NCBI GenBank assembly: GCA_001548435.1
Contig: AP017308.1
Coordinates: 3,481,030 to 3,545,029, forward strand
Origin: Leptolyngbya sp. NIES-3755
GTDB lineage: Bacteria > Cyanobacteriota > Cyanobacteriia > Leptolyngbyales > Leptolyngbyaceae
Direction of reading: 5' to 3'
Length of the DNA: 64,000 nucleotides
A program made the translations under genes and the position numbers. The notes below the pieces were generated by a model. The model did no database searches. It had not been told where the DNA came from and saw only the letters and a list, made by a program, of their open reading frames with translations. Positions 1-64,000 of this stretch are shown here, piece after piece. Position 1 is the stretch's first letter. Every line of letters starts with the position of its first letter.

Positions 1-940
1 TCACGAAATCGGTCGTCAAGTTCAAGTCTACGTCAAGTACGACGGACTGAACCCGACTGGAAGCTTCAAGGATCGGGGCATGACGATGGCGATCTCGAAA
101 GCGAAGGAAGCGGGAGCGGAAGCCGTTATTTGTGCAAGCACTGGAAACACATCAGCGGCAGCGGCAGCCTACGCCCGTCGCGGTGGAATGCGGGCGTTTG
201 TATTGATCCCAGATGGCTATGTTGCCTTGGGTAAATTAGCGCAAGCGTTGTTATACGGTGCAGAAGTTTTATCGATTAAAGGAAACTTCGATCGAGCTTT
301 AGAAATTGTGCGCGAGATGTCCCAGAACTATCCGGTGACGCTCGTAAATTCGGTGAATCCCTATCGTCTAGAAGGACAAAAAACCGCAGCCTTTGAAGTG
401 GTGGACGTGTTGGGGGATGCTCCAGACTGGCTCTGTATTCCGGTGGGAAATGCTGGGAACATCAGCGCGTATTGGATGGGATTTACTCAGTATCACCAAG
501 AAGGTCGATCGTCGAAATTGCCGAAAATGATGGGATTCCAGGCGGCAGGGGCGGCTCCCTTGGTGCATGGGGAACCGTTCACGCATCCTGAAACCTTGGC
601 GACTGCGATTCGGATTGGGAATCCAGCGAATTGGAATCGAGCGATCGCGGTTCGAGATGCGAGTCAGAGTAGCTTTAATGCGGTGACAGACGAAGAAATT
701 TTGTCAGCCTATCGCCTTTTAGCAGCAAATGAAGGAATTTTCTGTGAGCCTGCAAGTGCGGCATCGGTGGCAGGATTGCTGAAAGTGAAAGATCAAGTTC
801 CAACCGGAGCGACCGTTGTTTGTGTCTTGACTGGCAATGGATTGAAAGATCCAGATTCAGCGATTAAGTTCAGCGAGAACAATTTCAAACAGGGGGTCGA
901 TCCCGATTTGAGTTCGGTTGCGGGCGCGATGGGATTTTAA
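1..940 (+). CDS. thrC: threonine synthase, 3' part (5' end outside window)
   Basis: The reading frame is open from base 2, so the start lies upstream of the window. The product converts O-phosphohomoserine to threonine with pyridoxal phosphate, in the cytoplasm. The PLP lysine lies in the motif [11 protein letters not shown] near the visible start, followed by the fold-type II pattern [15 protein letters not shown] and the glycine-rich phosphate-binding loop [12 protein letters not shown]. The C-terminal LTGNGLKDP is typical of the family. A strong hairpin lies just downstream, so this is the last gene of its transcript. Family assignment is secure; about the first 60 to 70 residues are missing. 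Confidence 0.93.
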
Positions 941-950
941 TTAATCGTTA

Positions 951-986
951 AGAGACGCGATTAAAACGACTACACTTCGCGTCTCT
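951..986. terminator. hairpin terminator between convergent genes
   Basis: Ten-base perfect inverted repeat AGAGACGCGA / TCGCGTCTCT with a 16-base loop. It lies between the thrC stop and the 3' end of the minus-strand gene at 994, so it probably serves both directions. There is no long T run, so the call rests on stem strength and position. Confidence 0.6.
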
Positions 987-993
987 ACGATCG

Positions 994-1458
994 TTAATCC
1001 GGTTGCCGTTCCAATGTTGCTTCCATCATGCTAGTAAGCGCATGTCCCGTCAGCACCGTACTCGACAAATAATATCGATCGTCATTCACCCGATACATCG
1101 TATCGAATCCGCTACGTCGTTGTCGATCGCCCAAAACCCAATGCCGCTGTACCAAAGATTCTGGCGCGATCCAGCCTTCCCCTTCAATCCGTCCTAACAG
1201 ACTGTGTTGCAGCACAAACGTATAGCGTCGATCGCCCGTGTCCAATCGTCCGCGATATTGCAGAGTAATCTCTTCTCGATCGTCATTCGGAAAGGTCAGC
1301 TTTGTGATTAGCGTGAACCAATCGTCACGGCTCCAAGCAACGAGAAGTTTTCCTTTAAGGGCGATCGGGAGTCCTTCTCGCTCTAGCCAATTTCCCTGGA
1401 GCGTCCAACGTCCTGGTTCCATTAAAAACGTGTGGTTCACGGCAAGTTCTCGGCTCAA
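994..1458 (-). CDS. conserved cyanobacterial hypothetical protein, 154 aa
   Basis: The predicted protein is soluble and beta-rich, without signal peptide or membrane segment. It has an N-terminal LMEPGRWTLQGNWLER segment and repeated amphipathic beta strands such as EITLQYRGRLDTGDRRYTFV, which recall a lipocalin-like or FABP-like barrel; that is inference. The first usable codon after an upstream stop is TTG at 1458, and the next in-frame ATG is 36 bases later. It is convergent with thrC and 28 bp downstream of anmK on the same strand, so co-transcription is likely. I do not recognise a function. Confidence 0.7.
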   Translation of the reverse strand: MSRELAVNHTFLMEPGRWTLQGNWLEREGLPIALKGKLLVAWSRDDWFTLITKLTFPNDDREEITLQYRGRLDTGDRRYTFVLQHSLLGRIEGEGWIAPESLVQRHWVLGDRQRRSGFDTMYRVNDDRYYLSSTVLTGHALTSMMEATLERQPD

Positions 1459-1486
1459 TGGCTCCCCATGCTACCACGTGGATCTT

Positions 1487-2602
1487 TTAACCTACGTGGT
1501 GAATTTCCCCTAAAAGTACGGGTTTCGGTGCGCCTGTCACCTCCGGGAGATTACCAGGGATCTCGTGATATCGCCAATACGCCAAAATTGCAAATGCGAT
1601 CGCTTCTTTAAAGTCCGCATTCAATCCCGCTTCGTCGGTGGTGATCACAGAGCTATCCGGTAATAACGCCTGAATTCGAGATTTGAGATAAGTATTCCGA
1701 CTACCGCCGCCGCCCACCAGAACGCGATCGGGTAATTGCGGTAAAAATGTTCTGTAACTGTGAGCGATCGAGGCTGCGGTCAATTCTGTTAATGTTGCCA
1801 AAATATCCGCTGGACTGAGATCCCCTGCATCTCTCAAACAGGCTTCTAAATATTCGGCTCCAAACTGTTCTCGTCCGGTCGATTTCGGGGGTGATTGCTG
1901 GAAAAAGTCTTGTTGTAACCATCGATCGACCAAAGTTTGATTCGGGCTTCCACTCGCTGCCCAATCCCCATTACGATCGTATTTCTGATCCGAAAATCGT
2001 GCGACTGCCAAATCGATCAGCATATTGCCAGGTCCCGTATCCCATCCCCGAATCGGCAATCCTGATTTCGGAGGCGGTAGATAAGTTACATTCCCAATTC
2101 CACCAATATTTTGCACACAGCAATGCTCGATCGGGTGTCTCAGTAATGCTGCATCAATGGGCGGAACCAGTGGCGCACCTTGTCCCCCGATCGCGATATC
2201 TGCGGCTCTAAAGTTACTGATGGTTGCGATTTTTGTTTGATGTGCGATCGCGGCTCCCCGTCCAAGCTGCAAACTATAGCCCAATCGCTCGGCTGGAGGA
2301 CGATGAAACACGGTCTGTCCATGTGAGCCGATTAGAACGGCTGGAGTTTGATTGTCCTGAATTCGGAGTGCCGCTTGCGCGAATTGTTCAGCAATCTCAT
2401 CATCGAGTTCTGCAAGTTCCGCGATCGACACAGCCGTTCCACTACAAACCGCAAGAATACGATCGCGCAGTTGAGCAGGATAGGGATACGTTTCGCCTGC
2501 AATCAAAGTCGCTTGTAAATTATCCGTAGAACCAGAAATTTCAACTAACGCAGCATCAATTCCATCGATCGAGGTTCCGCTCATTAAGCCAATTACACGC
2601 AT
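1487..2602 (-). CDS. anmK: anhydro-N-acetylmuramic acid kinase
   Basis: Length 371 residues, typical of the family. The N-terminus [16 protein letters not shown] is the AnmK phosphate-binding signature. [25 protein letters not shown] and VGGGGSRN follow in the expected order for the ASKHA kinase fold. The enzyme opens and phosphorylates 1,6-anhydro-MurNAc to MurNAc-6-phosphate in peptidoglycan recycling, in the cytoplasm. It lies 4 bp downstream of pyrB on the same strand, so the two are probably co-transcribed. Confidence 0.95.
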
Positions 2603-2606
2603 CGAA

Positions 2607-3602
2607 TTATCCGACTTTGCCGCCTCCCATTAAGTACAAAAGCGCCATCCGCACCGCAACCCCGCTCGTAACTTGTTGAGAAATCAAACTCACGACTGGA
2701 TCATCCATCAAATCCGAACTAATTTCGACTCCCCGATTCACCGGACCTGGATGTAAAACTCTCACCTCTGGCTTACAGAGTTTTAGACGATCGCGGGTAA
2801 TCCCAAACTGTTGATGATACTCGCGCAAACTCGGCAGCAAATAACTCGTCATTCGTTCTTTCTGCAATCGCAACGTCATCACAAAATCTGCATCAATTAA
2901 TGCGGGTTCTAATGTCCAGTGAATGAACAACTTTCGAGAAATTTCTGGGTCACTCTCTTTCACAAACGCGGCGAATTCTTTTGGCAACAGAGTTGGAGGT
3001 GCAGCCAAATGAACTTCTGCGCCACTCGCGGTCAAACTCCAAATATTCGATCGAGCGACTCTCGAATGCAGAATATCTCCGACGATCGCGATTTTCTTGT
3101 CTTTCAACACGGTCGATCGAGGCTTTTCTACATCAATCAAGGAACAAATCGTGAACAGATCCAACAATGCCTGAGACGGATGTTCATGCTGTCCATCCCC
3201 TGCGTTCAGCACCCCAACTTTGACATTTAAGCGATCCATCTCATCTGCGATCGCCTGTGGCACCCCGGCTTCTTTGTGCCGAATCACCATCATGTCTGTT
3301 CCCATTGCCAAATACGTTTTTGCCGTATCGAGAATCGTTTCCCCTTTTGTAATCGAAGACGTACTGGCAGCAAAATTCAAGGTATCCGCGGATAACCGCT
3401 TTGCGGCAAGCTCAAAACTACTCCGAGTCCGCGTCGAAGCTTCAAAAAACAAATTCGCCACCACTTGCCCTTGTAGCGTCGGGACTTTCTTGGTACGGCG
3501 TGTTAGAACTTCCCGAAAACTACTTGCAGTTTGCAGAACGGTATCATATTCCGCAGGCGTGAAATCAGCAAGCGAGAGAACATGGCGACGATTCCAACTC
3601 AT
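2607..3602 (-). CDS. pyrB: aspartate carbamoyltransferase catalytic subunit
   Basis: The enzyme catalyses the second step of pyrimidine synthesis, joining carbamoyl phosphate and aspartate. The carbamoyl-phosphate loop STRTRSSFE, the [11 protein letters not shown] motif and LHPGPVNRG are all present in order. I start at ATG 3602 ([14 protein letters not shown]), where family similarity normally begins. Upstream starts at 3638 (ATG) and 3653 are in frame but add a cysteine-rich leader without a ribosome site. No pyrI-type regulatory subunit is adjacent. Confidence 0.94.
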
Positions 3603-3762
3603 ATAGCACGTCAACTGAGGGCATGACTCACTATTCATACCGCAAAACGACACAGAATCGACTTAAAATCTGAAATTTACTGCCGATCGACGGTCCAACT
3701 TCGATCGAAAATAAAAGATGTACAATGTTCCAAGTTTTGGTATGATATAAATCCTGTCATCT

Positions 3763-3849
3763 GGAGAGATGGCCGAGCGGTTTAAGGCGCAGCACTGGAA
3801 ATGCTGTGATGGGGTAACTTATCCGAGGGTTCGAATCCCTCTCTCTCCG
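3763..3849 (+). tRNA. tRNA-Ser (anticodon GGA), phage attachment target
   Basis: An 87-base class II tRNA. The acceptor stem is GGAGAGA/TCTCTCC. The anticodon stem CAGCA/TGCTG encloses the loop CTGGAAA, giving anticodon GGA (decodes UCC). It has a long serine-type variable arm and a T loop TTCGAAT with discriminator G. CCA is not encoded. Bases from 3773 onward are also the left attachment core of the prophage, so the present 3' part was probably supplied by the phage and keeps the tRNA functional. Confidence 0.96.
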
Positions 3850-3850
3850 T
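3773..3850 (+). repeat. attL core (78-bp direct repeat, copy 1)
   Basis: Identical over 78 bp to 45276-45353 and diverging on both sides. The segment covers tRNA-Ser from the D arm to one base past the discriminator. The core is unusually long but normal in kind for a tRNA-targeting tyrosine integrase. Confidence 0.92.
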
Positions 3851-3892
3851 ACTTTAGAGCAAAATAGCATTGCTTTCCTGACGATCCTTGAA

Positions 3893-3909
3893 AGCCATAG
3901 ATCAGCCAT
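3893..3909 (+). repeat. 17-bp arm repeat, left copy
   Basis: AGCCATAGATCAGCCAT, repeated exactly at 45164-45180 in the same orientation. Each copy is itself a spaced pair of AGCCAT. Lying 43 bp inside attL and 96 bp inside attR, the copies would flank the core in attP, as arm-type integrase or excisionase sites do. The role is inferred. Confidence 0.6.
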
Positions 3910-3984
3910 AAAAACATAAATACTGAGCTATGTGATTTATATAACCCAGTATTTATGTAAATTTTTATGACTACTTAGAAGGTT

Positions 3985-4194
3985 TCACTGAAGAGAATAA
4001 CCGATCGATAGACCAACCTCGCTTATCCCTGTATGCCCATTCTTCAGATCTCGACTTACAACTTGAGTGATTGCTCCGCATGTACAAAGACATTCCCAAA
4101 CAACTCGTCTACTTTTGTCACTTCCAAGTTCCTTGACCACGGTTAATCGACCAAACGTTTGTCCGATCAGATCACACTTGCATCCCATATTCAA
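3985..4194 (-). pseudogene. truncated HNH-endonuclease N-terminal domain
   Basis: 69 codons beginning CDLIGQTFGRLTVVKELG with ECLCTCG and RDLKNGHT. This is the zinc-binding N-terminal module that precedes HNH domains in free-standing phage endonucleases. The same module opens the gene at 14076. The conserved SCGC that should follow GHT is missing and the sequence runs into unrelated residues, with no HNH domain. It is a remnant at the extreme left end of the prophage, possibly left by an earlier homing or recombination event. Confidence 0.6.
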
Positions 4195-4344
4195 TTGTTC
4201 TTTTTATTTAGTTGATTGTTATTTGGTTTTAGAAATGTTGTGCCCGCTGTTTATCGATGCAGGAAAACATATCTTAACAATAGTTCGAGAAAAATGTTGG
4301 TACGGCTTCCTAATATAAAAGTACTGAAAACACGGTACTCAGAC

Positions 4345-4686
4345 ATGACAAAGAAGCGCCCCCGACTGTTGAAAGAGACTAAAAATCTGGCGATGCTGAT
4401 AGCGATGACCGTCCGAAATGAAATGGAAGACTTTCACTGCGAACATTTAACTGATGATCAAATGCAGGAATTAAATCCAATTATTAGAAACGCGATCGTA
4501 ACGGCACTATACGCGGCTAGAAACTACTCCGAAGATGCAGCCTCAATGGAGTGGGTCAACTTTCAATTCAGGTTGATTCCCGAATACTGGGAAGAACCTC
4601 AACTCACTGAAAGTTTTCTTAGATTAGCTAAATCACTCCAGAAGAAAGGCATCAATGAGTCCAAAGACAGTGCTCGTCTATCTTAA
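4345..4686 (+). CDS. hypothetical prophage protein, 113 aa
   Basis: ATG at 4345 gives MTKKRPRLLKETKNLAMLIA. The product looks mostly helical, charged and soluble, with no transmembrane segment, and has a serine-rich tail. An in-frame extension up to 4216 exists but has an unlikely composition. It is convergent with the small gene at 4683 and overlaps its stop by a few bases. I do not recognise a family. Confidence 0.5.
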   Translation: MTKKRPRLLKETKNLAMLIAMTVRNEMEDFHCEHLTDDQMQELNPIIRNAIVTALYAARNYSEDAASMEWVNFQFRLIPEYWEEPQLTESFLRLAKSLQKKGINESKDSARLS

Positions 4687-4859
4687 TCTTTGACTAAAAA
4701 ATCTTTGACTAAAACTTCAATCTCAATCGTTCCGTCTTCTTTGATCGTTTTGTTAATGATTAGTCCGTTCTCTTCTTTTGTCTCAGTTGAGACTACATCT
4801 GAATTGGAACTTGGCTGAATTACAGGTGGATACAGGTTAGGAATGTCGATTGGAATCAT
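4683..4859 (-). CDS. small hypothetical protein, 58 aa
   Basis: ATG 4859 gives MIPIDIPNLYPPVIQ followed by an acidic, beta-prone C-terminal half (KTIKEDGTIEIEVLVKDF). A TTG six codons upstream is less likely. It lies directly after the terminator at 4910-4936 on the same strand. No family is recognised, and coding status is plausible but not certain. Confidence 0.4.
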   Translation of the reverse strand: MIPIDIPNLYPPVIQPSSNSDVVSTETKEENGLIINKTIKEDGTIEIEVLVKDFLVKD

Positions 4860-4909
4860 GAAGCTGGCTCCATTCAAGAGAATTCGATTAGCTTAACTGA
4901 AACGCAAAA

Positions 4910-4936
4910 GAACCCCAACCTGTTTAGGCGGGGTTC
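4910..4936 (-). terminator. intrinsic terminator of the 58-aa gene at 4953
   Basis: Stem GAACCCC/GGGGTTC with a 13-base loop, followed on the minus strand by TTTTGCGTTT. It starts 17 bp after the stop at 4953. Confidence 0.65.
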
Positions 4937-4952
4937 CATTCAACCTACGTTA

Positions 4953-5129
4953 TTAGTCTCCTTCGATTGGCTTCTGAACAGGTTTAATCTGCGCTTCCAT
5001 CACAATTGGGGCAATACTCCGAGGAGCAATAATCGCATCAGGGTTTGGTTTACCCATCAACAGACCCCCAGTGAGAGATGCAGCCAAAGCGAGTTTCGAT
5101 AATAATGCAGCTTTAGTTGAACGAGACAT
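4953..5129 (-). CDS. small secreted or membrane-associated peptide, 58 aa
   Basis: ATG 5129 to TAA 4953. The peptide begins MSRSTKAALLSKLALAAS, a basic start then a hydrophobic stretch to about residue 26, which resembles a signal peptide. The rest is proline-rich (KPNPDAIIAPRSIAPIVMEA). It has its own intrinsic terminator, which supports a real transcript. Isolated in the prophage left arm, it could be a lysogenic-conversion gene; that is inference. Confidence 0.5.
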   Translation of the reverse strand: MSRSTKAALLSKLALAASLTGGLLMGKPNPDAIIAPRSIAPIVMEAQIKPVQKPIEGD

Positions 5130-5368
5130 TCAAGCACCAATAATTGGACAATTTTGATCCGAAGATCTCAACAAATCAATTATTTGATCTCCAGCCTCTG
5201 CGGTTTCCACTTGTGGAAGTTAGAGTTTAGGAGTTTTCCCTTGATGGGGGAAGTTTGAATGATTCCACTAATATAAAGTGCCAACTCTTTTCTCTCTCAC
5301 AGCTTTAAAACTTCTCAACTAAAAGATCTCGATCGACATAAATGATCGGATTAATTCACCCAATAAAA

Positions 5369-5389
5369 AACGAGCCGATTAGACTCGTT
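5369..5389 (-). terminator. intrinsic terminator of the Uma2 gene
   Basis: Stem AACGAG/CTCGTT with a 9-base loop. On the minus strand the stem is followed by TTTTTTATTGG. It lies 28 bp past the stop at 5417. Confidence 0.75.
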
Positions 5390-5416
5390 GATTGCTGAAT
5401 ATATAAAAGTCACTGT

Positions 5417-5974
5417 TTAAGTATTGATAATTCTCGATACCTCAATGCTCAGATCTGGAAAGGAGAGCGGCTGAATTATTCCATCTCTTAAAGTAAATTC
5501 AGTTTGGTATTCTCCATTCTCTGGATCTCTCATGACGATCAGTTCATTAGTTTGAATCTTGACAATCCAATATTCTTGGATACCTGACTCGGCATAAATC
5601 TTTGACTTTACTTCTAAATCCTTTTTCAATGTGGAGTCTGAATATTCGATTAACCAAAAGATGTTCTCTGGATAGGGATGATGCGATTTATATTCACGCC
5701 CTAATGGTTGACAAATCGCGAGATCTGGTTCAGGTTCACTTCCATTCGGTAAGGTGACTGGACCTGCTTGCCGTACTTTAGCTCTGTTGCCTAAAAGCTG
5801 AACCAAATACTCGTGACCTTCTTCGTTTTGAGTAAAGTGAGGCGGATTCTCAGGCGGCATTTCAATCAATTCTCCATTCAATAATTCGACTTTCTTATCA
5901 TCCAAAACACCGAGTTCGATCATCCGATGATATTCATCTAAGGAGAATTTTGTGTGAGTGATGGTTTCTGTCAT
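5417..5974 (-). CDS. Uma2 family (DUF820) restriction-fold protein
   Basis: 185 residues, the usual size for this very common cyanobacterial family with a PD-(D/E)XK fold. Seen here: FSLDEYHRMIELGVL at the start, VELLNGELIEMPP, EPDLAI (fold Asp), IFWLIEYSDSTLKKDLEVK (Glu and Lys of the nuclease motif) and YAESGIQEYWIV. Biological substrates of Uma2 proteins are not known. In cyanobacteria they occur in many copies and move with mobile DNA, which fits its place in a prophage arm. It is a single-gene transcript with its own terminator. Confidence 0.85.
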   Translation of the reverse strand: MTETITHTKFSLDEYHRMIELGVLDDKKVELLNGELIEMPPENPPHFTQNEEGHEYLVQLLGNRAKVRQAGPVTLPNGSEPEPDLAICQPLGREYKSHHPYPENIFWLIEYSDSTLKKDLEVKSKIYAESGIQEYWIVKIQTNELIVMRDPENGEYQTEFTLRDGIIQPLSFPDLSIEVSRIINT

Positions 5975-6148
5975 GGCTGATGAGTGAGGTTTGGTTCTAG
6001 TTTATTCGATCGATTCTTTTGAAGCCGCAAAACTGTTAAGACTCATGACAACTCTGCAACGTTGAGAAAAGAAGCGCTGAGTTATCTGTATTAATCCTGA
6101 CTGTACTGTACTGAGCCGTAGAAGGGAACATGCTATTCAATCTAGACT

Positions 6149-7000
6149 ATGCCAATCACACGAGATCTCAACACTGAATACAGACCAGCTCGGATTTTCA
6201 ACGCATCAGTACCTAATGCAAATCATATTCCAGAAACCGGATTCAGTGATCGAGAACTAGGACAACCTGAACTCCCTTCTACAATTCGGCGACCTATTAA
6301 AACATGGATGCCGATCACAGAGACTTTAGGACTACTATTTGCTGCGGTGATCTTTCAAAACACCCCTTCATTATTTGATCTCATCCGTTTAGGATTTCCG
6401 ATTATTTGGATATGGGCGCTCTTGAAGAAGCATCCTGAATACGAGAGAGAAAAAGTCAGAGCTGAACAAGAACATCAAGAAGCTGTCAGAGCAAAGAGAC
6501 ATTATGACGAAGTGACTCTTCCGACATGGATCAAACACACAAAACCACAAGCGTTACTTCAGAAGCGACAGGAGTGGGCATTGCATAACCTCAATATAGA
6601 GAAAGCCTGTCGTTTAAAAGGATGGAGAATTCATACCGAAGATGAAGTAGAAGAAACTAGACGTAATGGTTACATCGGTCGAGGAGAAGAGGAAGTAGTT
6701 CGAGCCATTAAGAAAACAGGTTTACAGGTAAGCCATCAAGTTCAAATTGAATCGTTCTACACAGCAGACATTCTGTGCTTCAATCCCGATTCAGGAAAAC
6801 TGTGTATTGTTGAAATTGACGGGGCACATCATTGCTACGAAGACAGGCAGATTTATTTAGATAACGGGAGAATGGAAAGCCTGTCGAATAGAGGCGTTCC
6901 CACTATTCGGTTTATCAATAGTTTCGCACAGCGTAATTCAACAACTTGTGCTGAATTTATCTGCAAGTTTCTGTCCAATCATTCGGAAGAATCACATTAG
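6149..7000 (+). CDS. membrane-anchored DUF559/Vsr-like nuclease
   Basis: 283 residues. The N-terminal 50 are polar. One or two hydrophobic segments follow at about 58-90 (ETLGLLFAAVIFQ and LIRLGFPIIWIWALL), then a charged helical linker. The C-terminal domain carries a PD-(D/E)XK-type pattern: GEEEVVRAIKKTG, ADILCFNPDSGKLCIVEIDG with Asp and Glu-x-Asp-Gly, then HH, as in DUF559 and very-short-patch-repair-like nucleases. Membrane attachment of such a domain suggests attack on incoming DNA, for example superinfection exclusion, but this is inference. A terminator lies about 104 bp downstream. Confidence 0.65.
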   Translation: MPITRDLNTEYRPARIFNASVPNANHIPETGFSDRELGQPELPSTIRRPIKTWMPITETLGLLFAAVIFQNTPSLFDLIRLGFPIIWIWALLKKHPEYEREKVRAEQEHQEAVRAKRHYDEVTLPTWIKHTKPQALLQKRQEWALHNLNIEKACRLKGWRIHTEDEVEETRRNGYIGRGEEEVVRAIKKTGLQVSHQVQIESFYTADILCFNPDSGKLCIVEIDGAHHCYEDRQIYLDNGRMESLSNRGVPTIRFINSFAQRNSTTCAEFICKFLSNHSEESH

Positions 7001-7103
7001 GGAACGCATAGAAGAAGTGAAGTTGAGATAAAGGAGACACTGAATCGATTGGTGTGATCTATGCTTCAAGAGCGGGCGCTTCTCCTTTGAGATATAGATC
7101 ATT

Positions 7104-7133
7104 GAGATCTGGAGAAATTCAGGTCTCTTTTTT
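7104..7133 (+). terminator. intrinsic terminator of the membrane nuclease gene
   Basis: Stem GAGATCTG/CAGGTCTC (one G-T pair) followed by TTTTTT on the plus strand. Confidence 0.75.
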
Positions 7134-7190
7134 CAGACTAATACTATTTCATAAAAGCTTTTCATTGCTGACTCTCGAATTTTGCGATTA

Positions 7191-7245
7191 AAAAGGAACT
7201 TTATTAAGTGTGGTGAAGTGCAATCAACTTAATAAAGTTCCTTTT
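7191..7245. repeat. 19-bp perfect inverted repeat
   Basis: AAAAGGAACTTTATTAAGT at 7191-7209 and its exact complement at 7227-7245, with a 17-base loop. Each arm contains one AAAG-NNN-CTTT site. It could act as a bidirectional terminator or as a binding site. Confidence 0.8.
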
Positions 7246-7315
7246 ATTGCTATTCGATTAGGATGCGGATGTGAAAAGGAGCTTTTAACTCCTGATCACC
7301 CTACCAACTATCACT

Positions 7316-7597
7316 TCAAATTTTTATCAAATCGCGTTCATCGATCCAGTTCCTACCACTTTTGATCGCATTCAGGATCACCCGATTAAAAACCATAGGA
7401 TTGAAGTACAAATCATCATTATCATCCACCAACGTAAAATATTGTTCAATACCTCTCCCAGTCTTCTTCTTTAGTTTTTCATTCCTATTTAACCAAGCTT
7501 TTCTTTGATTGAGCGACATAAAGGTGAATTGCTTGAGAGTGATGAGATCCGCGAGATCGTCGAATTCCGCGAGAATGTAAACGTCGTCGAGTGTCAT
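7316..7597 (-). CDS. 93-aa paralogue of the polymerase-like protein C-terminus
   Basis: Residues 36-86 (LNRNEKLKKKTGRGIEQYF then NAIKSGRNWI) align with the last 60 residues of the large neighbouring protein (WLKEKSGYGMEQFF then AAIDEGKQWI). The shared pattern is K-x-G-x-G-x-EQ-aromatic-F followed by AI-x-x-G-x-x-WI. It is on the same strand and downstream of that gene, separated from it by a 23-bp-stem hairpin. The function of the shared domain is unknown to me. Confidence 0.6.
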   Translation of the reverse strand: MTLDDVYILAEFDDLADLITLKQFTFMSLNQRKAWLNRNEKLKKKTGRGIEQYFTLVDDNDDLYFNPMVFNRVILNAIKSGRNWIDERDLIKI

Positions 7598-7642
7598 AAA
7601 GTAATAACCAATTTATTAGAGTTAAACAGTCGAATCATTGAA

Positions 7643-7711
7643 ATATCGAAAAGGTACTTTTGAACTTCGACTCAGAAGTTAAGCGACGGTTCAAAAGTAC
7701 CTTTTCGATAT
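7643..7711. repeat. 23-bp perfect inverted repeat between polymerase-like gene and its paralogue
   Basis: Left arm 7643-7665 begins ATATCGAAAAGGTACTTTT; the right arm at 7689-7711 is its exact complement, with a 23-base loop. Each arm holds an AAAG-NNN-CTTT site (7650, 7694). There is no T run directly after either arm, so a simple terminator is not the best reading. It lies 34 bp after the stop of the large gene and 46 bp before the start of the small one. Confidence 0.8.
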
Positions 7712-7745
7712 CTAACAAGAGCGAAGTAACCCGCCCTAAAATCAA

Positions 7746-10673
7746 TTATTTGAATGGCGTGAAATGAGGATGGACATGGTGAATCGTCTTCTTAGAATTA
7801 CCTCTTCCACCAGCCGGGACGATCCATTGCTTCCCTTCGTCAATCGCAGCCTGAATCTCTTTTAACGCTCTGGCGTAGTCTAATGTCCCGTCAGGATTGA
7901 GGAAGAATTGCTCCATACCGTAACCAGACTTCTCTTTTAACCACTCGTTGGTTTTATCCCAAGACACAAACTGAGCGTGATCCTGCCAGAAAAATCCAGA
8001 TAGACTGATCGGACGCAACCAAAACACGTGTTCAGTGCTATCCCCAGCAAACAACCCGTTATCTTTCACCACATTATCAGAAGCTGAATCATAGCGTCGA
8101 TTAGCATCATCACATTTGACAATCTGGCTGAATGTCTGAGGTTCATAAGGTGGAATTGCATGAGGATTCTGATCGAGATCAGTGAAGAAATCCAGGATAC
8201 GACTCTGCTCCTTACCATTCTCGTATTTAAATGAATCATCAGAATTCAAGTCAAAACCCCCAGAACCACGAGCTTTCGTTAAAGGTTTTACACCCTCGTT
8301 AACATGATGAAACTGATAATCGGTCTGGGATCTGAACAGGGCTTTTGTGTAAACGTCTTTGATATCGAAACTCATCTCCGTCAAACACTGAATTTCTGGC
8401 TTAGTACCTGTAGGTCTGAAGAAATGAACCACATGAGCTTTTAGCATCTCATTCAGTTCAGTCCACCCGCCAGCTTTACGCTCCCAGGAAACAACATCAT
8501 TAGAAAGAATCGAGTACTGATCCTCACCTTCAGTTCGACCAGGAGCCAACTTCCACTCACCCTGATTACCGAGAGGATAACTGATTAAATCAGCTCTTGT
8601 TTTACGGTTTACTAAAGATAGGTCGCGCCATAAGCTCAAGGTATTCATTGAAGGCTTCTTGTCTCCACTCCAGTCTCTCACCTCATTCAGATTGAACGGA
8701 AATCCATCAGTAATAACAACATTTCCACCAGAAGCGATAGCACCACACCAAGCAGCGGTTCGCATCATACCTGTAATCGAGTTTGAAACCACCGGATTAC
8801 CTACATCAAAGCTAAGACTGGCTCCCACACCATACAAAGTATTACCTGATAGCTTCATCGACCCTTGTTGTGCATCGAACATTAGATACTCGTCAGTCCC
8901 CTTGATCGTTAACTTTAATTCTGCTTTAAGTCGCTTTCTTTCGTCGGCATAGGGTTGGAGAAAAACAACAATTGGAATAGCTAACCAATAGTGCGATCGA
9001 TTATCGATTTCAACAGGCTTACCCTTGATAATCTTTTTCACGATTTCATTCCCATGCTCTTCCACATGAGCTTTGGTTTTCTCGAACCACTCTTCAGGGG
9101 TGTGACACATCTTTGATCGAGGATACCAAGCAGCGGATACTACCTCTAATTTCTCCCACTCAGACCATTCACGATCAGAGCAAACATTCTTTAGACACTG
9201 CAATGTATCAGAGGTCAGGGGCGAATTAATTAACTCGTGTGAATAGAATCTAAACTCAGCGGGAATCTTGGCAGAATCAGGATCATACTTCTCGCTGATC
9301 TCAACAGCATCAATGACTTTACTGGGAACAAGACTTTGATGATGGCTCAATTTACCCGACACAAAGATCACATAACCTCGATCAACTAACTCGCTGCCAT
9401 GCTCTTTGAGGAACTGACCCAGCGTTTTGGAGGTGGTAATGTCATTCTTATGGCGACCCCAGCTAAACGGGATTCCAACCGGGTAATTCATCGTACACTG
9501 AATCGTGACATACCCACTTTGGTAGTCCGCATCAGCAATCACACCTTCACTTTTAAACTCAGTAGGCCTCATATTCTTCGCCATTCCACCCGCAACCACA
9601 CCTAAAACAGCTTCGGTAGAATCTTTGATGGTCGCAAAGTGATCTAGACTCGAATCGTGAAGAAGATCCCGTAGACTGTAATCTTGAACCTCAGAGTTCA
9701 ACCCCTTTGTCTTAAAAAACTTATAGGCACAATATTCACCAATATATTTATCGATGAAAGCCACAAATAGATTCTCGACCGTTCTCCCAATCGTCAGCTT
9801 CTCAACACCATCTGGAACCAGACCATGAACCGCATAGAGCATTCTTTCGCGCTCCATATTAGCCTCCCTCAATGGAAACAGAATCGTACTATCAGGCTTA
9901 GAGTATTTGATATAGACGGGGTGTAAGGTCGGATCTTGATAAGGTACGAGCATATCCTTCTTGTAGTGATCCATCAAACGCTTACTCGGCATCTTTAACC
10001 CAAATGAGAGCGCAACTGTCTCTAAATTACCAGCAGCGATCCGACTCAAATCAACGATCTTTAAAGCCAATCGAACATACCCAATGGGAGCATTTAAGTA
10101 AACAGGCAGAATTAAGATATCGGGATGTCGTCTTTCACCGGATTCAATTCTCATTCGACCATCTTGACGAAGATGCTTCTGGATATGCTTACAGGTTTCA
10201 ACATCGAATAAAGCTCTCAAGACATCCGCTGGAGCAAAAAAGACGAGAACTTCAAGCACCAGGATCGCACTCACATCATAAACAGAAGGAGATTGACTGC
10301 GACTCTTAGATAATTCAATTTCAGACCAACCAATTAAAGTGGAAAACAAGGATTTACCATTCCAGGTTGGCTCTAAACCTAATCCAAGATCGGGATGTTC
10401 AAACACATAACAATCACTTGAATTAGAGCTAAAACTAGGTTGAGTCGTAATCATCAAATTAACCTGATTAACTCGCTGTTTATACTCAGAATCACTAGCC
10501 ATAGTAATCATAGACGTAGGCTTATTACCGATTCTGTAAGGGTGAGGACGAACGAAGTTAAGTACGTTCTTGTTACCTTCAACTAACGCAGCAAGCTTGA
10601 TCTTATTCTCTTTTTCGGATAACATAGGTGTATGAAAAGGATTTGAATTCAACCCATCTTTTGCACCCAGCAT
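7746..10673 (-). CDS. divergent family B DNA polymerase-like protein (protein-primed type), 975 aa
   Basis: Numbering is from ATG 10673; a TTG at 10703 would add 10 residues. Signals in order: an exonuclease-II-like segment IVDLSRIAAGNLETVALSFG near residue 210; a motif A-like IADADYQSGYV with Asp381 and Asp383, followed by NYPVGIP as in phi29-type enzymes; motif B KLSGNTLYG (Lys607 to Gly615), matching K-x-x-x-N-S-x-Y-G; and a motif C-like VVITDGF with Asp656, where the usual DTD has become ITD. Order and context fit PolB, but spacing A to B (about 225 residues) is long. No terminal-protein gene is recognised. Likely role: replication of the phage genome. An alternative is an inactive relative. 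Confidence 0.55.
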   Translation of the reverse strand: MLGAKDGLNSNPFHTPMLSEKENKIKLAALVEGNKNVLNFVRPHPYRIGNKPTSMITMASDSEYKQRVNQVNLMITTQPSFSSNSSDCYVFEHPDLGLGLEPTWNGKSLFSTLIGWSEIELSKSRSQSPSVYDVSAILVLEVLVFFAPADVLRALFDVETCKHIQKHLRQDGRMRIESGERRHPDILILPVYLNAPIGYVRLALKIVDLSRIAAGNLETVALSFGLKMPSKRLMDHYKKDMLVPYQDPTLHPVYIKYSKPDSTILFPLREANMERERMLYAVHGLVPDGVEKLTIGRTVENLFVAFIDKYIGEYCAYKFFKTKGLNSEVQDYSLRDLLHDSSLDHFATIKDSTEAVLGVVAGGMAKNMRPTEFKSEGVIADADYQSGYVTIQCTMNYPVGIPFSWGRHKNDITTSKTLGQFLKEHGSELVDRGYVIFVSGKLSHHQSLVPSKVIDAVEISEKYDPDSAKIPAEFRFYSHELINSPLTSDTLQCLKNVCSDREWSEWEKLEVVSAAWYPRSKMCHTPEEWFEKTKAHVEEHGNEIVKKIIKGKPVEIDNRSHYWLAIPIVVFLQPYADERKRLKAELKLTIKGTDEYLMFDAQQGSMKLSGNTLYGVGASLSFDVGNPVVSNSITGMMRTAAWCGAIASGGNVVITDGFPFNLNEVRDWSGDKKPSMNTLSLWRDLSLVNRKTRADLISYPLGNQGEWKLAPGRTEGEDQYSILSNDVVSWERKAGGWTELNEMLKAHVVHFFRPTGTKPEIQCLTEMSFDIKDVYTKALFRSQTDYQFHHVNEGVKPLTKARGSGGFDLNSDDSFKYENGKEQSRILDFFTDLDQNPHAIPPYEPQTFSQIVKCDDANRRYDSASDNVVKDNGLFAGDSTEHVFWLRPISLSGFFWQDHAQFVSWDKTNEWLKEKSGYGMEQFFLNPDGTLDYARALKEIQAAIDEGKQWIVPAGGRGNSKKTIHHVHPHFTPFK

Positions 10674-10795
10674 CAGGTGGGTTATTGTTTTTGGAAAAAT
10701 CAATGTTTTAGATATCTGTATGACAAAAACAGATAAAAAGAAATAAAAAGAAGGAAGGAAAAAAAATGAACGACTTAGCGGCTGATCACTAACGA

Positions 10796-11008
10796 TTACG
10801 TTAACTTACCTTCACTACGATAATAATACCTTAAAATCTCTCTTACACGAGCCGAAATATTAGTACCGTAGTCTACACATTCACATTCTAAAAGCTCAAA
10901 CAAATCCCGATCAAATCGGATCGATTTTGGACTCGTATAATCACCTTCAAAAGGGCGACCTCTTCTACATTCAACTTCATTAAACATCGTATTAATTCTG
11001 TAATTCAT
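10796..11008 (-). CDS. ribbon-helix-helix-like DNA-binding protein, 70 aa
   Basis: ATG 11008 is chosen over a TTG at 11056 whose leader is hydrophobic; ATG 10987 is also possible. The C-terminal two thirds (SPKSIRFDRDLFELLE then YGTNISARVREILRYYY) has the short beta strand plus two helices of Arc/MetJ/CopG proteins. It lies upstream of the polymerase-like gene on the same strand and beside the hairpin-rich non-coding region, so it may control replication or bind there. This is inference. Confidence 0.5.
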   Translation of the reverse strand: MNYRINTMFNEVECRRGRPFEGDYTSPKSIRFDRDLFELLECECVDYGTNISARVREILRYYYRSEGKLT

Positions 11009-11944
11009 AATTACAAGATAACAAAAATAAAAAGATAAAAGTGGGATGATCTGCAATACCGATCAACAACTCAAATTTAAATAAGGAAAACTTATTTAAA
11101 TACAATTACCAACAGATTAAAGAACAGTAGGAAAAACTAGATCTAGGGTTGAAAACAATGAAAATCTGGACGATCTAAAATTCAAAAATCTTAGTGCGCC
11201 TGGGTCGAGAAAAAAGCAAAAAAAGCCACCCTAGGCGCATAAAAAATCCTTGATTTATAAGGATTTCAGGCTAAACCCCCCCATATAGAGGGGATAGGCG
11301 GCCCCCGAATAGGGTTTCACTTAAATCCATCCACTTAAAGAAGACCGCCGCCCGCTTAAATTAAACATTCTCTCTAAGCCCTCTAATCAGTCCATTAAGC
11401 CCCTTTCTATTTAATTAAGCTATGGACAGCTATAAACAACATCAATGAGCTTTAACGATCGAAATAGAGCCACCTTTTAAATTCGACTTAAATCGATCCA
11501 GATTCATTAATTCGTACTCTAATTAAATCCATATCTAGTGTTTGACATTTAGCATCTAGTAATAAATACTTAACTAAATAAGAATCGATCGACATGAAAA
11601 AGAGGCTGCTCACCCTCTCCTTTTAGTCATTAATTCAATTAATCGTCTTTCCGTTTCGATTTATTTTTCCATAGTTCAATTAAACAAATTCAATCAAAAC
11701 TTCAGTTAATCGATTCGCCACCTCTACTGCATCTTCTCTATTTCAAATCTGTATTTCTCTTCAATAAGTTCCTTTTCTTCTTATAACGTTCTTTTAAAGT
11801 GATCAGAGAGAAAAGAGAATGCGATTTATATTAGGTTTCAAATTGATTTGGACATTGTTTCCTGGCGTGAGGCACCATCCCAAAACCTGAAAAAGCTCTA
11901 ACGGGTTAATCAGGTTGTTACGCTCTAAAAGTTACGGAAATTAT
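11009..11944. other. gene-free, hairpin-rich region; candidate replication origin or ncRNA
   Basis: About 0.9 kb without a convincing gene. It contains an 11-bp palindrome at 11075-11101, an imperfect GC-rich hairpin (TGCGCCTGGGT 11195-11205 with ACCCTAGGCGCA 11228-11239), an AAATCCTT/AAGGATTT hairpin (11244-11266) and a C-run/G-run structure at 11273-11317. A long AT-rich tract with many TTAATTAA-like words follows to about 11800. Just before the next gene, a leader hairpin AACCTGA/TCAGGTT occurs at 11884-11916. It fits an origin or a structured leader, but I cannot tell which. Confidence 0.5.
11075..11101. repeat. 11-bp AT-rich palindrome
   Basis: ATTTAAATAAG/CTTATTTAAAT with loop GAAAA, 66 bp upstream of the small ribbon-helix-helix gene. 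It is a possible operator of that gene or part of an origin. Confidence 0.6.
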
Positions 11945-12301
11945 ATGACCTACATCAATTTAACTACTAATTTAGATCGGATGAAAAAGGATCAATTTCA
12001 ATCCTTTTTACTTGAGTTGCGGGAAGTTTTCAAAAATTCCCGACACACGAGGAATAAGGAAATGGTTATACTTCTCGATCGGTTCCTGTCTGTGGAATGT
12101 TATGTGCATGATGCAGAACAGTTACTCTCCCTTGAAAGATGTGAAGGGCAACTGTGGATAGACGGCTGGCTTAGTTTAAGTTCGTCGATTAAGGATGAAA
12201 CTGACGCTCAAGTTCAAGCTGTTGTCGATCGAGTTTCAGCCATTGATGTTGAGTTAGATCGATTGGCTAATCTGTCAATCGTCGCCAAGATTCCTGATTG
12301 A
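11945..12301 (+). CDS. hypothetical prophage protein, 118 aa
   Basis: ATG 11945 gives MTYINLTTNLDRMKKDQFQ. The product is helical, acidic and soluble. No ribosome binding site is obvious; a structured leader precedes it. It is convergent with the minus-strand gene at 12342 and shares a terminator with it. No family recognised. Confidence 0.5.
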   Translation: MTYINLTTNLDRMKKDQFQSFLLELREVFKNSRHTRNKEMVILLDRFLSVECYVHDAEQLLSLERCEGQLWIDGWLSLSSSIKDETDAQVQAVVDRVSAIDVELDRLANLSIVAKIPD

Positions 12302-12310
12302 TATTAGTGG

Positions 12311-12338
12311 AAAAGGAGGGTGTCACAGCCCTCTTTTT
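12311..12338. terminator. bidirectional terminator
   Basis: AAAAGGAGGG/CCCTCTTTTT with an 8-base loop and one G-T pair. A run on one side and T run on the other let it work in both directions between convergent genes. Confidence 0.8.
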
Positions 12339-12341
12339 ATT

Positions 12342-13019
12342 TTAATTACTCGAACCAAAAATAACCCGCAAATCCTCTTCAACCTCATTTCGAATCATTT
12401 CAAACCTTTCAGCTCCGATTGCAATTAAACATTCTTCAAAAGTCAAATAATATCGTCTACTCCTCGTCTCTTTTCCCTTCTTATTCAAAATAACTTCGCT
12501 ATACGGTTCATACCCTAACCGATATTTAATAAAATTCTTAATATCATACGCCCGTCTTCCCATCATTCGACATAGATAAGAATATTCCATCCTCGTAATA
12601 CCATCAGTTTCGATTAATTTAACCAAATTAATATCAAAATCTCGCGCCTTAAACTGTTTTAGAATCGCCAATTGCTCATCGATCACGTTGAAATTCTTAT
12701 AGCCTTGAACATTTTCAGCAGATTCCTTCCCTTCGATTCTCTGCCTAATAAAATCAACGAAATAATGTCGATTCGATCGGATCTTTTTAGAATCTAATCC
12801 CAATTCTTTCATTCTCTCTAATGAATGGAATCCCAAAATATCGAGTTTAGATTCACGCCATAAATCATTTCGTTCATTAATAAAACAATCAAGCGCCTCT
12901 CTCATCGTTTCATACGAATATATTTTTCCTCCAACTGCATCAAAGTGAGGTCTTTTAAACGCAAATTCAGTCTCAAAATAAGTCGCAACTGCCACTTTTT
13001 CTGGATATTTAATAGGCAT
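12342..13019 (-). CDS. hypothetical prophage protein, 225 aa
   Basis: A basic, helical protein. It contains YETMREALDCFINERNDLW, RRAYDIKNFIKYRLGYEPY and YYLTFEECLIAIGAERFEM. A segment around LVKLIETDGITRMEYSYLCRMM may be a helix-turn-helix, which would suit an early-region regulator. I do not recognise a family, and the role is unknown. Confidence 0.5.
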   Translation of the reverse strand: MPIKYPEKVAVATYFETEFAFKRPHFDAVGGKIYSYETMREALDCFINERNDLWRESKLDILGFHSLERMKELGLDSKKIRSNRHYFVDFIRQRIEGKESAENVQGYKNFNVIDEQLAILKQFKARDFDINLVKLIETDGITRMEYSYLCRMMGRRAYDIKNFIKYRLGYEPYSEVILNKKGKETRSRRYYLTFEECLIAIGAERFEMIRNEVEEDLRVIFGSSN

Positions 13020-13173
13020 ACATTTAATTTAATTAATTCAACTACTCTATTTTCATCTATTTGTCAGTCGATTTCTACCTGAATATATAGGCACTTTAAC
13101 TATTAAAATAGCCCACAAAGATCGACCATCTTTCTATTATTCTCTAATTATCTAAATTGAGAATTCCTTCTAT

Positions 13174-14001
13174 ATGAAACTAACTAAATCGGCGGTGGAA
13201 GCTGCCTTTCAGACTTTAATTAATGAACCTAATTCATCTGTTCGTAAGATCGCCTCTCGTTTTGGAGTAGATGAATCAACGCTTCGATACAGATTAAAAG
13301 CTACTTTTGGTGAAGATTATATTGAACGATCTAAAGGTGTTCCTGGCAGTCTCCTAAACCTGCTTAGAAAGGACATTATGGACACTTTAAATGACGCTCA
13401 ACGAATCGAAGTAGAACAATGGATCAAAGAGAATATCGCCTCACTTACGGTTGATCAAGGATTACTTACAAGCGCTCAAGAAAATCGCCTCACTTACACT
13501 GAATGTGGAAAGAATCACGATCTATTAGAAATGCTTCCTAACTCGATCTACTTAAACAATTGTCTAAACAATAAATACGAATCTGTTCCCGTCCCCTTTA
13601 AAGAATCTGCTGCTGTAACCGTTAATGAACCTTCCCCTAACTCAACTTCATACGTTAACCTGATCGATCTAGAATCTGTTCTAATCGACTTTTACTCCAA
13701 CACCTTAGATAACTGCGACTCTATTCTCGATCGCATTTATTTACCGCTGAATGAGTGGAGTCCTAATTCTCTTTGGAATCAATGTGACTCTATTCTGATC
13801 GCATCTTGTTTGAATGAGTTATCCAGTTTAGATCGTGCTGCTTTAGGATTCAAACTCGCGCCGCTCATTCCACTCGAATACGAACTTGTACTGGCACATC
13901 ATTATCTTTATTGTTCTCGCACTCAATTTAATGAGTTCGTTGAAAGTAACTTTTTTGATGCGCTCGATCGTTTAGCTCAAATATTAATTAAACAACTTTG
14001 A
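13174..14001 (+). CDS. helix-turn-helix protein, 275 aa
   Basis: Residues 1-55 form a Psq/resolvase-like helix-turn-helix (AVEAAFQTLINEP then SVRKIASRFGVDESTLRYRL), similar to the DNA-binding part of transposases and of some small terminases. The remaining 220 residues are acidic and rich in leucine, asparagine and serine, without a recognised domain. It is the first plus-strand gene before the late operon, so it could be a late-gene activator or packaging-related; this is inference from position. Confidence 0.6.
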   Translation: MKLTKSAVEAAFQTLINEPNSSVRKIASRFGVDESTLRYRLKATFGEDYIERSKGVPGSLLNLLRKDIMDTLNDAQRIEVEQWIKENIASLTVDQGLLTSAQENRLTYTECGKNHDLLEMLPNSIYLNNCLNNKYESVPVPFKESAAVTVNEPSPNSTSYVNLIDLESVLIDFYSNTLDNCDSILDRIYLPLNEWSPNSLWNQCDSILIASCLNELSSLDRAALGFKLAPLIPLEYELVLAHHYLYCSRTQFNEFVESNFFDALDRLAQILIKQL

Positions 14002-14075
14002 GAAATTCCCGCGATATAGGTTTGAAAGTATTTTCAAGTTGTTAATATTAAATTATATTAAGCTCTCTTTTTGTT

Positions 14076-14462
14076 ATGAAAAAACGCCCTCCAAAGTGTG
14101 ATTTAGTTGGTCAGAAATTTGGGTTTCTAGAGGTTATTTCATTTATTGGAAAAAACCATAGAAGTGAGAATATTTGGCAATGTCTGTGTGACTGTGGAAA
14201 CTATCATAAAGCTGCTGGTTATCAATTAAAGCGCCTCTCTATTTCAAGTTGTGGTTGTCGTAAAACTGTCGGGGCTGTCACACATGGTCTTAGTCGGACT
14301 CGTGAGTATGGTATCTGGAATCAAATGAAGGATCGATGTTCAAATAGAAATAAAGTTTATTACAAAGATTACGGTGGAAGAGGTATTAAAGTTTGCGATC
14401 GATGGTTAGATTCTTTTGAGAATTTTCTTCAAGATATGGGTCCTCGTCCTTCCCGTTTGTAA
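14076..14462 (+). pseudogene. free-standing HNH endonuclease, 5' fragment, split by the IscB element
   Basis: Residues 1-65 are the zinc-binding module (CDLVGQKFGFLEVISFIG, CLCDCG, SSCGCRK). Then comes the start of the HNH region: YGIWNQMKDRCSN, YYKDYGGRGIKVCDRW, FLQDMGPRPS. At that point the frame enters the inserted element and stops. The missing half, beginning PEHSLDRINNNGDYCPENCRW, continues in frame at 16058. Removing 1604 bp restores one open reading frame. The family is phage-borne and promotes its own spread by cutting DNA. Confidence 0.85.
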
Positions 14463-14716
14463 ATGTGTACCCACATCTACCCAGAACTAATCACTTTGGG
14501 TAGGTGTTGCAAACGTGCAGGAACAGGTTCAGACCTACATTGATTGAGTCATGACACCCTCGAATGAACGCCAGTTCGTTGCTCTGTCAACCGATTTTAA
14601 GCAAAGAAGTAATCACATATAGCTTCGAGTGAATCGGTTCTAAAAAGCTCTTTCAATATTTCCGAGGCAAACATCACTTGTACTTTCAAGGACTGGTCAA
14701 ACCGACCAATACAACT
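14455..14716 (+). ncRNA. predicted omega RNA of IscB
   Basis: IscB works with a guide RNA encoded just upstream of its gene. This 262-bp non-coding stretch has the left-end hairpin and several further pairing segments. By analogy with known OMEGA systems, the guide would be taken from the sequence just left of the element, that is the HNH gene around 14435-14454. Only position and foldability support this call. Confidence 0.5.
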
Positions 14717-15997
14717 ATGAGTAACTACGTTTTCTTAATTGATGCCAACAAAAAAAGAATGAATCCCATTCATCCCGCCCATGCTCAAAAGCTAATGGAT
14801 GCAGGTAAAGCAGCAGTTTTCAGACGATTTCCTTTCACCTTGATCATGAATCGGGTTGTCGAAAACATAGTTACATATCCACTGAAACTCAAGATTGATC
14901 CGGGTTCTAAAGTGACAGGTATCTCACTTGTCAATGATCAAGATCAAGTGATTTGGGGAATGGAACTTGAACATCGAGGTAACACGATCAAAAGTAATTT
15001 GGATAGCAGAAGATCTGTTCGTAGAGGTAGAAGAAATCGAAATACTAGATATCGTAAACCTCGATTTCTTAACAGAAAAAGATCGAAAGGATGGCTTGCA
15101 CCATCACTAATGCACCGAGTTTTAACAACTGAAACATGGGTAAAAAGATTGATTAAATTCGCACCTGTAACTGAAATTGTTCAAGAACTTGTACGCTTTG
15201 ATCTTCAGAAAATGGAAAACCCTGAAATTTCCGGTGCTGAATATCAGCAAGGAACTTTGCATGGATATGAAATTCGTGAATATCTTCTGAACAAATGGGG
15301 TAGAAAATGTACTTATTGCGGTAAGTCTGATGTTCCTTTGCAAGTAGAACATATTCAAGCAAAAGCAAACGGTGGAAGCGACCGCATTTCCAATCTATGC
15401 TTGGCTTGCGAACCTTGCAATTTAAGAAAAGGAACGCAAGATATCAAAGACTTTTTGAAGATAAAATCAGACCTTCTTTTTCGTATTTTGAGACAAGCAA
15501 AAGCGCCGTTAAAAGATGCTGCTGCTGTTAACTCTACCCGATGGAAACTGTATGAAACTTTGAAAGAAACAGGTATTCCGGTATCAACCGGAAGTGGAGG
15601 AAAAACCAAATTTAACCGCATCAAACTTGGACTTGAAAAAGCTCATTGGATCGATGCTGCTTGTGTTGGAAACGTTGAAAAATTGACAATTCTAACCACT
15701 CGAATTTTGCGAGTCAAAGCAACAGGAATGGGAGGTCGCCAAAAATGTCAAACCGATAAATACGGATATCCTCAAAAGCACAGACCACTTAAACCAATTC
15801 ACGGTTTTTGTACTGGAGATATCGTCAAGGTTCAGATTCCAAAAGGTGTAAACAAAGGTAATTACATCGCTCGATTGTGTCCATACAGCGATGGAAATGG
15901 TGAAATCTACCCACGCTCAGGAAAGAAACGGATTGGCATCAAACTCAAATACATTGTCAAAGCAATTCATAGAAAAGATGGCTACAGCTATGCGTAA
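14717..15997 (+). CDS. iscB: IscB RNA-guided nuclease, 426 aa
   Basis: All IscB parts are visible from ATG 14717: an N-terminal PLMP region (FLIDANKKRMNPIHPAHAQK), RuvC-I KIDPGSKVTG, an arginine-rich bridge helix (RRSVRRGRRNRNTRYRKPRF), RuvC-II EIVQELVRFD, an HNH domain with CTYCGK, VEHIQAKANGG and CEPCNLRKG, and RuvC-III HWIDAACVG. Catalytic Asp, Glu, His and Asp are present, so it is probably active. It is the ancestor-type of Cas9. A TTG start at 14678 would extend into the omega RNA and is unlikely. Its host gene is itself an HNH endonuclease. Confidence 0.93.
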   Translation: MSNYVFLIDANKKRMNPIHPAHAQKLMDAGKAAVFRRFPFTLIMNRVVENIVTYPLKLKIDPGSKVTGISLVNDQDQVIWGMELEHRGNTIKSNLDSRRSVRRGRRNRNTRYRKPRFLNRKRSKGWLAPSLMHRVLTTETWVKRLIKFAPVTEIVQELVRFDLQKMENPEISGAEYQQGTLHGYEIREYLLNKWGRKCTYCGKSDVPLQVEHIQAKANGGSDRISNLCLACEPCNLRKGTQDIKDFLKIKSDLLFRILRQAKAPLKDAAAVNSTRWKLYETLKETGIPVSTGSGGKTKFNRIKLGLEKAHWIDAACVGNVEKLTILTTRILRVKATGMGGRQKCQTDKYGYPQKHRPLKPIHGFCTGDIVKVQIPKGVNKGNYIARLCPYSDGNGEIYPRSGKKRIGIKLKYIVKAIHRKDGYSYA

Positions 15998-16057
15998 ACA
16001 TACCCAAACAAGAAGGAATGACCAGATATGTCCAGAAATCAGCGAACAGTTCCTTCC

Positions 16058-16339
16058 CCTGAACACTCGCTCGATCGAATAAATAATAACGGTGATTATT
16101 GTCCTGAGAATTGTCGTTGGGCGAGTAAAGAAGAACAGGCGAATAACAAGAGAAATAATCGGCTAATTACTTATCAAGGAATCACTTTATCGATGACTCA
16201 ATGGGAACGTCGCCTTGGGCTTAATAAGGGGCGTATACGATACAAGGTGAATAAGAAAGGTTTGTCCTTTGAAGATGCTTTAGCTTCGTTGATTTCAACT
16301 GAATTTCCCGCAAACGTAGTACTAGGGGCAGCTTCTTAA
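16058..16339 (+). pseudogene. free-standing HNH endonuclease, 3' fragment
   Basis: This part continues the gene interrupted at 14454: PEHSLDRINNNGDYCPENCRW with the conserved Asp-Arg-x-Asn-Asn and Asn-Cys-Arg-Trp, then KEEQANNKRNN and a C-terminal helix-turn-helix-like or AP2-like part (LSMTQWERRLGLNKGRIRY). An ATG at 16028 lies in the element and could permit translation of a fragment, but it would lack the first half of the catalytic region. Confidence 0.8.
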
Positions 16340-16492
16340 ATCGAAGTGACCTGAATAGAAGGGATTTTCAATTTACTCCGATTAAAAGTTGGGTTATTTT
16401 TGGAAGTCTAAAGGCATAATCCTCGGAAGTTACTTTTAATTTTCGAGGAATTATTTAATCTATATACTATTTAATTATTCAATTTTAAATCT

Positions 16493-16550
16493 TGAGTTAT
16501 TGAAGCGCTTGGAACCTAATTATTCTCTACGATCGCGCTTCAATAACTCA
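16493..16550. repeat. 16-bp perfect inverted repeat upstream of the terminase genes
   Basis: TGAGTTATTGAAGCGC at 16493-16508 and its complement at 16535-16550, with a 26-base loop containing CGATCG. It lies 73 bp before terS with no T run. A site for late-gene control or for packaging initiation is possible; it may also end transcription from upstream. Confidence 0.7.
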
Positions 16551-16622
16551 TTCTAATTATCGTCGTGTTGCAATTTATTCATATTTTGCAAGATCGCCGC
16601 CTTCGTCAGTAGAAAAAATAAT

Positions 16623-17087
16623 ATGAATGAAAAAAGAAGAGGTAGAAACTCGAAGTGTACTCCTGAGTTGATCGAACGTTTCTGCAAAGTTCTACTTGAA
16701 ACAGGATCGATCAAAGACTCTTGTGAAGCTTGCGGTATTGATACTTCGACTTACTGGCGTTGGCGAGAAAAGGACGTTAATTTTCATAGTTCTATTGAGA
16801 CAGCCTTAGCAGAACGATTGAATCGAGCTTCTAAACCGATTTGGAATCGAAGAGAAGTTGCTGAATCCTATGTTGATGATGTACTGGCAGGGCGTAAGTT
16901 TCGAATTAAACGCCGCCAGGTTCTCAGTAAGTCAGGAGAAATCATTGATTTAGTAGACGAAGAACAGGTGATACCCTCGGATGCGCTGCTGGAACGTGTA
17001 CTGGGGGCTCGCCAAGAAGAATCGAATACATCGTTTCAGGTTTCATTCGGCTTAGCTGAACCTCCACAAGAGGAGGAAGATGAATAG
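16623..17087 (+). CDS. terminase small subunit
   Basis: 154 residues with an N-terminal helix-turn-helix (CKVLLETGSIKDSCEACGID then TYWRWREKD) of the kind that recognises the packaging site, a helical middle (FHSSIETALAERLNRA) and an acidic tail ending EEEDE. It overlaps the large subunit start by 8 bp, and position plus size fit TerS. It is the first gene of the late operon. Confidence 0.8.
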   Translation: MNEKRRGRNSKCTPELIERFCKVLLETGSIKDSCEACGIDTSTYWRWREKDVNFHSSIETALAERLNRASKPIWNRREVAESYVDDVLAGRKFRIKRRQVLSKSGEIIDLVDEEQVIPSDALLERVLGARQEESNTSFQVSFGLAEPPQEEEDE

Positions 17088-19353
17088 CCTCAATATTAAT
17101 CTGCATAAACAGCAGCTAAATGTACTGAATCATCCTGCCAAAGTCAAAGTAATTTGCTCAGGTCGTGGATTCGGTAAAGCGCTTAGCTTAGATACACCGA
17201 TTCTCACCTTAGAGGGTTGGAAGTTTATTAGTGAAATTAGAGAAGGTGACTATGTATTCCATCCTTCCGGTGTTCCTACCTTAGTTGTAGCGACTTCAGA
17301 AGTGATGTACGATCACCAGGTTTATGAAGTTAGTTTTTCAGATGGAGCTTCGATAAAAGCGGATGCGGGTCACTTGTGGCTGACTCACACTAAATCGAAT
17401 CGTAAGTCAGCTAGTAGATATAAGAATCCTTCTTTACCTAAGGTCAAAACGACTCAAGAAATCAAAGATACTTTGACAGTCTCAACAAAGAAAGAGAGTA
17501 ATCATTCCATTCCGAATTGTGATGCTCTACAGTTTCCAGGTCAATCACTTCCTATCGATCCTTATGTATTAGGGTGTTGGCTTGGTGATGGTGATTCAAA
17601 AAACTCTGCGTACACCTGTGATGATTTAGAGATTGTTGAGAGTATAAGGGTTTACTACGAAGTAACTAAATACAACGCTCCTTTTCGGTATTGGATAAAA
17701 GGATTAACCTCAGAGTTACGATCCTTGAATCTGTTAGGTAATAAACACATTCCTGATTTATATCTATTTGCCTCTGAAGAACAGAGATTAAAACTTCTAA
17801 GAGGATTGATGGATACTGATGGATCTATTGGTAAGAACGGTGCTTGTGAGTTTTGTAATAAGAATCTGGCACTGTCAGAAGCTGTTGTATTCCTCTTAAG
17901 ATCCCTAGGGCAAAAACCTACGCTCCATGAAAATACGTCTGCTCTATACGGTAAAGATTGTGGTTTTCGTTATAGAGTTCACTTTACACCTACTCCTGGA
18001 TTCAACCCTTTTCAATTAGCTAGGAAAGCTGATCGATTGATTCAGAATCCCTATACGTTTACAACTCAGAGATATATTACGTCAGTCGAAGCTATCCCTT
18101 CTGAGCCTGTTAAGTGTATTCAGGTGGAGTCTTCAGATGGGTTGTTCTTAGCGGGTGAAGCATTGATTCCGACTCATAACAGTCGTCTTCTCAGAGCTGA
18201 TGCAATTAAAGCAATTTTCACCTTTAAGGGAATTTTTGATCCTGAATCGCCACAGGAAGTTTGCTTAATTGCACCCACCTTAAAAATGTGCCGCGCTCTC
18301 CACTGGGATTCATTGCTTACCTTATTTGAGAATTGTCCTCTTGTTAAGCGAATTGATCGAACCAACTATCGTTTCTACTTTCACGGTAACTTACCTATAC
18401 TTTCACTTGTTGGAGTTGATGATGGAGGAGAAAGACTACGAGGTAAGAACTTAGTTTGGGCTGGATGTGAAGAGTTTCAGCTATTCGGCTCCAGTGTTTG
18501 GGATGAAATCATTACTCCTTGCTTTAGAGATCCATCAGGTTGTTTTGGTGGAATGAGCGTTGGAACTCCAAAAGGAAAAAGCTCCTTTTTCTACCAGTTC
18601 CATCTTCGCGCTCTTAGTACACCAGATTGGGTTTACTTCCATTTCAAGTCAGAAGATAATCCCTTTCATCCGAAATCCTTAAGAGAGCAAGCTAAGTTAA
18701 TTCTGCCTCCCAAAACGTACTTACAAGAATACGAAGCATCGTGGGAAACCTTTTCTGGACAGCTTTACACTGAATTTGATGATCGACATATTGTTGACAC
18801 CTTACCGGATTCGTTTGATTCAGTGTGGATGGGACTCGATCACGGTGAAGTAAATCCTTCCTTAACGGTAATTGGATTAAAGGACAGTCGATACTACTTG
18901 ATTGATGCTTGGTATAACAAAACTCAAGCTCCAATTACACAAGAGGAAGTGAATCAAGCTGTTCTCAAGCTTTGCGTCAAGCACAACGTTTATCGAGTCT
19001 ACAGTCCTGATGATCGACCTTCTGTAGTTGTTGCTCTTAGGCGTTTAGGTGAAGCTCAGAACGTCCCTGGATTAAAAAGAGCGGTTACTTCTCCTCGAAA
19101 TAAGCCTGGTGTCTTAGAAGGAATCGCAATCATTAACAGTCTCTTCTACCAAGATCGCCTCTTTGTCCATCGGTCATTAGAGCAAGTGATTCAAAACATT
19201 CGCAGCTATCACAAAGCTCAAGATCGTGAGGGAAACATTTTAGAGAAGGTTGCTGAGAACCAGTCTGACCACGACTTAGATAGTTTTCGATGCGTAATTC
19301 CTCAAATAGAGATTAAACATAACTTCCCTGGTGTCCATCTGCAAGCTGCTTAA
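17080..19353 (+). CDS. terminase large subunit containing an intein
   Basis: 757 residues as encoded; removal of a 334-residue intein leaves 423, a usual TerL size. The ATPase P-loop CSGRGFGK is followed by the intein and then Ser368 completes GKS. The Walker B region LVWAGCEEF and the motif MSVGTPKGKSSFFYQF follow. The nuclease domain starts at WMGLDHGEVNPSLTVIG and has further acids near YSPDDRPS and QSDHDLDSFR. The enzyme packages DNA into the prohead and cuts it. Because the intein splits the P-loop, no packaging can occur before splicing. Confidence 0.92.
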   Translation: MNSLNINLHKQQLNVLNHPAKVKVICSGRGFGKALSLDTPILTLEGWKFISEIREGDYVFHPSGVPTLVVATSEVMYDHQVYEVSFSDGASIKADAGHLWLTHTKSNRKSASRYKNPSLPKVKTTQEIKDTLTVSTKKESNHSIPNCDALQFPGQSLPIDPYVLGCWLGDGDSKNSAYTCDDLEIVESIRVYYEVTKYNAPFRYWIKGLTSELRSLNLLGNKHIPDLYLFASEEQRLKLLRGLMDTDGSIGKNGACEFCNKNLALSEAVVFLLRSLGQKPTLHENTSALYGKDCGFRYRVHFTPTPGFNPFQLARKADRLIQNPYTFTTQRYITSVEAIPSEPVKCIQVESSDGLFLAGEALIPTHNSRLLRADAIKAIFTFKGIFDPESPQEVCLIAPTLKMCRALHWDSLLTLFENCPLVKRIDRTNYRFYFHGNLPILSLVGVDDGGERLRGKNLVWAGCEEFQLFGSSVWDEIITPCFRDPSGCFGGMSVGTPKGKSSFFYQFHLRALSTPDWVYFHFKSEDNPFHPKSLREQAKLILPPKTYLQEYEASWETFSGQLYTEFDDRHIVDTLPDSFDSVWMGLDHGEVNPSLTVIGLKDSRYYLIDAWYNKTQAPITQEEVNQAVLKLCVKHNVYRVYSPDDRPSVVVALRRLGEAQNVPGLKRAVTSPRNKPGVLEGIAIINSLFYQDRLFVHRSLEQVIQNIRSYHKAQDREGNILEKVAENQSDHDLDSFRCVIPQIEIKHNFPGVHLQAA
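17179..18180 (+). other. intein in TerL P-loop (alanine-1, LAGLIDADG type)
   Basis: 334 codons, residues 34-367. The N-terminal splicing residue is Ala (ALSLDTPILTLEGW) instead of Cys or Ser, as in class 2 inteins that skip the first acyl shift. A block B-like ADAGHLWLTH supplies the histidine. The homing endonuclease has both dodecapeptides: LGCWLGDGDS and LLRGLMDTDGSIG. The C-terminus LIPTHN followed by Ser is canonical. All residues for splicing by the Ala1 route and for DNA cutting are present. Confidence 0.92.
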
Positions 19354-19363
19354 ACCTACTTTT

Positions 19364-20899
19364 ATGAATTACCCCGATCGATTAAAGCTAATCTATCTAG
19401 AAAGTGAACATCCAGAGTACACCGCCTCAAAAGATCTCTATGTTCAACTCACTCATTTAACTCAAGGGGGTGTCCTGCTTGAGCAAAATAAAGAGCGGTA
19501 TCTACCTAAAAGAGCAGGCGAAACTGATGAGATTTACAAAACGCGCCTGAATAAGTTCACTTACACCAATGTCACGTCTAGCGCCCTTACTCAGCAAGTG
19601 ACTAAGCTTAGTAGCGGTGCTTATACGATTAATGGCTTAGAAGCGAATCAGTCTTTCTGGACCTCCTTTAGAGAAGATGTAAACTGTAATGGGCTTTCAG
19701 AGTTACAGCTGCTTCAGAAACTCTTTCGAGATGCGTTGGTTTATAAAAAGCTCTTTGTTCACGTTGATAAACCCAGGACAACTGTACAGCCTCGTAACAA
19801 GCTTGAAGAAGAGCGGCTTAACATTCGACCCTATCTCACGATTTACTCTGCTTGTGAAGTGATCGATTGGGTTGAGAACAATAACGCCCTTCAAATGGTC
19901 AAAGTCAAACAGTTCTCACAGCATCGAGAAACGTTACTCAGTCCTCCAATTGATAAAGTTACTTATACGATCATCACCGCTGAAATGATTCTGAGGTACT
20001 CAGCCTTAGTTCGACTCGTCAAAGGTAAGATCGTCGCCCTTCTAGATACAGAAGGAAAGGAACTTTCACTTGTAGACGAAGACACATCCATACAGATCGA
20101 TTACCCTCCGATTCTGCATAGGTTTGGTACGTTGCCTGTATTCAAGTTCGAGTTACCGGATGAACTTTGGGCAGGAAATCAAATCTACCTCAAAGCAAAA
20201 GAACATTTAGTTCTCGATAATGTTCGATTTGACATGGCTTCAATGGCTTATGTGCAAAGAATACTCACGCCTCAAATCACGCCTGAATCGGATCTTACCC
20301 AAACTTACACCGAAGGAGAAACCATTCTCTCAGGCAATCCTTTCATTTTAAAAGCTGCCGACTTCAAGTTCGCTGAGCTAAAAGGAGATGTCCTCAATAC
20401 ATTAACTTCTCTCCTTGCAGATTTAGAAGCACAAGTGAAAGATACACTCAGCCTTGGAGGAATGTCAGCAGATAAAAGAGCGATCGAACAAAGTGGAGTC
20501 TCAAAGAAACTAGATTTCGCACTACAAGAATTGGTCTTGAGATCCTATGGTTCTCTCTTACTTGACTTCTACCAAAATGTTTTACAGGCGGTAGGAAAAG
20601 CAACTGGACAATCGAATGAAAGTGTCAGTAGTATATCGGCTTCTGGATTTACCAGTTTCGACTTAGATAATGCAGATGAATTGATTGTTAAAGCACTTGA
20701 TCTTTTGAGACTGCAAAACTTCCTTACCCCAACCACATTTCGTTTATTCGCTCAACAACTCAATCGAGCTTTAGTTCCCAATGCCAGTGCAGAAGAACAA
20801 GCCCTCATTGATAAAGATCTTGAATCTAAATCTCTAGAGCTATCGGCAAGCTCGTTAAACCCCGAACTGCTCACCGTCAGCACAACGGCGGACACCTAA
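19364..20899 (+). CDS. portal protein
   Basis: 511 residues from ATG 19364 (MNYPDRLKLIYLESEHPEY), 8 bp after the terL stop. It has the portal pattern of an N-terminal clip region, a long middle (LQLLQKLFRDALVYKKLFVHV) and a long helical C-terminal stretch (LADLEAQVKDTLSLGG). Position between terL and scaffold/capsid supports the role: the dodecameric ring through which DNA enters. An upstream TTG at 19331 overlapping terL is less likely. Confidence 0.82.
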   Translation: MNYPDRLKLIYLESEHPEYTASKDLYVQLTHLTQGGVLLEQNKERYLPKRAGETDEIYKTRLNKFTYTNVTSSALTQQVTKLSSGAYTINGLEANQSFWTSFREDVNCNGLSELQLLQKLFRDALVYKKLFVHVDKPRTTVQPRNKLEEERLNIRPYLTIYSACEVIDWVENNNALQMVKVKQFSQHRETLLSPPIDKVTYTIITAEMILRYSALVRLVKGKIVALLDTEGKELSLVDEDTSIQIDYPPILHRFGTLPVFKFELPDELWAGNQIYLKAKEHLVLDNVRFDMASMAYVQRILTPQITPESDLTQTYTEGETILSGNPFILKAADFKFAELKGDVLNTLTSLLADLEAQVKDTLSLGGMSADKRAIEQSGVSKKLDFALQELVLRSYGSLLLDFYQNVLQAVGKATGQSNESVSSISASGFTSFDLDNADELIVKALDLLRLQNFLTPTTFRLFAQQLNRALVPNASAEEQALIDKDLESKSLELSASSLNPELLTVSTTADT

Positions 20900-20926
20900 A
20901 CTTTATAGGAATTTATCAATTTACTT

Positions 20927-21499
20927 ATGGATGAGAATCAAGTTAAAGAACTCTTCGGACAACTGTTCGATCAGTTCAAACAAAGTCTTCTAACTGAAGT
21001 CGATCAAAAGAACGGGAAATTAGCTGCTTCTTTAGAGCGTCAGATGAAAAAAGAAAAGCCTCCAGAACCCGCTTCAGAAGATGATCCTTCAAAGTTGTCG
21101 ATGAAAAGTCTTCAACAGCAAATAGAATCTCTTAAAAATGAGCTTGCTGAGAAAGATAAAGTCGCTTTCACCGCTGATCGTAATTCAGCAATCAGTAATG
21201 TAATCGCGTCTTCTAATTCTCAAAACAAAGCAACTCTGATGAAACTATTCTCGATTCAGTACGGGGATAAGCTTCAGAAAGAGAACAATAACTGGTTCAT
21301 TGAAGAAAACGGCGCTGTCAAATCTTTAGAAGACTGTCTCAGTAATTACCTCACTTCAGAAGAAGGAAAGATCTTTGTTCCTCCGACTTCAAATGAAGGC
21401 AGTGGAAGTACATCCTCAAGTAAACCTGTTTTAAGTACAAATACTCCTGCCAGCTTAGACGATATCTACCAAGACTTCGCCTCACGTCTGGTCGGTTAA
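20927..21499 (+). CDS. capsid scaffolding-like protein
   Basis: 190 residues, highly charged and helical, with coiled-coil propensity around SMKSLQQQIESLKNELAEKD and a low-complexity linker (SNEGSGSTSSS) before a C-terminal helix. This composition and the position directly before the major capsid gene are those of scaffold proteins, which guide prohead assembly and then leave. No protease motif is seen. Confidence 0.72.
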   Translation: MDENQVKELFGQLFDQFKQSLLTEVDQKNGKLAASLERQMKKEKPPEPASEDDPSKLSMKSLQQQIESLKNELAEKDKVAFTADRNSAISNVIASSNSQNKATLMKLFSIQYGDKLQKENNNWFIEENGAVKSLEDCLSNYLTSEEGKIFVPPTSNEGSGSTSSSKPVLSTNTPASLDDIYQDFASRLVG

Positions 21500-21523
21500 C
21501 GAACTCAATAACAAATAAAAACA

Positions 21524-22516
21524 ATGCCATTAATTTCTACTGATTTTCTCGTACCGCCTGAAATTCTTCGCGGTGAAATAGAACAAACTCTTACTTCCGC
21601 CAAGTTGCTCGATTATCCGATGCTGAACGTCATCTCTAAAGAAGACGTGTATCAATCAGAACTCCAGTGGCCAGTAAATTTGGGCGGATCGGGGGCGAGT
21701 GGACGGGCTACCAGTGCGGCTCCAGGTGTTTCGACTCAAGATACGGTTAAACAAGCAGCTTTACCGATCGGTGGACGAGTCATCAACCATGTCTTCTCTC
21801 TCAACTTGAATGAAGTGGTACAAGCGGCTCGTACTGCTCCTCAAGCTTTGAAGAATCTATTACGTTCTCATATTCAATCGGGTTCAGAAGCCATCTTAGA
21901 GCGGCTCTCTACTCTGGTTTATACAGGAGACGGAACTGATCCTTCTGACGGTGTGATTGGTTTAGATAAAGTAGTGGATGCTACATACGCCTACGCAGGA
22001 CTTGATCCAGTCACCTATACTCGCTGGACCTCTTATGTCAATACCAGCGGTACGAACCGCGCCTTAACGACTGATCTCTTGTTCGATGTTGAATCAGGAA
22101 TGGCAACGAAAGGCGGAACTTATTCTGCTGTATTCATGAATCCTTCTCTGGTTGTCAAATACAAGAAGGTTTTTGAGAATCGTTTAGCGGTTGATCAAGT
22201 AAACGGAGTTGCAGATCTTGGCTTTTCAGGTCTCGCGCTATCGGGTCGTCCAATCATCATGGACCCCCGCTCTACTAACAACAACATTTACTTTGTCAAT
22301 GGTGCTGATGTTAGTCTCTGTACCTTTGCTTTGAATGCTGCAATTGGTCAACTCAGCTTACCTTCTCTGATTGTCAACGTCCAAGGGCTTAATGTTCTTA
22401 TCTCTCAACTCCCAATCTCCAATCCTCATGTTGTGACTTATGAAATGAGCGTTCAAGCACAGCTAAAGGTTAAGAATCGTCGCTCTGTCGCTCTCTTAGG
22501 TAAAATTACTCAGTAA
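21524..22516 (+). CDS. major capsid protein
   Basis: 330 residues of HK97-fold type by pattern: an N-terminal arm, an E-loop-like glycine and serine stretch (NLGGSGASGRATSAAPG), LRSHIQSGSEAILERLS before a glycine-rich turn (VYTGDGTDPSDGVIG), and AVFMNPSLVVKYKKV then GRPIIMD, typical of phage capsid proteins. It lies after the scaffold and before connector genes. Confidence 0.83.
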   Translation: MPLISTDFLVPPEILRGEIEQTLTSAKLLDYPMLNVISKEDVYQSELQWPVNLGGSGASGRATSAAPGVSTQDTVKQAALPIGGRVINHVFSLNLNEVVQAARTAPQALKNLLRSHIQSGSEAILERLSTLVYTGDGTDPSDGVIGLDKVVDATYAYAGLDPVTYTRWTSYVNTSGTNRALTTDLLFDVESGMATKGGTYSAVFMNPSLVVKYKKVFENRLAVDQVNGVADLGFSGLALSGRPIIMDPRSTNNNIYFVNGADVSLCTFALNAAIGQLSLPSLIVNVQGLNVLISQLPISNPHVVTYEMSVQAQLKVKNRRSVALLGKITQ

Positions 22517-22521
22517 TCATA

Positions 22522-22908
22522 ATGAACTTCTCGCCCTACCAAGTTGATCGAATCTTGACGCTCTTGGGGTATGGAATTGGTAATGCGATCGAGAGTAATG
22601 CTCTTACTACTTTGATCAGAAACAACTTACTCAGTCAAGACTATTCGGCTGCTTTGTCTGAGCGAGTTGAACAAATTATCGATGCGGAACTACCTCAAGT
22701 TGAAGCTCAGAAGATGGAGATCCTTGACGTGATCTATGTTCAATCAACTAAAGGTGTTCAGCTTACTCCAGCTTCAGGTTTGGCTCTTCTAAATCAACGA
22801 GGTTCTTCTTTACTGAAAGAGCTTGCAGGATTACTTGACATTCCGATTAGAAGCAACAAGTATCAGGCTGGTGGCGGTTCAAACAGTTCTACGATTTCAT
22901 ATTGGTGA
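22522..22908 (+). CDS. probable head-tail connector protein, 128 aa
   Basis: A helical acidic protein (YGIGNAIESNALTTLIRNNL, ALSERVEQIIDAELPQVEA) that starts 5 bp after the capsid stop. Size and place fit an adaptor of the gp6/gp15 kind, but I see no diagnostic motif. A 1177-bp insertion sequence now lies 13 bp after its stop and separates it from the rest of the operon. Confidence 0.6.
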   Translation: MNFSPYQVDRILTLLGYGIGNAIESNALTTLIRNNLLSQDYSAALSERVEQIIDAELPQVEAQKMEILDVIYVQSTKGVQLTPASGLALLNQRGSSLLKELAGLLDIPIRSNKYQAGGGSNSSTISYW

Positions 22909-22989
22909 TCAATCATGAACCGGGAGCGTGTCACCTTCTGAGGAGAAAAATGAGAATAAAGGAAACCGATTCCTGAAGAGGTTCCCGCG

Positions 22990-23199
22990 ATGACTCCTGA
23001 AGACCAACAAGCGCTGAATGCCCATGTTCAAGCGATTGCAAAAATCTTGTACAACGATGCTGACAAAAGCCAGATAACGAATTTGGCAGAAATCGAAGCG
23101 ATGGTGCGAACTCAAGTGCAACAGCACGTCACACCAGGATTAGGGAGTTTTTTATCACAGCAGTTACCGCCACAACTGAAGGCTACCCGCGACGGTTGA
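22990..23199 (+). CDS. insertion sequence ORF A, 69 aa
   Basis: A helical N-terminal part of the ISKra4 transposase (MTPEDQQALNAHVQAIAKIL), ending at TGA 23197-23199, which overlaps the TTG start of ORF B as TTGA. Translational coupling or frameshift fusion with ORF B is likely. An identical product is encoded at 36864-37073. Confidence 0.8.
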   Translation: MTPEDQQALNAHVQAIAKILYNDADKSQITNLAEIEAMVRTQVQQHVTPGLGSFLSQQLPPQLKATRDG

Positions 23200-24089
23200 A
23201 AAGTATCTTAGGAGAACTGCAATTGACGAGTGAACAAGCGACACGATTAGGGGTATCTGCGAGAAGCCAAATGAGTCCTTACTTGGAAGCGTGCTGTTTG
23301 AGAGCGAGTGCAACGGTTTCCTATGCCCGCGCAGAACGAGACATCGCGGTGTATACAGGAATGCGCGTCAGCGCCAAAACGCAACAACGATTAGTCCAGC
23401 GACAACCGTGGGAAGAACTTGAACCCGAAGCGCCAGAGCCGATTCTGGAAATCAGTATTGATGGCGGCAATGTGAAGTTAACCAGTGGCACTCAAGACGA
23501 ACCGGACTGGCGACAGTACAAAGCCGTTCGCATCAATGGCAAGGGAGAAAGTCGAGCTTGGTTTCAGGACAATGAGGCATTGGTCGCAACAGTGAGCGCG
23601 CGTCCGATGGCAGAGGTCGTTGTCTGTCTGGGCGATGGACACGACGGCATCTGGAACTTGCATCAGCAGATCGTCGCGTTGAGCGAGCAACGGATTGAGA
23701 TTCTCGATTGGTATCATCTCAAGGAGAACTTGTTCAAGTTATCGAGCGACGAAATCGACCGAGAACAGATAGAAGCTCAGTTATGGAAAGGAGATGTGAG
23801 CGCTGCTCTAGCCCAATTAGCGGCGTGTCCCTCCGATGAGGCAGAGCGGTTTTGCAACTATCTGCTGAAGCATCAACATCGGATTGTGAACTACGACTAC
23901 TACGCGGCTGAGGAGCTATGTTCGATTGGGTCAGGAGCCGTGGAATCGTTGGTCAAACAAATTGATCAACGGTTGCAGATTGTTGGAGGTCGGTGGAAAG
24001 CGGAGCATATTCCGAAAGTGCTGGCACAACGCTGTGCTTATCTCAATGAGCAACTGAATCCCACGACATCTATTCTCTCAAGAAGGTGA
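23196..24089 (+). CDS. ISKra4-type DDE transposase ORF B, 297 aa
   Basis: Catalytic acids appear in ISIDGGNVKL (Asp89), CLGDGHDGIWN (Asp147) and GSGAVESLVK (Glu250), with an extra conserved ILDWYHLKENLF. These are hallmarks of the ISKra4 family. It probably starts at TTG 23196 by coupling to ORF A. The frame is intact, so it should be active. Confidence 0.88.
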   Translation: MKSILGELQLTSEQATRLGVSARSQMSPYLEACCLRASATVSYARAERDIAVYTGMRVSAKTQQRLVQRQPWEELEPEAPEPILEISIDGGNVKLTSGTQDEPDWRQYKAVRINGKGESRAWFQDNEALVATVSARPMAEVVVCLGDGHDGIWNLHQQIVALSEQRIEILDWYHLKENLFKLSSDEIDREQIEAQLWKGDVSAALAQLAACPSDEAERFCNYLLKHQHRIVNYDYYAAEELCSIGSGAVESLVKQIDQRLQIVGGRWKAEHIPKVLAQRCAYLNEQLNPTTSILSRR

Positions 24090-24100
24090 CACGCTCCCTC

Positions 24101-24550
24101 ATGAACCTTATCAGAAAGATCGCCCAACTCGAATCAAGACTGTCCAGAATCGATATCAGACTTGGAATTAATTCTTACAACTTAACCTTCCAAGTTCCTA
24201 ATGGTGCTATCACAGTCGATCCTGAAACAGGACTAGAACAAATTAGCCTCGTTCCTTATACGATCGAATGTTACCTTGAACAATCTAAGTCTCAGACAAG
24301 ACAACTTGAGAATATTGAGGTTGAAGGATTTAATAACGCAGCCTCTATTTTGATGGAAGGTTTTGTCATTAGTCCAAGTTTGCTACCTCAATACATTCGT
24401 CCTTTGATGATTGCAACCTTGCAAGTAAATGACGCGGACTATTCACTCAAAGGAAAGTTCCTTTTACTTCCATCATTGAACTCAAGTGACTCGATCGCGA
24501 ATCATACCGTCAAAGGTTACGCTCAATTCAATCCTGGAGGTCTAACTTGA
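24101..24550 (+). CDS. probable head-completion or head-tail protein, 149 aa
   Basis: The original start ATGAACCTTATC lies within the target duplication of the insertion sequence, so this gene was re-created intact at 24101. After an N-terminal helix (IRKIAQLESRLSRIDIRLG) the protein is beta-rich (YTIECYLEQS, MIATLQVNDADYSLKGKFLL). No family motif is recognised; the role is inferred from its place between capsid and tail-tube genes. Its expression may now depend on read-through of, or a promoter in, the insertion sequence. Confidence 0.6.
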   Translation: MNLIRKIAQLESRLSRIDIRLGINSYNLTFQVPNGAITVDPETGLEQISLVPYTIECYLEQSKSQTRQLENIEVEGFNNAASILMEGFVISPSLLPQYIRPLMIATLQVNDADYSLKGKFLLLPSLNSSDSIANHTVKGYAQFNPGGLT

Positions 24551-24879
24551 ACTACAAACTCAACTTAAACCTTCAGAACTTTGAGATTGATCAAAAAGCT
24601 GTGTATCGCTGGTCTAATGCTTCGGCTCATGAAGGTGTAACTCTAGTAGACGGAACTCAAGTACAAGGATTCCAATGGACAGATCGCACCTTAGAACGAG
24701 TTGATATTCCTGAGCTGATGAAAGTGGAACTCAAGTCAAGTAGTAGTCTCAACGAAGGATTTCAAAAGACGGCTCAACAACTTGGCTCTGAGTTCCAATC
24801 AACAATCGAAGCTGTAGCAGAATCAGACAACTTCGACTATCAAGCAATCAAGAATTCTCAAACTCTCAGCTTCGAGTAA
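24547..24879 (+). CDS. phage structural protein, 110 aa
   Basis: Begins at TTG 24547, overlapping the previous stop as TTGA. It is acidic with beta-rich first and helical second halves (NEGFQKTAQQLGSEFQSTI). Position suggests a head-tail joining or neck protein. No domain recognised. Confidence 0.55.
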   Translation: MNYKLNLNLQNFEIDQKAVYRWSNASAHEGVTLVDGTQVQGFQWTDRTLERVDIPELMKVELKSSSSLNEGFQKTAQQLGSEFQSTIEAVAESDNFDYQAIKNSQTLSFE

Positions 24880-24885
24880 AAGCTT

Positions 24886-25278
24886 ATGGAACTTAATCAA
24901 CTCATTCCACTTTTGAGAACTGTACTTGCTACTGAGCTAGGAACAATCTCAACAGTAACGGCTCCTACTCGAACCTTACCGGCGATTACAACTGATCCTT
25001 CAGTTCCAACAGGAAGTACTGTTACAGGATTACTTTGTACAGTGCAGAGAGTTCAAGAAGGACTCGCCTCTGAAGTTACAAACGGCAAATACTTGGATTT
25101 CTATTGGCAAGTTCGACTCGTCCAATTTGATAAAACAAAATCGATCGATAAAGCCTTAAAGCTAATCCAGGAACATCCTCAGTTTCGAGTCAGGAACGTT
25201 GTCTACCAAGGGTCAACCTCCCAGAGCTATGAGCAATGCAGAATCACCCTTTGGAATCCAAGTCTCATTCTGTACTGA
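24886..25278 (+). CDS. tail completion/terminator-like protein, 130 aa
   Basis: Starts 6 bp after the previous gene. MELNQLIPLLRTVLATELG followed by beta strands and LKLIQEHPQFRVRNVVYQG resembles the size and secondary structure of gpU-type tail terminators, and it lies just before the tail tube gene as expected. No diagnostic motif, so moderate confidence. Confidence 0.55.
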   Translation: MELNQLIPLLRTVLATELGTISTVTAPTRTLPAITTDPSVPTGSTVTGLLCTVQRVQEGLASEVTNGKYLDFYWQVRLVQFDKTKSIDKALKLIQEHPQFRVRNVVYQGSTSQSYEQCRITLWNPSLILY

Positions 25279-25281
25279 TCA

Positions 25282-25292
25282 AAAGTTACTTT
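25282..25292. repeat. intergenic AAAG-NNN-CTTT site
   Basis: AAAGTTACTTT, four bases after the stop at 25278 and just upstream of the tail tube gene. One of about 21 such sites in the phage-derived DNA. Confidence 0.7.
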
Positions 25293-25322
25293 TTCAACTT
25301 ATTTAATTTAAGGAAATAAACA

Positions 25323-25796
25323 ATGCCTTCAACTCCAATGTCTGTAATTCAGAACGCCAATGTCAAACTCGAATTGGCGATTCTTCCGGCAGGTTCATTT
25401 GTAAAACCTGCTCAAGCTCAATTTAAAACTCTGACCGCTGCTAATGATGCGTCTATCAAGTTTGATAACCAGGACGTGTCAGTTGATGCTTACGGAGTAG
25501 GATTTGCTACACAATCCGCCAAAGTTTCAGGTTCCTTCTCTGCTGATGTATCGGGTATTGTTCAGTCGAATGATCCTGCTTATAAGGATGTCTTGATTCC
25601 TTTGGGTGGCAACACTTCAGACGCAATCAAGAATGCCTATATGGTTCTAACGCTTGGGGATAATAGCAAATTTGAAGGACCTGTGATGATCTCTAATCTC
25701 AGTATTAACCTGAAGATGCGCGAGATTGCCCGGTATCAATGCTCACTCAAAGGATTAGGCGAGATTACCTTCACCGCTGCTCCTGTTACACCGTAA
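25323..25796 (+). CDS. major tail tube protein
   Basis: 157 residues, mostly beta (NANVKLELAILPAG, FDNQDVSVDAYGVGFATQS, KVSGSFSADVSGI, MISNLSINLKMREIARYQCS), matching the tail-tube fold of siphoviruses. Its own longer spacer (44 bp) suggests a stronger translation start for an abundant protein. It lies upstream of the tail chaperone genes. Confidence 0.75.
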   Translation: MPSTPMSVIQNANVKLELAILPAGSFVKPAQAQFKTLTAANDASIKFDNQDVSVDAYGVGFATQSAKVSGSFSADVSGIVQSNDPAYKDVLIPLGGNTSDAIKNAYMVLTLGDNSKFEGPVMISNLSINLKMREIARYQCSLKGLGEITFTAAPVTP

Positions 25797-25802
25797 TCTT
25801 TA

Positions 25803-26033
25803 ATGAAAAGATTTGATCTTCTAAAGTCACAAGATGACCGACTTTATCTGATCAATTGCACTCTGCGAATTCATAAATTAGAGTCGGGTTTAGTCGTTAT
25901 GTTTAGCGGCTTACCTGCCTCTGTTCCTGTTTATGCAGATGATGAATTGATTACCACTGTCGAGATTCCGAATCCTGAACGCATCGTAAATTCCTGTTGT
26001 GGAGTCGATGTCGTTTTCGATCTAAATAATTAA
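25803..26033 (+). CDS. small hypothetical tail-region protein, 76 aa
   Basis: Beta-rich (RLYLINCTLRIHKLESGLVVM) and 7 bp after the tail tube gene. No family recognised. Perhaps a small minor tail protein. Confidence 0.55.
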   Translation: MKRFDLLKSQDDRLYLINCTLRIHKLESGLVVMFSGLPASVPVYADDELITTVEIPNPERIVNSCCGVDVVFDLNN

Positions 26034-26051
26034 CCTTATTCGCAGAGTGTT

Positions 26052-26675
26052 ATGAGTCGATTTATTAAACGTGAAACTATCAATGTTTTTGGCGTGGAAG
26101 TCTTCAAAGTAGGTTCCCTTCTTAAACGCGAGAGAGAAGCGCTCCTCAAAGTCAGACGTGATCTATTTGATCAAACTAAAGCTTTCTTGGATCTTTCCAA
26201 TCAGATGTCAGAAGACTTAGGTATCACACAGGATGAAGCTTGGGCGCTAATCAACAGCAATGGCATCAATCAAGCAGGAGAAGATCTTCGAGCTAAGATT
26301 CTCCCTTATATGATCGAGTTACAAAAGCGCCTCGATCCCAACTATGCTCAACAAGAATATCCTTCGGCAGCAATCGAAATCTTTCTTCGATCGAGACTTG
26401 ATTCCAATTGGATTAAAGAAGCTGCACCTGATTTAGAACAAGAACTTGGACTAAAGCTTGATAAGAATCAACTGGCAGCGATTCAAAAAGTACCTTTTGC
26501 AGATTACTTAGATGATCCGATTCGTAAAGATATCATTCGCAGATTGGTTCAACTTTTACCAGAGTATATCTACGACGAGATCTTAGATTTACTTGATAAA
26601 GAGCAGCGTCAATGGAAACCGGTTGAACCTCAAGTCGCAGAGGAGGTCATCGATGAGTCTGACCCTTTGCCTTAG
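26052..26675 (+). CDS. tail assembly chaperone, short form (gpG-like)
   Basis: 207 residues, helical, ending EVIDESDPLP. Its place between the tail tube and tape measure genes is that of lambda gpG. The codons before its stop form the slippery heptamer C CCT TTG (26663-26669), and a second open frame in -1 begins exactly there. The short form is made when ribosomes do not slip. Confidence 0.8.
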   Translation: MSRFIKRETINVFGVEVFKVGSLLKREREALLKVRRDLFDQTKAFLDLSNQMSEDLGITQDEAWALINSNGINQAGEDLRAKILPYMIELQKRLDPNYAQQEYPSAAIEIFLRSRLDSNWIKEAAPDLEQELGLKLDKNQLAAIQKVPFADYLDDPIRKDIIRRLVQLLPEYIYDEILDLLDKEQRQWKPVEPQVAEEVIDESDPLP

Positions 26676-27112
26676 AGGAAGCGATCGAAGCTCGAATAGA
26701 AGAGATTGACCAAGAACTCAGCTTCCTTGAAGAAAGTTACTTTTTAATTAACGGCACTTCCTTCTCCAGTGATCCAATCTTCAACTTCACTACCTTTGAT
26801 AGTCTTCCTACTCAATTCATTGTCAAAACAATCGAGCAGATCATTAAAAGAGATAAGCGAATTGCTAACGACAATTCCATTACTACTGCTTACTTAACAG
26901 TTGCGGCTTATCAGTTGGCAGGCAGTAAGGAAACTCTTACACCAAGTCAATTCTTACCTTATCCAGAAGGAAATGAAGGTAGTAAGTCAACAGAACGAGT
27001 CTCTAAACGAACAGCGCAAGTCTTCCTTAAGCTCTTGGATCAAGGTTCACTTCCATCTTCGGTAATCTCGGCGAGTCAACGCTACATCGACTCGATTGCC
27101 GCTTTAACCTAA
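26052..27112 (+). CDS. tail assembly chaperone, frameshifted long form (gpGT-like)
   Basis: A -1 shift at CCCTTTG (26663-26669) joins 206 residues of gpG to 147 residues read from 26669 to the stop at 27112 (start of extension: ALEEAIEARIEEID). The extension frame has no ATG until 26915, and its upstream stop is at 26660-26662, just before the slippery site, so fusion is the natural way to express it. gpG/gpGT pairs are conserved in long-tailed phages and load the tape measure protein. The fusion gives 353 residues. Confidence 0.8.
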
Positions 27113-27132
27113 ATTACTTTTAACAATAGAAT

Positions 27133-30100
27133 ATGTCTGAAATTAACGCAGGTGAGTTGATCCTGGAGCTTCGTGCTGAGACATCCGCCTTCTTGAATGA
27201 CATTCGGAATGCAGGAAAACAAGCTGCGGATCAAATTGCCTCTGATCTAAGGAATGCTTTAAATCAAAGTGCTTCCAGTCAGAATCAAGTAACTCAATCG
27301 ATTCAGCAACAGAATCAAGAAGCCTCCCAACAACTCAACACTTTAAAGCAGCAGTACCAAATCAGAATCGCTACGGCTGAGATTAACAAACGCTCTCTGG
27401 AAATTGAACGCGAACAAGCACAACTCGACTTACAAGCGCTTCAAGCTGAGAAACAAGCACTTCAGATTCAAAAACAATCGAGTGCTGCACTTGAAGATCA
27501 GATTGCAGAGCGAAAAAGAAGTCTTGCCAACCTTGATGAAGAGATTGAGAAAACACAAAAGCTGAGGATCGAAGCTGAGAAGTATCGTCAAACGCTTCGA
27601 GAAGCTGGAACCAATTCCAGTAGTGGTTTGGCAGCTGTTTCGATTTATCAGAGTGCTAAGGAAATGCTCTCTGAGCGACGTTTATCCGCCCGATATGCTG
27701 AGATTGAGAACGAGAAACAAGCCTCTATAAAAGCCACGCTTGATCAATCGCTTACAGCTTATAAAGCAATCGAAACAACGCTTGCTAAATCGGCAGAGTA
27801 TTCCAGAAGTCTCAGAGATCAAACCTCGATCGACATTCTTAAGACTCAATCTTCTAGAGCTACAGAGTCGAATCTGATTGGAGGAGGTTTAGTCTCCAAA
27901 GCTGAAGCAAATCGTACTTCAGGAATCAAGCTCGAAGAATTGAGACTCGAACAACAACTCACTTCAGAGAAGAAAAAGTACCTTTCTGATATCAATCAAG
28001 TTGTCACCAAAGGGAGGGAATACATTAGTCTGCTTCAACAAACGGGTGCTTCTGAACAAGAACTTTCTCAAGCAAAGGATAAACAGAAAGCTCAAGTTCA
28101 AGCACTGATGACAAGCTATAAGCAACTGAGAGGTGAGTTAAAGGATCTTTCTGCAGAGCGAATCAAAAACATCGATGCTGAATTCGATAAAGCTAAATCA
28201 GAATCGAGTCGATTAAAGTTTTTCTTCAAAGAGATTGGAGAAGGTTTAGCGAATCAAATCGGATCTGGAATCTCCAATTTGGTGACAAGTCTGATTACCA
28301 CTCCTGTAAATTTAGCAATCAACCTACTTCGATCAGCTGTCTCAGGAATCATCGGTCAGATCTCAGCTTCTCTGGATGCCTTTAAGCAATATGAAAGCTT
28401 GAAATCTACGACCAATATTGCAACTCAAGGTCAAGGAGCTAAAGCTGTCCCTTTCCTAGAACAAGTTTCAGATAAGTACAAATATCCAGTTCTGGAGCTA
28501 GCTAAAAGCTACAACTTACTTTCAGCTGCCATGCTCGGAGCTGGTAAGTCCTTAGATGAAACCAACTATGTCTATGAAAGATTAGTTCTTTCTGGTAGGG
28601 CATTATCCATGTCCACCCAAGACATTGAAGGAATTGTAAATGCGGTCAGTCAATCGTTCTCCAAGGGTAAAGTCCAAGCTGAAGAGCTTAGAGGTCAGTT
28701 GGGTGATCGATTCCCCGGAGCTGTAACTCTTATGGCACAAGCGCTTGGAGTAACCACTGCTGAATTAGACAAGATGATGCAGGCTGGTGAGTTAACTGCC
28801 GATGTCTTCTTTGCTTTTGCTCGTCAGACAGAACAAGATTATAAAGGTAGAGTCCCTGAAGCATTAAACACGACAGAAGCAGCAGCGCTATCCTTACAGA
28901 ATCAAATCACCAAGCTGAGAAATGACTTTGGTGAAGCGATCGACCCAATTAATCGAGCCGCATTAGAATCCGCTTCTGAGATTTTAGAGAATATCTCCCG
29001 TGGTGCTTTCACTCAGATCAGACAACGAGCAGAAGAGATTCGTAACTATCTGAATCAAAATCCTCAAATCATCGCAAATATCTCCAGTCGAATCTCTGAA
29101 CTCTTGACTCAAGGATTGAACAAGGTTGCAGATAAAGCAAAGGAACTTTTGGAGTATCTTGATCGAAATCCCGATGCGATCGACAAAGGATTAGAACGCC
29201 TCACTTCGATGGCAGAAACCTTTGGCAAGCTTGTAAATTACGCTGGTCAGTTTGCTCAATGGCTTGTTTCTGCTGCCGAGAACATGGAAAAGTTTATGGC
29301 GATTCCGGGAGTCAAGGAATTTCTATTTGGTAATCCAACCCAAGACTTAAACAGAGGTGCTTTGGGTCAAGGAATCACTGAGGGAAAAGAGGGATTCAAA
29401 TCAGGATTATTCACAGGTCCTTCTGCAAATATCGGCGGCTCATCTGAATATCACGTCGATGTCAAACTATCATCCTCACTTTCCGACGAAGAACAGGTCA
29501 AACTCTTCGATCAAATGGCTCATGCTTATTACAAAGATGGTCGAGTCATTGAATTTAGTAATCCTGGAGTTGCAGGTCAACAATATGATTTGAACGATCC
29601 AAAACGAGGTGAATTACTTAAAAGAGTAAGAGCGGCACATTCTCATAGTGTGAGTCCTGGTTGGAACTCCTTTGATTTCTATGCGCCCAAGATCGGGGAG
29701 AATCGTTTTTCTAACTCAGTAGAAGGTGCTGAAATGACCGCTCCTAATATCCCAGGAGGTAGAGTGAATTATGCCTCTGGAGGAAACTATGGAAACCATC
29801 TCAGCATCACTGATTCATCAGGTAGAGAAATCTTCAAGATGGGACATGGAGATGATCGGAAACCCTTACCTGCAAATAGAACATTAGGAGGTTCAAGCAG
29901 TTCAAGTAGTCCCATCCCTTCAAATCCTGGACTTGCAGCAGGAAGTAGTGCAGGAGGTACACGTTCATCTTCAGGTATGCTTGCCAATCTTCCTGCAAGT
30001 AAAACAGCTCCCCCTGTGAGCATTGCACAAGGGAAAAATGCGAATGCTTATCTCTCTCGATTGGCTTTCTTAGAAAGTACCTTCAATACCAATGCTTACA

Positions 30101-32253
30101 ACGAAGAAAGTGGAGCAGCGGGAGCCTTTCAATTTACACCTGCAACAGTCACTGATGCTTTGAAAGCTGGAATTGCAGATCCGACTAAAGGAGACCTAAA
30201 CGCTCAAGCTACGGCTACTTTACAGTTCATCAAGAAGTTCCACCCTGAAGCCCATGCTGCAATTCTAAAAGGTGATTGGAATACTGCTGATCGTTTACTT
30301 AAAGGAAGATGGAGTGCTCTACCTGGTGGAGGTGAGAGTCAATCCAGTGAAAGAATGAGACAAGGTAACGCTTTCTTGAACGGTGGTACGTCGAGAGTCA
30401 ACGTCAATCTTTCAGCAAATGAAGCGGATCAATCCTCCGGTACTTCAGGAGAAGAATTAGCGAATCGGCAAAGAGCTGAGTTCAGGCAGTATCAATCGGA
30501 CGAGAAGAAAGCCAAAAGAGATCGACAGGATGCTGAACTCAAACAAGTTCGGGAACGAAGAGACGCTCAAATTAATCTTGCCAAAGCCGAAGCTTCTCAA
30601 TCCGATGAAGGTAAGAAAATTATTGAACATCAGCTTGCCATCCTTAAAATTAGGGAGAATCAAACTGATGCCACAAAAGAAGCAAATCGCGCCATCGAGG
30701 ATCAAGAAGAAGAACTCAGAGAACTAAGGAAAAAGCCGCTTCAATTCAATGAGAATAAAACTCAACGAGATGCAGCGATCAAAGCTCAAGAAAACTTAGT
30801 TAACACTCTAAAAGCGAATCGAGATCGAATTGTCAAGACTTATGCGGATCAAATCAAAGCAAAAGAAACTGAGTATGCAAAAGCTGCTGAAAAGGAGATA
30901 CAGAAACTTGAGGATGATCGAGCACAGTTTAACCTAACCAGTGCAAACAACACTCGAAAAGCTTTCCAGGGTCTAGCTGCAAGTAGTCTCGACCTCAACT
31001 CTTATGATCAACAAAGGCAATCCATCCAGTTCGATAATGACAATATTGATGCCGATGCTGAAACAAAGAAACTTCCTCTACAGCAAGAATTAACTCAGGC
31101 TGAGAAGGGGTTAGAGGCTCTGAATGTTGCAATCAGTAAGTTACCGAAGGAGATGCAGGAAGCTGCTAAAAATGATCCTCTCTATAAGCTGGCTGAAGGA
31201 AGAAGAGATTTCCTTAAAGATCGAATTGCAGATGTTGATTCAACCACCTGGATTCAGAAGAGAACGAATGAAAATCGGATGATGAAGGTCGATCGAGATC
31301 AAGCTCGTGCTGTTCAATCTGCAATTAATAGTGCTGAGGATGAAGTAACTTCTCTCACTGAGCAGAACTATCGATCGAGTCTTGAAGCTACCAATATGAA
31401 TCCGCTCGATATTACGACTCGTGTGAATGAGTTAAGTCGATCGAATGCTGTTGCCAAGATTAATCGAGATCTAGAAGCGAATATTGCGAACTTAAAAGAA
31501 AGCGGTACTTGGACACAGGAACTTGAAGACAAGCTGAGAGCAGTTGCAGCAGTTAAGATCGATAACTTGCGGTTTCAGTTCAAAGATTTAGCAACTTTAC
31601 TTAGAGATGAACTTAATCAACAGTTCAAAAGCTTCTTTGATGGATTGGATAACAGTTTCAAAAGCTTCTTTACTGATCTCATTAGCGGTACTAAATCTCT
31701 TGGAGATTCGTTCAAGCAATTGTTCTCCAGTATTCTTTCTCAGTTAGCTCAATTGGCTGTGAATCGACTATGGACTCAATTACTTGGAGGTAAAGGAATT
31801 GGAGGATTATTCCAGACTCAATCAGAACCTGGTTTTGGTGGAATCTTAGGACTTGGAGCTTCATTACTTGGCGCTTTCTCTGGTGGAGGTGCTGGTTTAG
31901 CAGGTGCTTTTACAGGTGCAAGTAACTTTGGGATTGCTTCAGGTGTCTCGCTCACACCGTTTGCAGAGGGGGGAATCGTTACGAGAGCGACATCAGCCTT
32001 AATTGGAGAAGCAGGTCCAGAAGCAGTGATCCCTCTTAGCGGCGGTAGAGCAGTAGGAGTCGAGTTCAAAGGTCGATCAGCGATAGGTAACTCTAACGCT
32101 ACAGTGACAGTCGAAATCAACAACAATGGCTCTCATCAGATTTCAAGTACTCAAGGCGGAGCTTTAGGTCGAGATCTGAAGAGCACAGTAGAGTCCGTGA
32201 TTGCGAACCATTTGAGACCAGGCGGCATGATTTCACAAGCTGTAAAAGGATAA
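27133..32253 (+). CDS. tape measure protein with lysozyme-like and M23-like insertions, 1706 aa
   Basis: Residues 35-160 are coiled coil. About 415-610 is the conserved tape-measure domain (YVYERLVLSGRALSMSTQDI, GQLGDRFPGAVTLMAQALG, LDKMMQAGELTADVFFAF). A degenerate M23 peptidase-like segment follows near 870-920 (GGNYGNHLSI, GHGD). A lysozyme/transglycosylase-like domain occupies about 970-1085 (RLAFLESTFNTNAYNEESGA, GAFQFTPATV), with Glu at both expected places. More coiled coil and a C-terminal gpH-type segment (FAEGGIVTRATSALIGEAGP) close the protein. It sets tail length and probably breaches the cell wall during infection. Confidence 0.9.
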   Translation: MSEINAGELILELRAETSAFLNDIRNAGKQAADQIASDLRNALNQSASSQNQVTQSIQQQNQEASQQLNTLKQQYQIRIATAEINKRSLEIEREQAQLDLQALQAEKQALQIQKQSSAALEDQIAERKRSLANLDEEIEKTQKLRIEAEKYRQTLREAGTNSSSGLAAVSIYQSAKEMLSERRLSARYAEIENEKQASIKATLDQSLTAYKAIETTLAKSAEYSRSLRDQTSIDILKTQSSRATESNLIGGGLVSKAEANRTSGIKLEELRLEQQLTSEKKKYLSDINQVVTKGREYISLLQQTGASEQELSQAKDKQKAQVQALMTSYKQLRGELKDLSAERIKNIDAEFDKAKSESSRLKFFFKEIGEGLANQIGSGISNLVTSLITTPVNLAINLLRSAVSGIIGQISASLDAFKQYESLKSTTNIATQGQGAKAVPFLEQVSDKYKYPVLELAKSYNLLSAAMLGAGKSLDETNYVYERLVLSGRALSMSTQDIEGIVNAVSQSFSKGKVQAEELRGQLGDRFPGAVTLMAQALGVTTAELDKMMQAGELTADVFFAFARQTEQDYKGRVPEALNTTEAAALSLQNQITKLRNDFGEAIDPINRAALESASEILENISRGAFTQIRQRAEEIRNYLNQNPQIIANISSRISELLTQGLNKVADKAKELLEYLDRNPDAIDKGLERLTSMAETFGKLVNYAGQFAQWLVSAAENMEKFMAIPGVKEFLFGNPTQDLNRGALGQGITEGKEGFKSGLFTGPSANIGGSSEYHVDVKLSSSLSDEEQVKLFDQMAHAYYKDGRVIEFSNPGVAGQQYDLNDPKRGELLKRVRAAHSHSVSPGWNSFDFYAPKIGENRFSNSVEGAEMTAPNIPGGRVNYASGGNYGNHLSITDSSGREIFKMGHGDDRKPLPANRTLGGSSSSSSPIPSNPGLAAGSSAGGTRSSSGMLANLPASKTAPPVSIAQGKNANAYLSRLAFLESTFNTNAYNEESGAAGAFQFTPATVTDALKAGIADPTKGDLNAQATATLQFIKKFHPEAHAAILKGDWNTADRLLKGRWSALPGGGESQSSERMRQGNAFLNGGTSRVNVNLSANEADQSSGTSGEELANRQRAEFRQYQSDEKKAKRDRQDAELKQVRERRDAQINLAKAEASQSDEGKKIIEHQLAILKIRENQTDATKEANRAIEDQEEELRELRKKPLQFNENKTQRDAAIKAQENLVNTLKANRDRIVKTYADQIKAKETEYAKAAEKEIQKLEDDRAQFNLTSANNTRKAFQGLAASSLDLNSYDQQRQSIQFDNDNIDADAETKKLPLQQELTQAEKGLEALNVAISKLPKEMQEAAKNDPLYKLAEGRRDFLKDRIADVDSTTWIQKRTNENRMMKVDRDQARAVQSAINSAEDEVTSLTEQNYRSSLEATNMNPLDITTRVNELSRSNAVAKINRDLEANIANLKESGTWTQELEDKLRAVAAVKIDNLRFQFKDLATLLRDELNQQFKSFFDGLDNSFKSFFTDLISGTKSLGDSFKQLFSSILSQLAQLAVNRLWTQLLGGKGIGGLFQTQSEPGFGGILGLGASLLGAFSGGGAGLAGAFTGASNFGIASGVSLTPFAEGGIVTRATSALIGEAGPEAVIPLSGGRAVGVEFKGRSAIGNSNATVTVEINNNGSHQISSTQGGALGRDLKSTVESVIANHLRPGGMISQAVKG

Positions 32254-32263
32254 AAGTACCTTT
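32253..32263. repeat. AAAG-NNN-CTTT site filling the gap between two tail genes
   Basis: AAAGTACCTTT spans from the tape-measure stop codon to the base before the next ATG at 32264. The intergenic gap is made up of this motif. Confidence 0.7.
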
Positions 32264-32704
32264 ATGTCAACTCTTATATTTCCCTCAGACATTAAACCTT
32301 TAAGGCCACTGAATCTCACAAACAGTTATCGGGTTCGAGAAACCAAGTTCGCCAACAACTATCGTCAAATTGCCCCGATTGGATTACAGAACGCCGATCA
32401 GCGAGTCGAACTCGAATTCATTGTGCAAGGAGATGATATCGATTTATTACTGAACTTCTTTAATACAGCAAAAGGATCTGAACCTTTTCAATTCACCCTA
32501 CCGCATCATGAAGCTGCTTTTTGGACTCATGGACCTGTTAGCACAACACCGATCAGAGATGATTTGTGGCGCTTCAAAGTAGCCTTTACTAGCTTCAATA
32601 ATTTAGCTAACCCGATTCAACCGGAGCAGGGAGGAACTAATCTAGCAATCTCAGATGGTTACTTCCTTAGCATTTCCGAAGATGATTTCTTGAAAGTCGC
32701 ATGA
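32264..32704 (+). CDS. minor tail protein, gpM-like
   Basis: 146 residues with the gpM-type beta-sandwich pattern (YRQIAPIGLQNADQRVELEF then FFNTAKGSEPFQFTLP). Directly follows the tape measure gene and overlaps the gpL-like gene by 4 bp, as in lambda. It forms part of the tail tip. Confidence 0.75.
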   Translation: MSTLIFPSDIKPLRPLNLTNSYRVRETKFANNYRQIAPIGLQNADQRVELEFIVQGDDIDLLLNFFNTAKGSEPFQFTLPHHEAAFWTHGPVSTTPIRDDLWRFKVAFTSFNNLANPIQPEQGGTNLAISDGYFLSISEDDFLKVA

Positions 32705-33186
32705 ACAATGATTTATTTAAGCTGCACCATGATGCCCTGGTTGAACTATACAAGCTTGACCTGAATCCGATCGGTGTGAATGTAGTGCAGCACTTTGTGG
32801 ATTCAACGCTTACCAACGGTAATCCCGTGATCTGGAGGAGTCAAACGTATGTTGCATATCCGATTACCTCCAGCGGCTTTGAGAAAACTCGATCGGGCCC
32901 GCCTGCTAACCCACAACTGCAATTGAGCAATGTCAGTTCGATTATTTCCGCTCTAACACGCGCTTATAAAGGTCTTCTTGGAGCCAAGATCGAACGTTAT
33001 ACCATCTTTGCTTACAACTTAGACAACGCACCTAATCCAAATCCGCTCGAAGTACAGGATCACCAAGTCTGGTACATCAGTCGCTATTCCAAGAACGAGT
33101 TAGTCGGAACCTTTAGTCTGCGTCACTCACTTGAACTCACAGCAGTGAAAGTACCCCGAAGACGAATTTCAGCCTTAATCGAATAA
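32701..33186 (+). CDS. minor tail protein, gpL-like
   Basis: 161 residues. VELYKLDLNPIG, NGNPVIWRSQTYVAYPITSS and KTRSGPPANPQLQLSNVSSI match the N-terminal domain of gpL family proteins. The C-terminal iron-sulfur cysteines of lambda gpL are absent, so this is the short version common outside enterobacteria. It starts inside the previous gene and ends on the first base of the next start codon. Confidence 0.8.
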   Translation: MNNDLFKLHHDALVELYKLDLNPIGVNVVQHFVDSTLTNGNPVIWRSQTYVAYPITSSGFEKTRSGPPANPQLQLSNVSSIISALTRAYKGLLGAKIERYTIFAYNLDNAPNPNPLEVQDHQVWYISRYSKNELVGTFSLRHSLELTAVKVPRRRISALIE

Positions 33187-33914
33187 TGTTAGATGAACAA
33201 ATAATCAATCAAATCAGAGAGCAAGTAGATTCTGAATTCGAGATTTGTGGCGTGGTCATTCAAGATGAACTTTATGTCTCAAAGAATGTGTCACCAGAGC
33301 CTCGATTGAATGCTGCTTATGATTCCGAAACGATCGATCGCATTCAACTTGCTTTGAAGAATCACCGGAAACCTACTTTATTTCATACTCATACTCGACA
33401 TTCAAAACTCGATGACTTTTCTGTTCAAGACATCAAAAGCAGTCGAGCCTGGAAACTTCCCTCTTTTTTGCTTCATGTTCCAAGTGGAATCCCTCGATAT
33501 TACGATCCATTAGAAGTCAAACCGCTACTGGGTCGAGAGTGGCACTGGAGCTATCAGAACTGCTATACGTTAGCTCAAGATTACTACCGTTCCTTGGGAA
33601 TTCAATTGAGTGATTTCTACTTAGAATCTCCCGATGAGTTCAACGATCCTCGCTTCAATCGATTTGCCGAGAATGTTCTTGCTCAAGGATTTCGTCGATT
33701 AAGACCGAATGAAGCGCTACAAGAAAGTGACTTTTTATTGTTCAACTTAGTCGGGTTGAATCCGAATCACTGTGGTGTCTTTCTCGCGCCTGAACGCAAC
33801 AGGTTCTTACATCAATTAGTGAATCGCTTATCAAAGGAATCGATCTATGGAAGCGAGTACAGGAACTTGACTCACTCTGTTTATCGCCACCGGACTTTAG
33901 ACGATGCAAATTGA
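33186..33914 (+). CDS. tail tip peptidase, gpK-like (JAB plus NlpC/P60)
   Basis: The N-terminal 110 residues are a Mov34/JAB-like domain with LFHTHTRHSKLDDFSVQD (His-x-His and Asp). The C-terminal part is NlpC/P60: catalytic Cys in SYQNCYTLAQDYYRSLG and His in NHCGVFLAP. This two-domain layout is that of lambda gpK, which opens peptidoglycan at infection. It overlaps the neighbours on both sides. Confidence 0.85.
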   Translation: MLDEQIINQIREQVDSEFEICGVVIQDELYVSKNVSPEPRLNAAYDSETIDRIQLALKNHRKPTLFHTHTRHSKLDDFSVQDIKSSRAWKLPSFLLHVPSGIPRYYDPLEVKPLLGREWHWSYQNCYTLAQDYYRSLGIQLSDFYLESPDEFNDPRFNRFAENVLAQGFRRLRPNEALQESDFLLFNLVGLNPNHCGVFLAPERNRFLHQLVNRLSKESIYGSEYRNLTHSVYRHRTLDDAN

Positions 33915-34497
33915 ATATCCCTTAGTCACCATTCACTTAAAAGGACAACTTGGTGAAGAATTCGGAGCAGTCCATCAAGCTCATTTGCAGACTCCGAAAG
34001 ATGCAATTGCTTTTTTAAGCTGTAACTTCCCAACCTTTAAGCAGCGTCTCACTGAATTAAGCGAAGCAGGTTTTAACTTCAAGCTAACCACACCACTGCG
34101 ACCCGAAGGAGTGGACGAAGTAGAGCTTTCTCAAATGGGAATTATCGGCAGTGAATTGACTCTAGAATTGACGCTTGAGCAATCCGGGGCATTGGGGCGG
34201 GTGTTATTAGGCGTTGCTTTAGTTGCCGCAGCAGTAGCGATTCCATTCGGTGCTGTTGGTGGAGGCATGACCCTTGGATTATTAGGTGGATCATTAATCC
34301 TTGGGGGTGTTAACCAATGGCTAACCCCCAGACCGAAGAAGCCTGAAGAAAAACCTCGATCGACTTACTTTAACCAAACTACCGGAGTAGCAGCGTTGGA
34401 TGCTCCGATTCCGGTTTTACTCGGTGAACTGAGAACTCCAGCGGGAGCAATGCCTGTTCTCTCTAGTTCGCTTGATACGATTCGAATCAACAATTAG
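33904..34497 (+). CDS. tail assembly protein, gpI-like
   Basis: 197 residues. A beta-grasp N-terminal part (VTIHLKGQLGEEFGAVHQAH, AIAFLSCNFPTFKQ) is followed by a glycine-rich hydrophobic middle (RVLLGVALVAAAVAIPFGAV) that looks like one or two membrane helices, then a polar tail. This is the gpI family, found between gpK and gpJ as here. Confidence 0.82.
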   Translation: MQIEYPLVTIHLKGQLGEEFGAVHQAHLQTPKDAIAFLSCNFPTFKQRLTELSEAGFNFKLTTPLRPEGVDEVELSQMGIIGSELTLELTLEQSGALGRVLLGVALVAAAVAIPFGAVGGGMTLGLLGGSLILGGVNQWLTPRPKKPEEKPRSTYFNQTTGVAALDAPIPVLLGELRTPAGAMPVLSSSLDTIRINN

Positions 34498-34499
34498 CA

Positions 34500-35964
34500 A
34501 TGCAAAATCAAATTATTCTTAGCGGTAGCGGAGGAGGTAAAGGAAGTTCTTCAACGCCGCGTGAAGCTTCTGATAACCTCAAAAGTCAAAGCTTTGCAAA
34601 CATTCTACTTGCTATCTCTGAAGGTCCGATTGCAGGTTTTGTCGATAATTCAAACTGGTTTAAGTCGATTTATCTTGACGGAACTCCGATTGTTTCTGCG
34701 ATTGGATATCAAAACTTCAAAGAGGTTGAAGCACATCTCCGTTTTGGACTACCTGACCAAGATCCCATTCAAGGATTCACTCGGCTCAAAAGCGAAATTC
34801 CAGTCGATGTCGAAGTCAAGCAAGCGAATCCAATTGTAAGAACGATTGTGGATGACGATGCCGATTATGCGGTTGTGAGAATTCAAACACCCGCATTGTT
34901 TAACACAGACTCAAAAGGAAATATTAATGGAACTGAGATTCGTTATTTGATCGAATTGAGTATCAATGGTGGACCTTATAACCCGGTTGTGCAAGGTCTG
35001 ATCAGCGGTAAAACTTCCTCAACTTACGAAGAGTCTCAAGCCATTCAGCTCCCGCCCAATCCTGGAAATCGTTGGGATATCAAGGTATCTAGAATCACAG
35101 CGGATTCCACTACGATCAAGCTGCAAAACAGTCTGAGATGGGCAAGCTATCAAGTTGTTCAAAAGGAAACTAAAACGTTTCCGAATGTAGCGCTACTGGC
35201 TCTGAGAATAAACTCACAACAGTTCACTTCAGTTCCGAGTGTGGCGATTTATCAACGCGGCATCGCTTGTCGAATTCCCAATAACTATGATCCGATCCAT
35301 CGAACTTACATCGGTAACTTTGATGGTTCTTTGCGAAGTTATTGGACAAATAACCCGGCTTGGATTCTTTGGACTGCTCTGACTAACGATCGATGGGGAT
35401 GTGGCATACCTGAAAGTGAATTGGATGTTTGGTCGTTTTATGAAGCGGCTCGATATTGCGATGAATTAGTTCCCTCTGTGGGCAGTCAAGTTGAACCTCG
35501 ATACAGCTTTAATGCTTATCTCAACAGTTCGCAGGATGCCTTTGATCTAATTGGTCAAATTGCCTCTTCGATGAGGGCTCAAGTCTGGTGGAATGGTTCT
35601 CGAATCGTTCTCTCTCAAGATCGACCCACTCCTGTAGCGAGAATGTTTTCTCCCAGTCACGTCGTTTATCAGTACGACGAAGAAGGACGAATGACCGGAG
35701 GAGGATTCCAATATGTGAGTACCGATCTTTCAACTCGATATACTTCCGTTGTCGTGCGATATCTCAATCCGCAGACTTGGGAAGAAGATTCGGTACTGGT
35801 CGAGGATGCTGAACTGATTAACCTCTGGGGCTTTCGTCAACTTGAGATCACCGCTGTGGGCTGTACAAGTCGCACTCAAGCGGAACGGTTCGGTCGTTGG
35901 GAATTGTATGTTGCAACGAAGCAAACTGAAGTCGTTTCCTTTTCATTAGCAAGTGAAGGTTTGC
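34500..35964 (+). pseudogene. host-specificity protein gpJ-like, 5' part, disrupted by an insertion sequence
   Basis: 488 intact codons. The N-terminus is typical of gpJ (GGGKGSSSTPREASDNLKSQ then ANILLAISEGPIAGF), with ALTNDRWGCGIPESELD and SQDAFDLIGQIASSMRAQVW further on. The frame breaks at the insertion at 35965. Deleting the element and one 8-bp duplication restores a single frame of 1093 residues with 37150-38966. gpJ forms the tail tip and contacts the receptor, so infectivity is probably lost. Confidence 0.88.
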
Positions 35965-35973
35965 GGGAGCGTG

Positions 35974-36867
35974 TCACCTTCTTGAGAGAATAGATGTCGT
36001 GGGATTCAGTTGCTCATTGAGATAAGCACAGCGTTGTGCCAGCACTTTCGGAATATGCTCCGCTTTCCACCGACCTCCAACAATCTGCAACCGTTGATCA
36101 ATTTGTTTGACCAACGATTCCACGGCTCCTGACCCAATCGAACATAGCTCCTCAGCCGCGTAGTAGTCGTAGTTCACAATCCGATGTTGATGCTTCAGCA
36201 GATAGTTGCAAAACCGCTCTGCCTCATCGGAGGGACACGCCGCTAATTGGGCTAGAGCAGCGCTCACATCTCCTTTCCATAACTGAGCTTCTATCTGTTC
36301 TCGGTCGATTTCGTCGCTCGATAACTTGAACAAGTTCTCCTTGAGATGATACCAATCGAGAATCTCAATCCGTTGCTCGCTCAACGCGACGATCTGCTGA
36401 TGCAAGTTCCAGATGCCGTCGTGTCCATCGCCCAGACAGACAACGACCTCTGCCATCGGACGCGCGCTCACTGTTGCGACCAATGCCTCATTGTCCTGAA
36501 ACCAAGCTCGACTTTCTCCCTTGCCATTGATGCGAACGGCTTTGTACTGTCGCCAGTCCGGTTCGTCTTGAGTGCCACTGGTTAACTTCACATTGCCGCC
36601 ATCAATACTGATTTCCAGAATCGGCTCTGGCGCTTCGGGTTCAAGTTCTTCCCACGGTTGTCGCTGGACTAATCGTTGTTGCGTTTTGGCGCTGACGCGC
36701 ATTCCTGTATACACCGCGATGTCTCGTTCTGCGCGGGCATAGGAAACCGTTGCACTCGCTCTCAAACAGCACGCTTCCAAGTAAGGACTCATTTGGCTTC
36801 TCGCAGATACCCCTAATCGTGTCGCTTGTTCACTCGTCAATTGCAGTTCTCCTAAGATACTTTTCAA
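35974..36867 (-). CDS. ISKra4-type DDE transposase ORF B, 297 aa (copy 2)
   Basis: The predicted product is identical to that of 23196-24089: catalytic acids in ISIDGGNVKL, CLGDGHDG and GSGAVES. It starts at TTG coupled to ORF A. It lies antisense within the gpJ-like gene. Confidence 0.88.
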   Translation of the reverse strand: MKSILGELQLTSEQATRLGVSARSQMSPYLEACCLRASATVSYARAERDIAVYTGMRVSAKTQQRLVQRQPWEELEPEAPEPILEISIDGGNVKLTSGTQDEPDWRQYKAVRINGKGESRAWFQDNEALVATVSARPMAEVVVCLGDGHDGIWNLHQQIVALSEQRIEILDWYHLKENLFKLSSDEIDREQIEAQLWKGDVSAALAQLAACPSDEAERFCNYLLKHQHRIVNYDYYAAEELCSIGSGAVESLVKQIDQRLQIVGGRWKAEHIPKVLAQRCAYLNEQLNPTTSILSRR

Positions 36868-37073
36868 CCGTCGCGGGTAGCCTTCAGTTGTGGCGGTAAC
36901 TGCTGTGATAAAAAACTCCCTAATCCTGGTGTGACGTGCTGTTGCACTTGAGTTCGCACCATCGCTTCGATTTCTGCCAAATTCGTTATCTGGCTTTTGT
37001 CAGCATCGTTGTACAAGATTTTTGCAATCGCTTGAACATGGGCATTCAGCGCTTGTTGGTCTTCAGGAGTCAT
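36864..37073 (-). CDS. insertion sequence ORF A, 69 aa (copy 2)
   Basis: Identical in predicted product to 22990-23199. Its stop overlaps the start of ORF B as TTGA. Confidence 0.8.
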   Translation of the reverse strand: MTPEDQQALNAHVQAIAKILYNDADKSQITNLAEIEAMVRTQVQQHVTPGLGSFLSQQLPPQLKATRDG

Positions 37074-37141
37074 CGCGGGAACCTCTTCAGGAATCGGTTT
37101 CCTTTATTCTCATTTTTCTCCTCAGAAGGTGACACGCTCCC

Positions 37142-38966
37142 AGGTTTGCTGGTCAACCCTGGTGAAATCATTGCGATTCAGAATCCGCATGAGAGTGGAG
37201 AAACCTTGTCAGGTCGATTAGCTAACAGTACCAGTTCCACAGCAACGCTTGATCGGGAAATCGACTTTAATTCGACGATCGACTATGACTTAATGACGGT
37301 GAGATCCGATGGGACGCTGCAAACGAATCGATTAGCGAGAACCAGTGGAAGTAAAAACCAAGTCACACTTCTAGAACCTTTTACTGAAATCCCAGCCCCT
37401 CAAACTCCTTGGATCATCAGTAAACCAAGCTTAGTGCCTGAACTATTTCAAGTCGTTCGAGTCAGCGAGAACGAAGATAAAACCTTTACGATCGAAGCTG
37501 TGAACTATGATCCGTCAAAGTACAGCTTTATCGAACGAAGTCAGCCTTTAGTTGAACGTCCAGTTTCCAGCATCGTACAACTCCTAGAAGCACCCCTTAC
37601 CCCCATCGATCTCGAAGTCAGTGAATCATTGCTGACGGACTTAAACTCAACCGTCTTTGTCAAAACTCAATTGGTTTGGGGCGTTCCTGTGAATTCCAGA
37701 GCAACCAGTTATCGCGTGGAATATCGCACAAACGGCGGTGATTGGATCTTTGCAGGTACAGCGCTCTCGACTAGCTTTGACTTGAGAGATTTACCTCAGA
37801 ATAGCTATGAATTTAGGGTCTGCTCGGTTTCGGCAACAGGGAAATACAGCGATTTTGCTTATCGATCAACTCAATTGAACGGACTCAGTGAGCCACCCGC
37901 CTCAGTTGGAGGTCTTAGTATCAGCGCACTTCAGAACCAGGTGAGGTTAACTTGGAACTTAAGCAGCGATCTTGATGTCAAGTTTGGCGGACAAGTGAAG
38001 ATACGACATTCTCCTAAATTGGTTGGTGCAAGTTGGTCAAGTTCGATCGAAGTGGGTAGTCAGCCTGGTAGTTCTACTTCTGCAATCTTGCCCTTACTTG
38101 ATGGAACCTATTTGGTTAAGTTTGCAGACTCTGGAGGACGAGAATCCCAAAACGCAACGATGATTAGCACTGCTGGCTTAGCTCTAGCACAACGAAACAT
38201 CATTGCTTCAATGGTAGAAAACCCCTCCTTCCTCGGCGTGAAGCAGAACTGCTTGATGGAAGACAATCTCTTGAAGATGATTCAAGCTTCGGATTTCGTA
38301 GCAGCAAGCGGAACCTTCACTCAAGCACCGGGGCTATTCACCGAACTCAATCGTGATTTGATCGGAGTAATCCCTCAAGCTTCTTATCAGTTCGCAACCG
38401 TCTTCGATGCCGGAAAGATAACAAACGCTCGAATCGGGGGTGAGTTGGAGATTTTCAGTCAGTTTGGAAACGAATCCTTCACGTTAAGAAAAGGTACTTT
38501 TTTAGATCAGGTTGGTTATTTTGCAGGGGGCGATGATAGTTCTCAAGGATCGGCTCGAATTCAAGTCGCGACCAGTATTGATGGTGTGAGCTATACCAAC
38601 TGGAGAGACCTGCAGATTGGTGAATTCCATTTTCGATATGCTAAGTTCCGATTGCAGATGGAAAGCTATTCTCTAACGGCTCGAATTGTTGTCAGTCAGC
38701 TGAAAACTTACGTTGATGTGGAAGATCGAGAGCAACGAGGACAACTCACAATTCCTTACACCACAAATCTCAATGGAACTCGTGTGAACTTTCCAGAAAC
38801 ATTCTTTGGAATTCCAGAAGTACAACCAATTATTACTCCACTTTTTGACGGGGAAACGGTATCAGTTAGCTCGATCGATAAATTAGGCTTCAACGTCAAA
38901 GTCAACTATTCAACTCAAGTTCCTGCTTCGGCTCGAACTCTAACCTGGTTCGCTAAATCTTATTAA
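37142..38966 (+). pseudogene. host-specificity protein gpJ-like, 3' part
   Basis: About 605 codons that continue the gpJ-like gene from the target duplication: LVNPGEIIAIQNPHESGET, two fibronectin type III-like segments (SYRVEYRTNGGDWIFAGTAL, YEFRVCSVSATGKYSDFAY; then VRLTWNLSSDLDVKFGGQV) and a beta-rich C-terminal receptor region. A fused frame runs into it from the insertion sequence (from 36936), but the native N-terminal half is not attached. Confidence 0.85.
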
Positions 38967-38973
38967 AAAAACG

Positions 38974-39729
38974 ATGGCTAAACTACAAAACAGCGATTTC
39001 CCCAACTTCTTTATTCAGTTAAATAATCTATTCGATCGCGCTTTTAATTGGAATCGAGGCTCTGTTGCACCAACGAATGATGTCGTACCAGGTGAATTCT
39101 GGGTCGATTCTGGAAATCAGAACAAACTTAAAGTCAGAAATGATGCAAACAACGCTTGGATTGATACACAGTTGCGGACAGATCAGCCTTATTGGGGGTT
39201 AGATCCTGCAACAGCGCAATTCAACGCAGGTTCCTTACAAGGCAGACCGATTGGTTCTACAACACCTACTAACGGACAGGCGCTTCACTACAACGGTAGT
39301 CAATGGATTCCACGAGCAGGCGGGAAAATCCTACAAGTTGCTTACGGGTTCAACAATGTTCAAGTGTCAAATACCAGCAGTACTTTTGTTGACACAGGGC
39401 TTAACGCCTCGATCACTCCTCAGTTCGCGAACAGCAATATCTTGGTACTCTATTCCCTGAACGGAATTTATAAGCAGGGTACAACCTCGGTCAATGTACA
39501 AATCAGAAGAGATTCAACTAACCTGACCACTGTGAATCTAGGAGGTACGGGTAACGCAAGTGATTTAGGATACGCCAGTTCATCGAATAGTTTTCTTAAT
39601 GTTCCGAACAGCACTTCCGCCTTGAATTATCGAGTCTTTATTAGCAATGCGAACAATTCAGGAACTGTGTTTTGTCAATACAGCAATCTCAGCTTGAGCA
39701 CAATTATCTTGATGGAGGTCGCAAACTAA
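38974..39729 (+). CDS. tail fibre-like protein, 251 aa
   Basis: Starts 7 bp after the gpJ-like gene. The N-terminal part has the fibre motif SVAPTNDVVPGEFWVDSGNQ and LHYNGSQWIP, and the C-terminal part is rich in Asn, Ser and Thr (VQVSNTSSTFVDTGLNASIT), typical of beta-helical or trimeric fibre tips. It probably binds the host surface. Confidence 0.7.
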   Translation: MAKLQNSDFPNFFIQLNNLFDRAFNWNRGSVAPTNDVVPGEFWVDSGNQNKLKVRNDANNAWIDTQLRTDQPYWGLDPATAQFNAGSLQGRPIGSTTPTNGQALHYNGSQWIPRAGGKILQVAYGFNNVQVSNTSSTFVDTGLNASITPQFANSNILVLYSLNGIYKQGTTSVNVQIRRDSTNLTTVNLGGTGNASDLGYASSSNSFLNVPNSTSALNYRVFISNANNSGTVFCQYSNLSLSTIILMEVAN

Positions 39730-40175
39730 TGGATATTACTCGTGCAATTTTATACAAATATCCTGATGCTAAATTCAGCGCATCGGGATTCGATTATTCG
39801 GGACTTCACTGGTTAGACGTTCGCCCAAAACCAACTTTAAAAGAACTGCAAGCTGCTTATAAAGAAATGACCGAGCTAGGTATTGATCCGTTAAAAGGCG
39901 CTGACTGGGAGGCTTTGAGAGTGAAGTTGAATCAGAGTCCGATCTTTCAAAAGATTTATGGATTAGCCAAAGAGAGTTCTGCAATTCAGTTGGCTTTTAG
40001 TATGGCGATGCAAGTTGTTTTAGTAACTCAGAATCAAGAGTCGCTTGGATTCTACCTGGAGGATTTGCAGAAAGAATTGGGTTCTAACTTGAGTCAGTCC
40101 GAACTCGAATCAATTAATTCAATCCTCAAAGAATGTGGATTTAACTTAACGATCGGAGCGGGTTCTAATGCCTAA
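39729..40175 (+). CDS. hypothetical tail-fibre-associated protein, 148 aa
   Basis: ATG 39729 overlaps the previous stop as TAATG. MDITRAILYKYPDAKFSASG and LHWLDVRPKPTLKELQAAY resemble the small proteins that accompany fibre genes in prophages (possible assembly chaperones). The second half is helical. Role inferred from context. Confidence 0.62.
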   Translation: MDITRAILYKYPDAKFSASGFDYSGLHWLDVRPKPTLKELQAAYKEMTELGIDPLKGADWEALRVKLNQSPIFQKIYGLAKESSAIQLAFSMAMQVVLVTQNQESLGFYLEDLQKELGSNLSQSELESINSILKECGFNLTIGAGSNA

Positions 40176-40704
40176 TCGCACAATAGTCGGGACAGTAGCA
40201 CCTTTTACCTTCTTAACTTTTCGATCCAGCGTCGGGGGGCGATGGGTTGTACGATCCGATCGTGCGGGTAATTTCTCGATTTCACTAACTGCTAATGCAG
40301 AATACGAATTTGATTCGGGCGAAGGTGGTTTTAGATTTGTATTACCTGCTGGAACTACACCGATCGATTTAGTGACCCTGAAAAATCTATCGAATCCTTT
40401 GACCTCACAACCTCCAACGCTTTTGGAACAGGTTGAAGAATTGGTTAATGCTCGATTGAGCGGGATTGATTCAGGTCGGATTTATCAGAAGACTTTTACA
40501 GATAGTGATCTGTCAGTTGCAGGAAAGTTACCTGTGATTCATGGATTGAATGATGTGATTACAAACGTCAGAGTGACAACTAATCAAGGCGAAGAGGCGC
40601 TTCCTGATTCGATTAAACCTGAAAGTTTGAATACCTTAGCCATTGGACTTGCGAGTTTTCGTCCGATTGAGGGAAGTTGGAAAGTGGTAGTGAGTGTCAG
40701 TTGA
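40168..40704 (+). CDS. hypothetical structural protein, 178 aa
   Basis: Overlaps the previous gene by 8 bp and is the last gene of the late operon. It has a beta-rich N-terminal half (APFTFLTFRSSVGGRWVVRS, FSISLTANAEYEFDSGEGG) and a C-terminal half with VIHGLNDVITNVRVTTNQG. It may be a fibre or decoration protein. No family recognised. Confidence 0.58.
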   Translation: MPNRTIVGTVAPFTFLTFRSSVGGRWVVRSDRAGNFSISLTANAEYEFDSGEGGFRFVLPAGTTPIDLVTLKNLSNPLTSQPPTLLEQVEELVNARLSGIDSGRIYQKTFTDSDLSVAGKLPVIHGLNDVITNVRVTTNQGEEALPDSIKPESLNTLAIGLASFRPIEGSWKVVVSVS

Positions 40705-40712
40705 AAAGTTAC

Positions 40713-42180
40713 TTTGTAGCAGCAGAAGGCTCACACTGTAATCTTTGATTCAGTGTGAGATGAATGCGAGTTTGCTGAGGTTGATCCCCTGATTGATGCT
40801 GAATAAAATGAAGCGAATGAAGGGGATACATCCGAAGCAAACAATCTCCTAGATATCTTCACGATTAATTTATACAAAGTTTCTAATTCTGTGTTACCAC
40901 GAATGTATAAACACGGTAGAGGTCGTAACCGATGTATCACGCAGTCAAGTTCAGAATCTATCCATCTCCAGAGCAAGAACAATATCTTGCTCAAGCTTTC
41001 GGTAATTGCCGTTGGTTGTATAATTTCATGCTGAATAAAACCACTGAAACCTACAAAGAGACTGGAAAAGGTCTGAGTAAAGCTGCAATGGATCGATTAC
41101 TTCCAGCGTTGAAAGTCGAATACGAATGGTTGGGTCTAGCTTATTCTCAATCCCTTCAAAGAGTCACTTTCAATTTGTCTACGGCTTTCCAAAACTTCTT
41201 TGACGGTAGAACAAAGTTTCCAACGTTTAAGAATAAGTTTGCAAAGCAGTCAGTTTCATATCCCCAAAATGTGAGATTGCTAACTGAAGAGAAAGCGATC
41301 AAATTTCCTGGTACATTGGGAACCGTCAAAACCGTGTTTCATCGTGACTTACCAACGGGTAAGCAAGGTTGCGTCACAGTCTCTAAAGACACTTCTGGTA
41401 AATACTTTGCTAGTGTTTTATTCGAGACTGAATCTGAACCAGTCGAAGCGATCAATCCTGCTATCGGTGTTGATCTCGGTCTGAAAGATTTCGCAGTCAC
41501 TTCAGACGGTTCCAAACACAACCAATCCAAAGGGGTTCAACGCAAACTGAAAAAGCTTGAACAGAATAAAAAACGCAAGCAACGTAAGCTTGCACGTAAA
41601 AAAGGTCAATCTAACAGAAATAAAGCAAAGCGTCTTGTAGCGAAAGTTTCTGCCAAGATTGCGAGAATTCGAGAAGATTTTCTCCACAAGCTATCCCGCA
41701 AAATAGCTCACGAAAACCAAGTGATCGTGGTAGAAGATCTCGCAGTGAAAAACATGGTCAAGAATCCTAACTTAGCCAGAGCTATTTCTGATCAAGGTTG
41801 GGGAATGTTTCTGACCATGCTCAAGTACAAAGCAGAAAAGTTTGGTCACGATTATATCGAGATCAATCGGTTCTTTCCATCGTCTCAGCTATGCTCAGAA
41901 ACCTTGCTACCGATTCCAGCGTTGCAGAAAGGTTATGACAGCTTGGGAATTCGCTTTGTAGATTGTCCTCACTGCTCGAAACAACATGATCGCGATATAA
42001 ATGCAGCGATCAATATCAGAAATGAAGGTTTGCGGATTTTGGCGTTAGGAACTAGCGCTGCTGCTATCGGAGGGGATATAAGACCAAAACGATCGGGACG
42101 TAAAAAATCCACGATCGTCGAGGCAATCCCCAATGAGGATAGAAGCCCACACTGTACCGAAGGTCAGTGTGGGTAGTTCA
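40713..42180 (+). mobile_element. TnpB element (IS605/IS607-like), no transposase
   Basis: Matching hairpins mark both ends: CTCACACTG/CAGTGTGAG at 40730-40759 and CCCACACTG/CAGTGTGGG at 42146-42173. Exact edges are uncertain by about 10-20 bp. The only gene is tnpB, with no tnpA or serine recombinase. The right end lies inside the 3' end of the minus-strand gene starting at 42662. A guide RNA would be expected across the tnpB 3' end and right hairpin, with the guide from the flank starting near 42174-42181. Confidence 0.75.
40932..42176 (+). CDS. tnpB: TnpB RNA-guided nuclease, 414 aa
   Basis: MYHAVKFRIYPSPEQEQYLA and FGNCRWLYNFML open the protein. The RuvC acids are in IGVDLGLKDFAV, VVEDLAVKNM and DRDINAAINIRNEG. 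The zinc finger is atypical: the second pair CPHC is present, but the usual first CxxC reads CSETLL, with a 14-residue extension before the second pair. An arginine/lysine-rich helix lies near 195-240. The reading frame runs through the right-end hairpin and stops just beyond it. It is probably active, but the finger variant leaves some doubt. Confidence 0.9.
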   Translation: MYHAVKFRIYPSPEQEQYLAQAFGNCRWLYNFMLNKTTETYKETGKGLSKAAMDRLLPALKVEYEWLGLAYSQSLQRVTFNLSTAFQNFFDGRTKFPTFKNKFAKQSVSYPQNVRLLTEEKAIKFPGTLGTVKTVFHRDLPTGKQGCVTVSKDTSGKYFASVLFETESEPVEAINPAIGVDLGLKDFAVTSDGSKHNQSKGVQRKLKKLEQNKKRKQRKLARKKGQSNRNKAKRLVAKVSAKIARIREDFLHKLSRKIAHENQVIVVEDLAVKNMVKNPNLARAISDQGWGMFLTMLKYKAEKFGHDYIEINRFFPSSQLCSETLLPIPALQKGYDSLGIRFVDCPHCSKQHDRDINAAINIRNEGLRILALGTSAAAIGGDIRPKRSGRKKSTIVEAIPNEDRSPHCTEGQCG

Positions 42181-42662
42181 CTAGACCTCATTTGATTGTA
42201 GATCTGATTCCCTGCTGATCTACCTACAAAGTCCTTACGCAACACATAATTGTCCATCAAACTGTAAATTCGCTCTATCTCTTGCTCAGTAAGGTAATCG
42301 GGATATAACAGATTTTCCAAAACAATGATTCCTTCTGTGGCACTTTTAACAGTTAAAGGAGTGCGAACTACTTCACAACTATCATCTTCAAAGTCTTCAC
42401 TTTCAAGCTCGATTAATTGACCAGTCACAGGATCAATCTCGATTAAAATCTCCATGTGCTGTAACCATCCTCTGTAACTAAGCTCTTCTGTTCGTATACC
42501 TGGAGCGTAGACGTAAAGCTTATCTCCAGAACCGCTTAGAATCATTTGATTTAAAGAACATAAGTCGTAGGTTTCAGCGTGATCCGGTTGCATAAACAAC
42601 TTACCGTTACGTTCATACATTTGGATTTCAACATGGTTGAATGTGATGGTTTTAGGAGTCAT
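42045..42662 (-). pseudogene. hypothetical prophage protein with C-terminus replaced by TnpB element sequence
   Basis: Codons from ATG 42662 to about 42181 are native (MTPKTITFNHVEIQMYERNG, YLTEQEIERIYSLMDNYV). The last 40 or so residues, from SSELPTLTFGTVW on, are antisense to the tnpB end. If the element is removed the frame would meet a stop within a few codons, so the loss is small and the protein may still work. No family recognised; it has beta-rich and acidic segments. Confidence 0.6.
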
Positions 42663-42792
42663 AAATTTGATTGTTGTAAGGTTTCTTTATTATATCGATT
42701 GGGGAGTTGAAAGGAGCGGCGGACTTTTAAAGGAATGGCTTGAAAAGTAAGCTGTGAGAGGTTTCCAGAGCCTTCTGGAGCTGGTAATCAAG

Positions 42793-43542
42793 TTAGTTTA
42801 CCGATCGAGGTTGATATCCGCCCTTCTTCAACTCTTTCAGGATGAATTCAAGTCCAGCAGGCGAAGTCATCGTTTGACTGGTATTCGAGTTGAGATGCTG
42901 AACAAAAGTTACTTTTAGCTTGAAATATCCACGATCGACATAAGTTTGATAAGCCTCATTTTTTCCGTTTATAATTCCCGACATCCTTAGAAACTTGATG
43001 AGATTGTTTCTACCCATTCCAGGAATATTTAGAACTTTAGAGACTTCGGCAAAGGTTAACCAACCACTCGCGCCCATTGTTTGATCGTAAACTTCAACTT
43101 TCGGTTCCATCACAGCAACTTTAGTTTCGAGTAGTACTTTTTGTTCTGCAAGATCTGCCGCCATTCTCAGAGCTTCAGGAAGCGAAGTGGGAACTTGAAA
43201 CTGAGGTTGAGCTTTGATCTCTTTAAGTTCTTTTTCACACTGGAGGAAGTATTTTCTGACTTCCTTACCTCGCTCAGTTCCAGCCATCATGCAGAATTGC
43301 TTGAAGCAGTCGATCGTTAAATAAATCCTCTCGCTGGGGCGACCACCACTTGGAGTTTTCCGGTGAATCCCGGAAAAGTCTACCTCCTCTTCAAAGTTTC
43401 TAATTAAAGCATCTTTGGCACTGTCTTTTCTTGAATATCCAACCCATTGCCAAGCATCATCAAAATCAACAGGGAATTCAACTTGAGATTGGACGATCAC
43501 TTTAATTGCAGACTGTTCTTGCTCAGAAATTGAAATATACAT
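42793..43542 (-). CDS. phage antirepressor (AntA-like plus ANT/KilAC-like)
   Basis: 249 residues. The N-terminal half has WQWVGYSRKDSAKDALIRNF, RIYLTIDCFKQFCMMAGTER and GKEVRKYFLQCE, as in AntA/BRO-type antirepressors. The C-terminal half (GWLTFAEVSKVLNIPGMGRN then LIKFLRMSGI) is the KilAC-type DNA-binding domain. Such proteins counter the lysogenic repressor and promote induction. It is beside a ribbon-helix-helix gene on the same strand, a likely regulatory partner. Confidence 0.85.
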   Translation of the reverse strand: MYISISEQEQSAIKVIVQSQVEFPVDFDDAWQWVGYSRKDSAKDALIRNFEEEVDFSGIHRKTPSGGRPSERIYLTIDCFKQFCMMAGTERGKEVRKYFLQCEKELKEIKAQPQFQVPTSLPEALRMAADLAEQKVLLETKVAVMEPKVEVYDQTMGASGWLTFAEVSKVLNIPGMGRNNLIKFLRMSGIINGKNEAYQTYVDRGYFKLKVTFVQHLNSNTSQTMTSPAGLEFILKELKKGGYQPRSVN

Positions 43543-43603
43543 CGGTTAAAGTAGAAGTAATAAAGTTTTAGTTAACAGAGAGGGAGGCGAAAACCTCCTT
43601 TTT

Positions 43604-43765
43604 TCATGCACGTTCTTGATCTTGTTCAATTCGATCCAGGAACTCTAAAACCGCTTTTCTAACCAGATAAGGAATCGATCGGTCTTCTCTCTCGGCTATT
43701 ACTTGTAAGCGATCTAGCGTGTCTTGAGTGAAGCGAATTGAAGTTGGAGTGATGCTTAATTTCAT
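43604..43765 (-). CDS. ribbon-helix-helix protein, CopG-like, 53 aa
   Basis: ATG 43765 to TGA 43604. MKLSITPTSIRFTQDTLDRL followed by AEREDRSIPYLVRKAVLEF is a clear strand plus two helices of the CopG/Arc type. It lies between integrase and antirepressor, where a small regulator or excision-control protein is expected. Two AAAG-NNN-CTTT sites (43841, 43863) lie about 76-108 bp upstream of its start and could be its operators. Confidence 0.75.
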   Translation of the reverse strand: MKLSITPTSIRFTQDTLDRLQVIAEREDRSIPYLVRKAVLEFLDRIEQDQERA

Positions 43766-43840
43766 CGGTCAATTGAACTCTACAAGTTACACAGTAGTTG
43801 GGGAGAGGTGGCAGAAGGTAGGCGATTACTGACCAATAAA

Positions 43841-43873
43841 AAAGCTCCTTTCTCGATTGGAAAAAGGAACTTT
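43841..43873 (-). terminator. terminator after the integrase gene, containing two motif sites
   Basis: AAAGCTCCTTT/AAAGGAACTTT arms with one wobble pair and an 11-base loop. On the minus strand the hairpin is followed by TTTTTTATTG. It starts about 21 bp past the integrase stop. Both arms match the dispersed phage motif, so termination and protein binding may overlap. Confidence 0.7.
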
Positions 43874-43893
43874 ATTGATTACGAAATTGTGGT

Positions 43894-45096
43894 TCATAGT
43901 TCGGGAACTTGCGTATCAGGTAGTTGACCAGCGTAATGCTTCAGCAATATCTCAGGACTGTTTCCAACCCATTTAGCCACCTGATGTATCGGAACATTTT
44001 CGTAAAGCGCGAGAGTGATAAAGGTGTGTCGCGTCGAATAGAGACTCCGATATTGATCGATTAAACCGTCTTTTTCAAGTCGGTAAACAATACCGTCCCG
44101 CCAAGTTCCTCGATCTGAAGCTCCTTTCCAGCACAAGGCAGAAAAGGTATGGGTGTTAATCGCTTTGCCTTTTAAACTTGGGAATAGAAAATCATCCTCT
44201 CGATCCTGGAGAGACTTTCTCCTCCTCTGAATCAGAAACGATTTCATTTGCTCATTACAAGGAAACTTACGAGTTTTACCTGTCTTAGTGCCTTTTTGAA
44301 TTTTCCTGCTGCTAACATTCACAATTGCTTCAGAGAAGGTAATAAACCAGTTCTTAAAATCAACGTGCTTCCATTTCAAAGCAACAGCTTCCGAAGTCCG
44401 ACAACCTGAGAAGAATAAGAACCAAACAAAATCTCTGTAGAAGCTGTAAGTCGGATGGTCAGCAAAAGCTTGAATAATCTGATCCCTTGCCGCAGAAGAA
44501 AAAGGATCAGGTTCTTGTTCATCCTCGTTAATCTCAATCTCTAAAGCCATACCTGCAAAGGGAGAATGATCGATGATTCTGCGCTTAACAGCCCAACTAC
44601 AAGCGGCTTGGATCTCCATTAAAAGGAACTTTGTCGTCTTTAAGCTGTGATTCTCCAGAAGATGCTGACGGATCTCTAACGCCTCAGAAAGTTTCTTGTA
44701 AGGTAGTTTATCGATATGGCTTGAGACGCGCCTATAGTGAGTTCTGATCGTGGTTTCTTCCACTAAAGGAGTTTTGTACTGTATGTACTTTTGCCACAGT
44801 TCAGGTAGGTCAATCGAGCATAAATCTGACTTCTCTTCAACAGGAATAAGCTTGATCATTCTCCTGCGCGGATCATACTTAACCAACGTAGGATCAAATC
44901 TTTCGTAAAGAATATCAACTTCGATTTCACTTGCTTTGGCTTCCGCTAATCTTCGGTGATGAGAATCGTCTGCTTTGAGTCCAAGAGTAAGACAGTAAAG
45001 TTTTCCAGCATAATTCCACCTCAGTCGAAGTCCTCCTCCATTATTTTGAATATTGACCGATCCGTTACGCTTCCTGGTTTGATCTTTCCGTACCAT
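43894..45096 (-). CDS. int: tyrosine recombinase (phage integrase), 400 aa
   Basis: N-terminal arm-binding and core-binding domains come first (RLRWNYAGKLYCLTLGLKAD, LWQKYIQYKTPLVEE). The catalytic domain has the first Arg in FSGCRTSEAVALKW, the H-x-x-R-type box read here as YSTRHTFITLALYENV, then HQVAKWVGNSPEILLKHYAG with the nucleophilic Tyr. It lies 180 bp from attR. It recombines the 78-bp tRNA-Ser core and probably binds the 17-bp arm repeats. Confidence 0.92.
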   Translation of the reverse strand: MVRKDQTRKRNGSVNIQNNGGGLRLRWNYAGKLYCLTLGLKADDSHHRRLAEAKASEIEVDILYERFDPTLVKYDPRRRMIKLIPVEEKSDLCSIDLPELWQKYIQYKTPLVEETTIRTHYRRVSSHIDKLPYKKLSEALEIRQHLLENHSLKTTKFLLMEIQAACSWAVKRRIIDHSPFAGMALEIEINEDEQEPDPFSSAARDQIIQAFADHPTYSFYRDFVWFLFFSGCRTSEAVALKWKHVDFKNWFITFSEAIVNVSSRKIQKGTKTGKTRKFPCNEQMKSFLIQRRRKSLQDREDDFLFPSLKGKAINTHTFSALCWKGASDRGTWRDGIVYRLEKDGLIDQYRSLYSTRHTFITLALYENVPIHQVAKWVGNSPEILLKHYAGQLPDTQVPEL

Positions 45097-45163
45097 CGAT
45101 TAACCTCCCAGTACAAAAGATCTTTCCAGAATAAGTTACCTGCTTTATCTGATCAATTTGAAC

Positions 45164-45180
45164 AGCCATAGATCAGCCAT
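45164..45180 (+). repeat. 17-bp arm repeat, right copy
   Basis: AGCCATAGATCAGCCAT, exact match to 3893-3909 in the same orientation, between the integrase start and attR. Confidence 0.6.
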
Positions 45181-45275
45181 GAACCTGTCAGAAGGATCGG
45201 AACTTGAGGTGTTCTTATGTCAAATAGATAACAAATAATGACTCAGATACTGAGAATTAAACCCTATTTTCTCTT

Positions 45276-45353
45276 CCGAGCGGTTTAAGGCGCAGCACTG
45301 GAAATGCTGTGATGGGGTAACTTATCCGAGGGTTCGAATCCCTCTCTCTCCGT
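45276..45353 (+). repeat. attR core (displaced tRNA-Ser 3' fragment)
   Basis: 78 bp identical to 3773-3850. The first ten bases of the tRNA acceptor/D region are missing, so this copy cannot form a tRNA. It is the original host 3' part pushed away by integration. The host gene for the TraX protein ends 38 bp further on. Confidence 0.92.
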
Positions 45354-45391
45354 TCTGAAGTTCCAATACATTAAGGCGACTCAATCCTGGC

Positions 45392-46048
45392 TCATTGAAT
45401 GTAACGCAGGAGCCACAACGCGAACAAATGCAAGGGGTAGAACAAATAAAACCATTTTGCTCTCCGTCCTTGCTGATGATTTGCGAGAGACAGTGAGAAC
45501 GGCGCAAAGGTAGCGGGAAACTGAAAGGCGACAAACCCTGGAGCAACGATCAGCAAACTCAGGTGAAAGGCGATCCATTCAGTCCACCAGGAAGCACTTG
45601 CTCGAAAACGATGAATCAGGGCGATCGCGACGATGCCATAAGCTTGGTACTCCAGGTATAGCACCTGAGCGATCGTCGCTCCCGCAATCCAAATCAGGAG
45701 TTGCCACTGTGGAAATCGCCGCACGAGCCGCAAACAGAGCAACCCCAGCAACAATGTAAACAAAATGTTCCATAGCGTTGAGCGAAATAGAAATTGGTAA
45801 ATCGGCTGAGACACGATGCCCAGCAACAATAAACGTAGGCAATACTGTCTAAAATGACGGGTATGTTTTTCTCCCTCGACCAGTAACAAGATAAAGAGCG
45901 GAAAGCTAAAGCGTCCTAGAATGCGGAAAATCAATAGGTCTGGAAAAAAGACTGTCCCGATATGATCGACTAGCATCAAGACTGCTGCCAATAGCTTGAT
46001 TTGATAGTTATTTAAGGACATCGGGTGCCCGTGAGGCTGGTCAATCAA
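45392..46048 (-). CDS. TraX family membrane protein
   Basis: 218 residues with about seven hydrophobic helices: QIKLLAAVLMLVDHIGTVFF, ILGRFSFPLFILLLVEG, LLLLGIVSQPIYQFLF and others, ending KWFYLFYPLHLFALWLL. These are hallmarks of TraX, the F-pilin N-acetylase family, whose chromosomal members probably acetylate unknown envelope targets. ATG 46048 overlaps the FMN reductase stop as ATGA; MSLNNYQ at 46021 is an alternative start. Confidence 0.82.
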   Translation of the reverse strand: MIDQPHGHPMSLNNYQIKLLAAVLMLVDHIGTVFFPDLLIFRILGRFSFPLFILLLVEGEKHTRHFRQYCLRLLLLGIVSQPIYQFLFRSTLWNILFTLLLGLLCLRLVRRFPQWQLLIWIAGATIAQVLYLEYQAYGIVAIALIHRFRASASWWTEWIAFHLSLLIVAPGFVAFQFPATFAPFSLSLANHQQGRRAKWFYLFYPLHLFALWLLRYIQ

Positions 46049-46620
46049 AACGGAGTTCCTTTCTCTTGCCGTTGTCGTTGTAATGCTTCTTCATACCACT
46101 CTAATTCATCTAGAAATTGAGTCGCTCTCTTGGTTAATGCGGCATCTTGAGGAATTCCTACTTCATTCAAAGCATCCCCGATTTTTGCGATCGAAAAGAG
46201 AGTAGAAATGGTTGGCATCCCCATTTCCGTCAAAAAAGCCCGGAGTTGAATAGCGGCTCTCACCCCTCCAAATCCCCCGGTTGAGTAAGAAACGATACCT
46301 GCGGGACGAAAATAGTACTCCTCCAAGTAATGATCCATCAGATTGCTCAGACCCGGTTGAATCGAATGGTTATATTCTCCAGCCACTACTACAAAACCAT
46401 CAGCAGTTTTGATGTGATTTGCTAAATCTTCCATCTTTTCAGGAGCTTGATCGTATTCTTTGTACATGCGATCGAGAATACCGAAGTCATACGCTTGAGC
46501 ATCAGCAAAAATCACCTGATGATTTCTCTGTTTAAGTTGCTCAATCATGAAGCGGGCAGCTTTAATACCTTGGCGATCGCGACGGTACGAACCATAGAAG
46601 ACGATTGTTTTGAAGCTCAT
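46045..46620 (-). CDS. NADPH-dependent FMN reductase family protein
   Basis: 191 residues. IVFYGSYRRDRQGIKAARFM is the flavodoxin-like phosphate loop. DGFVVVAGEYNHSIQPGLSNLMDHYLEEYY and IVSYSTGGFGGVRAAIQLR are characteristic of NAD(P)H:FMN/quinone reductases (chromate reductase/ArsH-like group). It acts in the cytoplasm in redox or quinone detoxification; the substrate is not predictable. It is coupled to the TraX gene. Confidence 0.88.
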   Translation of the reverse strand: MSFKTIVFYGSYRRDRQGIKAARFMIEQLKQRNHQVIFADAQAYDFGILDRMYKEYDQAPEKMEDLANHIKTADGFVVVAGEYNHSIQPGLSNLMDHYLEEYYFRPAGIVSYSTGGFGGVRAAIQLRAFLTEMGMPTISTLFSIAKIGDALNEVGIPQDAALTKRATQFLDELEWYEEALQRQRQEKGTPF

Positions 46621-46654
46621 AGATTAAAATTCTCAATTGTGTCAAACACTAAAG

Positions 46655-47812
46655 TTAACGGTAAACGCTACGAATCAGAATGACTTCACGAGATGTACGG
46701 AGCTTGTAGAGACTGTGTAGGCGATTTTGTTCTAGGTGTGAGGTAAGTTCTGCATCTAGGGGTTGTAAGAGTCGCAGATCGCAGAGAATTTGATTCTGCA
46801 TTAATGCTTTACCAAGAACCGATCGAGCTATCTCAGTGATCGTTGTGCCTCTAAGATCAAGCCGAAGCAGCGTTTGATTGTGAGTCAGAAAATGGGCGAT
46901 CGCAATGATTCCTTCATCCCCAATCCGGTTCGGTTCAGCCCCCAAAACCTTTGTGGAAGGACTATATCCCAAATCTAACTGTTCTAAGCTGGGATGATTC
47001 TGAACTGCCGGTAGTAGCGCCTGACAGCCTATTGTACTAATGCCATTACTTGCAAGTCCTAGCTCAATCAGCGTTTGATTGTCCTGTAATCCGTTCGCCA
47101 ACACTTCAATGCCCTGATCACCTAAATGATTGACGTTCAGGAGCAGCGCTTTAATTGCTCGATTGTGTCTTAGTAGTTCAGCAATCAACCCTGCATCTTC
47201 AACAGTTAATTGATTTCCGCCCAAATAAAGCCGCTCAACAGTGCGATTAGAATCGATCAAAACCGATAAAATTGCACCGAATCCTGTTTTACTGATCTGA
47301 GTATGCACTAAATCAAGAGTATGAATGCTTTGGTTATTACGGAGCATTTCAGCAAGAGAACGAGCGCCCATTTCTCCAATTGGATTGCGCTTTAACCATA
47401 GTCCAGTCACGGATTGATTCTGTGTGAGTACCTGTGCGAGTTGAGCAATACCAGTTTGATCGATCGCATTACAACCTAAGTAGACAATCTCTAAACGATC
47501 GCAGTGCTCGATCAATTGCGCGATCGCTCTTGCTCCCTCATTCCCGATCCCGTTCGTTCCCAGCAATAAACTTGCGATCGTCGTATTTCGTTTTAGAGCC
47601 TCTGCAACTAGAACACATCCAGCAACTCCGATTCCTTGTTTGCATAGATCTAAGCGCCCATCGGGCAGAACTGTCCCCCGCGGAAACGCGATCGCTTCGG
47701 TGATAGGTTGATTCGATCGCAGATGTTCGATCAAAGGTGCAAGTTCGGTGAGAACATTTGGCGTAGTTTCTAAGGGTTGAGGAATAGGACAATGCAGCAA
47801 TGAATTCGTCAT
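46655..47812 (-). CDS. leucine-rich repeat protein, ribonuclease-inhibitor type, 385 aa
   Basis: About nine repeats of roughly 28 residues with the pattern LxLxxNxIGxxGAxAIAxxLxxNxxI, for example LGTNGIGNEGARAIAQLIEH and LASNGISTIGCQALLPAVQN. This forms a horseshoe for protein binding, as in NLR sensors and ribonuclease inhibitor. There is no signal peptide and no effector domain. It starts 7 bp after the SDR gene ends, so the two are co-transcribed and probably act together. Confidence 0.82.
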   Translation of the reverse strand: MTNSLLHCPIPQPLETTPNVLTELAPLIEHLRSNQPITEAIAFPRGTVLPDGRLDLCKQGIGVAGCVLVAEALKRNTTIASLLLGTNGIGNEGARAIAQLIEHCDRLEIVYLGCNAIDQTGIAQLAQVLTQNQSVTGLWLKRNPIGEMGARSLAEMLRNNQSIHTLDLVHTQISKTGFGAILSVLIDSNRTVERLYLGGNQLTVEDAGLIAELLRHNRAIKALLLNVNHLGDQGIEVLANGLQDNQTLIELGLASNGISTIGCQALLPAVQNHPSLEQLDLGYSPSTKVLGAEPNRIGDEGIIAIAHFLTHNQTLLRLDLRGTTITEIARSVLGKALMQNQILCDLRLLQPLDAELTSHLEQNRLHSLYKLRTSREVILIRSVYR

Positions 47813-47818
47813 GATACT

Positions 47819-49114
47819 TTACCAGGGATGAGGAACATAATCTTTGAGAAAATGACCAAATTGCGGTGTTGCTGAATTGATACCTTGAACGATCGGATCA
47901 TAGATTCTTGCCATGCCATCAATGATGTCGAGTGGCGGATAAAATCCTCGCTTTTGCTCAATGTTCGTTCTCTTAGGATAAGGATTCTCGTTGGTAATCC
48001 AACCTGTATCGACACTATTCATAAAAATGTTATCTTCTGCATAGTCACTTGCAGCGGTACGAGTCATCATATTGAGTGCTGCTTTTGCCATATTCGTATG
48101 CGGATGGAATGGCGTTTTATTGATGCGGTTAAATTGCCCTTCCATTGCTGAAACATTGATGATAAAGCGTCGATCGAAGGGCGATCGCTGTAAGAGTGGT
48201 TTGAGTTTGCTATTGAGAAGAAAGGGCGCGATCGCATTCACAAGTTGAACCTCTAAAAGCTCGATCGTGCTAACTTGATCTAACTTGAGTAACCAACTAT
48301 TCGTTGGGCGTAAATCTAAGGGTTGTCCATCTCGATCGAACATTTGTGGCGGAAAATAAGAGTTGAGCAGAGACGAACTTTCTTGTGCTTCGAGAAGAGG
48401 AACCCTCTCTGATTGTTCTTCTAAAAGATGCTGATAAAACGCAAGAGGACGTTTGATGGTTTGAGCCGCATTGTTGATCAAAATGTCGATCGAGGATTTT
48501 GTCTGTAGTAATTGCTCAATAAAGCCTTCAACAGCGCTGAGATTGCGTAAATCGAGTCCATAAATCTCTAAGCGATCGCGCCATTGCTCAAAGTCTGGTT
48601 CTAACTGATAACGATTTGCACAATCACGAGGAAAGCGGGTCGTTACAATCACTCGTGCTCGATCGCGTAACAATCGCAAAACGGTTTGATAGCCTATTTT
48701 GATCCGTCCACCGGTGACTAAGGCAGTTCGCCCTGTTAAGTTAGTTTGTTGAAACCGTTTTTGATAGTTAAACTCAGCACAAGTCGGACAAAGTAAATGA
48801 TAAAAGAAATGTACTTGTGTGTAAGGTGTTTTGCAGATATAGCAAGAGATAGGCAAGTTTAACTGTTTTGCTTTTGATACGGCTCCCTCAATCATAGGTT
48901 GTACCAATTGAACGATTAAGCAAGATTCTTTTGTAGCACGATCTTCAGACTGGTGAATACGATGCTGAGTTTGGCGAGACTGTTTACGACCTTGCTTATG
49001 AATCTTCGCGATCAAGCTTTTGAAACGATCATGATGGTCGATCAAAGTCGGATCATCCGCAATCTGCTGTAGAACTTGAAGGCAATTTTCTAACTGTTCT
49101 GGCGAAATGTCCAT
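47819..49114 (-). CDS. SDR-fold oxidoreductase with N-terminal helical and zinc-ribbon extension, 431 aa
   Basis: Residues 1-90 are helical and basic. CYICKTPYTQVHFFYHLLCPTC is cut here into CYICK and LCPTC, a four-cysteine ribbon at about 92-112. The Rossmann domain follows: ALVTGGRIKIGYQTV, NNAA in DILINNAAQTIKRP, and INVSAMEG with the catalytic-type Ser. The usual YxxxK reads TNMAK, with Thr in place of Tyr, so normal SDR catalysis is doubtful. It lies between the tRNA-like genes and the LRR gene. It may act as an NAD-binding sensor or an unusual reductase. Confidence 0.78.
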   Translation of the reverse strand: MDISPEQLENCLQVLQQIADDPTLIDHHDRFKSLIAKIHKQGRKQSRQTQHRIHQSEDRATKESCLIVQLVQPMIEGAVSKAKQLNLPISCYICKTPYTQVHFFYHLLCPTCAEFNYQKRFQQTNLTGRTALVTGGRIKIGYQTVLRLLRDRARVIVTTRFPRDCANRYQLEPDFEQWRDRLEIYGLDLRNLSAVEGFIEQLLQTKSSIDILINNAAQTIKRPLAFYQHLLEEQSERVPLLEAQESSSLLNSYFPPQMFDRDGQPLDLRPTNSWLLKLDQVSTIELLEVQLVNAIAPFLLNSKLKPLLQRSPFDRRFIINVSAMEGQFNRINKTPFHPHTNMAKAALNMMTRTAASDYAEDNIFMNSVDTGWITNENPYPKRTNIEQKRGFYPPLDIIDGMARIYDPIVQGINSATPQFGHFLKDYVPHPW

Positions 49115-49144
49115 ACGACCCTGTGAGACACAGTGATTTCGGGG

Positions 49145-49219
49145 TGGAAAGGGGAAAGACTCGAACTTTCAACTTCTACAATGCAGTTGTAGCGCTCTTC
49201 CAATTGAGCTACCCTTCCC
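49145..49219 (-). tRNA. tRNA-like gene 1, anomalous anticodon loop
   Basis: It folds as a full cloverleaf: acceptor GGAAGGG with CCCTTTC or CCTTTCC, D stem GCTC/GAGC, anticodon stem CTACA/TGTAG, T stem GAAAG/CTTTC with loop TTCGAGT. The anticodon loop is ACTGCAT, so position 33 is C and not the universal U, and positions 34-36 would read TGC. The stem can extend to six pairs with a five-base loop. No CCA is encoded. It is therefore unlikely to be a normal decoding tRNA. Confidence 0.5.
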
Positions 49220-49224
49220 AAAGG

Positions 49225-49297
49225 TGGAAAGGGGAAAGACTCGAACTCTCACCTCTGCATTGAATGTGCAGGCTCTTCCAGTTGAGCTACCCTTTCC
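49225..49297 (-). tRNA. tRNA-like gene 2, anomalous anticodon loop
   Basis: Sister of the preceding element, sharing D arm, T arm and 3' acceptor strand, including an unbroken 25-base stretch at the 3' end. Acceptor GGAAAGG/CCTTTCC is perfect and can extend to eight pairs. The anticodon stem CTGCA/TGCAG has loop CATTCAA, so position 33 is A and positions 34-36 would read TTC. The base between D and anticodon stems is missing. It begins 47 bp after the pnkp stop on the same strand. Confidence 0.5.
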
Positions 49298-49343
49298 ATT
49301 TAGGCGTAATACATTATGTAACATAGTCTTCTCGATCGCAACC

Positions 49344-51854
49344 TTAAAGTCTTGGATCAATCGGTTCAGTTTCTAGCGCTAGAATGCCAAACGTACATTC
49401 ATGCACTCGACGCAGCGGTTCTCTGGCAACAAAGCGATCGAGTGCTTCGATTCCGAGGGCAAATTCGCGTAGAGCCAGCGATCGCTTTGCAGATAATCCC
49501 CGTTTTCGCAATCGTTCTAGATTTTCAGGTCGCGAATATTCTGCACCATAGATAATTCGTAAATATTCCTGTCCACGACATTTCACCGCAGGCTGAATGT
49601 TCCGTTGTTGTGGCAAAAACTCGATCGGTTTAACGACCATGCCCTCGCTGCCTTGTTGAGTACGATCGAGCCACCAATTAACTCCAGCCTCCACACTTTG
49701 CGAATCAGTGGTATCAACCATCAAATGATCAGTTGCAATGATAAGCTCGGAGTCTGCGAATCGAGCAATTTGCTCTAGATGCCAAAGATGCGATCGATGA
49801 GTATGAACGGCTCCTTCTGTCGCAAGGATGTGAAAGGGAGCAAGTTTGAGATCGTCGATCGATTGGACAGACCAACAATAGCGACGATACGCCTGACGGT
49901 ATTGTTCGGCAAGCTGTGATCGTGCTTGATAGTCCTGCAAGGGCACTTCAATGCCGCGTGATTGAGCTTGTTCGAGAAGTGCGATCGCATCGGTGAATCC
50001 GACTTGAGCCGCACGTCCCACAGGCGCGTATTGTTGACGTAAAAGCTGTTGTGCTTTGACCGACCAAGGCATCAGTTCACAATCGAGACAAATCCAATCG
50101 GTTTGAAATTCATCCCAAATATGAGCAAGCTTTGTTCTCAACCGCTCTAAGAATTCTGTTTCAAGTTGAAGATTGTCAAAGAACGGTCGCCCGGTGCGTG
50201 TGTAGCAAATACCGAATCTACCATCTGTTACACCAAAACGTTTTTGAGCCGATTTAGACGATCGACAAACGATGACGATCGCTCTTGATCCCATGTGTTT
50301 CTCTTCGCAAATCACTTGGGCAATTCCTTGATTGCGATAGTATGCGAGTGCTTCAGTGGGATGTTCTAAGAATCCAGGCTCTTTAGAAGTTTCAACCGGA
50401 GACATTGTAGGCGGTAGATAGATTAACCATTTTGGATCAACTGCAAATCGACTCATTACTTCTAAAGCTGCGATCGCATTCTCCGGGCGAATGGTAATCG
50501 GACGATGCAACTTGGGTGAAATGATGCGCTTTCCAGTGACATCTGCAATGTCTAAAACATCATCGTCTTGCTGTTGAAGGGTAAGCGAAGATTCAGCAAT
50601 CAATGGACGAACTGGCTCACAGTACACCTGACGTGCTGCAACTGAAACTAATTCTTTTTCTGGATAGCGCAATGCAGTGAGTTTGCCACCAAACACACAT
50701 CCAGTATCAATGTCGATCGTGCCATTCAACCACACTGGCTCAGGAACGGGAGTATGACCATAAACGACGATCGCATCTCCACGATAGTCTGATGCCCAGT
50801 TGTATCGCACAGGTAAGCCAAATTCATCAATTTCTCCAGTTGTTTCCCCGTACAATGCAAATTCTCGAACTGTCGCAGAACCCCGTCCTTGATAAGCCTG
50901 TTTCATTCCCGCATGAGCCACCACGAGACGACCACTATCAAGAACATAGTGACTTACCAAGGAATCGAGAAATGATTGCAGCGATCGTAGTTCCGCTTCA
51001 TCCAGTTTTTCTAGTTCTGCTAAGGTTTTATCTAACCCATGATTGACCGTAACTTTATTTCCTTTGAGCTTCCGTAACAGTTTATAGTCATGGTTTCCTG
51101 GAACACAAAGAGCCGTTTCTGCTGCAACCATGTTCCGCACTAAGTTCAACGTATCAAGAATGCGATCGCCACGATCGACTAAATCCCCTAGAAAGATGGC
51201 TTTCCGTCCTTCAGGATGATAGTAGGTTTGCTCTTTGAGTTGATAGCCCAAGGTTTGCAGCAATTGTTCTAATTCATCGCAGCATCCATGTACATCGCCA
51301 ATGATGTCGAACGGACCTTGCTCGTGTTTCTTGTTGTTCCACAACGGTTGGCGATCGATTTCAACGGATTCAATTTGCTCTAGAGAATTGAGAACATAAA
51401 CTTGCCGAAACCCTTCTTTTTGTAGTGTTCGGAGCGATTGTCGAATGTTCTGCACATGCCGACGAATCACATGATCTCCGAATTGTCGATCGCTTCTTTG
51501 ACGATTGCGATCGCGACAAATTTGTTCGGGCAAATTCAGCACGATCGCAACTGGAAGACAATGATACTCTCGCGCCAGCCGAATCAAATGTTTGCGATCG
51601 GCTGCCTGTGTATTCGTTGCATCAATGACAGTCAAATTGCCTCGATTCAAACGCTTTGCAGCAATGTAGTACAAGACATCAAAAGCATCTTGAGTCGCAG
51701 ATTGATTAGTTTCATCATCAGATACTAAACCTCGACAGCTATCCGACGAAATAATCTCAGTCGGTAAGAAGTGTTGGTGAGCAAAGGTCGATTTCCCAGA
51801 GCCAGAAGCACCGATTAGAGTGACAAGAGATAGTTCAGGAATGGTAATTTTCAT
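49344..51854 (-). CDS. pnkp: polynucleotide kinase-phosphatase-ligase (bacterial Pnkp)
   Basis: 836 residues with all three modules. The 5' kinase has P-loop GASGSGKST (15-23) and VIDATNT. The 2',3'-phosphatase is a metallophosphoesterase with GDVHGCCDEL (186-195), FLGDLVDRG, GNHDYK and VVAHAGM. The C-terminal adenylyltransferase has EEKHMGSRA, with the nucleotide-accepting Lys, and later MVVKP. Pnkp heals and, with Hen1, seals RNAs cut by ribotoxins. Its start overlaps the hen1 stop as ATGA, so the two are coupled. Two tRNA-like genes follow on the same strand. Confidence 0.95.
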   Translation of the reverse strand: MKITIPELSLVTLIGASGSGKSTFAHQHFLPTEIISSDSCRGLVSDDETNQSATQDAFDVLYYIAAKRLNRGNLTVIDATNTQAADRKHLIRLAREYHCLPVAIVLNLPEQICRDRNRQRSDRQFGDHVIRRHVQNIRQSLRTLQKEGFRQVYVLNSLEQIESVEIDRQPLWNNKKHEQGPFDIIGDVHGCCDELEQLLQTLGYQLKEQTYYHPEGRKAIFLGDLVDRGDRILDTLNLVRNMVAAETALCVPGNHDYKLLRKLKGNKVTVNHGLDKTLAELEKLDEAELRSLQSFLDSLVSHYVLDSGRLVVAHAGMKQAYQGRGSATVREFALYGETTGEIDEFGLPVRYNWASDYRGDAIVVYGHTPVPEPVWLNGTIDIDTGCVFGGKLTALRYPEKELVSVAARQVYCEPVRPLIAESSLTLQQQDDDVLDIADVTGKRIISPKLHRPITIRPENAIAALEVMSRFAVDPKWLIYLPPTMSPVETSKEPGFLEHPTEALAYYRNQGIAQVICEEKHMGSRAIVIVCRSSKSAQKRFGVTDGRFGICYTRTGRPFFDNLQLETEFLERLRTKLAHIWDEFQTDWICLDCELMPWSVKAQQLLRQQYAPVGRAAQVGFTDAIALLEQAQSRGIEVPLQDYQARSQLAEQYRQAYRRYCWSVQSIDDLKLAPFHILATEGAVHTHRSHLWHLEQIARFADSELIIATDHLMVDTTDSQSVEAGVNWWLDRTQQGSEGMVVKPIEFLPQQRNIQPAVKCRGQEYLRIIYGAEYSRPENLERLRKRGLSAKRSLALREFALGIEALDRFVAREPLRRVHECTFGILALETEPIDPRL

Positions 51855-53212
51855 CGATCGCTCCGCTCAAAGATTGCGAGTTGTGTGGGTGCGCCTACAG
51901 TTGCATCTGATGTGCCTATGTCAGCAAAACTGACTGTGTAATCAAAGCGTTGAGCAATCTGAGTCGCCCAAGTTTGGAACTCTTCGCGTGTCCATTCAAA
52001 TCGATGATCCGAGTGACGAAACTTCCCGATCGCTAAATTCTCAAATTTGATGTTGTATTCTCGATTCGGAGTCGTTAATAAAACAATCGACGGATGAGCA
52101 AACTCAAACACCGCTCGTTCTAATGCAGCCAGTCGCGATTCGTCAAGGTGTTCAATGACTTCGATCAAGGTTGCTGCATCATAGTTCTCAAATCGTCGAT
52201 CGCGATAAGTCAATGCGCCCTGAAAGACTTGAACCTTCTGCTTTTGAAAAGTGGGAAGTCGTTCTAATTTTTCTTGAACGATCAAGAGCGATCGACTAGA
52301 AACATCCATGCCTGCGATTTGCTCAAAGAACGAATCTTTCGCGAATTGAATGATCAACTTTCCTTCGCCGCATCCAAGATCAATCACTCGTTTCGCTTGA
52401 CATTGTTTAAGTTGAGCAATAATTGTTTCATACCGAACTTGATTGAGACTGATAGGTTTCTCAATTGCAATTTCTGTATCAGATTCAGTATCTTCTTCGG
52501 TTTCCAATTGTGCCAAAGCTGCTTGAGTTAGCGATCGTCTACGTTTCAAATATCGCTGTGCAATCTGTGTCTTCTCAGGATGTTCGCTGAGCCATCCTTC
52601 CCCATGCCGCAATAGTTTTTCAACTTCTTCTTCACCAACCCAATAGTGTTTATCTTCATCGAGTACTGGAATTAACACATACAAATGACTCAGCAATATT
52701 GAAAGTGTTGTGGTTGCGGTCAATTCCACGCTGTAATAAGCACTATTGCCCCATTCTGGAAACTGTTCATCGAGTGGATGTTGTACTGCCTTTACTCTAT
52801 ATCCCAGTGGCTCGAATAATCGTTGCAAAAAGTCTTTGCCACCGCGACAAGGCAGCACCGAAATCTTTACCTGAAGCGGAATTTCCTGCATAGCGAGATC
52901 AGGACGATCTTTGCATTGACCGGATAAAGCAGAGCGGAACACTTGAGCGATCGCAACACTCAAAAACGACGAAGCTACATACGGACGATCGTTGACATAT
53001 TGTTCTAATGTCGTTGCTTGCCCTCGCACTAACCGAACCGGATCGACTTCGAGCAATAGCGCCACTGTACAGCATTCAGAAGTCGCGATCGGATAAAAAA
53101 CCTGTGCCCGTCCGAAAGAAAGCTCAAACGGTTGAAAGCGATCTGGATGCTTGCCGAGCAAATATCCCAAATCGGTTGCAGGAGAATGAGTTGTGGTGAT
53201 CGTCAACAGCAT
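51851..53212 (-). CDS. hen1: Hen1 3'-terminal RNA ribose 2'-O-methyltransferase
   Basis: 453 residues, the size of bacterial Hen1. The N-terminal domain starts MLLTITTTHSPATDLGYLL and supports ligation by Pnkp. The C-terminal methyltransferase has VIDLGCGEGKLIIQFA for S-adenosylmethionine and LIEVIEHLDESRL, whose Glu and His bind the metal. It methylates the 2'-OH at the break so that the repaired RNA resists a second cut. First gene of the repair operon. Confidence 0.95.
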   Translation of the reverse strand: MLLTITTTHSPATDLGYLLGKHPDRFQPFELSFGRAQVFYPIATSECCTVALLLEVDPVRLVRGQATTLEQYVNDRPYVASSFLSVAIAQVFRSALSGQCKDRPDLAMQEIPLQVKISVLPCRGGKDFLQRLFEPLGYRVKAVQHPLDEQFPEWGNSAYYSVELTATTTLSILLSHLYVLIPVLDEDKHYWVGEEEVEKLLRHGEGWLSEHPEKTQIAQRYLKRRRSLTQAALAQLETEEDTESDTEIAIEKPISLNQVRYETIIAQLKQCQAKRVIDLGCGEGKLIIQFAKDSFFEQIAGMDVSSRSLLIVQEKLERLPTFQKQKVQVFQGALTYRDRRFENYDAATLIEVIEHLDESRLAALERAVFEFAHPSIVLLTTPNREYNIKFENLAIGKFRHSDHRFEWTREEFQTWATQIAQRFDYTVSFADIGTSDATVGAPTQLAIFERSDR

Positions 53213-53381
53213 GAAATTTCCAACCCGATCGCGTCTAAAAGTGCGGGCATGATCAAAATTGTATTACGTTGTAGTACGACTTAGCAATGTTGTTTGTAGA
53301 GAATGACATTGGTTTTCTACACAGCACGATCGATACTCCAAAATTTCTTCAGAGCAGAATCAAAACCGATGTCATTACCCT

Positions 53382-54482
53382 TTATTTGCGTTCTGGATGC
53401 GCGTAAACTTCTGGCGGAGGATTGCCCAGCATGTTGATCGCTGCAATCAACTGATACAACTTACCTAAATCACGCTGATTAAAGTGCATGATCAAACGGG
53501 GTAGCTGATAGGATTCGTCCTGCGCCTCTTGGGCTAGCGGTTTCGTTTTCTCGATTTTGCCTGTTACGAGAATGTCTTTGAAGCGATCGTTCAATTCCTC
53601 GATCCCTTCATCGCTCAATTCTGTTTTCAATCGCAGCACTAATTGACTTCCGACATAGCGGCTAGAGTGATACACCTGATAGAAACTTGAAATAGCGGCG
53701 ATCGCCACATCCAAATCATCGGTAATCGTATACAAACTCGGATCGTCTCGACTGATCAATCCACGTTTCATCAGTTGCTTATCGATATATTCCGCCCAAT
53801 CGTCCCAATATCCTCCACCTGGCTTATCGATTAAAACTAAGGGAACAGGAGCCGATTTTCCGGTTTGGGTCAGCGTCAAACATTCAAACGCTTCATCCTG
53901 CGTCCCAAATCCACCCGGAAACACCGCTAGTGCATCACTTTCTTTGAGAAAGAAGATTTTTCGCGTAAAGAAATACTTGAACGGAATCAGTTTCGGATCG
54001 CCTTGAATAAACTTATTTGCACCTTGCTCAAACGGCAATTGAATATTCAAGCCAAATGATTTATCCGCTCCTGCACCCTCATTTCCTGCTTCCATGATGC
54101 CGCCACCCGCACCCGTAATCACCATGTAACCCTGCTGCGTCACAGATTGAGCAAATTCTTTCGCCAACTGATACTCCTCAGTATCCGGCTTAATTCGAGC
54201 AGAACCGAAAATGGCAATCTTCCGCACATGGCGATAGGGATAAAACACCGTGAATGCCCGTTCCATATCTTGCAGCGAGGCATTCAGAATCTTCCAATCT
54301 AATCGATCGATCTCATCACCAGAAATTCGGGCAATCAATCCCAATGCCTGAGCGATCAGCGCACCGTGTTGCATCGTTGGCAACTGATCGAGCAGATCAT
54401 TTAACGTCGATCGTAAAGATTCAACATTGATCATCGAAGGCAAAGGTTGAGACGAAACGGACGGAGACGGGTCAAGAGACAT
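53382..54482 (-). CDS. LOG family / TIGR00730-like Rossmann-fold protein, 366 aa
   Basis: The central part has the LOG signature: IAIFGSARIKPDTEEYQLAK, TGAGGGIMEAGNEGA and FPGGFGTQDEAFE (PGGxGTxxE). The family includes cytokinin riboside 5'-monophosphate phosphoribohydrolases and nucleotide hydrolases. This longer version has about 80 extra N-terminal and 90 extra C-terminal residues, as in the cyanobacterial group. The substrate is not known. It lies after the trxA terminator and is probably transcribed alone. Confidence 0.85.
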   Translation of the reverse strand: MSLDPSPSVSSQPLPSMINVESLRSTLNDLLDQLPTMQHGALIAQALGLIARISGDEIDRLDWKILNASLQDMERAFTVFYPYRHVRKIAIFGSARIKPDTEEYQLAKEFAQSVTQQGYMVITGAGGGIMEAGNEGAGADKSFGLNIQLPFEQGANKFIQGDPKLIPFKYFFTRKIFFLKESDALAVFPGGFGTQDEAFECLTLTQTGKSAPVPLVLIDKPGGGYWDDWAEYIDKQLMKRGLISRDDPSLYTITDDLDVAIAAISSFYQVYHSSRYVGSQLVLRLKTELSDEGIEELNDRFKDILVTGKIEKTKPLAQEAQDESYQLPRLIMHFNQRDLGKLYQLIAAINMLGNPPPEVYAHPERK

Positions 54483-54554
54483 GGACGTTCCTCACAAAGG
54501 CATTCTATTTTAGCGAGAACGGACAGAATCCGATGCCCGCACCGATACTGAAAA

Positions 54555-54581
54555 ACGCTCCAGAATTTTGCTCCGGAGCGT
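54555..54581 (-). terminator. intrinsic terminator of trxA
   Basis: ACGCTCC/GGAGCGT stem, with TTTTT following on the minus strand, 60 bp past the trxA stop. Confidence 0.75.
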
Positions 54582-54640
54582 CTTTAGCACTGTGACAAAT
54601 GAGTTTAAGCAAATAGGAGACGAATCCAGGGGCTTGAATC

Positions 54641-54964
54641 TTAAAGATGCTTTTCGAGCGTATTAGAAAGGGTGGTTTTGGGTACAGCACCAACGACCAT
54701 ATCCACGCGCTGACCGCCTTTAAAAATCATCAGTGTGGGGATACTGCGAATTCCGTACTTACTTGCGACACCTGGATTTTCATCGGTGTTGAGTTTGACC
54801 ACTTTGACCTTACCTTCGTACTGCGCTGCAATCTCATCGACGACAGGCGCAACCATCCGACAGGGACCACACCAAGGTGCCCAGAAATCCACGAGGACGG
54901 GGACTTCACTCTGAAGCACTTCCTGGTCAAACGAAGAATCCGTAACTTGTGCGGTTGCTGACAT
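54641..54964 (-). CDS. trxA: thioredoxin
   Basis: 107 residues from ATG 54964 ([18 protein letters not shown]), exactly the usual size; longer frames upstream run into the low-complexity repeat and are not credible. Active site [10 protein letters not shown], then the conserved KLNTDENPG and the cis-proline [13 protein letters not shown] general disulfide reductant in the cytoplasm. AAGGA lies 8 bases upstream of the start. Confidence 0.95.
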
Positions 54965-55071
54965 TCCTGAAAATCCTTGCCTTTGTTTCATTTGACGAAA
55001 TTCTAACATAGCAAAAACAGCGGATCTCATCTTCAGCCTAGACATAATTAGATACAAATGGGGGAAGGTGC

Positions 55072-55125
55072 GGGGTGCGGGGTGTGGGGTGTGGGGTGTG
55101 GGGTGTGGGGTGCGGGGTGTGGGGT
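55072..55125 (+). repeat. G-rich heptamer tandem repeat
   Basis: Seven consecutive GGGGTGY units (Y is T in five, C in two). The complementary C-rich words CACACCCC and ACCCCACACC lie at about 55175-55200, so a cruciform or a G-quadruplex is possible. Short heptamer arrays are common in cyanobacteria. It lies upstream of trxA. Confidence 0.85.
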
Positions 55126-55417
55126 TGGCAGAACGCCTTTCTCGCACTCCGAATCTTATTCTTCTCACCTTCTCACCTCACACCCCGTACCCCACACCTC
55201 TTTAAAACAAGGAACCGCCTAAACCGAAGTCCAGGCGGAGTGTGGTGTGAGGAGTGAACGGAAACATGCGTCTCCGCTTCCTTTATTCTAGACGACAGAT
55301 TTGGATTTACCAGGTAATCTTTTAACTCCTAGTAAAACTCTTAAAAATTTAATCAAAAGATTATTTTGCGATCGCATTTTGTTACGGAATAATGAACGCG
55401 ATCGCAGAAGAAAGCTG

Positions 55418-56581
55418 CTACTTACCCATTCCAAGCTGTTGCGCTTTCTGGTAGACCTTGCCTTCAGTTAACAAAGATGGAGCAATCACGACATCGACTT
55501 GCTGCATTTCTTTGATATCTTTCGCACCCAAAGTTCCCATGCTCGTTTGCAACGCACCTAATAAGTTATGCGTTCCATCATCTAATTGAGCAGGTCCGCG
55601 CAAGATTTGTTCCAGAGTTCCAGTCGTTCCCACTCGAATCCGGGTTCCTCTCGGTAACACAGGGCTAGGTGTTGCCATTCCCCAGTGAAATCCCCGTCCA
55701 GGAGCTTCTTTTGCCCGCGCAAACGGCGATCCAATCATCACCGCATCCGCACCGCAGGCAATACATTTACAAATGTCGCCCCCTGTAATCAATCCCCCAT
55801 CTGCGATCACAGGAATGTATGTGCCAGTTTCACGATAGAAATCATCACGGGCTGCCGCACAATCCGCCACCGCAGTCGCTTGTGGAACCCCTACGCCCAG
55901 AACTCCTCTAGACGTACAAGCTGCACCCGGTCCAATTCCAACCAGAACCGCAGCGGCTCCCGCTTTCATCAAATTCAAGGTCACTTCATACGTGACACAG
56001 TTTCCAAGAATGACGGGAATCGGCATCTCTTCACAGAATTTCGCCAAATCTAGAGGAGAAACGGATTCCGGTGACAAATGTGCGGTCGAAACAACAGTCG
56101 CTTGAATAAAGAACAAGTCTGCACCTGCTTTCGCGGCAATTTGTCCAAACTGACTTGCCCCTGCCGGAGTCGCACTCACCGCCGCAATTCCACCTTGAGA
56201 TTTAATTTCTTTGATCCGCTGCTCGATCAATTCTGGCTTGATCGGTTGCGAATAGAGTTCCTGCATCAACGGCACAAATTCAGTCGTCCCGACTGCTGCA
56301 ATACGATCGAGAATCGGATTCGGATCTTCGTAACGAGTTTGAATCCCTTCTAAATTCAGCACTCCCAAGGCTCCCAACTGCGAGAGCTTCACTGCCATCT
56401 CCACATCGACCACGCCATCCATTGCTGATGCGATGATCGGAATTTCGCGATCGATGCCACCGATTGTCCAGCGCGTATCTGCCAGTTTCGGATCGAGTGT
56501 CCGCTGTCCTGGAGAGAGCGCAATTTCGTCGAATCCATAAGCTCTTCGAGCCGTTTTGCCCCTGCCGATTTGAATATCCAC
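55418..56581 (-). CDS. guaB3: GuaB3 family IMP dehydrogenase-related protein
   Basis: 387 residues from GTG 56581 (read as VDIQIGRGKTARRAYGFDEI), where cyanobacterial homologues begin; a TTG at 56596 is also in frame. The (beta/alpha)8 barrel has IIASAMDGVVDVEMA, GIGPGAACTSRGVLGVG with the catalytic Cys loop, VIADGGLITGGDICK and GSPFARAKEAPGRGFHWGMA. No CBS domain is present, unlike classical IMP dehydrogenase. It acts in guanine nucleotide metabolism. There is a long non-coding gap to trxA. Confidence 0.9.
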   Translation of the reverse strand: MDIQIGRGKTARRAYGFDEIALSPGQRTLDPKLADTRWTIGGIDREIPIIASAMDGVVDVEMAVKLSQLGALGVLNLEGIQTRYEDPNPILDRIAAVGTTEFVPLMQELYSQPIKPELIEQRIKEIKSQGGIAAVSATPAGASQFGQIAAKAGADLFFIQATVVSTAHLSPESVSPLDLAKFCEEMPIPVILGNCVTYEVTLNLMKAGAAAVLVGIGPGAACTSRGVLGVGVPQATAVADCAAARDDFYRETGTYIPVIADGGLITGGDICKCIACGADAVMIGSPFARAKEAPGRGFHWGMATPSPVLPRGTRIRVGTTGTLEQILRGPAQLDDGTHNLLGALQTSMGTLGAKDIKEMQQVDVVIAPSLLTEGKVYQKAQQLGMGK

Positions 56582-56713
56582 GCCAATGTTCCCCAAGAAC
56601 TAATTGGATAAGAGTATCAAATTTCAATCCAAATTGTGTGAGAAAAACAGAGCGTTTTATAACAGATACGCAAGCATCTCGTATGCTAGAGTCTCCCGAC
56701 TTTGAGCAAGGTA

Positions 56714-56887
56714 ATGCAGACGACAGCGCAGGCGATTCGATGTTTTGAACTTTGTTGCGATTTGACCAGTAAATATCGCACGATCGATTTAGTCAGATTT
56801 GATAGACGAACTAGCAATATCGTCATCTTGTCCGGCGAGGAGATTAATATTGAAATTGAGCCAAATGGAGAATGGGATTTTGTATGA
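56714..56887 (+). CDS. small protein, DUF6888-like, 57 aa
   Basis: ATG 56714 gives MQTTAQAIRCFELCCDLTSK followed by YRTIDLVRFD and an EIEPNGEW end. This matches my memory of a small cyanobacterial family that is always paired with a DUF6887-like gene. Its stop overlaps the next start as ATGA. The pair layout resembles toxin-antitoxin modules, but no activity is known to me. Confidence 0.6.
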   Translation: MQTTAQAIRCFELCCDLTSKYRTIDLVRFDRRTSNIVILSGEEINIEIEPNGEWDFV

Positions 56888-57090
56888 GTGCAAAACCAGA
56901 TTTTAATTCAATGACGCAGAGTGAACTTCGAGCTTATGTTCTAGATCACCGAGACGATGATGAAGCTCTACACGCTTTTATCGATAAACGTCGGGCTGAA
57001 AATCCGCCATCGCGTAAGTATGGCGCGGGTGACGATATCAGTGCTGCGATCGACGAATATCTCAAACAGCTTGAAGATCACCGGAAATGA
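56884..57090 (+). CDS. small protein, DUF6887-like, 68 aa
   Basis: Starts at ATG 56884, coupled to the previous gene. MSAKPDFNSMTQSELRAYVL is the family's opening helix, followed by HRDDDEALHAFIDKR and a charged C-terminus. Probably a partner of the preceding protein. Confidence 0.6.
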   Translation: MSAKPDFNSMTQSELRAYVLDHRDDDEALHAFIDKRRAENPPSRKYGAGDDISAAIDEYLKQLEDHRK

Positions 57091-57110
57091 TCAGTTCTCG
57101 CTGAGTTCAT

Positions 57111-57821
57111 TCAAAGATGAGAGGGTCTGCGCCACACCCCTAAAATGGATTTACCGATCGAGTAGCCCAGCAAACCATCAATCCGGGTTGACACGGGAAC
57201 CATTGCCCGATCCCACAGTCGAATTTGCTTTGCGGTTGGCATTGAACGCTTTAGCCATCGATTACTCAATGATGCCAGCAGACCCACAGAATCTAGATAT
57301 CCAAGAAAAACACAGTCTAGATGACGAGTCGCGGCTGATAGCGATCGCTTGTCATAGCGTCGGTAATGTCCGATCGCAGCATCAAAAGGAGAGTAAAGCC
57401 ATGAATGGGCAGGAGATAATACAATCAAGTGCCCCCCAACCTTGAGATGCTGAACTGCTTGTTGAACCTCCAAGGAATCTTCTTCGATATGCTCCAACAC
57501 ATCAATGTAGAGGATCGAATCGAATTGACTATCAGAGGCTAAGGTTGTCACCGTCCCCTGCTGAATTTCACAAAACTGAGGCAATCCTCCGCTGATCGCT
57601 GTTTCTTTCAAAACCGAAACGAGGTCGCCATCTGGCTCTAAACACATCCATTGCTGGTGCTGGCTTCGGCATAGAATTTGAGTCGTGCCACCGATTCCTG
57701 CACCCACTTCTAGCACGTCACTTCCAAGATAGGGACGAATTAGACGGGCATAGTAGGCTTTCCAGTTTCTCGCTTCTCGGAAAAGCTCTAATTCGGAACC
57801 AACATAAGTGTAGCTGCTCAT
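57111..57821 (-). CDS. class I SAM-dependent methyltransferase, 236 aa
   Basis: Motif I VLEVGAGIGGTTQIL binds S-adenosylmethionine; CLEPDGDLVSVL and ILYIDVLEHIEEDSLEV are the next motifs. YRRYDKRSLSAATRHLDCVF near the C-terminus is typical of methyltransferases found beside glycosyltransferases. The divergent neighbour is a family 2 glycosyltransferase, so the substrate may be a cell-surface glycan; this is inference. Confidence 0.85.
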   Translation of the reverse strand: MSSYTYVGSELELFREARNWKAYYARLIRPYLGSDVLEVGAGIGGTTQILCRSQHQQWMCLEPDGDLVSVLKETAISGGLPQFCEIQQGTVTTLASDSQFDSILYIDVLEHIEEDSLEVQQAVQHLKVGGHLIVLSPAHSWLYSPFDAAIGHYRRYDKRSLSAATRHLDCVFLGYLDSVGLLASLSNRWLKRSMPTAKQIRLWDRAMVPVSTRIDGLLGYSIGKSILGVWRRPSHL

Positions 57822-58100
57822 AATGACCGCACAACCTCTATTGAATCGGCAACAAACTCATATTAATTCGTTATGGTATGATGCTTGACCAAAGTAGCTG
57901 AATCAAAGTAATCGACTTTGGCACGAGAATAACAAGAATGAATCGGCAGCAGGACGTAGGTAAATTGATATATTCTTATAAACCGTTAATCGATACAATG
58001 GCTGAATCTATTTTTACTAGGAGATAAAGTAGGATACTCGGAGGATGTTCGGCGGTTAGGTAGAGAAAGCATAAAGTTCCAGAAGTATAAATGAGTTGCC

Positions 58101-59078
58101 ATGTCTGCATCTTCCGTATTGATAGCCATTCCAGTTTTCAATGATTGGGAATCCATAAGCGTTTTGATATCCCAAATTGATGAAGCTCTACTCTTTGAGA
58201 AGCTTGAAGCTGATATTTTGATTCTGAATGATGGCTCAACCGTGACCTATCAGGAAAGCTTCACCTTGCCGATGTTGAAGGCGATCAAGCAGATTCATCT
58301 TCTCAACCTGAAGCGAAACCTGGGTCATCAAAGAGCGATCGCAATTGGGTTATGCTACATCGAAGAATCGATGAATTGCGAAGCAGTCATTGTGATGGAT
58401 GGCGATGGCGAAGATGCTCCAACCGATATTCCAAGGTTAATTCATAAATGTAGAGAACAAAACCACTCAAAAATTGTGTTTGCTCGGCGCACTCAGCGCT
58501 CTGAAACTTTATTGTTCAAGGCATTTTATCGTCTATATAAATATCTCTTCAAGTCGCTGACAGGCGAAAATATGGAGATTGGAAACTTTAGCATTATTCC
58601 ATTCAACCTATTGGAGCGAGTTGTAATTCTGTCAGAAACTTGGAATCATTTTGCTGCGGGTATTCTCAAAGCAAAAATTCCCTTTATGACAATTCCCTGC
58701 AAACGCAGCTCCCGAATTGCGGGACGATCGAAAATGAACTTCGTCTCGTTAGTGATGCATGGACTCAGCGCAATTTCGGTTTATGGGGATGTGATCGGGA
58801 TTAAAGCATTACTCGCCACGATCGGGCTGATGTTGGGAAGCATTTTTCTCGTTGCCGTGGTGGTAATTGTCCGAGTTGCTGTCCCGAACTGGGCACCTTA
58901 TGTCGCTGGATTGTCATTTATTGTTTTCTTACAGTGCATGACGGCTTCTCTCGCCTTTATTTTTTTGGTGTTAAACGGGAGAAATAATTTTAGTTTTCTG
59001 CCTAAGCGAGATTATCGATATTTTGTACACGACATTCGAGAAATCTTCTCAAACAATACCGTTCCTCGCCTACGATGA
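58101..59078 (+). CDS. family 2 glycosyltransferase, DPM1/ArnC-like, 325 aa
   Basis: The GT-A domain has VLIAIPVFNDWESISVLISQ, LILNDGST and VIVMDGDGEDAPTDIPRL with the acidic metal-binding motif. Two transmembrane helices follow at about 235-260 (LLATIGLMLGSIFLVAVVVI) and 267-290. This layout transfers sugar to polyprenyl phosphate or a related lipid at the membrane. The adjacent large membrane protein may use that lipid-linked sugar. Confidence 0.85.
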   Translation: MSASSVLIAIPVFNDWESISVLISQIDEALLFEKLEADILILNDGSTVTYQESFTLPMLKAIKQIHLLNLKRNLGHQRAIAIGLCYIEESMNCEAVIVMDGDGEDAPTDIPRLIHKCREQNHSKIVFARRTQRSETLLFKAFYRLYKYLFKSLTGENMEIGNFSIIPFNLLERVVILSETWNHFAAGILKAKIPFMTIPCKRSSRIAGRSKMNFVSLVMHGLSAISVYGDVIGIKALLATIGLMLGSIFLVAVVVIVRVAVPNWAPYVAGLSFIVFLQCMTASLAFIFLVLNGRNNFSFLPKRDYRYFVHDIREIFSNNTVPRLR

Positions 59079-59129
59079 GACTCTAATTTTTAGCCTGAAT
59101 GAAAGCAATTTACTAGGAGAACAGCGATC

Positions 59130-61415
59130 ATGATGCCGACAAAAAAGCTGAATCCAGAAACAAAACTTGCTTTCATTCAAGGTCTTGTTCTTGTTGTTTG
59201 TTTGTTTGCTCTGAGTGTGGTTTTCATTCACAATTTTTCCAGCCCTCTGGTTGGACCGGGTGATGAAGATTATTGGGAATATACCGGATATTATCTATCC
59301 AAAAATCTTAAATTTACGCCATTCCCTCAGCTTGATTTCTTAAACGATCAAGCTTTTTACCCTTATGGATCAAACCAAGTGTTCCAACCTTGGGGATTCG
59401 AGCGAGATTTTTTTTACGCAATTCTTTTTTCTATATTTGGCATTGGGGGATGGCTGCAAATTTACTATCTTCTCAGCGTCTTAACGACAGCTTTAGGTAC
59501 AGCTTTTCTTCTCCGTAAAGATTACGGTTCAGTTCGCGCAGGAGGAGCAGGTTTATTAGTTTCATTCTTTAACTTCTACGCGCTTTACAAGTATCCGATG
59601 CACCTCAGTTATGCAACGATTCACTGGATGGCTTTGAGCGTTGTTGTTGATTTCTTGATTGTTAAACGAGTCATCTTAAAGCAACAGGTATCCCTGCGAC
59701 TCATTCTTCTAAGAGCTTGCCTGCTCGTTTTATCGCTCAGTCTGGAAATCGGATATATCGCTGGCTTTGCCTTGATGTCATTCACTGTTTCTGTTCTTTA
59801 TATTGCTTCAGTGATGTTGTATCGACATCTCAAACTTAGAGATTCCCTGTCTGATGTCACTCAGAGTTTATTACAACAATACAAAGTCGATTTTTCTCGA
59901 TCGCGGACAATTTGTCTCGCTTTGCTAGCGATTTTAGGGGTTACTTCCTATCTATATCTTCCCCTTGTATTGCAAGTTGCGAAAGCTGCTAAAAGCTTCG
60001 ACTTCTCTGGTACTTCATCAGCAGGTTATTGGACAAGTCCCTATCGATTACTGATTCCATATTTGCCTAAACTACACCCAGGACTTCCTTTTGAGAAAGT
60101 CTTTGGAGATTCCCCTGAAGGCTATGGAGCGGGAAGCCCCGGTTGGTTTTTGCTCATGATTGGAGTTTTAGGTCTATGGCAAACGCGAAAAAAAATAGCA
60201 ATATTTATTCCTTTAATCATTATATTTCTACTCTGTTTGTTTTATTTTCCAGATCGTTTTCCTACGTTAAGAATCTTTCCCTGGTTCTCTTTTAATCGCG
60301 TTCCAGGGCGTGTTAGTGTTCTTTATCCCATCATCCTTACGCTTTTTGCCTTAGAGATTCACTTTAATCACTTCAAATTACGTCAAAGGCGCGTTATCGT
60401 CTCATTCTTGGTTTGCCTTGCTTGCGTTGAATTGTTCACTGCCTACTCCTTCAGACCGAAATTTTATCGCCCATACACGCTCGATAAAAACTTCTTAAGC
60501 TATATGGAGTCTGTGCGGCAGCAACCCGGAGAGGCTGTTTTGGACTGGCCCTTTTGTGTGGTAGGCGGAAACGGGGTTGGATCAGCAGAAAATCTCTGTC
60601 CTTACTATTCATCAAACAGCCCAAGTTTTGCCCAGAGAAGATTTCATCACAAGAAAGTTGTGGGTCAATATTTTGGGCGGTTACATCCTTCTCAACTCCA
60701 GCCTTTTCTTAACGCGGGTTGGCAGAACCTATTTCAGCCCAATTCTTTGGAGTTCCCTAGTGCAACTCGTCAATCGCGATGTTTCAACTCAGAAGAGTGG
60801 TCATTCTTCACAAATTTCTATGAGTTGAACGATTTTGCTGGCATTAACTTACACGTCGATTTGCTTCCTGAAACGTGTGTTGAAGAATTTTATCGTCGAT
60901 TCGGTAATCCTGTTGCTGAGACGCGCTTACCGAGCATGACCCGTCTAAGGTTTATTCCAAAACCTGCCGAACTTAGGAAAGAAGTTAATCTTGCATCAGG
61001 CAAAACCCTAAAGCTTCAGGAGAAATCGAGTTCGACGGTGTTTTCCCATCAGATTAAAGCGCTTGAAACGCCACAAGCTTTTTGGGCAAACGGGGTGAGT
61101 TCTACGCTGCCTGTGGTTGTTAAAAATACAAGCAGCGAAACTTGGCTATCAGATGGGTTACAGCCAATTTATTTCTCCTACCATTGGTTAGGACTAGACG
61201 GAAAATTTAAAGTGTTTGAAGGGAAGCGAACTAAATTCCCAGAGGCTGTAGCGCCTGGTGAAAGCGTTGCTTTGAATGCCGCGATCGAGCCACCTCCTCA
61301 GCCAGGTCGGTATATTTTGCAGTTGACGATGATTCAAGAATCGGTTGCTTGGTTTGAGCAACGAGGCGCACAACCCTTAAATATTCCAATTGTGATCAAG
61401 CCACAATCCCGTTAA
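59130..61415 (+). CDS. large polytopic membrane protein, possible GT-C glycosyltransferase, 761 aa
   Basis: About ten to twelve hydrophobic helices lie in the first 440 residues (AFIQGLVLVVCLFALSVVFI, YLPLVLQVAKAAKS and others). The first loop has GPGDEDYWEY, which could supply the acidic pair of GT-C enzymes. A soluble C-terminal part from about 450 includes beta-rich stretches (FWANGVSSTLPVVVKNTSSE, GRYILQLTMIQES) like a carbohydrate-binding module. It lies 51 bp after the glycosyltransferase gene and is probably co-transcribed. Confidence 0.7.
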   Translation: MMPTKKLNPETKLAFIQGLVLVVCLFALSVVFIHNFSSPLVGPGDEDYWEYTGYYLSKNLKFTPFPQLDFLNDQAFYPYGSNQVFQPWGFERDFFYAILFSIFGIGGWLQIYYLLSVLTTALGTAFLLRKDYGSVRAGGAGLLVSFFNFYALYKYPMHLSYATIHWMALSVVVDFLIVKRVILKQQVSLRLILLRACLLVLSLSLEIGYIAGFALMSFTVSVLYIASVMLYRHLKLRDSLSDVTQSLLQQYKVDFSRSRTICLALLAILGVTSYLYLPLVLQVAKAAKSFDFSGTSSAGYWTSPYRLLIPYLPKLHPGLPFEKVFGDSPEGYGAGSPGWFLLMIGVLGLWQTRKKIAIFIPLIIIFLLCLFYFPDRFPTLRIFPWFSFNRVPGRVSVLYPIILTLFALEIHFNHFKLRQRRVIVSFLVCLACVELFTAYSFRPKFYRPYTLDKNFLSYMESVRQQPGEAVLDWPFCVVGGNGVGSAENLCPYYSSNSPSFAQRRFHHKKVVGQYFGRLHPSQLQPFLNAGWQNLFQPNSLEFPSATRQSRCFNSEEWSFFTNFYELNDFAGINLHVDLLPETCVEEFYRRFGNPVAETRLPSMTRLRFIPKPAELRKEVNLASGKTLKLQEKSSSTVFSHQIKALETPQAFWANGVSSTLPVVVKNTSSETWLSDGLQPIYFSYHWLGLDGKFKVFEGKRTKFPEAVAPGESVALNAAIEPPPQPGRYILQLTMIQESVAWFEQRGAQPLNIPIVIKPQSR

Positions 61416-61424
61416 TCTGATGAT

Positions 61425-62036
61425 TTATGGGGATAATTCTTCGCGCCATTGACTCTCAGGTTCGCGCCAGTACACGCCATTTTCCCGCTGCATCATTCGA
61501 TATCCGACCAGTTCGCGACGTAATGTTGCAGTATCGGGATGAACGCGCTTGATGATTTCGTTGAGCGATCGCTCTGGATAGTCTTGTCCGATTTCAAATT
61601 GATTGACCAGCCATTTCAAAATTACCCAGCGTTTCTTTCGACTGGCAGGAATTTCGCGTAAGCGATCGCCCTCTAGAAAACTTCTTAAAACCTTTTCTTC
61701 CCAGGCATTGGGATTGATTTCGCTCGAAACCGTCGTGATTTGCGCTGAGGTAAAGATTGCTTTGCTTAGATCTTGAAGGGCTTCTTGATTGAGGCGGTAG
61801 AGATGCGTATTGCGATCGGGACGCATTTGGACAAGATTCAATTCTTTTAACTTACTGAGATGGTGAGAAATTGTTGGTTCTTTCAGTTGTAGGAGTGCGG
61901 CAAGTTCTTCTACGCTGTATTCGCGCTGTGCCAGAATCCCAACGAGTTTAAGGCGGCTCTCGTTTGATAAGGCTTTGAAGAAACTGAGGAGGGTTTGAAA
62001 TTCAGGTTGTGACATAATTTTCATTTCGATATTCAT
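61425..62036 (-). CDS. ArsR-like winged-helix regulator with DUF2087 domain, 203 aa
   Basis: The N-terminal helix-turn-helix has FFKALSNESRLKLVGILAQR and LLQLKEPTISHHLSKLKELN, typical ArsR/SmtB. The metal-site cysteines of SmtB are missing. The C-terminal part (IPASRKKRWVILKWLVNQF then YPERSLNEIIKRVHPDTATL) is DUF2087. Regulators of this architecture are common in cyanobacteria with unknown ligand. MSQPEFQ at 62015 is an alternative start. Confidence 0.85.
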   Translation of the reverse strand: MNIEMKIMSQPEFQTLLSFFKALSNESRLKLVGILAQREYSVEELAALLQLKEPTISHHLSKLKELNLVQMRPDRNTHLYRLNQEALQDLSKAIFTSAQITTVSSEINPNAWEEKVLRSFLEGDRLREIPASRKKRWVILKWLVNQFEIGQDYPERSLNEIIKRVHPDTATLRRELVGYRMMQRENGVYWREPESQWREELSP

Positions 62037-62116
62037 CTAATTAGAATTCTATCAAAATAGTTTTGAAGATGCCACTCGTTGCGCCTTATAATTTTTGAAA
62101 AGGTCTATCCGGTGTC

Positions 62117-62434
62117 ATGTCAGAAGAACCCCAAGAAAGTTGGCGCGATCGCGTCGAACGATTAGAATCAAACCTCGCTCAATTCATTGATTTTGTTGCT
62201 CAGAATCAACGAACTCAGGCTGTACAACTTCAAACTCATCAAGAGCAGATCACCGAAATTAGACAGATCTCGCAGCAACTTGCTCAAGCTCAAATCGAAA
62301 CGTTTACTCGTATCGATCGAATGCAAGCTGAAATTCAAGAGATGCAGAATGAAATTCGTGGACTTCGGATCGAAACTCAGCGAATGCTAGATGCTTATCT
62401 GAATCCCGACTCTGATGAAGACAATCAAAATTAG
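62117..62434 (+). CDS. small coiled-coil protein, 105 aa
   Basis: Almost wholly coiled coil, with heptads of Leu, Ile and Gln (VERLESNLAQFIDFVAQNQR, EIRQISQQLAQAQIETFTRI). No membrane segment. Similar small proteins are frequent in cyanobacteria and act as scaffolds or partners. Divergent from the ArsR-like gene. Confidence 0.65.
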   Translation: MSEEPQESWRDRVERLESNLAQFIDFVAQNQRTQAVQLQTHQEQITEIRQISQQLAQAQIETFTRIDRMQAEIQEMQNEIRGLRIETQRMLDAYLNPDSDEDNQN

Positions 62435-62455
62435 ATTTATCCTGACTCATTTTTT

Positions 62456-62974
62456 ATGTTTGAAACTGCACAGTTAATCGAAAAAGCTCAATGGTTGGGC
62501 ATTGCCACGATCGCATTTGCCGTTCTCACGATCGTGGGTTTTATCTTCAAATGGGGGATTCGTTTTCGACTCGTTGGAGTCACTGGATTTACTGCCGTTC
62601 TCACGGGAGGCGTTTTTGCTCTGAGTCTAGGACTCTACAATCGCCCACAAATTACTGGAGCCGTTCATTATTCGCGGGTATTTGATGCGGGTGCGGCTCA
62701 AGTGGTGATTACTGTGCCACCGAGCATTACTGAATCTCAACTCGAAGCCACCTTGAAACAAGCGGCGATCGATATTTTTTCTCCAGGTCGCTTAGGACAA
62801 GGATCAGATCAAATGACGATTCGAGCGCGAACGATCGTGCATCCTCAAGCGGGGATATCCCAACCGTTATACTTAGGTGAAGTTCAGCGATCGCTCTCGA
62901 TTCGGGAAGATGAAAACGCTACGATCAAGGTGTATCGGGAAAACTTGACACAGTTACCTAAGCCGACCGCGTAA
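62456..62974 (+). CDS. ycf51: Ycf51/DUF2518 family membrane protein, 172 aa
   Basis: Two N-terminal helices (WLGIATIAFAVLTIVGFIF; LVGVTGFTAVLTGGVFALSL) and a beta-rich lumenal or periplasmic domain (AAQVVITVPPSITESQLEAT). This matches the Ycf51 family conserved in cyanobacteria and some plastids, whose role is unknown. It follows the coiled-coil gene by 21 bp. Confidence 0.82.
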   Translation: MFETAQLIEKAQWLGIATIAFAVLTIVGFIFKWGIRFRLVGVTGFTAVLTGGVFALSLGLYNRPQITGAVHYSRVFDAGAAQVVITVPPSITESQLEATLKQAAIDIFSPGRLGQGSDQMTIRARTIVHPQAGISQPLYLGEVQRSLSIREDENATIKVYRENLTQLPKPTA

Positions 62975-62997
62975 AGTTTGTTTTTCACCTCTGCAAA

Positions 62998-64000
62998 ATG
63001 TCTACTCAATCGAATTCCGTCGTTTCGTTGATGATCGCACCTGCTCAAGTCGTCCGTGGATTTGGTGCGATCGAACAAGTTGGAGATCAAATCGCCCGTC
63101 TGGGATTGCGTCCGCTGATGGTTGGCGGAGATCGATCGCTGGATGTGGTCAAATCTCGCCTCAAATCTGTGTTCAAATCTCACTCGCTTCAGTCTGCAAA
63201 AGCAACTTACGGTAAGGATTGTAGCGAGACGACTTTAGAGAATTTACGAAAAGCAGTTGCCGACCATCAAGCTGATTTCATTATTGGAGTCGGAGGCGGT
63301 AAAGCGCTCGATACTGCGAAACTATTGGCGCATCAATGTAAATTGCCGATCGTCACAGTTCCAACTTCTGCTGCAACTTGTGCGGCTTGGACAGCATTAT
63401 CGAACATTTACTCTGAGCAACATGCCTTTTTGTATGATGTCGGACTCGCTCGTTGCCCGGATCTGCTGGTATTGGACTATGATTTGGTCGCAACTGCACC
63501 GCAGAGAACATTAATTGCGGGAATTGGAGATGCGATCGCGAAATGGTACGAAGCTTCAGTCAGTAGCGGACACTCGGATAAAACCCTTCTGATTGCAGCC
63601 GTCCAACAGGCGCGAGTGTTGCGCGATATCTTATTCCAAAAATCTGAAGCTGCCTTAAAGAATCCTTTGGGATCAGAGTGGCAAGAGGTTGTGGATGCTT
63701 CGGTATTAATGGCAGGCGTGATCGGTGGAATTGGGGGCGCACAATGTCGAACGGTTGCGGCTCATGCAGTTCACAATGGATTGACGCATCTCTTAGAAAG
63801 TCATCATGCACTGCATGGGGAAAAAGTTGCATTTGGAATTTTGGTACAGCTTCGACTTGAGGAAATGGTGCAAGGAAATCAGCTTGCCGCCACGTCTCGT
63901 CAGCAGTTATTGAAGTTTTATGAGCAGATTGGATTGCCGAAGACCTTGGGCGATTTGGGATTGGGCGAGGTGTCGATCGTACAACTTCAACATGCCGCAG
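62998..64000 (+). CDS. iron-containing alcohol dehydrogenase family protein (GldA-like), 3' end outside window
   Basis: ATG 62998 opens a frame that has no stop before the window ends (334 codons visible). APAQVVRGFGAIEQVG, ADFIIGVGGGKALDTAK (NAD site) and VPTSAATCAAWTALS are typical of group III dehydrogenases of the glycerol or glycerol-1-phosphate type. Metal ligands appear as GDAIAKWYEA, AAHAVHNGL and HALHGEKVAFG. Cyanobacterial members are often annotated as glycerol dehydrogenase, but the substrate is not established here. Confidence 0.88.
   Translation, partial: MSTQSNSVVSLMIAPAQVVRGFGAIEQVGDQIARLGLRPLMVGGDRSLDVVKSRLKSVFKSHSLQSAKATYGKDCSETTLENLRKAVADHQADFIIGVGGGKALDTAKLLAHQCKLPIVTVPTSAATCAAWTALSNIYSEQHAFLYDVGLARCPDLLVLDYDLVATAPQRTLIAGIGDAIAKWYEASVSSGHSDKTLLIAAVQQARVLRDILFQKSEAALKNPLGSEWQEVVDASVLMAGVIGGIGGAQCRTVAAHAVHNGLTHLLESHHALHGEKVAFGILVQLRLEEMVQGNQLAATSRQQLLKFYEQIGLPKTLGDLGLGEVSIVQLQHAA

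Follow-up and report, generated by a model that had tools for sequence, protein, structure and literature searches.

The polymerase gene and its prophage

The window, that is the whole stretch of 64,000 nucleotides analysed here from Leptolyngbya sp. NIES-3755, carries a 41.6-kb prophage whose ends are marked by an att repeat of 78 bp lying in tRNA-Ser. The two att copies are exact over 78 bp and 99% identical over 81 bp. The repeat, a tyrosine integrase and the head and tail genes confirm the original prediction of a temperate siphovirus-type prophage integrated at a tRNA gene. The features are given below by window position; conservation refers to the alignments A1 (13 rows) and A3 of the polymerase family.

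3762..3850, plus strand: tRNA-Ser(gga), found with ARAGORN; attL is 3773-3850
7191..7245: perfect 19-bp inverted repeat
7316..7597, minus strand: 93-aa ORF resembling 63 residues (899-961) near the C-terminus of the polymerase
7643..7711: perfect 23-bp inverted repeat, directly downstream of the polymerase gene
7746..10703 including the stop, minus strand: predicted gene for a PolB_SITDG-type DNA polymerase, 985 aa from TTG
8703..8714, minus strand: motif C ITDG (664-667) with the single Asp D666, invariant in A1
8829..8855, minus strand: motif B KLSGNTLYG (K617-G625); K617, N621, Y624 and G625 invariant in A1 and A3
9510..9533, minus strand: motif A D391..D393..Y398 (DADYQSGY); D393 and Y398 invariant in A1
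9891..9905, minus strand: ExoIII motif Y267-x3-D271; Y267 and D271 invariant in A1
10050..10052, minus strand: D218, invariant in A1, the likely (putative) ExoII Asp
10485..10493, minus strand: ExoI motif D71-x-E73, at least 90% conserved in A1 and A3
10796..11056, minus strand: 86-aa ORF, possible regulator, 95 bp upstream of the polymerase
16623..22516, plus strand: packaging and head genes TerS, TerL, portal, scaffold and major head protein (PHROGs)
43894..45096, minus strand: tyrosine integrase (Pfam Phage_integrase, 3.9e-11)
45276..45353, plus strand: attR, the att core (78 bp) at the right end, an exact repeat of attL

On this strand an in-frame ATG at 10673 gives the 975-aa ORF that had been described originally with no strand stated. 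The residues named there as D383, K607, Y614 and D656 are D393, K617, Y624 and D666 in the 985-aa frame, and they are invariant: D393, K617, N621, Y624 and ITDG do not vary across the 13 rows of A1. In A3 the motif A residues D391, D393 and Y398 are all invariant, and T665, D666 and G667 of motif C are so in both alignments. Because the key residues are invariant or nearly so in A1, the motifs are not a product of chance, and the order A, B, C stands. The predicted long distance from motif A to motif B (224 residues) and the reduced motif C (VITDG, one Asp only) were also found; the single Asp could mean an altered activity or none. The residues of a DEDDy 3'-5' exonuclease (D71, E73, D218, Y267 and D271) are at least 90% conserved in A1 and A3. 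Pfam DNA_pol_B matches the single window protein weakly (E 0.0034, under the family cut-off).

The 86-aa ORF has no Pfam match and a weak PHROG repressor match (E 0.048), and no regulator common to all the upstream regions was seen among the loci compared. The 93-aa ORF matches the polymerase in BLASTP (36%, E 1e-7) and the profile of the PolB family (E 2.4e-7). Of 30 loci, 13 have a perfect hairpin with a stem of at least 13 bp close to the PolB gene and 17 do not, and by eye the sequences differ; a role as replication origin was set aside on these grounds. An insert within the window TerL matches primase and helicase-loader families, as an intein would.

Fold, family and relatives

The AF2 model of the window protein (pLDDT 79.6, pTM 0.82) matches B-family polymerases in the PDB (Foldseek E 3.2e-8). 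In VIA the model aligns to Tgo with Z 12.8 (422 residues, 7.4 A) and to the phi29 polymerase with Z 12.3 (488 residues, 4.5 A; range 488-498 residues, 4.4-4.6 A). These comparisons, among them the one with phi29 that had been proposed, gave a PolB palm fold, and judged by this model the gene encodes a divergent B-family DNA polymerase. The model also shows an extra strand-helix-strand-helix block that follows motif A and precedes the fingers, at the position of TPR1, but the profile score of this block against phi29 TPR1 does not exceed that of shuffled columns, of which 4 of 40 score at least as high. The BFVD matches include several protein-primed polymerases.

Profile comparison with hhalign against small reference sets (8 phi29/PRD1-type and 6 T4/Pol II/halovirus sequences) gave the whole-length family profile an E-value of 1.3e-6 for the former and 7e-4 for the latter. 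The two shorter segments that yielded any match lean the same way by E-value, with 6.7e-6 against 8.2e-5 from motif A to B and 5.9e-5 against 1.3e-4 from motif B onward, although past motif B the aligned length is greater for T4 (39 versus 22 columns). Between the two reference sets the match is stronger (E 2.1e-10) than that of the PolB family to either. A search of solved-structure sequences with profile A1 gave no match up to E 1, and with A3 twelve weak rows, of which ten are DNA polymerases and two unrelated; the top one is an archaeal PolB (E 0.0099).

By its motif C signature and the published description the window protein fits PolB_SITDG, described in passages of Kazlauskas et al. 2020 (PMC7544198) as a cyanobacterial and algal PolB cluster in which the first motif C Asp is replaced by a hydrophobic residue. 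The closest relative, on the viral contig L040 (46% identity), has exactly SITDG, and I664 and D666 are invariant in A1. As this signature belongs to a group already named in that source, the proposal of a new replication type is not upheld. The same passages link the group distantly to PolBmain, whereas the small profile tests made here lean towards the phi29 type. They name just cyanobacteria and algae; the family found here extends to a temperate phage lineage and to telomere-resolvase linear plasmids. The family probably also overlaps the 'novel POLBc' clade, which the passages of Lee et al. 2016 (PMC4814812) give as homologs of Pp6859 orf4-orf5 in cyanobacterial plasmids and genomes and in a planctomycete. 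Both have a conserved DG in the metal site, and the longest member of that clade, 1,242 aa, is as long as the Rivularia protein at locus L013. The clade is presented there as plasmid-derived, and the word 'prophage' is absent from the main text. Literature searches found no biochemistry of the PolB_SITDG group, and among the open-licence papers that a search brought up, no title or abstract beginning describes a cyanobacterial prophage with such a polymerase.

The window protein alone gave no match in genome contigs; with the alignment as query loci were found, 20 of 21 cyanobacterial and one planctomycete. Two weak matches were dropped from the true members, G072 with six in-frame stops and G031 with a match of 73 positions. 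No relative was found in 50,697 phage records with the window protein (tblastn, E up to 0.01) or with three further family members (E up to 1). The carriers are small circular cyanobacterial plasmids, telomere-resolvase linear plasmids and other prophage regions. Five relatives lie on circular plasmids, closed circles down to 4.6 kb, and those of 4.6-5.5 kb have no non-overlapping ORF above 145 aa other than PolB. The L040 contig is that of L035 in a Myxacorys MAG and, judged from gene spacing, is also present in genome G185. Its PolB adjoins homologs of the TerS, TerL, portal, scaffold and head genes; the packaging and head genes of the window have homologs both there and in G340.

Polymerases of the sister prophage regions

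A portal homolog was found in 6 of 386 genomes, and G408 was added later, giving seven. Three of these carry PolB and no family-A polymerase (G000, G185 and G340), three a family-A polymerase and no PolB (G042, G245 and G058), and G408 has the portal and neither polymerase. The either-or rule thus holds in 6 of 7 genomes. G408, tested once the pattern had been seen, was predicted to carry the family-A polymerase, and none was found; its region may be defective, as apparent host genes (by eye) start beside the packaging end. Outside the portal-bearing genomes, two of five carriers of the family-A polymerase (G338 and G343) and two of five genomes with long PolB matches (G145 and G278) have no portal match. 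The alternative enzyme appears to be a divergent family-A DNA polymerase, as the AF2 model of a viral-contig relative indicates (Foldseek E 5e-8, VIA Z 18.6).

In G042 and G245 the family-A polymerase has the integrase on one side and the HTH/TerL genes on the other; relative to the HTH/TerL genes, the PolB of the window and that of L040 are on the same side. In G340, however, the PolB is located between the integrase and the tail genes and not next to the HTH gene, and about 23 kb separate the family-A gene of G058 from the portal. A common slot for both polymerases is therefore true of only some regions. The exchange of PolB and family-A polymerases across related prophage regions is a new observation, and because the one replaces the other in sister regions, replication is the best reading of the role of PolB.

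Priming and replication

The gene probably encodes the DNA polymerase with which a temperate siphovirus-type phage replicates, a member of PolB_SITDG that is primed by nucleic acid or self-starting and works without a terminal protein. We infer that the enzyme is active and replicates the phage. The att sites, integrase and terminase suggest that the phage genome would be circular after excision. The PolB would copy this circle, with the metals of the B-family palm held by the conserved D393 and D666, and the residues of the N-terminal DEDDy exonuclease would provide proofreading. The start would be a nucleic-acid primer made by a host enzyme, or the polymerase may begin on the template by itself.

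The protein-primed mode of the original prediction, phi29-like with a terminal protein, is not borne out and is very unlikely, although the hhalign E-values and the conserved upstream ORFs of two subclades raise its odds slightly. The E-values favour the phi29/PRD1-type set at whole length and in both matching segments, the model superposes on the phi29 polymerase over 488-498 residues, protein-primed enzymes are among the BFVD matches, the family shares with phi29-type enzymes an exonuclease near the N-terminus and, by superposition, a similar overall arrangement, and the model has the extra block at the TPR1 position. The early hint at phi29 was thus not idle as regards profile and predicted fold; as regards priming it is not supported. 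The spacing from motif B to motif C (K to D) is 49 residues in the window protein. Of the 21 readable loci, in which L035 and L040 represent a single contig, 20 have the same value and L034 has 54; four protein-primed reference PolBs have 74-90 and four others 55-63, so that a TPR2 insertion cannot fit. The first Asp of motif C is missing. A conserved ORF of about 145 or 210-270 aa lies directly upstream of PolB in the two subclades, but no companion ORF is common to all loci, and beside the window PolB, where the upstream ORF has 86 aa, no terminal-protein gene was recognised; in the reference records a terminal protein is annotated next to the polymerase in five of eight (phi29, PRD1, Cp-1, Av-1 and Curie). 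The inverted terminal repeats for which a search had been proposed were not found (the prophage ends, 400 bp each, share no match above 12 bp), and the five circular plasmid relatives and the att sites and terminase of the prophage likewise speak against protein priming. Nucleic-acid priming or self-starting is the likelier mode.

A primer-independent polymerase, which like piPolB starts DNA chains itself and so would initiate unaided on circular and hairpin elements, is a sharper form of the preferred reading and overlaps with it; taken by itself it is rather doubtful. A lysine motif is a feature of piPolB. The 4576-bp plasmid L012 offers beyond PolB just one non-overlapping ORF of at least 80 aa (90 aa), and L005 and L006 little more. 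The TerL insert aside, no primase or helicase was recognised in the scanned subset of the window's prophage proteins. By the description in passages of PMC7544198, piPolBs have one motif C Asp and are very active without the first. According to published abstracts the piPolBs of pipolins are, like the present family, carried by integrated and plasmid elements. Primers could, however, come from the host primase or RNA polymerase, and in L040 a helicase-family match (E 6.9e-9) is located about 5 kb from PolB. It is also improbable, to a high degree, that the protein is a catalytically dead PolB that acts as a scaffold or an initiator, or else is cargo serving repair or defence. Motif C is one Asp short and the single-sequence profile score is under threshold, but in distant relatives both sites keep their remaining catalytic residues, and the family-A polymerase found instead in three sister regions fits a common polymerase task.

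The replacement of PolB by an unrelated family-A enzyme gives a lead to the function of PolB_SITDG and points to replication. A single polymerase family connects the temperate phages of cyanobacteria with their small circular plasmids and their telomere-resolvase linear plasmids. The cyanobacterial plasmid Rep proteins CyRepA and CyRepX are, in passages of PMC10079941 and PMC10899382, helicase-type (DEXDc, with DUF3854 in CyRepA) and not polymerases. PolB_SITDG might, though this is a long shot, represent a further working type of element replicase, in which a single protein starts and performs replication on small circles, hairpin-ended linear plasmids and temperate phages and is exchangeable, as one module, for a divergent family-A polymerase. 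If self-starting and proofreading, it would be a useful enzyme, and the start of replication is directly testable on the 4.6-kb circle, which has hardly more than this one gene.

The polymerase gene and its prophage

A 78-bp exact repeat, one copy of which lies within tRNA-Ser, forms the borders of a 41.6-kb prophage. A tyrosine integrase gene adjoins the right att copy, and the prophage carries genes for TerS, TerL, portal, scaffold, major head, tape-measure and lambda-J-like tail proteins. The PolB gene is found about 3.9 kb inward of the left end.

Features of the window
3773-3850 and 45276-45353, 78-bp repeat
7316-7597, minus strand, 93-aa ORF resembling a segment near the PolB C-terminus
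7746-10703, minus strand, PolB gene, 985 codons, start TTG
14678-15997, plus strand, IscB-like gene (RRXRR and HNH), within the prophage
17080-19353, plus strand, TerL gene, 757 aa
40932-42176, plus strand, TnpB/OrfB gene of IS605 type, within the prophage

The 975-aa frame of the original prediction is obtained from an in-frame ATG at 10673; residues are numbered here from the TTG. The 6.76-Mb genome contains one full PolB copy and the C-terminal fragment at 7316-7597, which has a perfect hairpin on each side. An IMG/VR viral contig of 41.8 kb overlaps the prophage, with the compared 13.4 kb identical to window 7316-20703; its border does not coincide with the att site. In its Walker A region, TerL is interrupted by 333 extra residues (35-367) that are missing from the 60%-identical TerL of viral contig L040 and look like an intein.

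The signal of the window protein (P0001) in single-sequence profile searches was weak: Pfam DNA_pol_B at E 0.0034, under the family cut-off, and PHROG 36870, which has no function, at E 1.9e-6. With 20 members of family alignment A3, the commonest NCBIfam row at E <=0.1 was a B-family polymerase (4/20; best E of such rows 5.7e-7), and Pfam gave DNA_pol_B for three and DNA_pol_B_2 for two.

Motifs, structure and deeper placement

Positions invariant or near-invariant in alignments A1 and A3 are D71/E73 of ExoI, D218, Y267/D271, motif A D393/Y398, motif B K617/N621/Y624/G625 and motif C I664-T-D-G667. The window protein fits the PolB_SITDG group of cyanobacteria and algae, for which Kazlauskas et al. 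2020 (PMC7544198) take the missing first Asp of motif C as the defining trait; according to that paper the primer-independent piPolBs also lack this residue and are highly active. The novel POLBc clade that Lee et al. 2016 (PMC4814812) describe from plasmids of cyanobacteria and red algae, plastids and one liverwort mitochondrion probably corresponds to this family. No description of PolB in a temperate-phage setting was found in the open-licence literature searched, where the name PolB_SITDG appears in a single paper.

The AlphaFold model of P0001 (pLDDT 79.6, pTM 0.82) matches B-family enzymes of archaea, eukaryotes and viruses in a structure search. VIA comparison gave tied Z scores for Tgo (12.8; 422 residues, 7.4 A) and phi29 polymerase (12.3; 488 residues, 4.5 A). 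Motifs A and B are 224 residues apart in P0001 and motifs B and C 49, a spacing shared by 20 of the 21 family loci with both motifs readable (L033, L039 and L041 of 24 rows were unreadable; L035 and L040 are one contig). The corresponding B-to-C spacing is 74-90 in protein-primed polymerases (n=4), which leaves no room for TPR2 in P0001, and 55-63 in T4-like and haloviral polymerases (n=4).

At the TPR1 position the model has about 120 additional residues, as estimated from spacings, which form a block in the order strand-helix-strand-helix. Against phi29 TPR1 the profile score of this block did not stand out from that of shuffled columns; 4 of 40 shuffles reached it. Over the whole length, the phi29/PRD1 set aligned from the ExoIII region to motif A at E 1.3e-6, and the T4/Pol II/halovirus set, more weakly, at motif B (E 7e-4). 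E-values for the A-to-B and post-B segments likewise lean to phi29/PRD1; past motif B, though, the longer alignment is the one with T4 (39 vs 22 columns). Compared with one another, the two reference sets give E 2.1e-10. Any deeper placement of the family is therefore tentative.

Distribution of relatives and the start of replication

Ten plasmid records, all cyanobacterial, carry PolB relatives. Five are circular and at most 16.3 kb, one of 26.8 kb, deposited as circular, carries annotated protelomerase and terminase genes, three are linear with telomere resolvases mutually 62-70% identical, and one is a 9.5-kb record marked linear. Telomere-resolvase homologs also occur on viral contig L042, and weak ones on L031 and L033; in the linear plasmids L014, L015 and L016 and in L042 the resolvase lies beside PolB_SITDG. 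An alignment query of the species-genome collection gave 21 PolB loci, 20 cyanobacterial and one planctomycete. The family profile at E 0.001 matched 7 of 386 genomes of the phylum, five over a long stretch, and P0001 matched 4 of 42 genomes of the host family; four family queries matched none of 50,697 phage records. In G404 (C41:8609-13469) PolB_SITDG adjoins a tyrosine integrase, and the 19 kb inspected there contain no homologs of the head genes of the window; this locus is perhaps an integrated plasmid or satellite.

The tree of 30 sequences groups the window protein with L040, the Nostoc loci L036, L037 and L041 and the planctomycete locus, with modest support (86/76). Viral contig L042, on a long branch of uncertain position, is not part of this group. 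The small circles branch elsewhere, and so do the three plasmids with telomere resolvases (100/100) and the group of protelomerase plasmids (7 rows, 100/100). This sample thus gives no sign of a recent exchange between phages and plasmids.

The original prediction placed the enzyme in the protein-primed type, with inverted terminal repeats as a check. No such repeats were found between the two 400-bp prophage ends, and terminal-protein priming is disfavoured because TPR2 and terminal repeats are absent and some relatives are circular. No terminal-protein gene was recognised beside PolB at the loci examined, although in two subclades an ORF of unknown function is conserved upstream of it. Directly upstream of PolB, L014-L016 each have a conserved ORF of about 145 aa, and L026, L027, L028 and L030 one of about 210-270 aa (60-64% identity to the L028 copy), with weaker homologs in L033 and L034; two of the longer ORFs scanned had no Pfam match. 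The 4576-bp plasmid holds only PolB and one 90-aa ORF (non-overlapping ORFs of at least 80 aa), which suggests that replication is started by PolB itself or by host factors. On L040, a match to a helicase family is located about 5 kb away from PolB. Host priming and self-starting would each fit these observations.

Polymerase exchange among sister prophage regions

The nearest relative (46% identical) is encoded on L040, where its neighbours are homologs of TerS, TerL, portal, scaffold and head protein. L040 and L035 (from a Myxacorys MAG) are the same contig, which to judge from the gene spacing is also the element of G185; these were counted once. Through the portal gene, sister prophage regions were found in 6 of 386 genomes and additionally in G408, one of 42 host-family genomes. 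PolB is present in three of these seven genomes (G000, G185 and G340), three have instead a protein of about 490-530 aa, and G408 has neither. In G408 (C77:287127-295000) head genes are present. Past its packaging genes, directly behind a homolog of the ORF at window 4216-4686, begin genes that by eye resemble host genes, so the region may be cut short.

Genes of the predicted family-A polymerase (relatives at viral loci L069-L076)
G042, C1:1478481-1480046
G245, C1:1191598-1193193
G058, C1:2963584-2965044

Two members of this family scanned had no Pfam match at E 0.01. The AlphaFold model of the viral-contig relative L069, made with six sequences (pLDDT 79.2, pTM 0.64), matched Aquifex Pol I in Foldseek (E 5e-8), and Pol theta and Klenow in VIA (Z 18.6 and 17.5). 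By its modelled fold the protein is a divergent family-A DNA polymerase. In G042 and G245 the gene is placed between integrase and HTH/terminase genes, and in G058 the portal is about 23 kb away from it; the PolB gene of G340 is found between those for integrase and tail proteins. Among genomes without a portal match, the family-A protein occurs in G338 and G343, and PolB in G145 and G278.

The swapping of two unrelated polymerases among phages with common head genes is best explained if each is a phage replicase. PolB is not bound to one tail type, since the element of G340 (L041) has a myovirus tail sheath. The window PolB is a real, probably active element replicase of a known group, an interesting finding but not a new kind.
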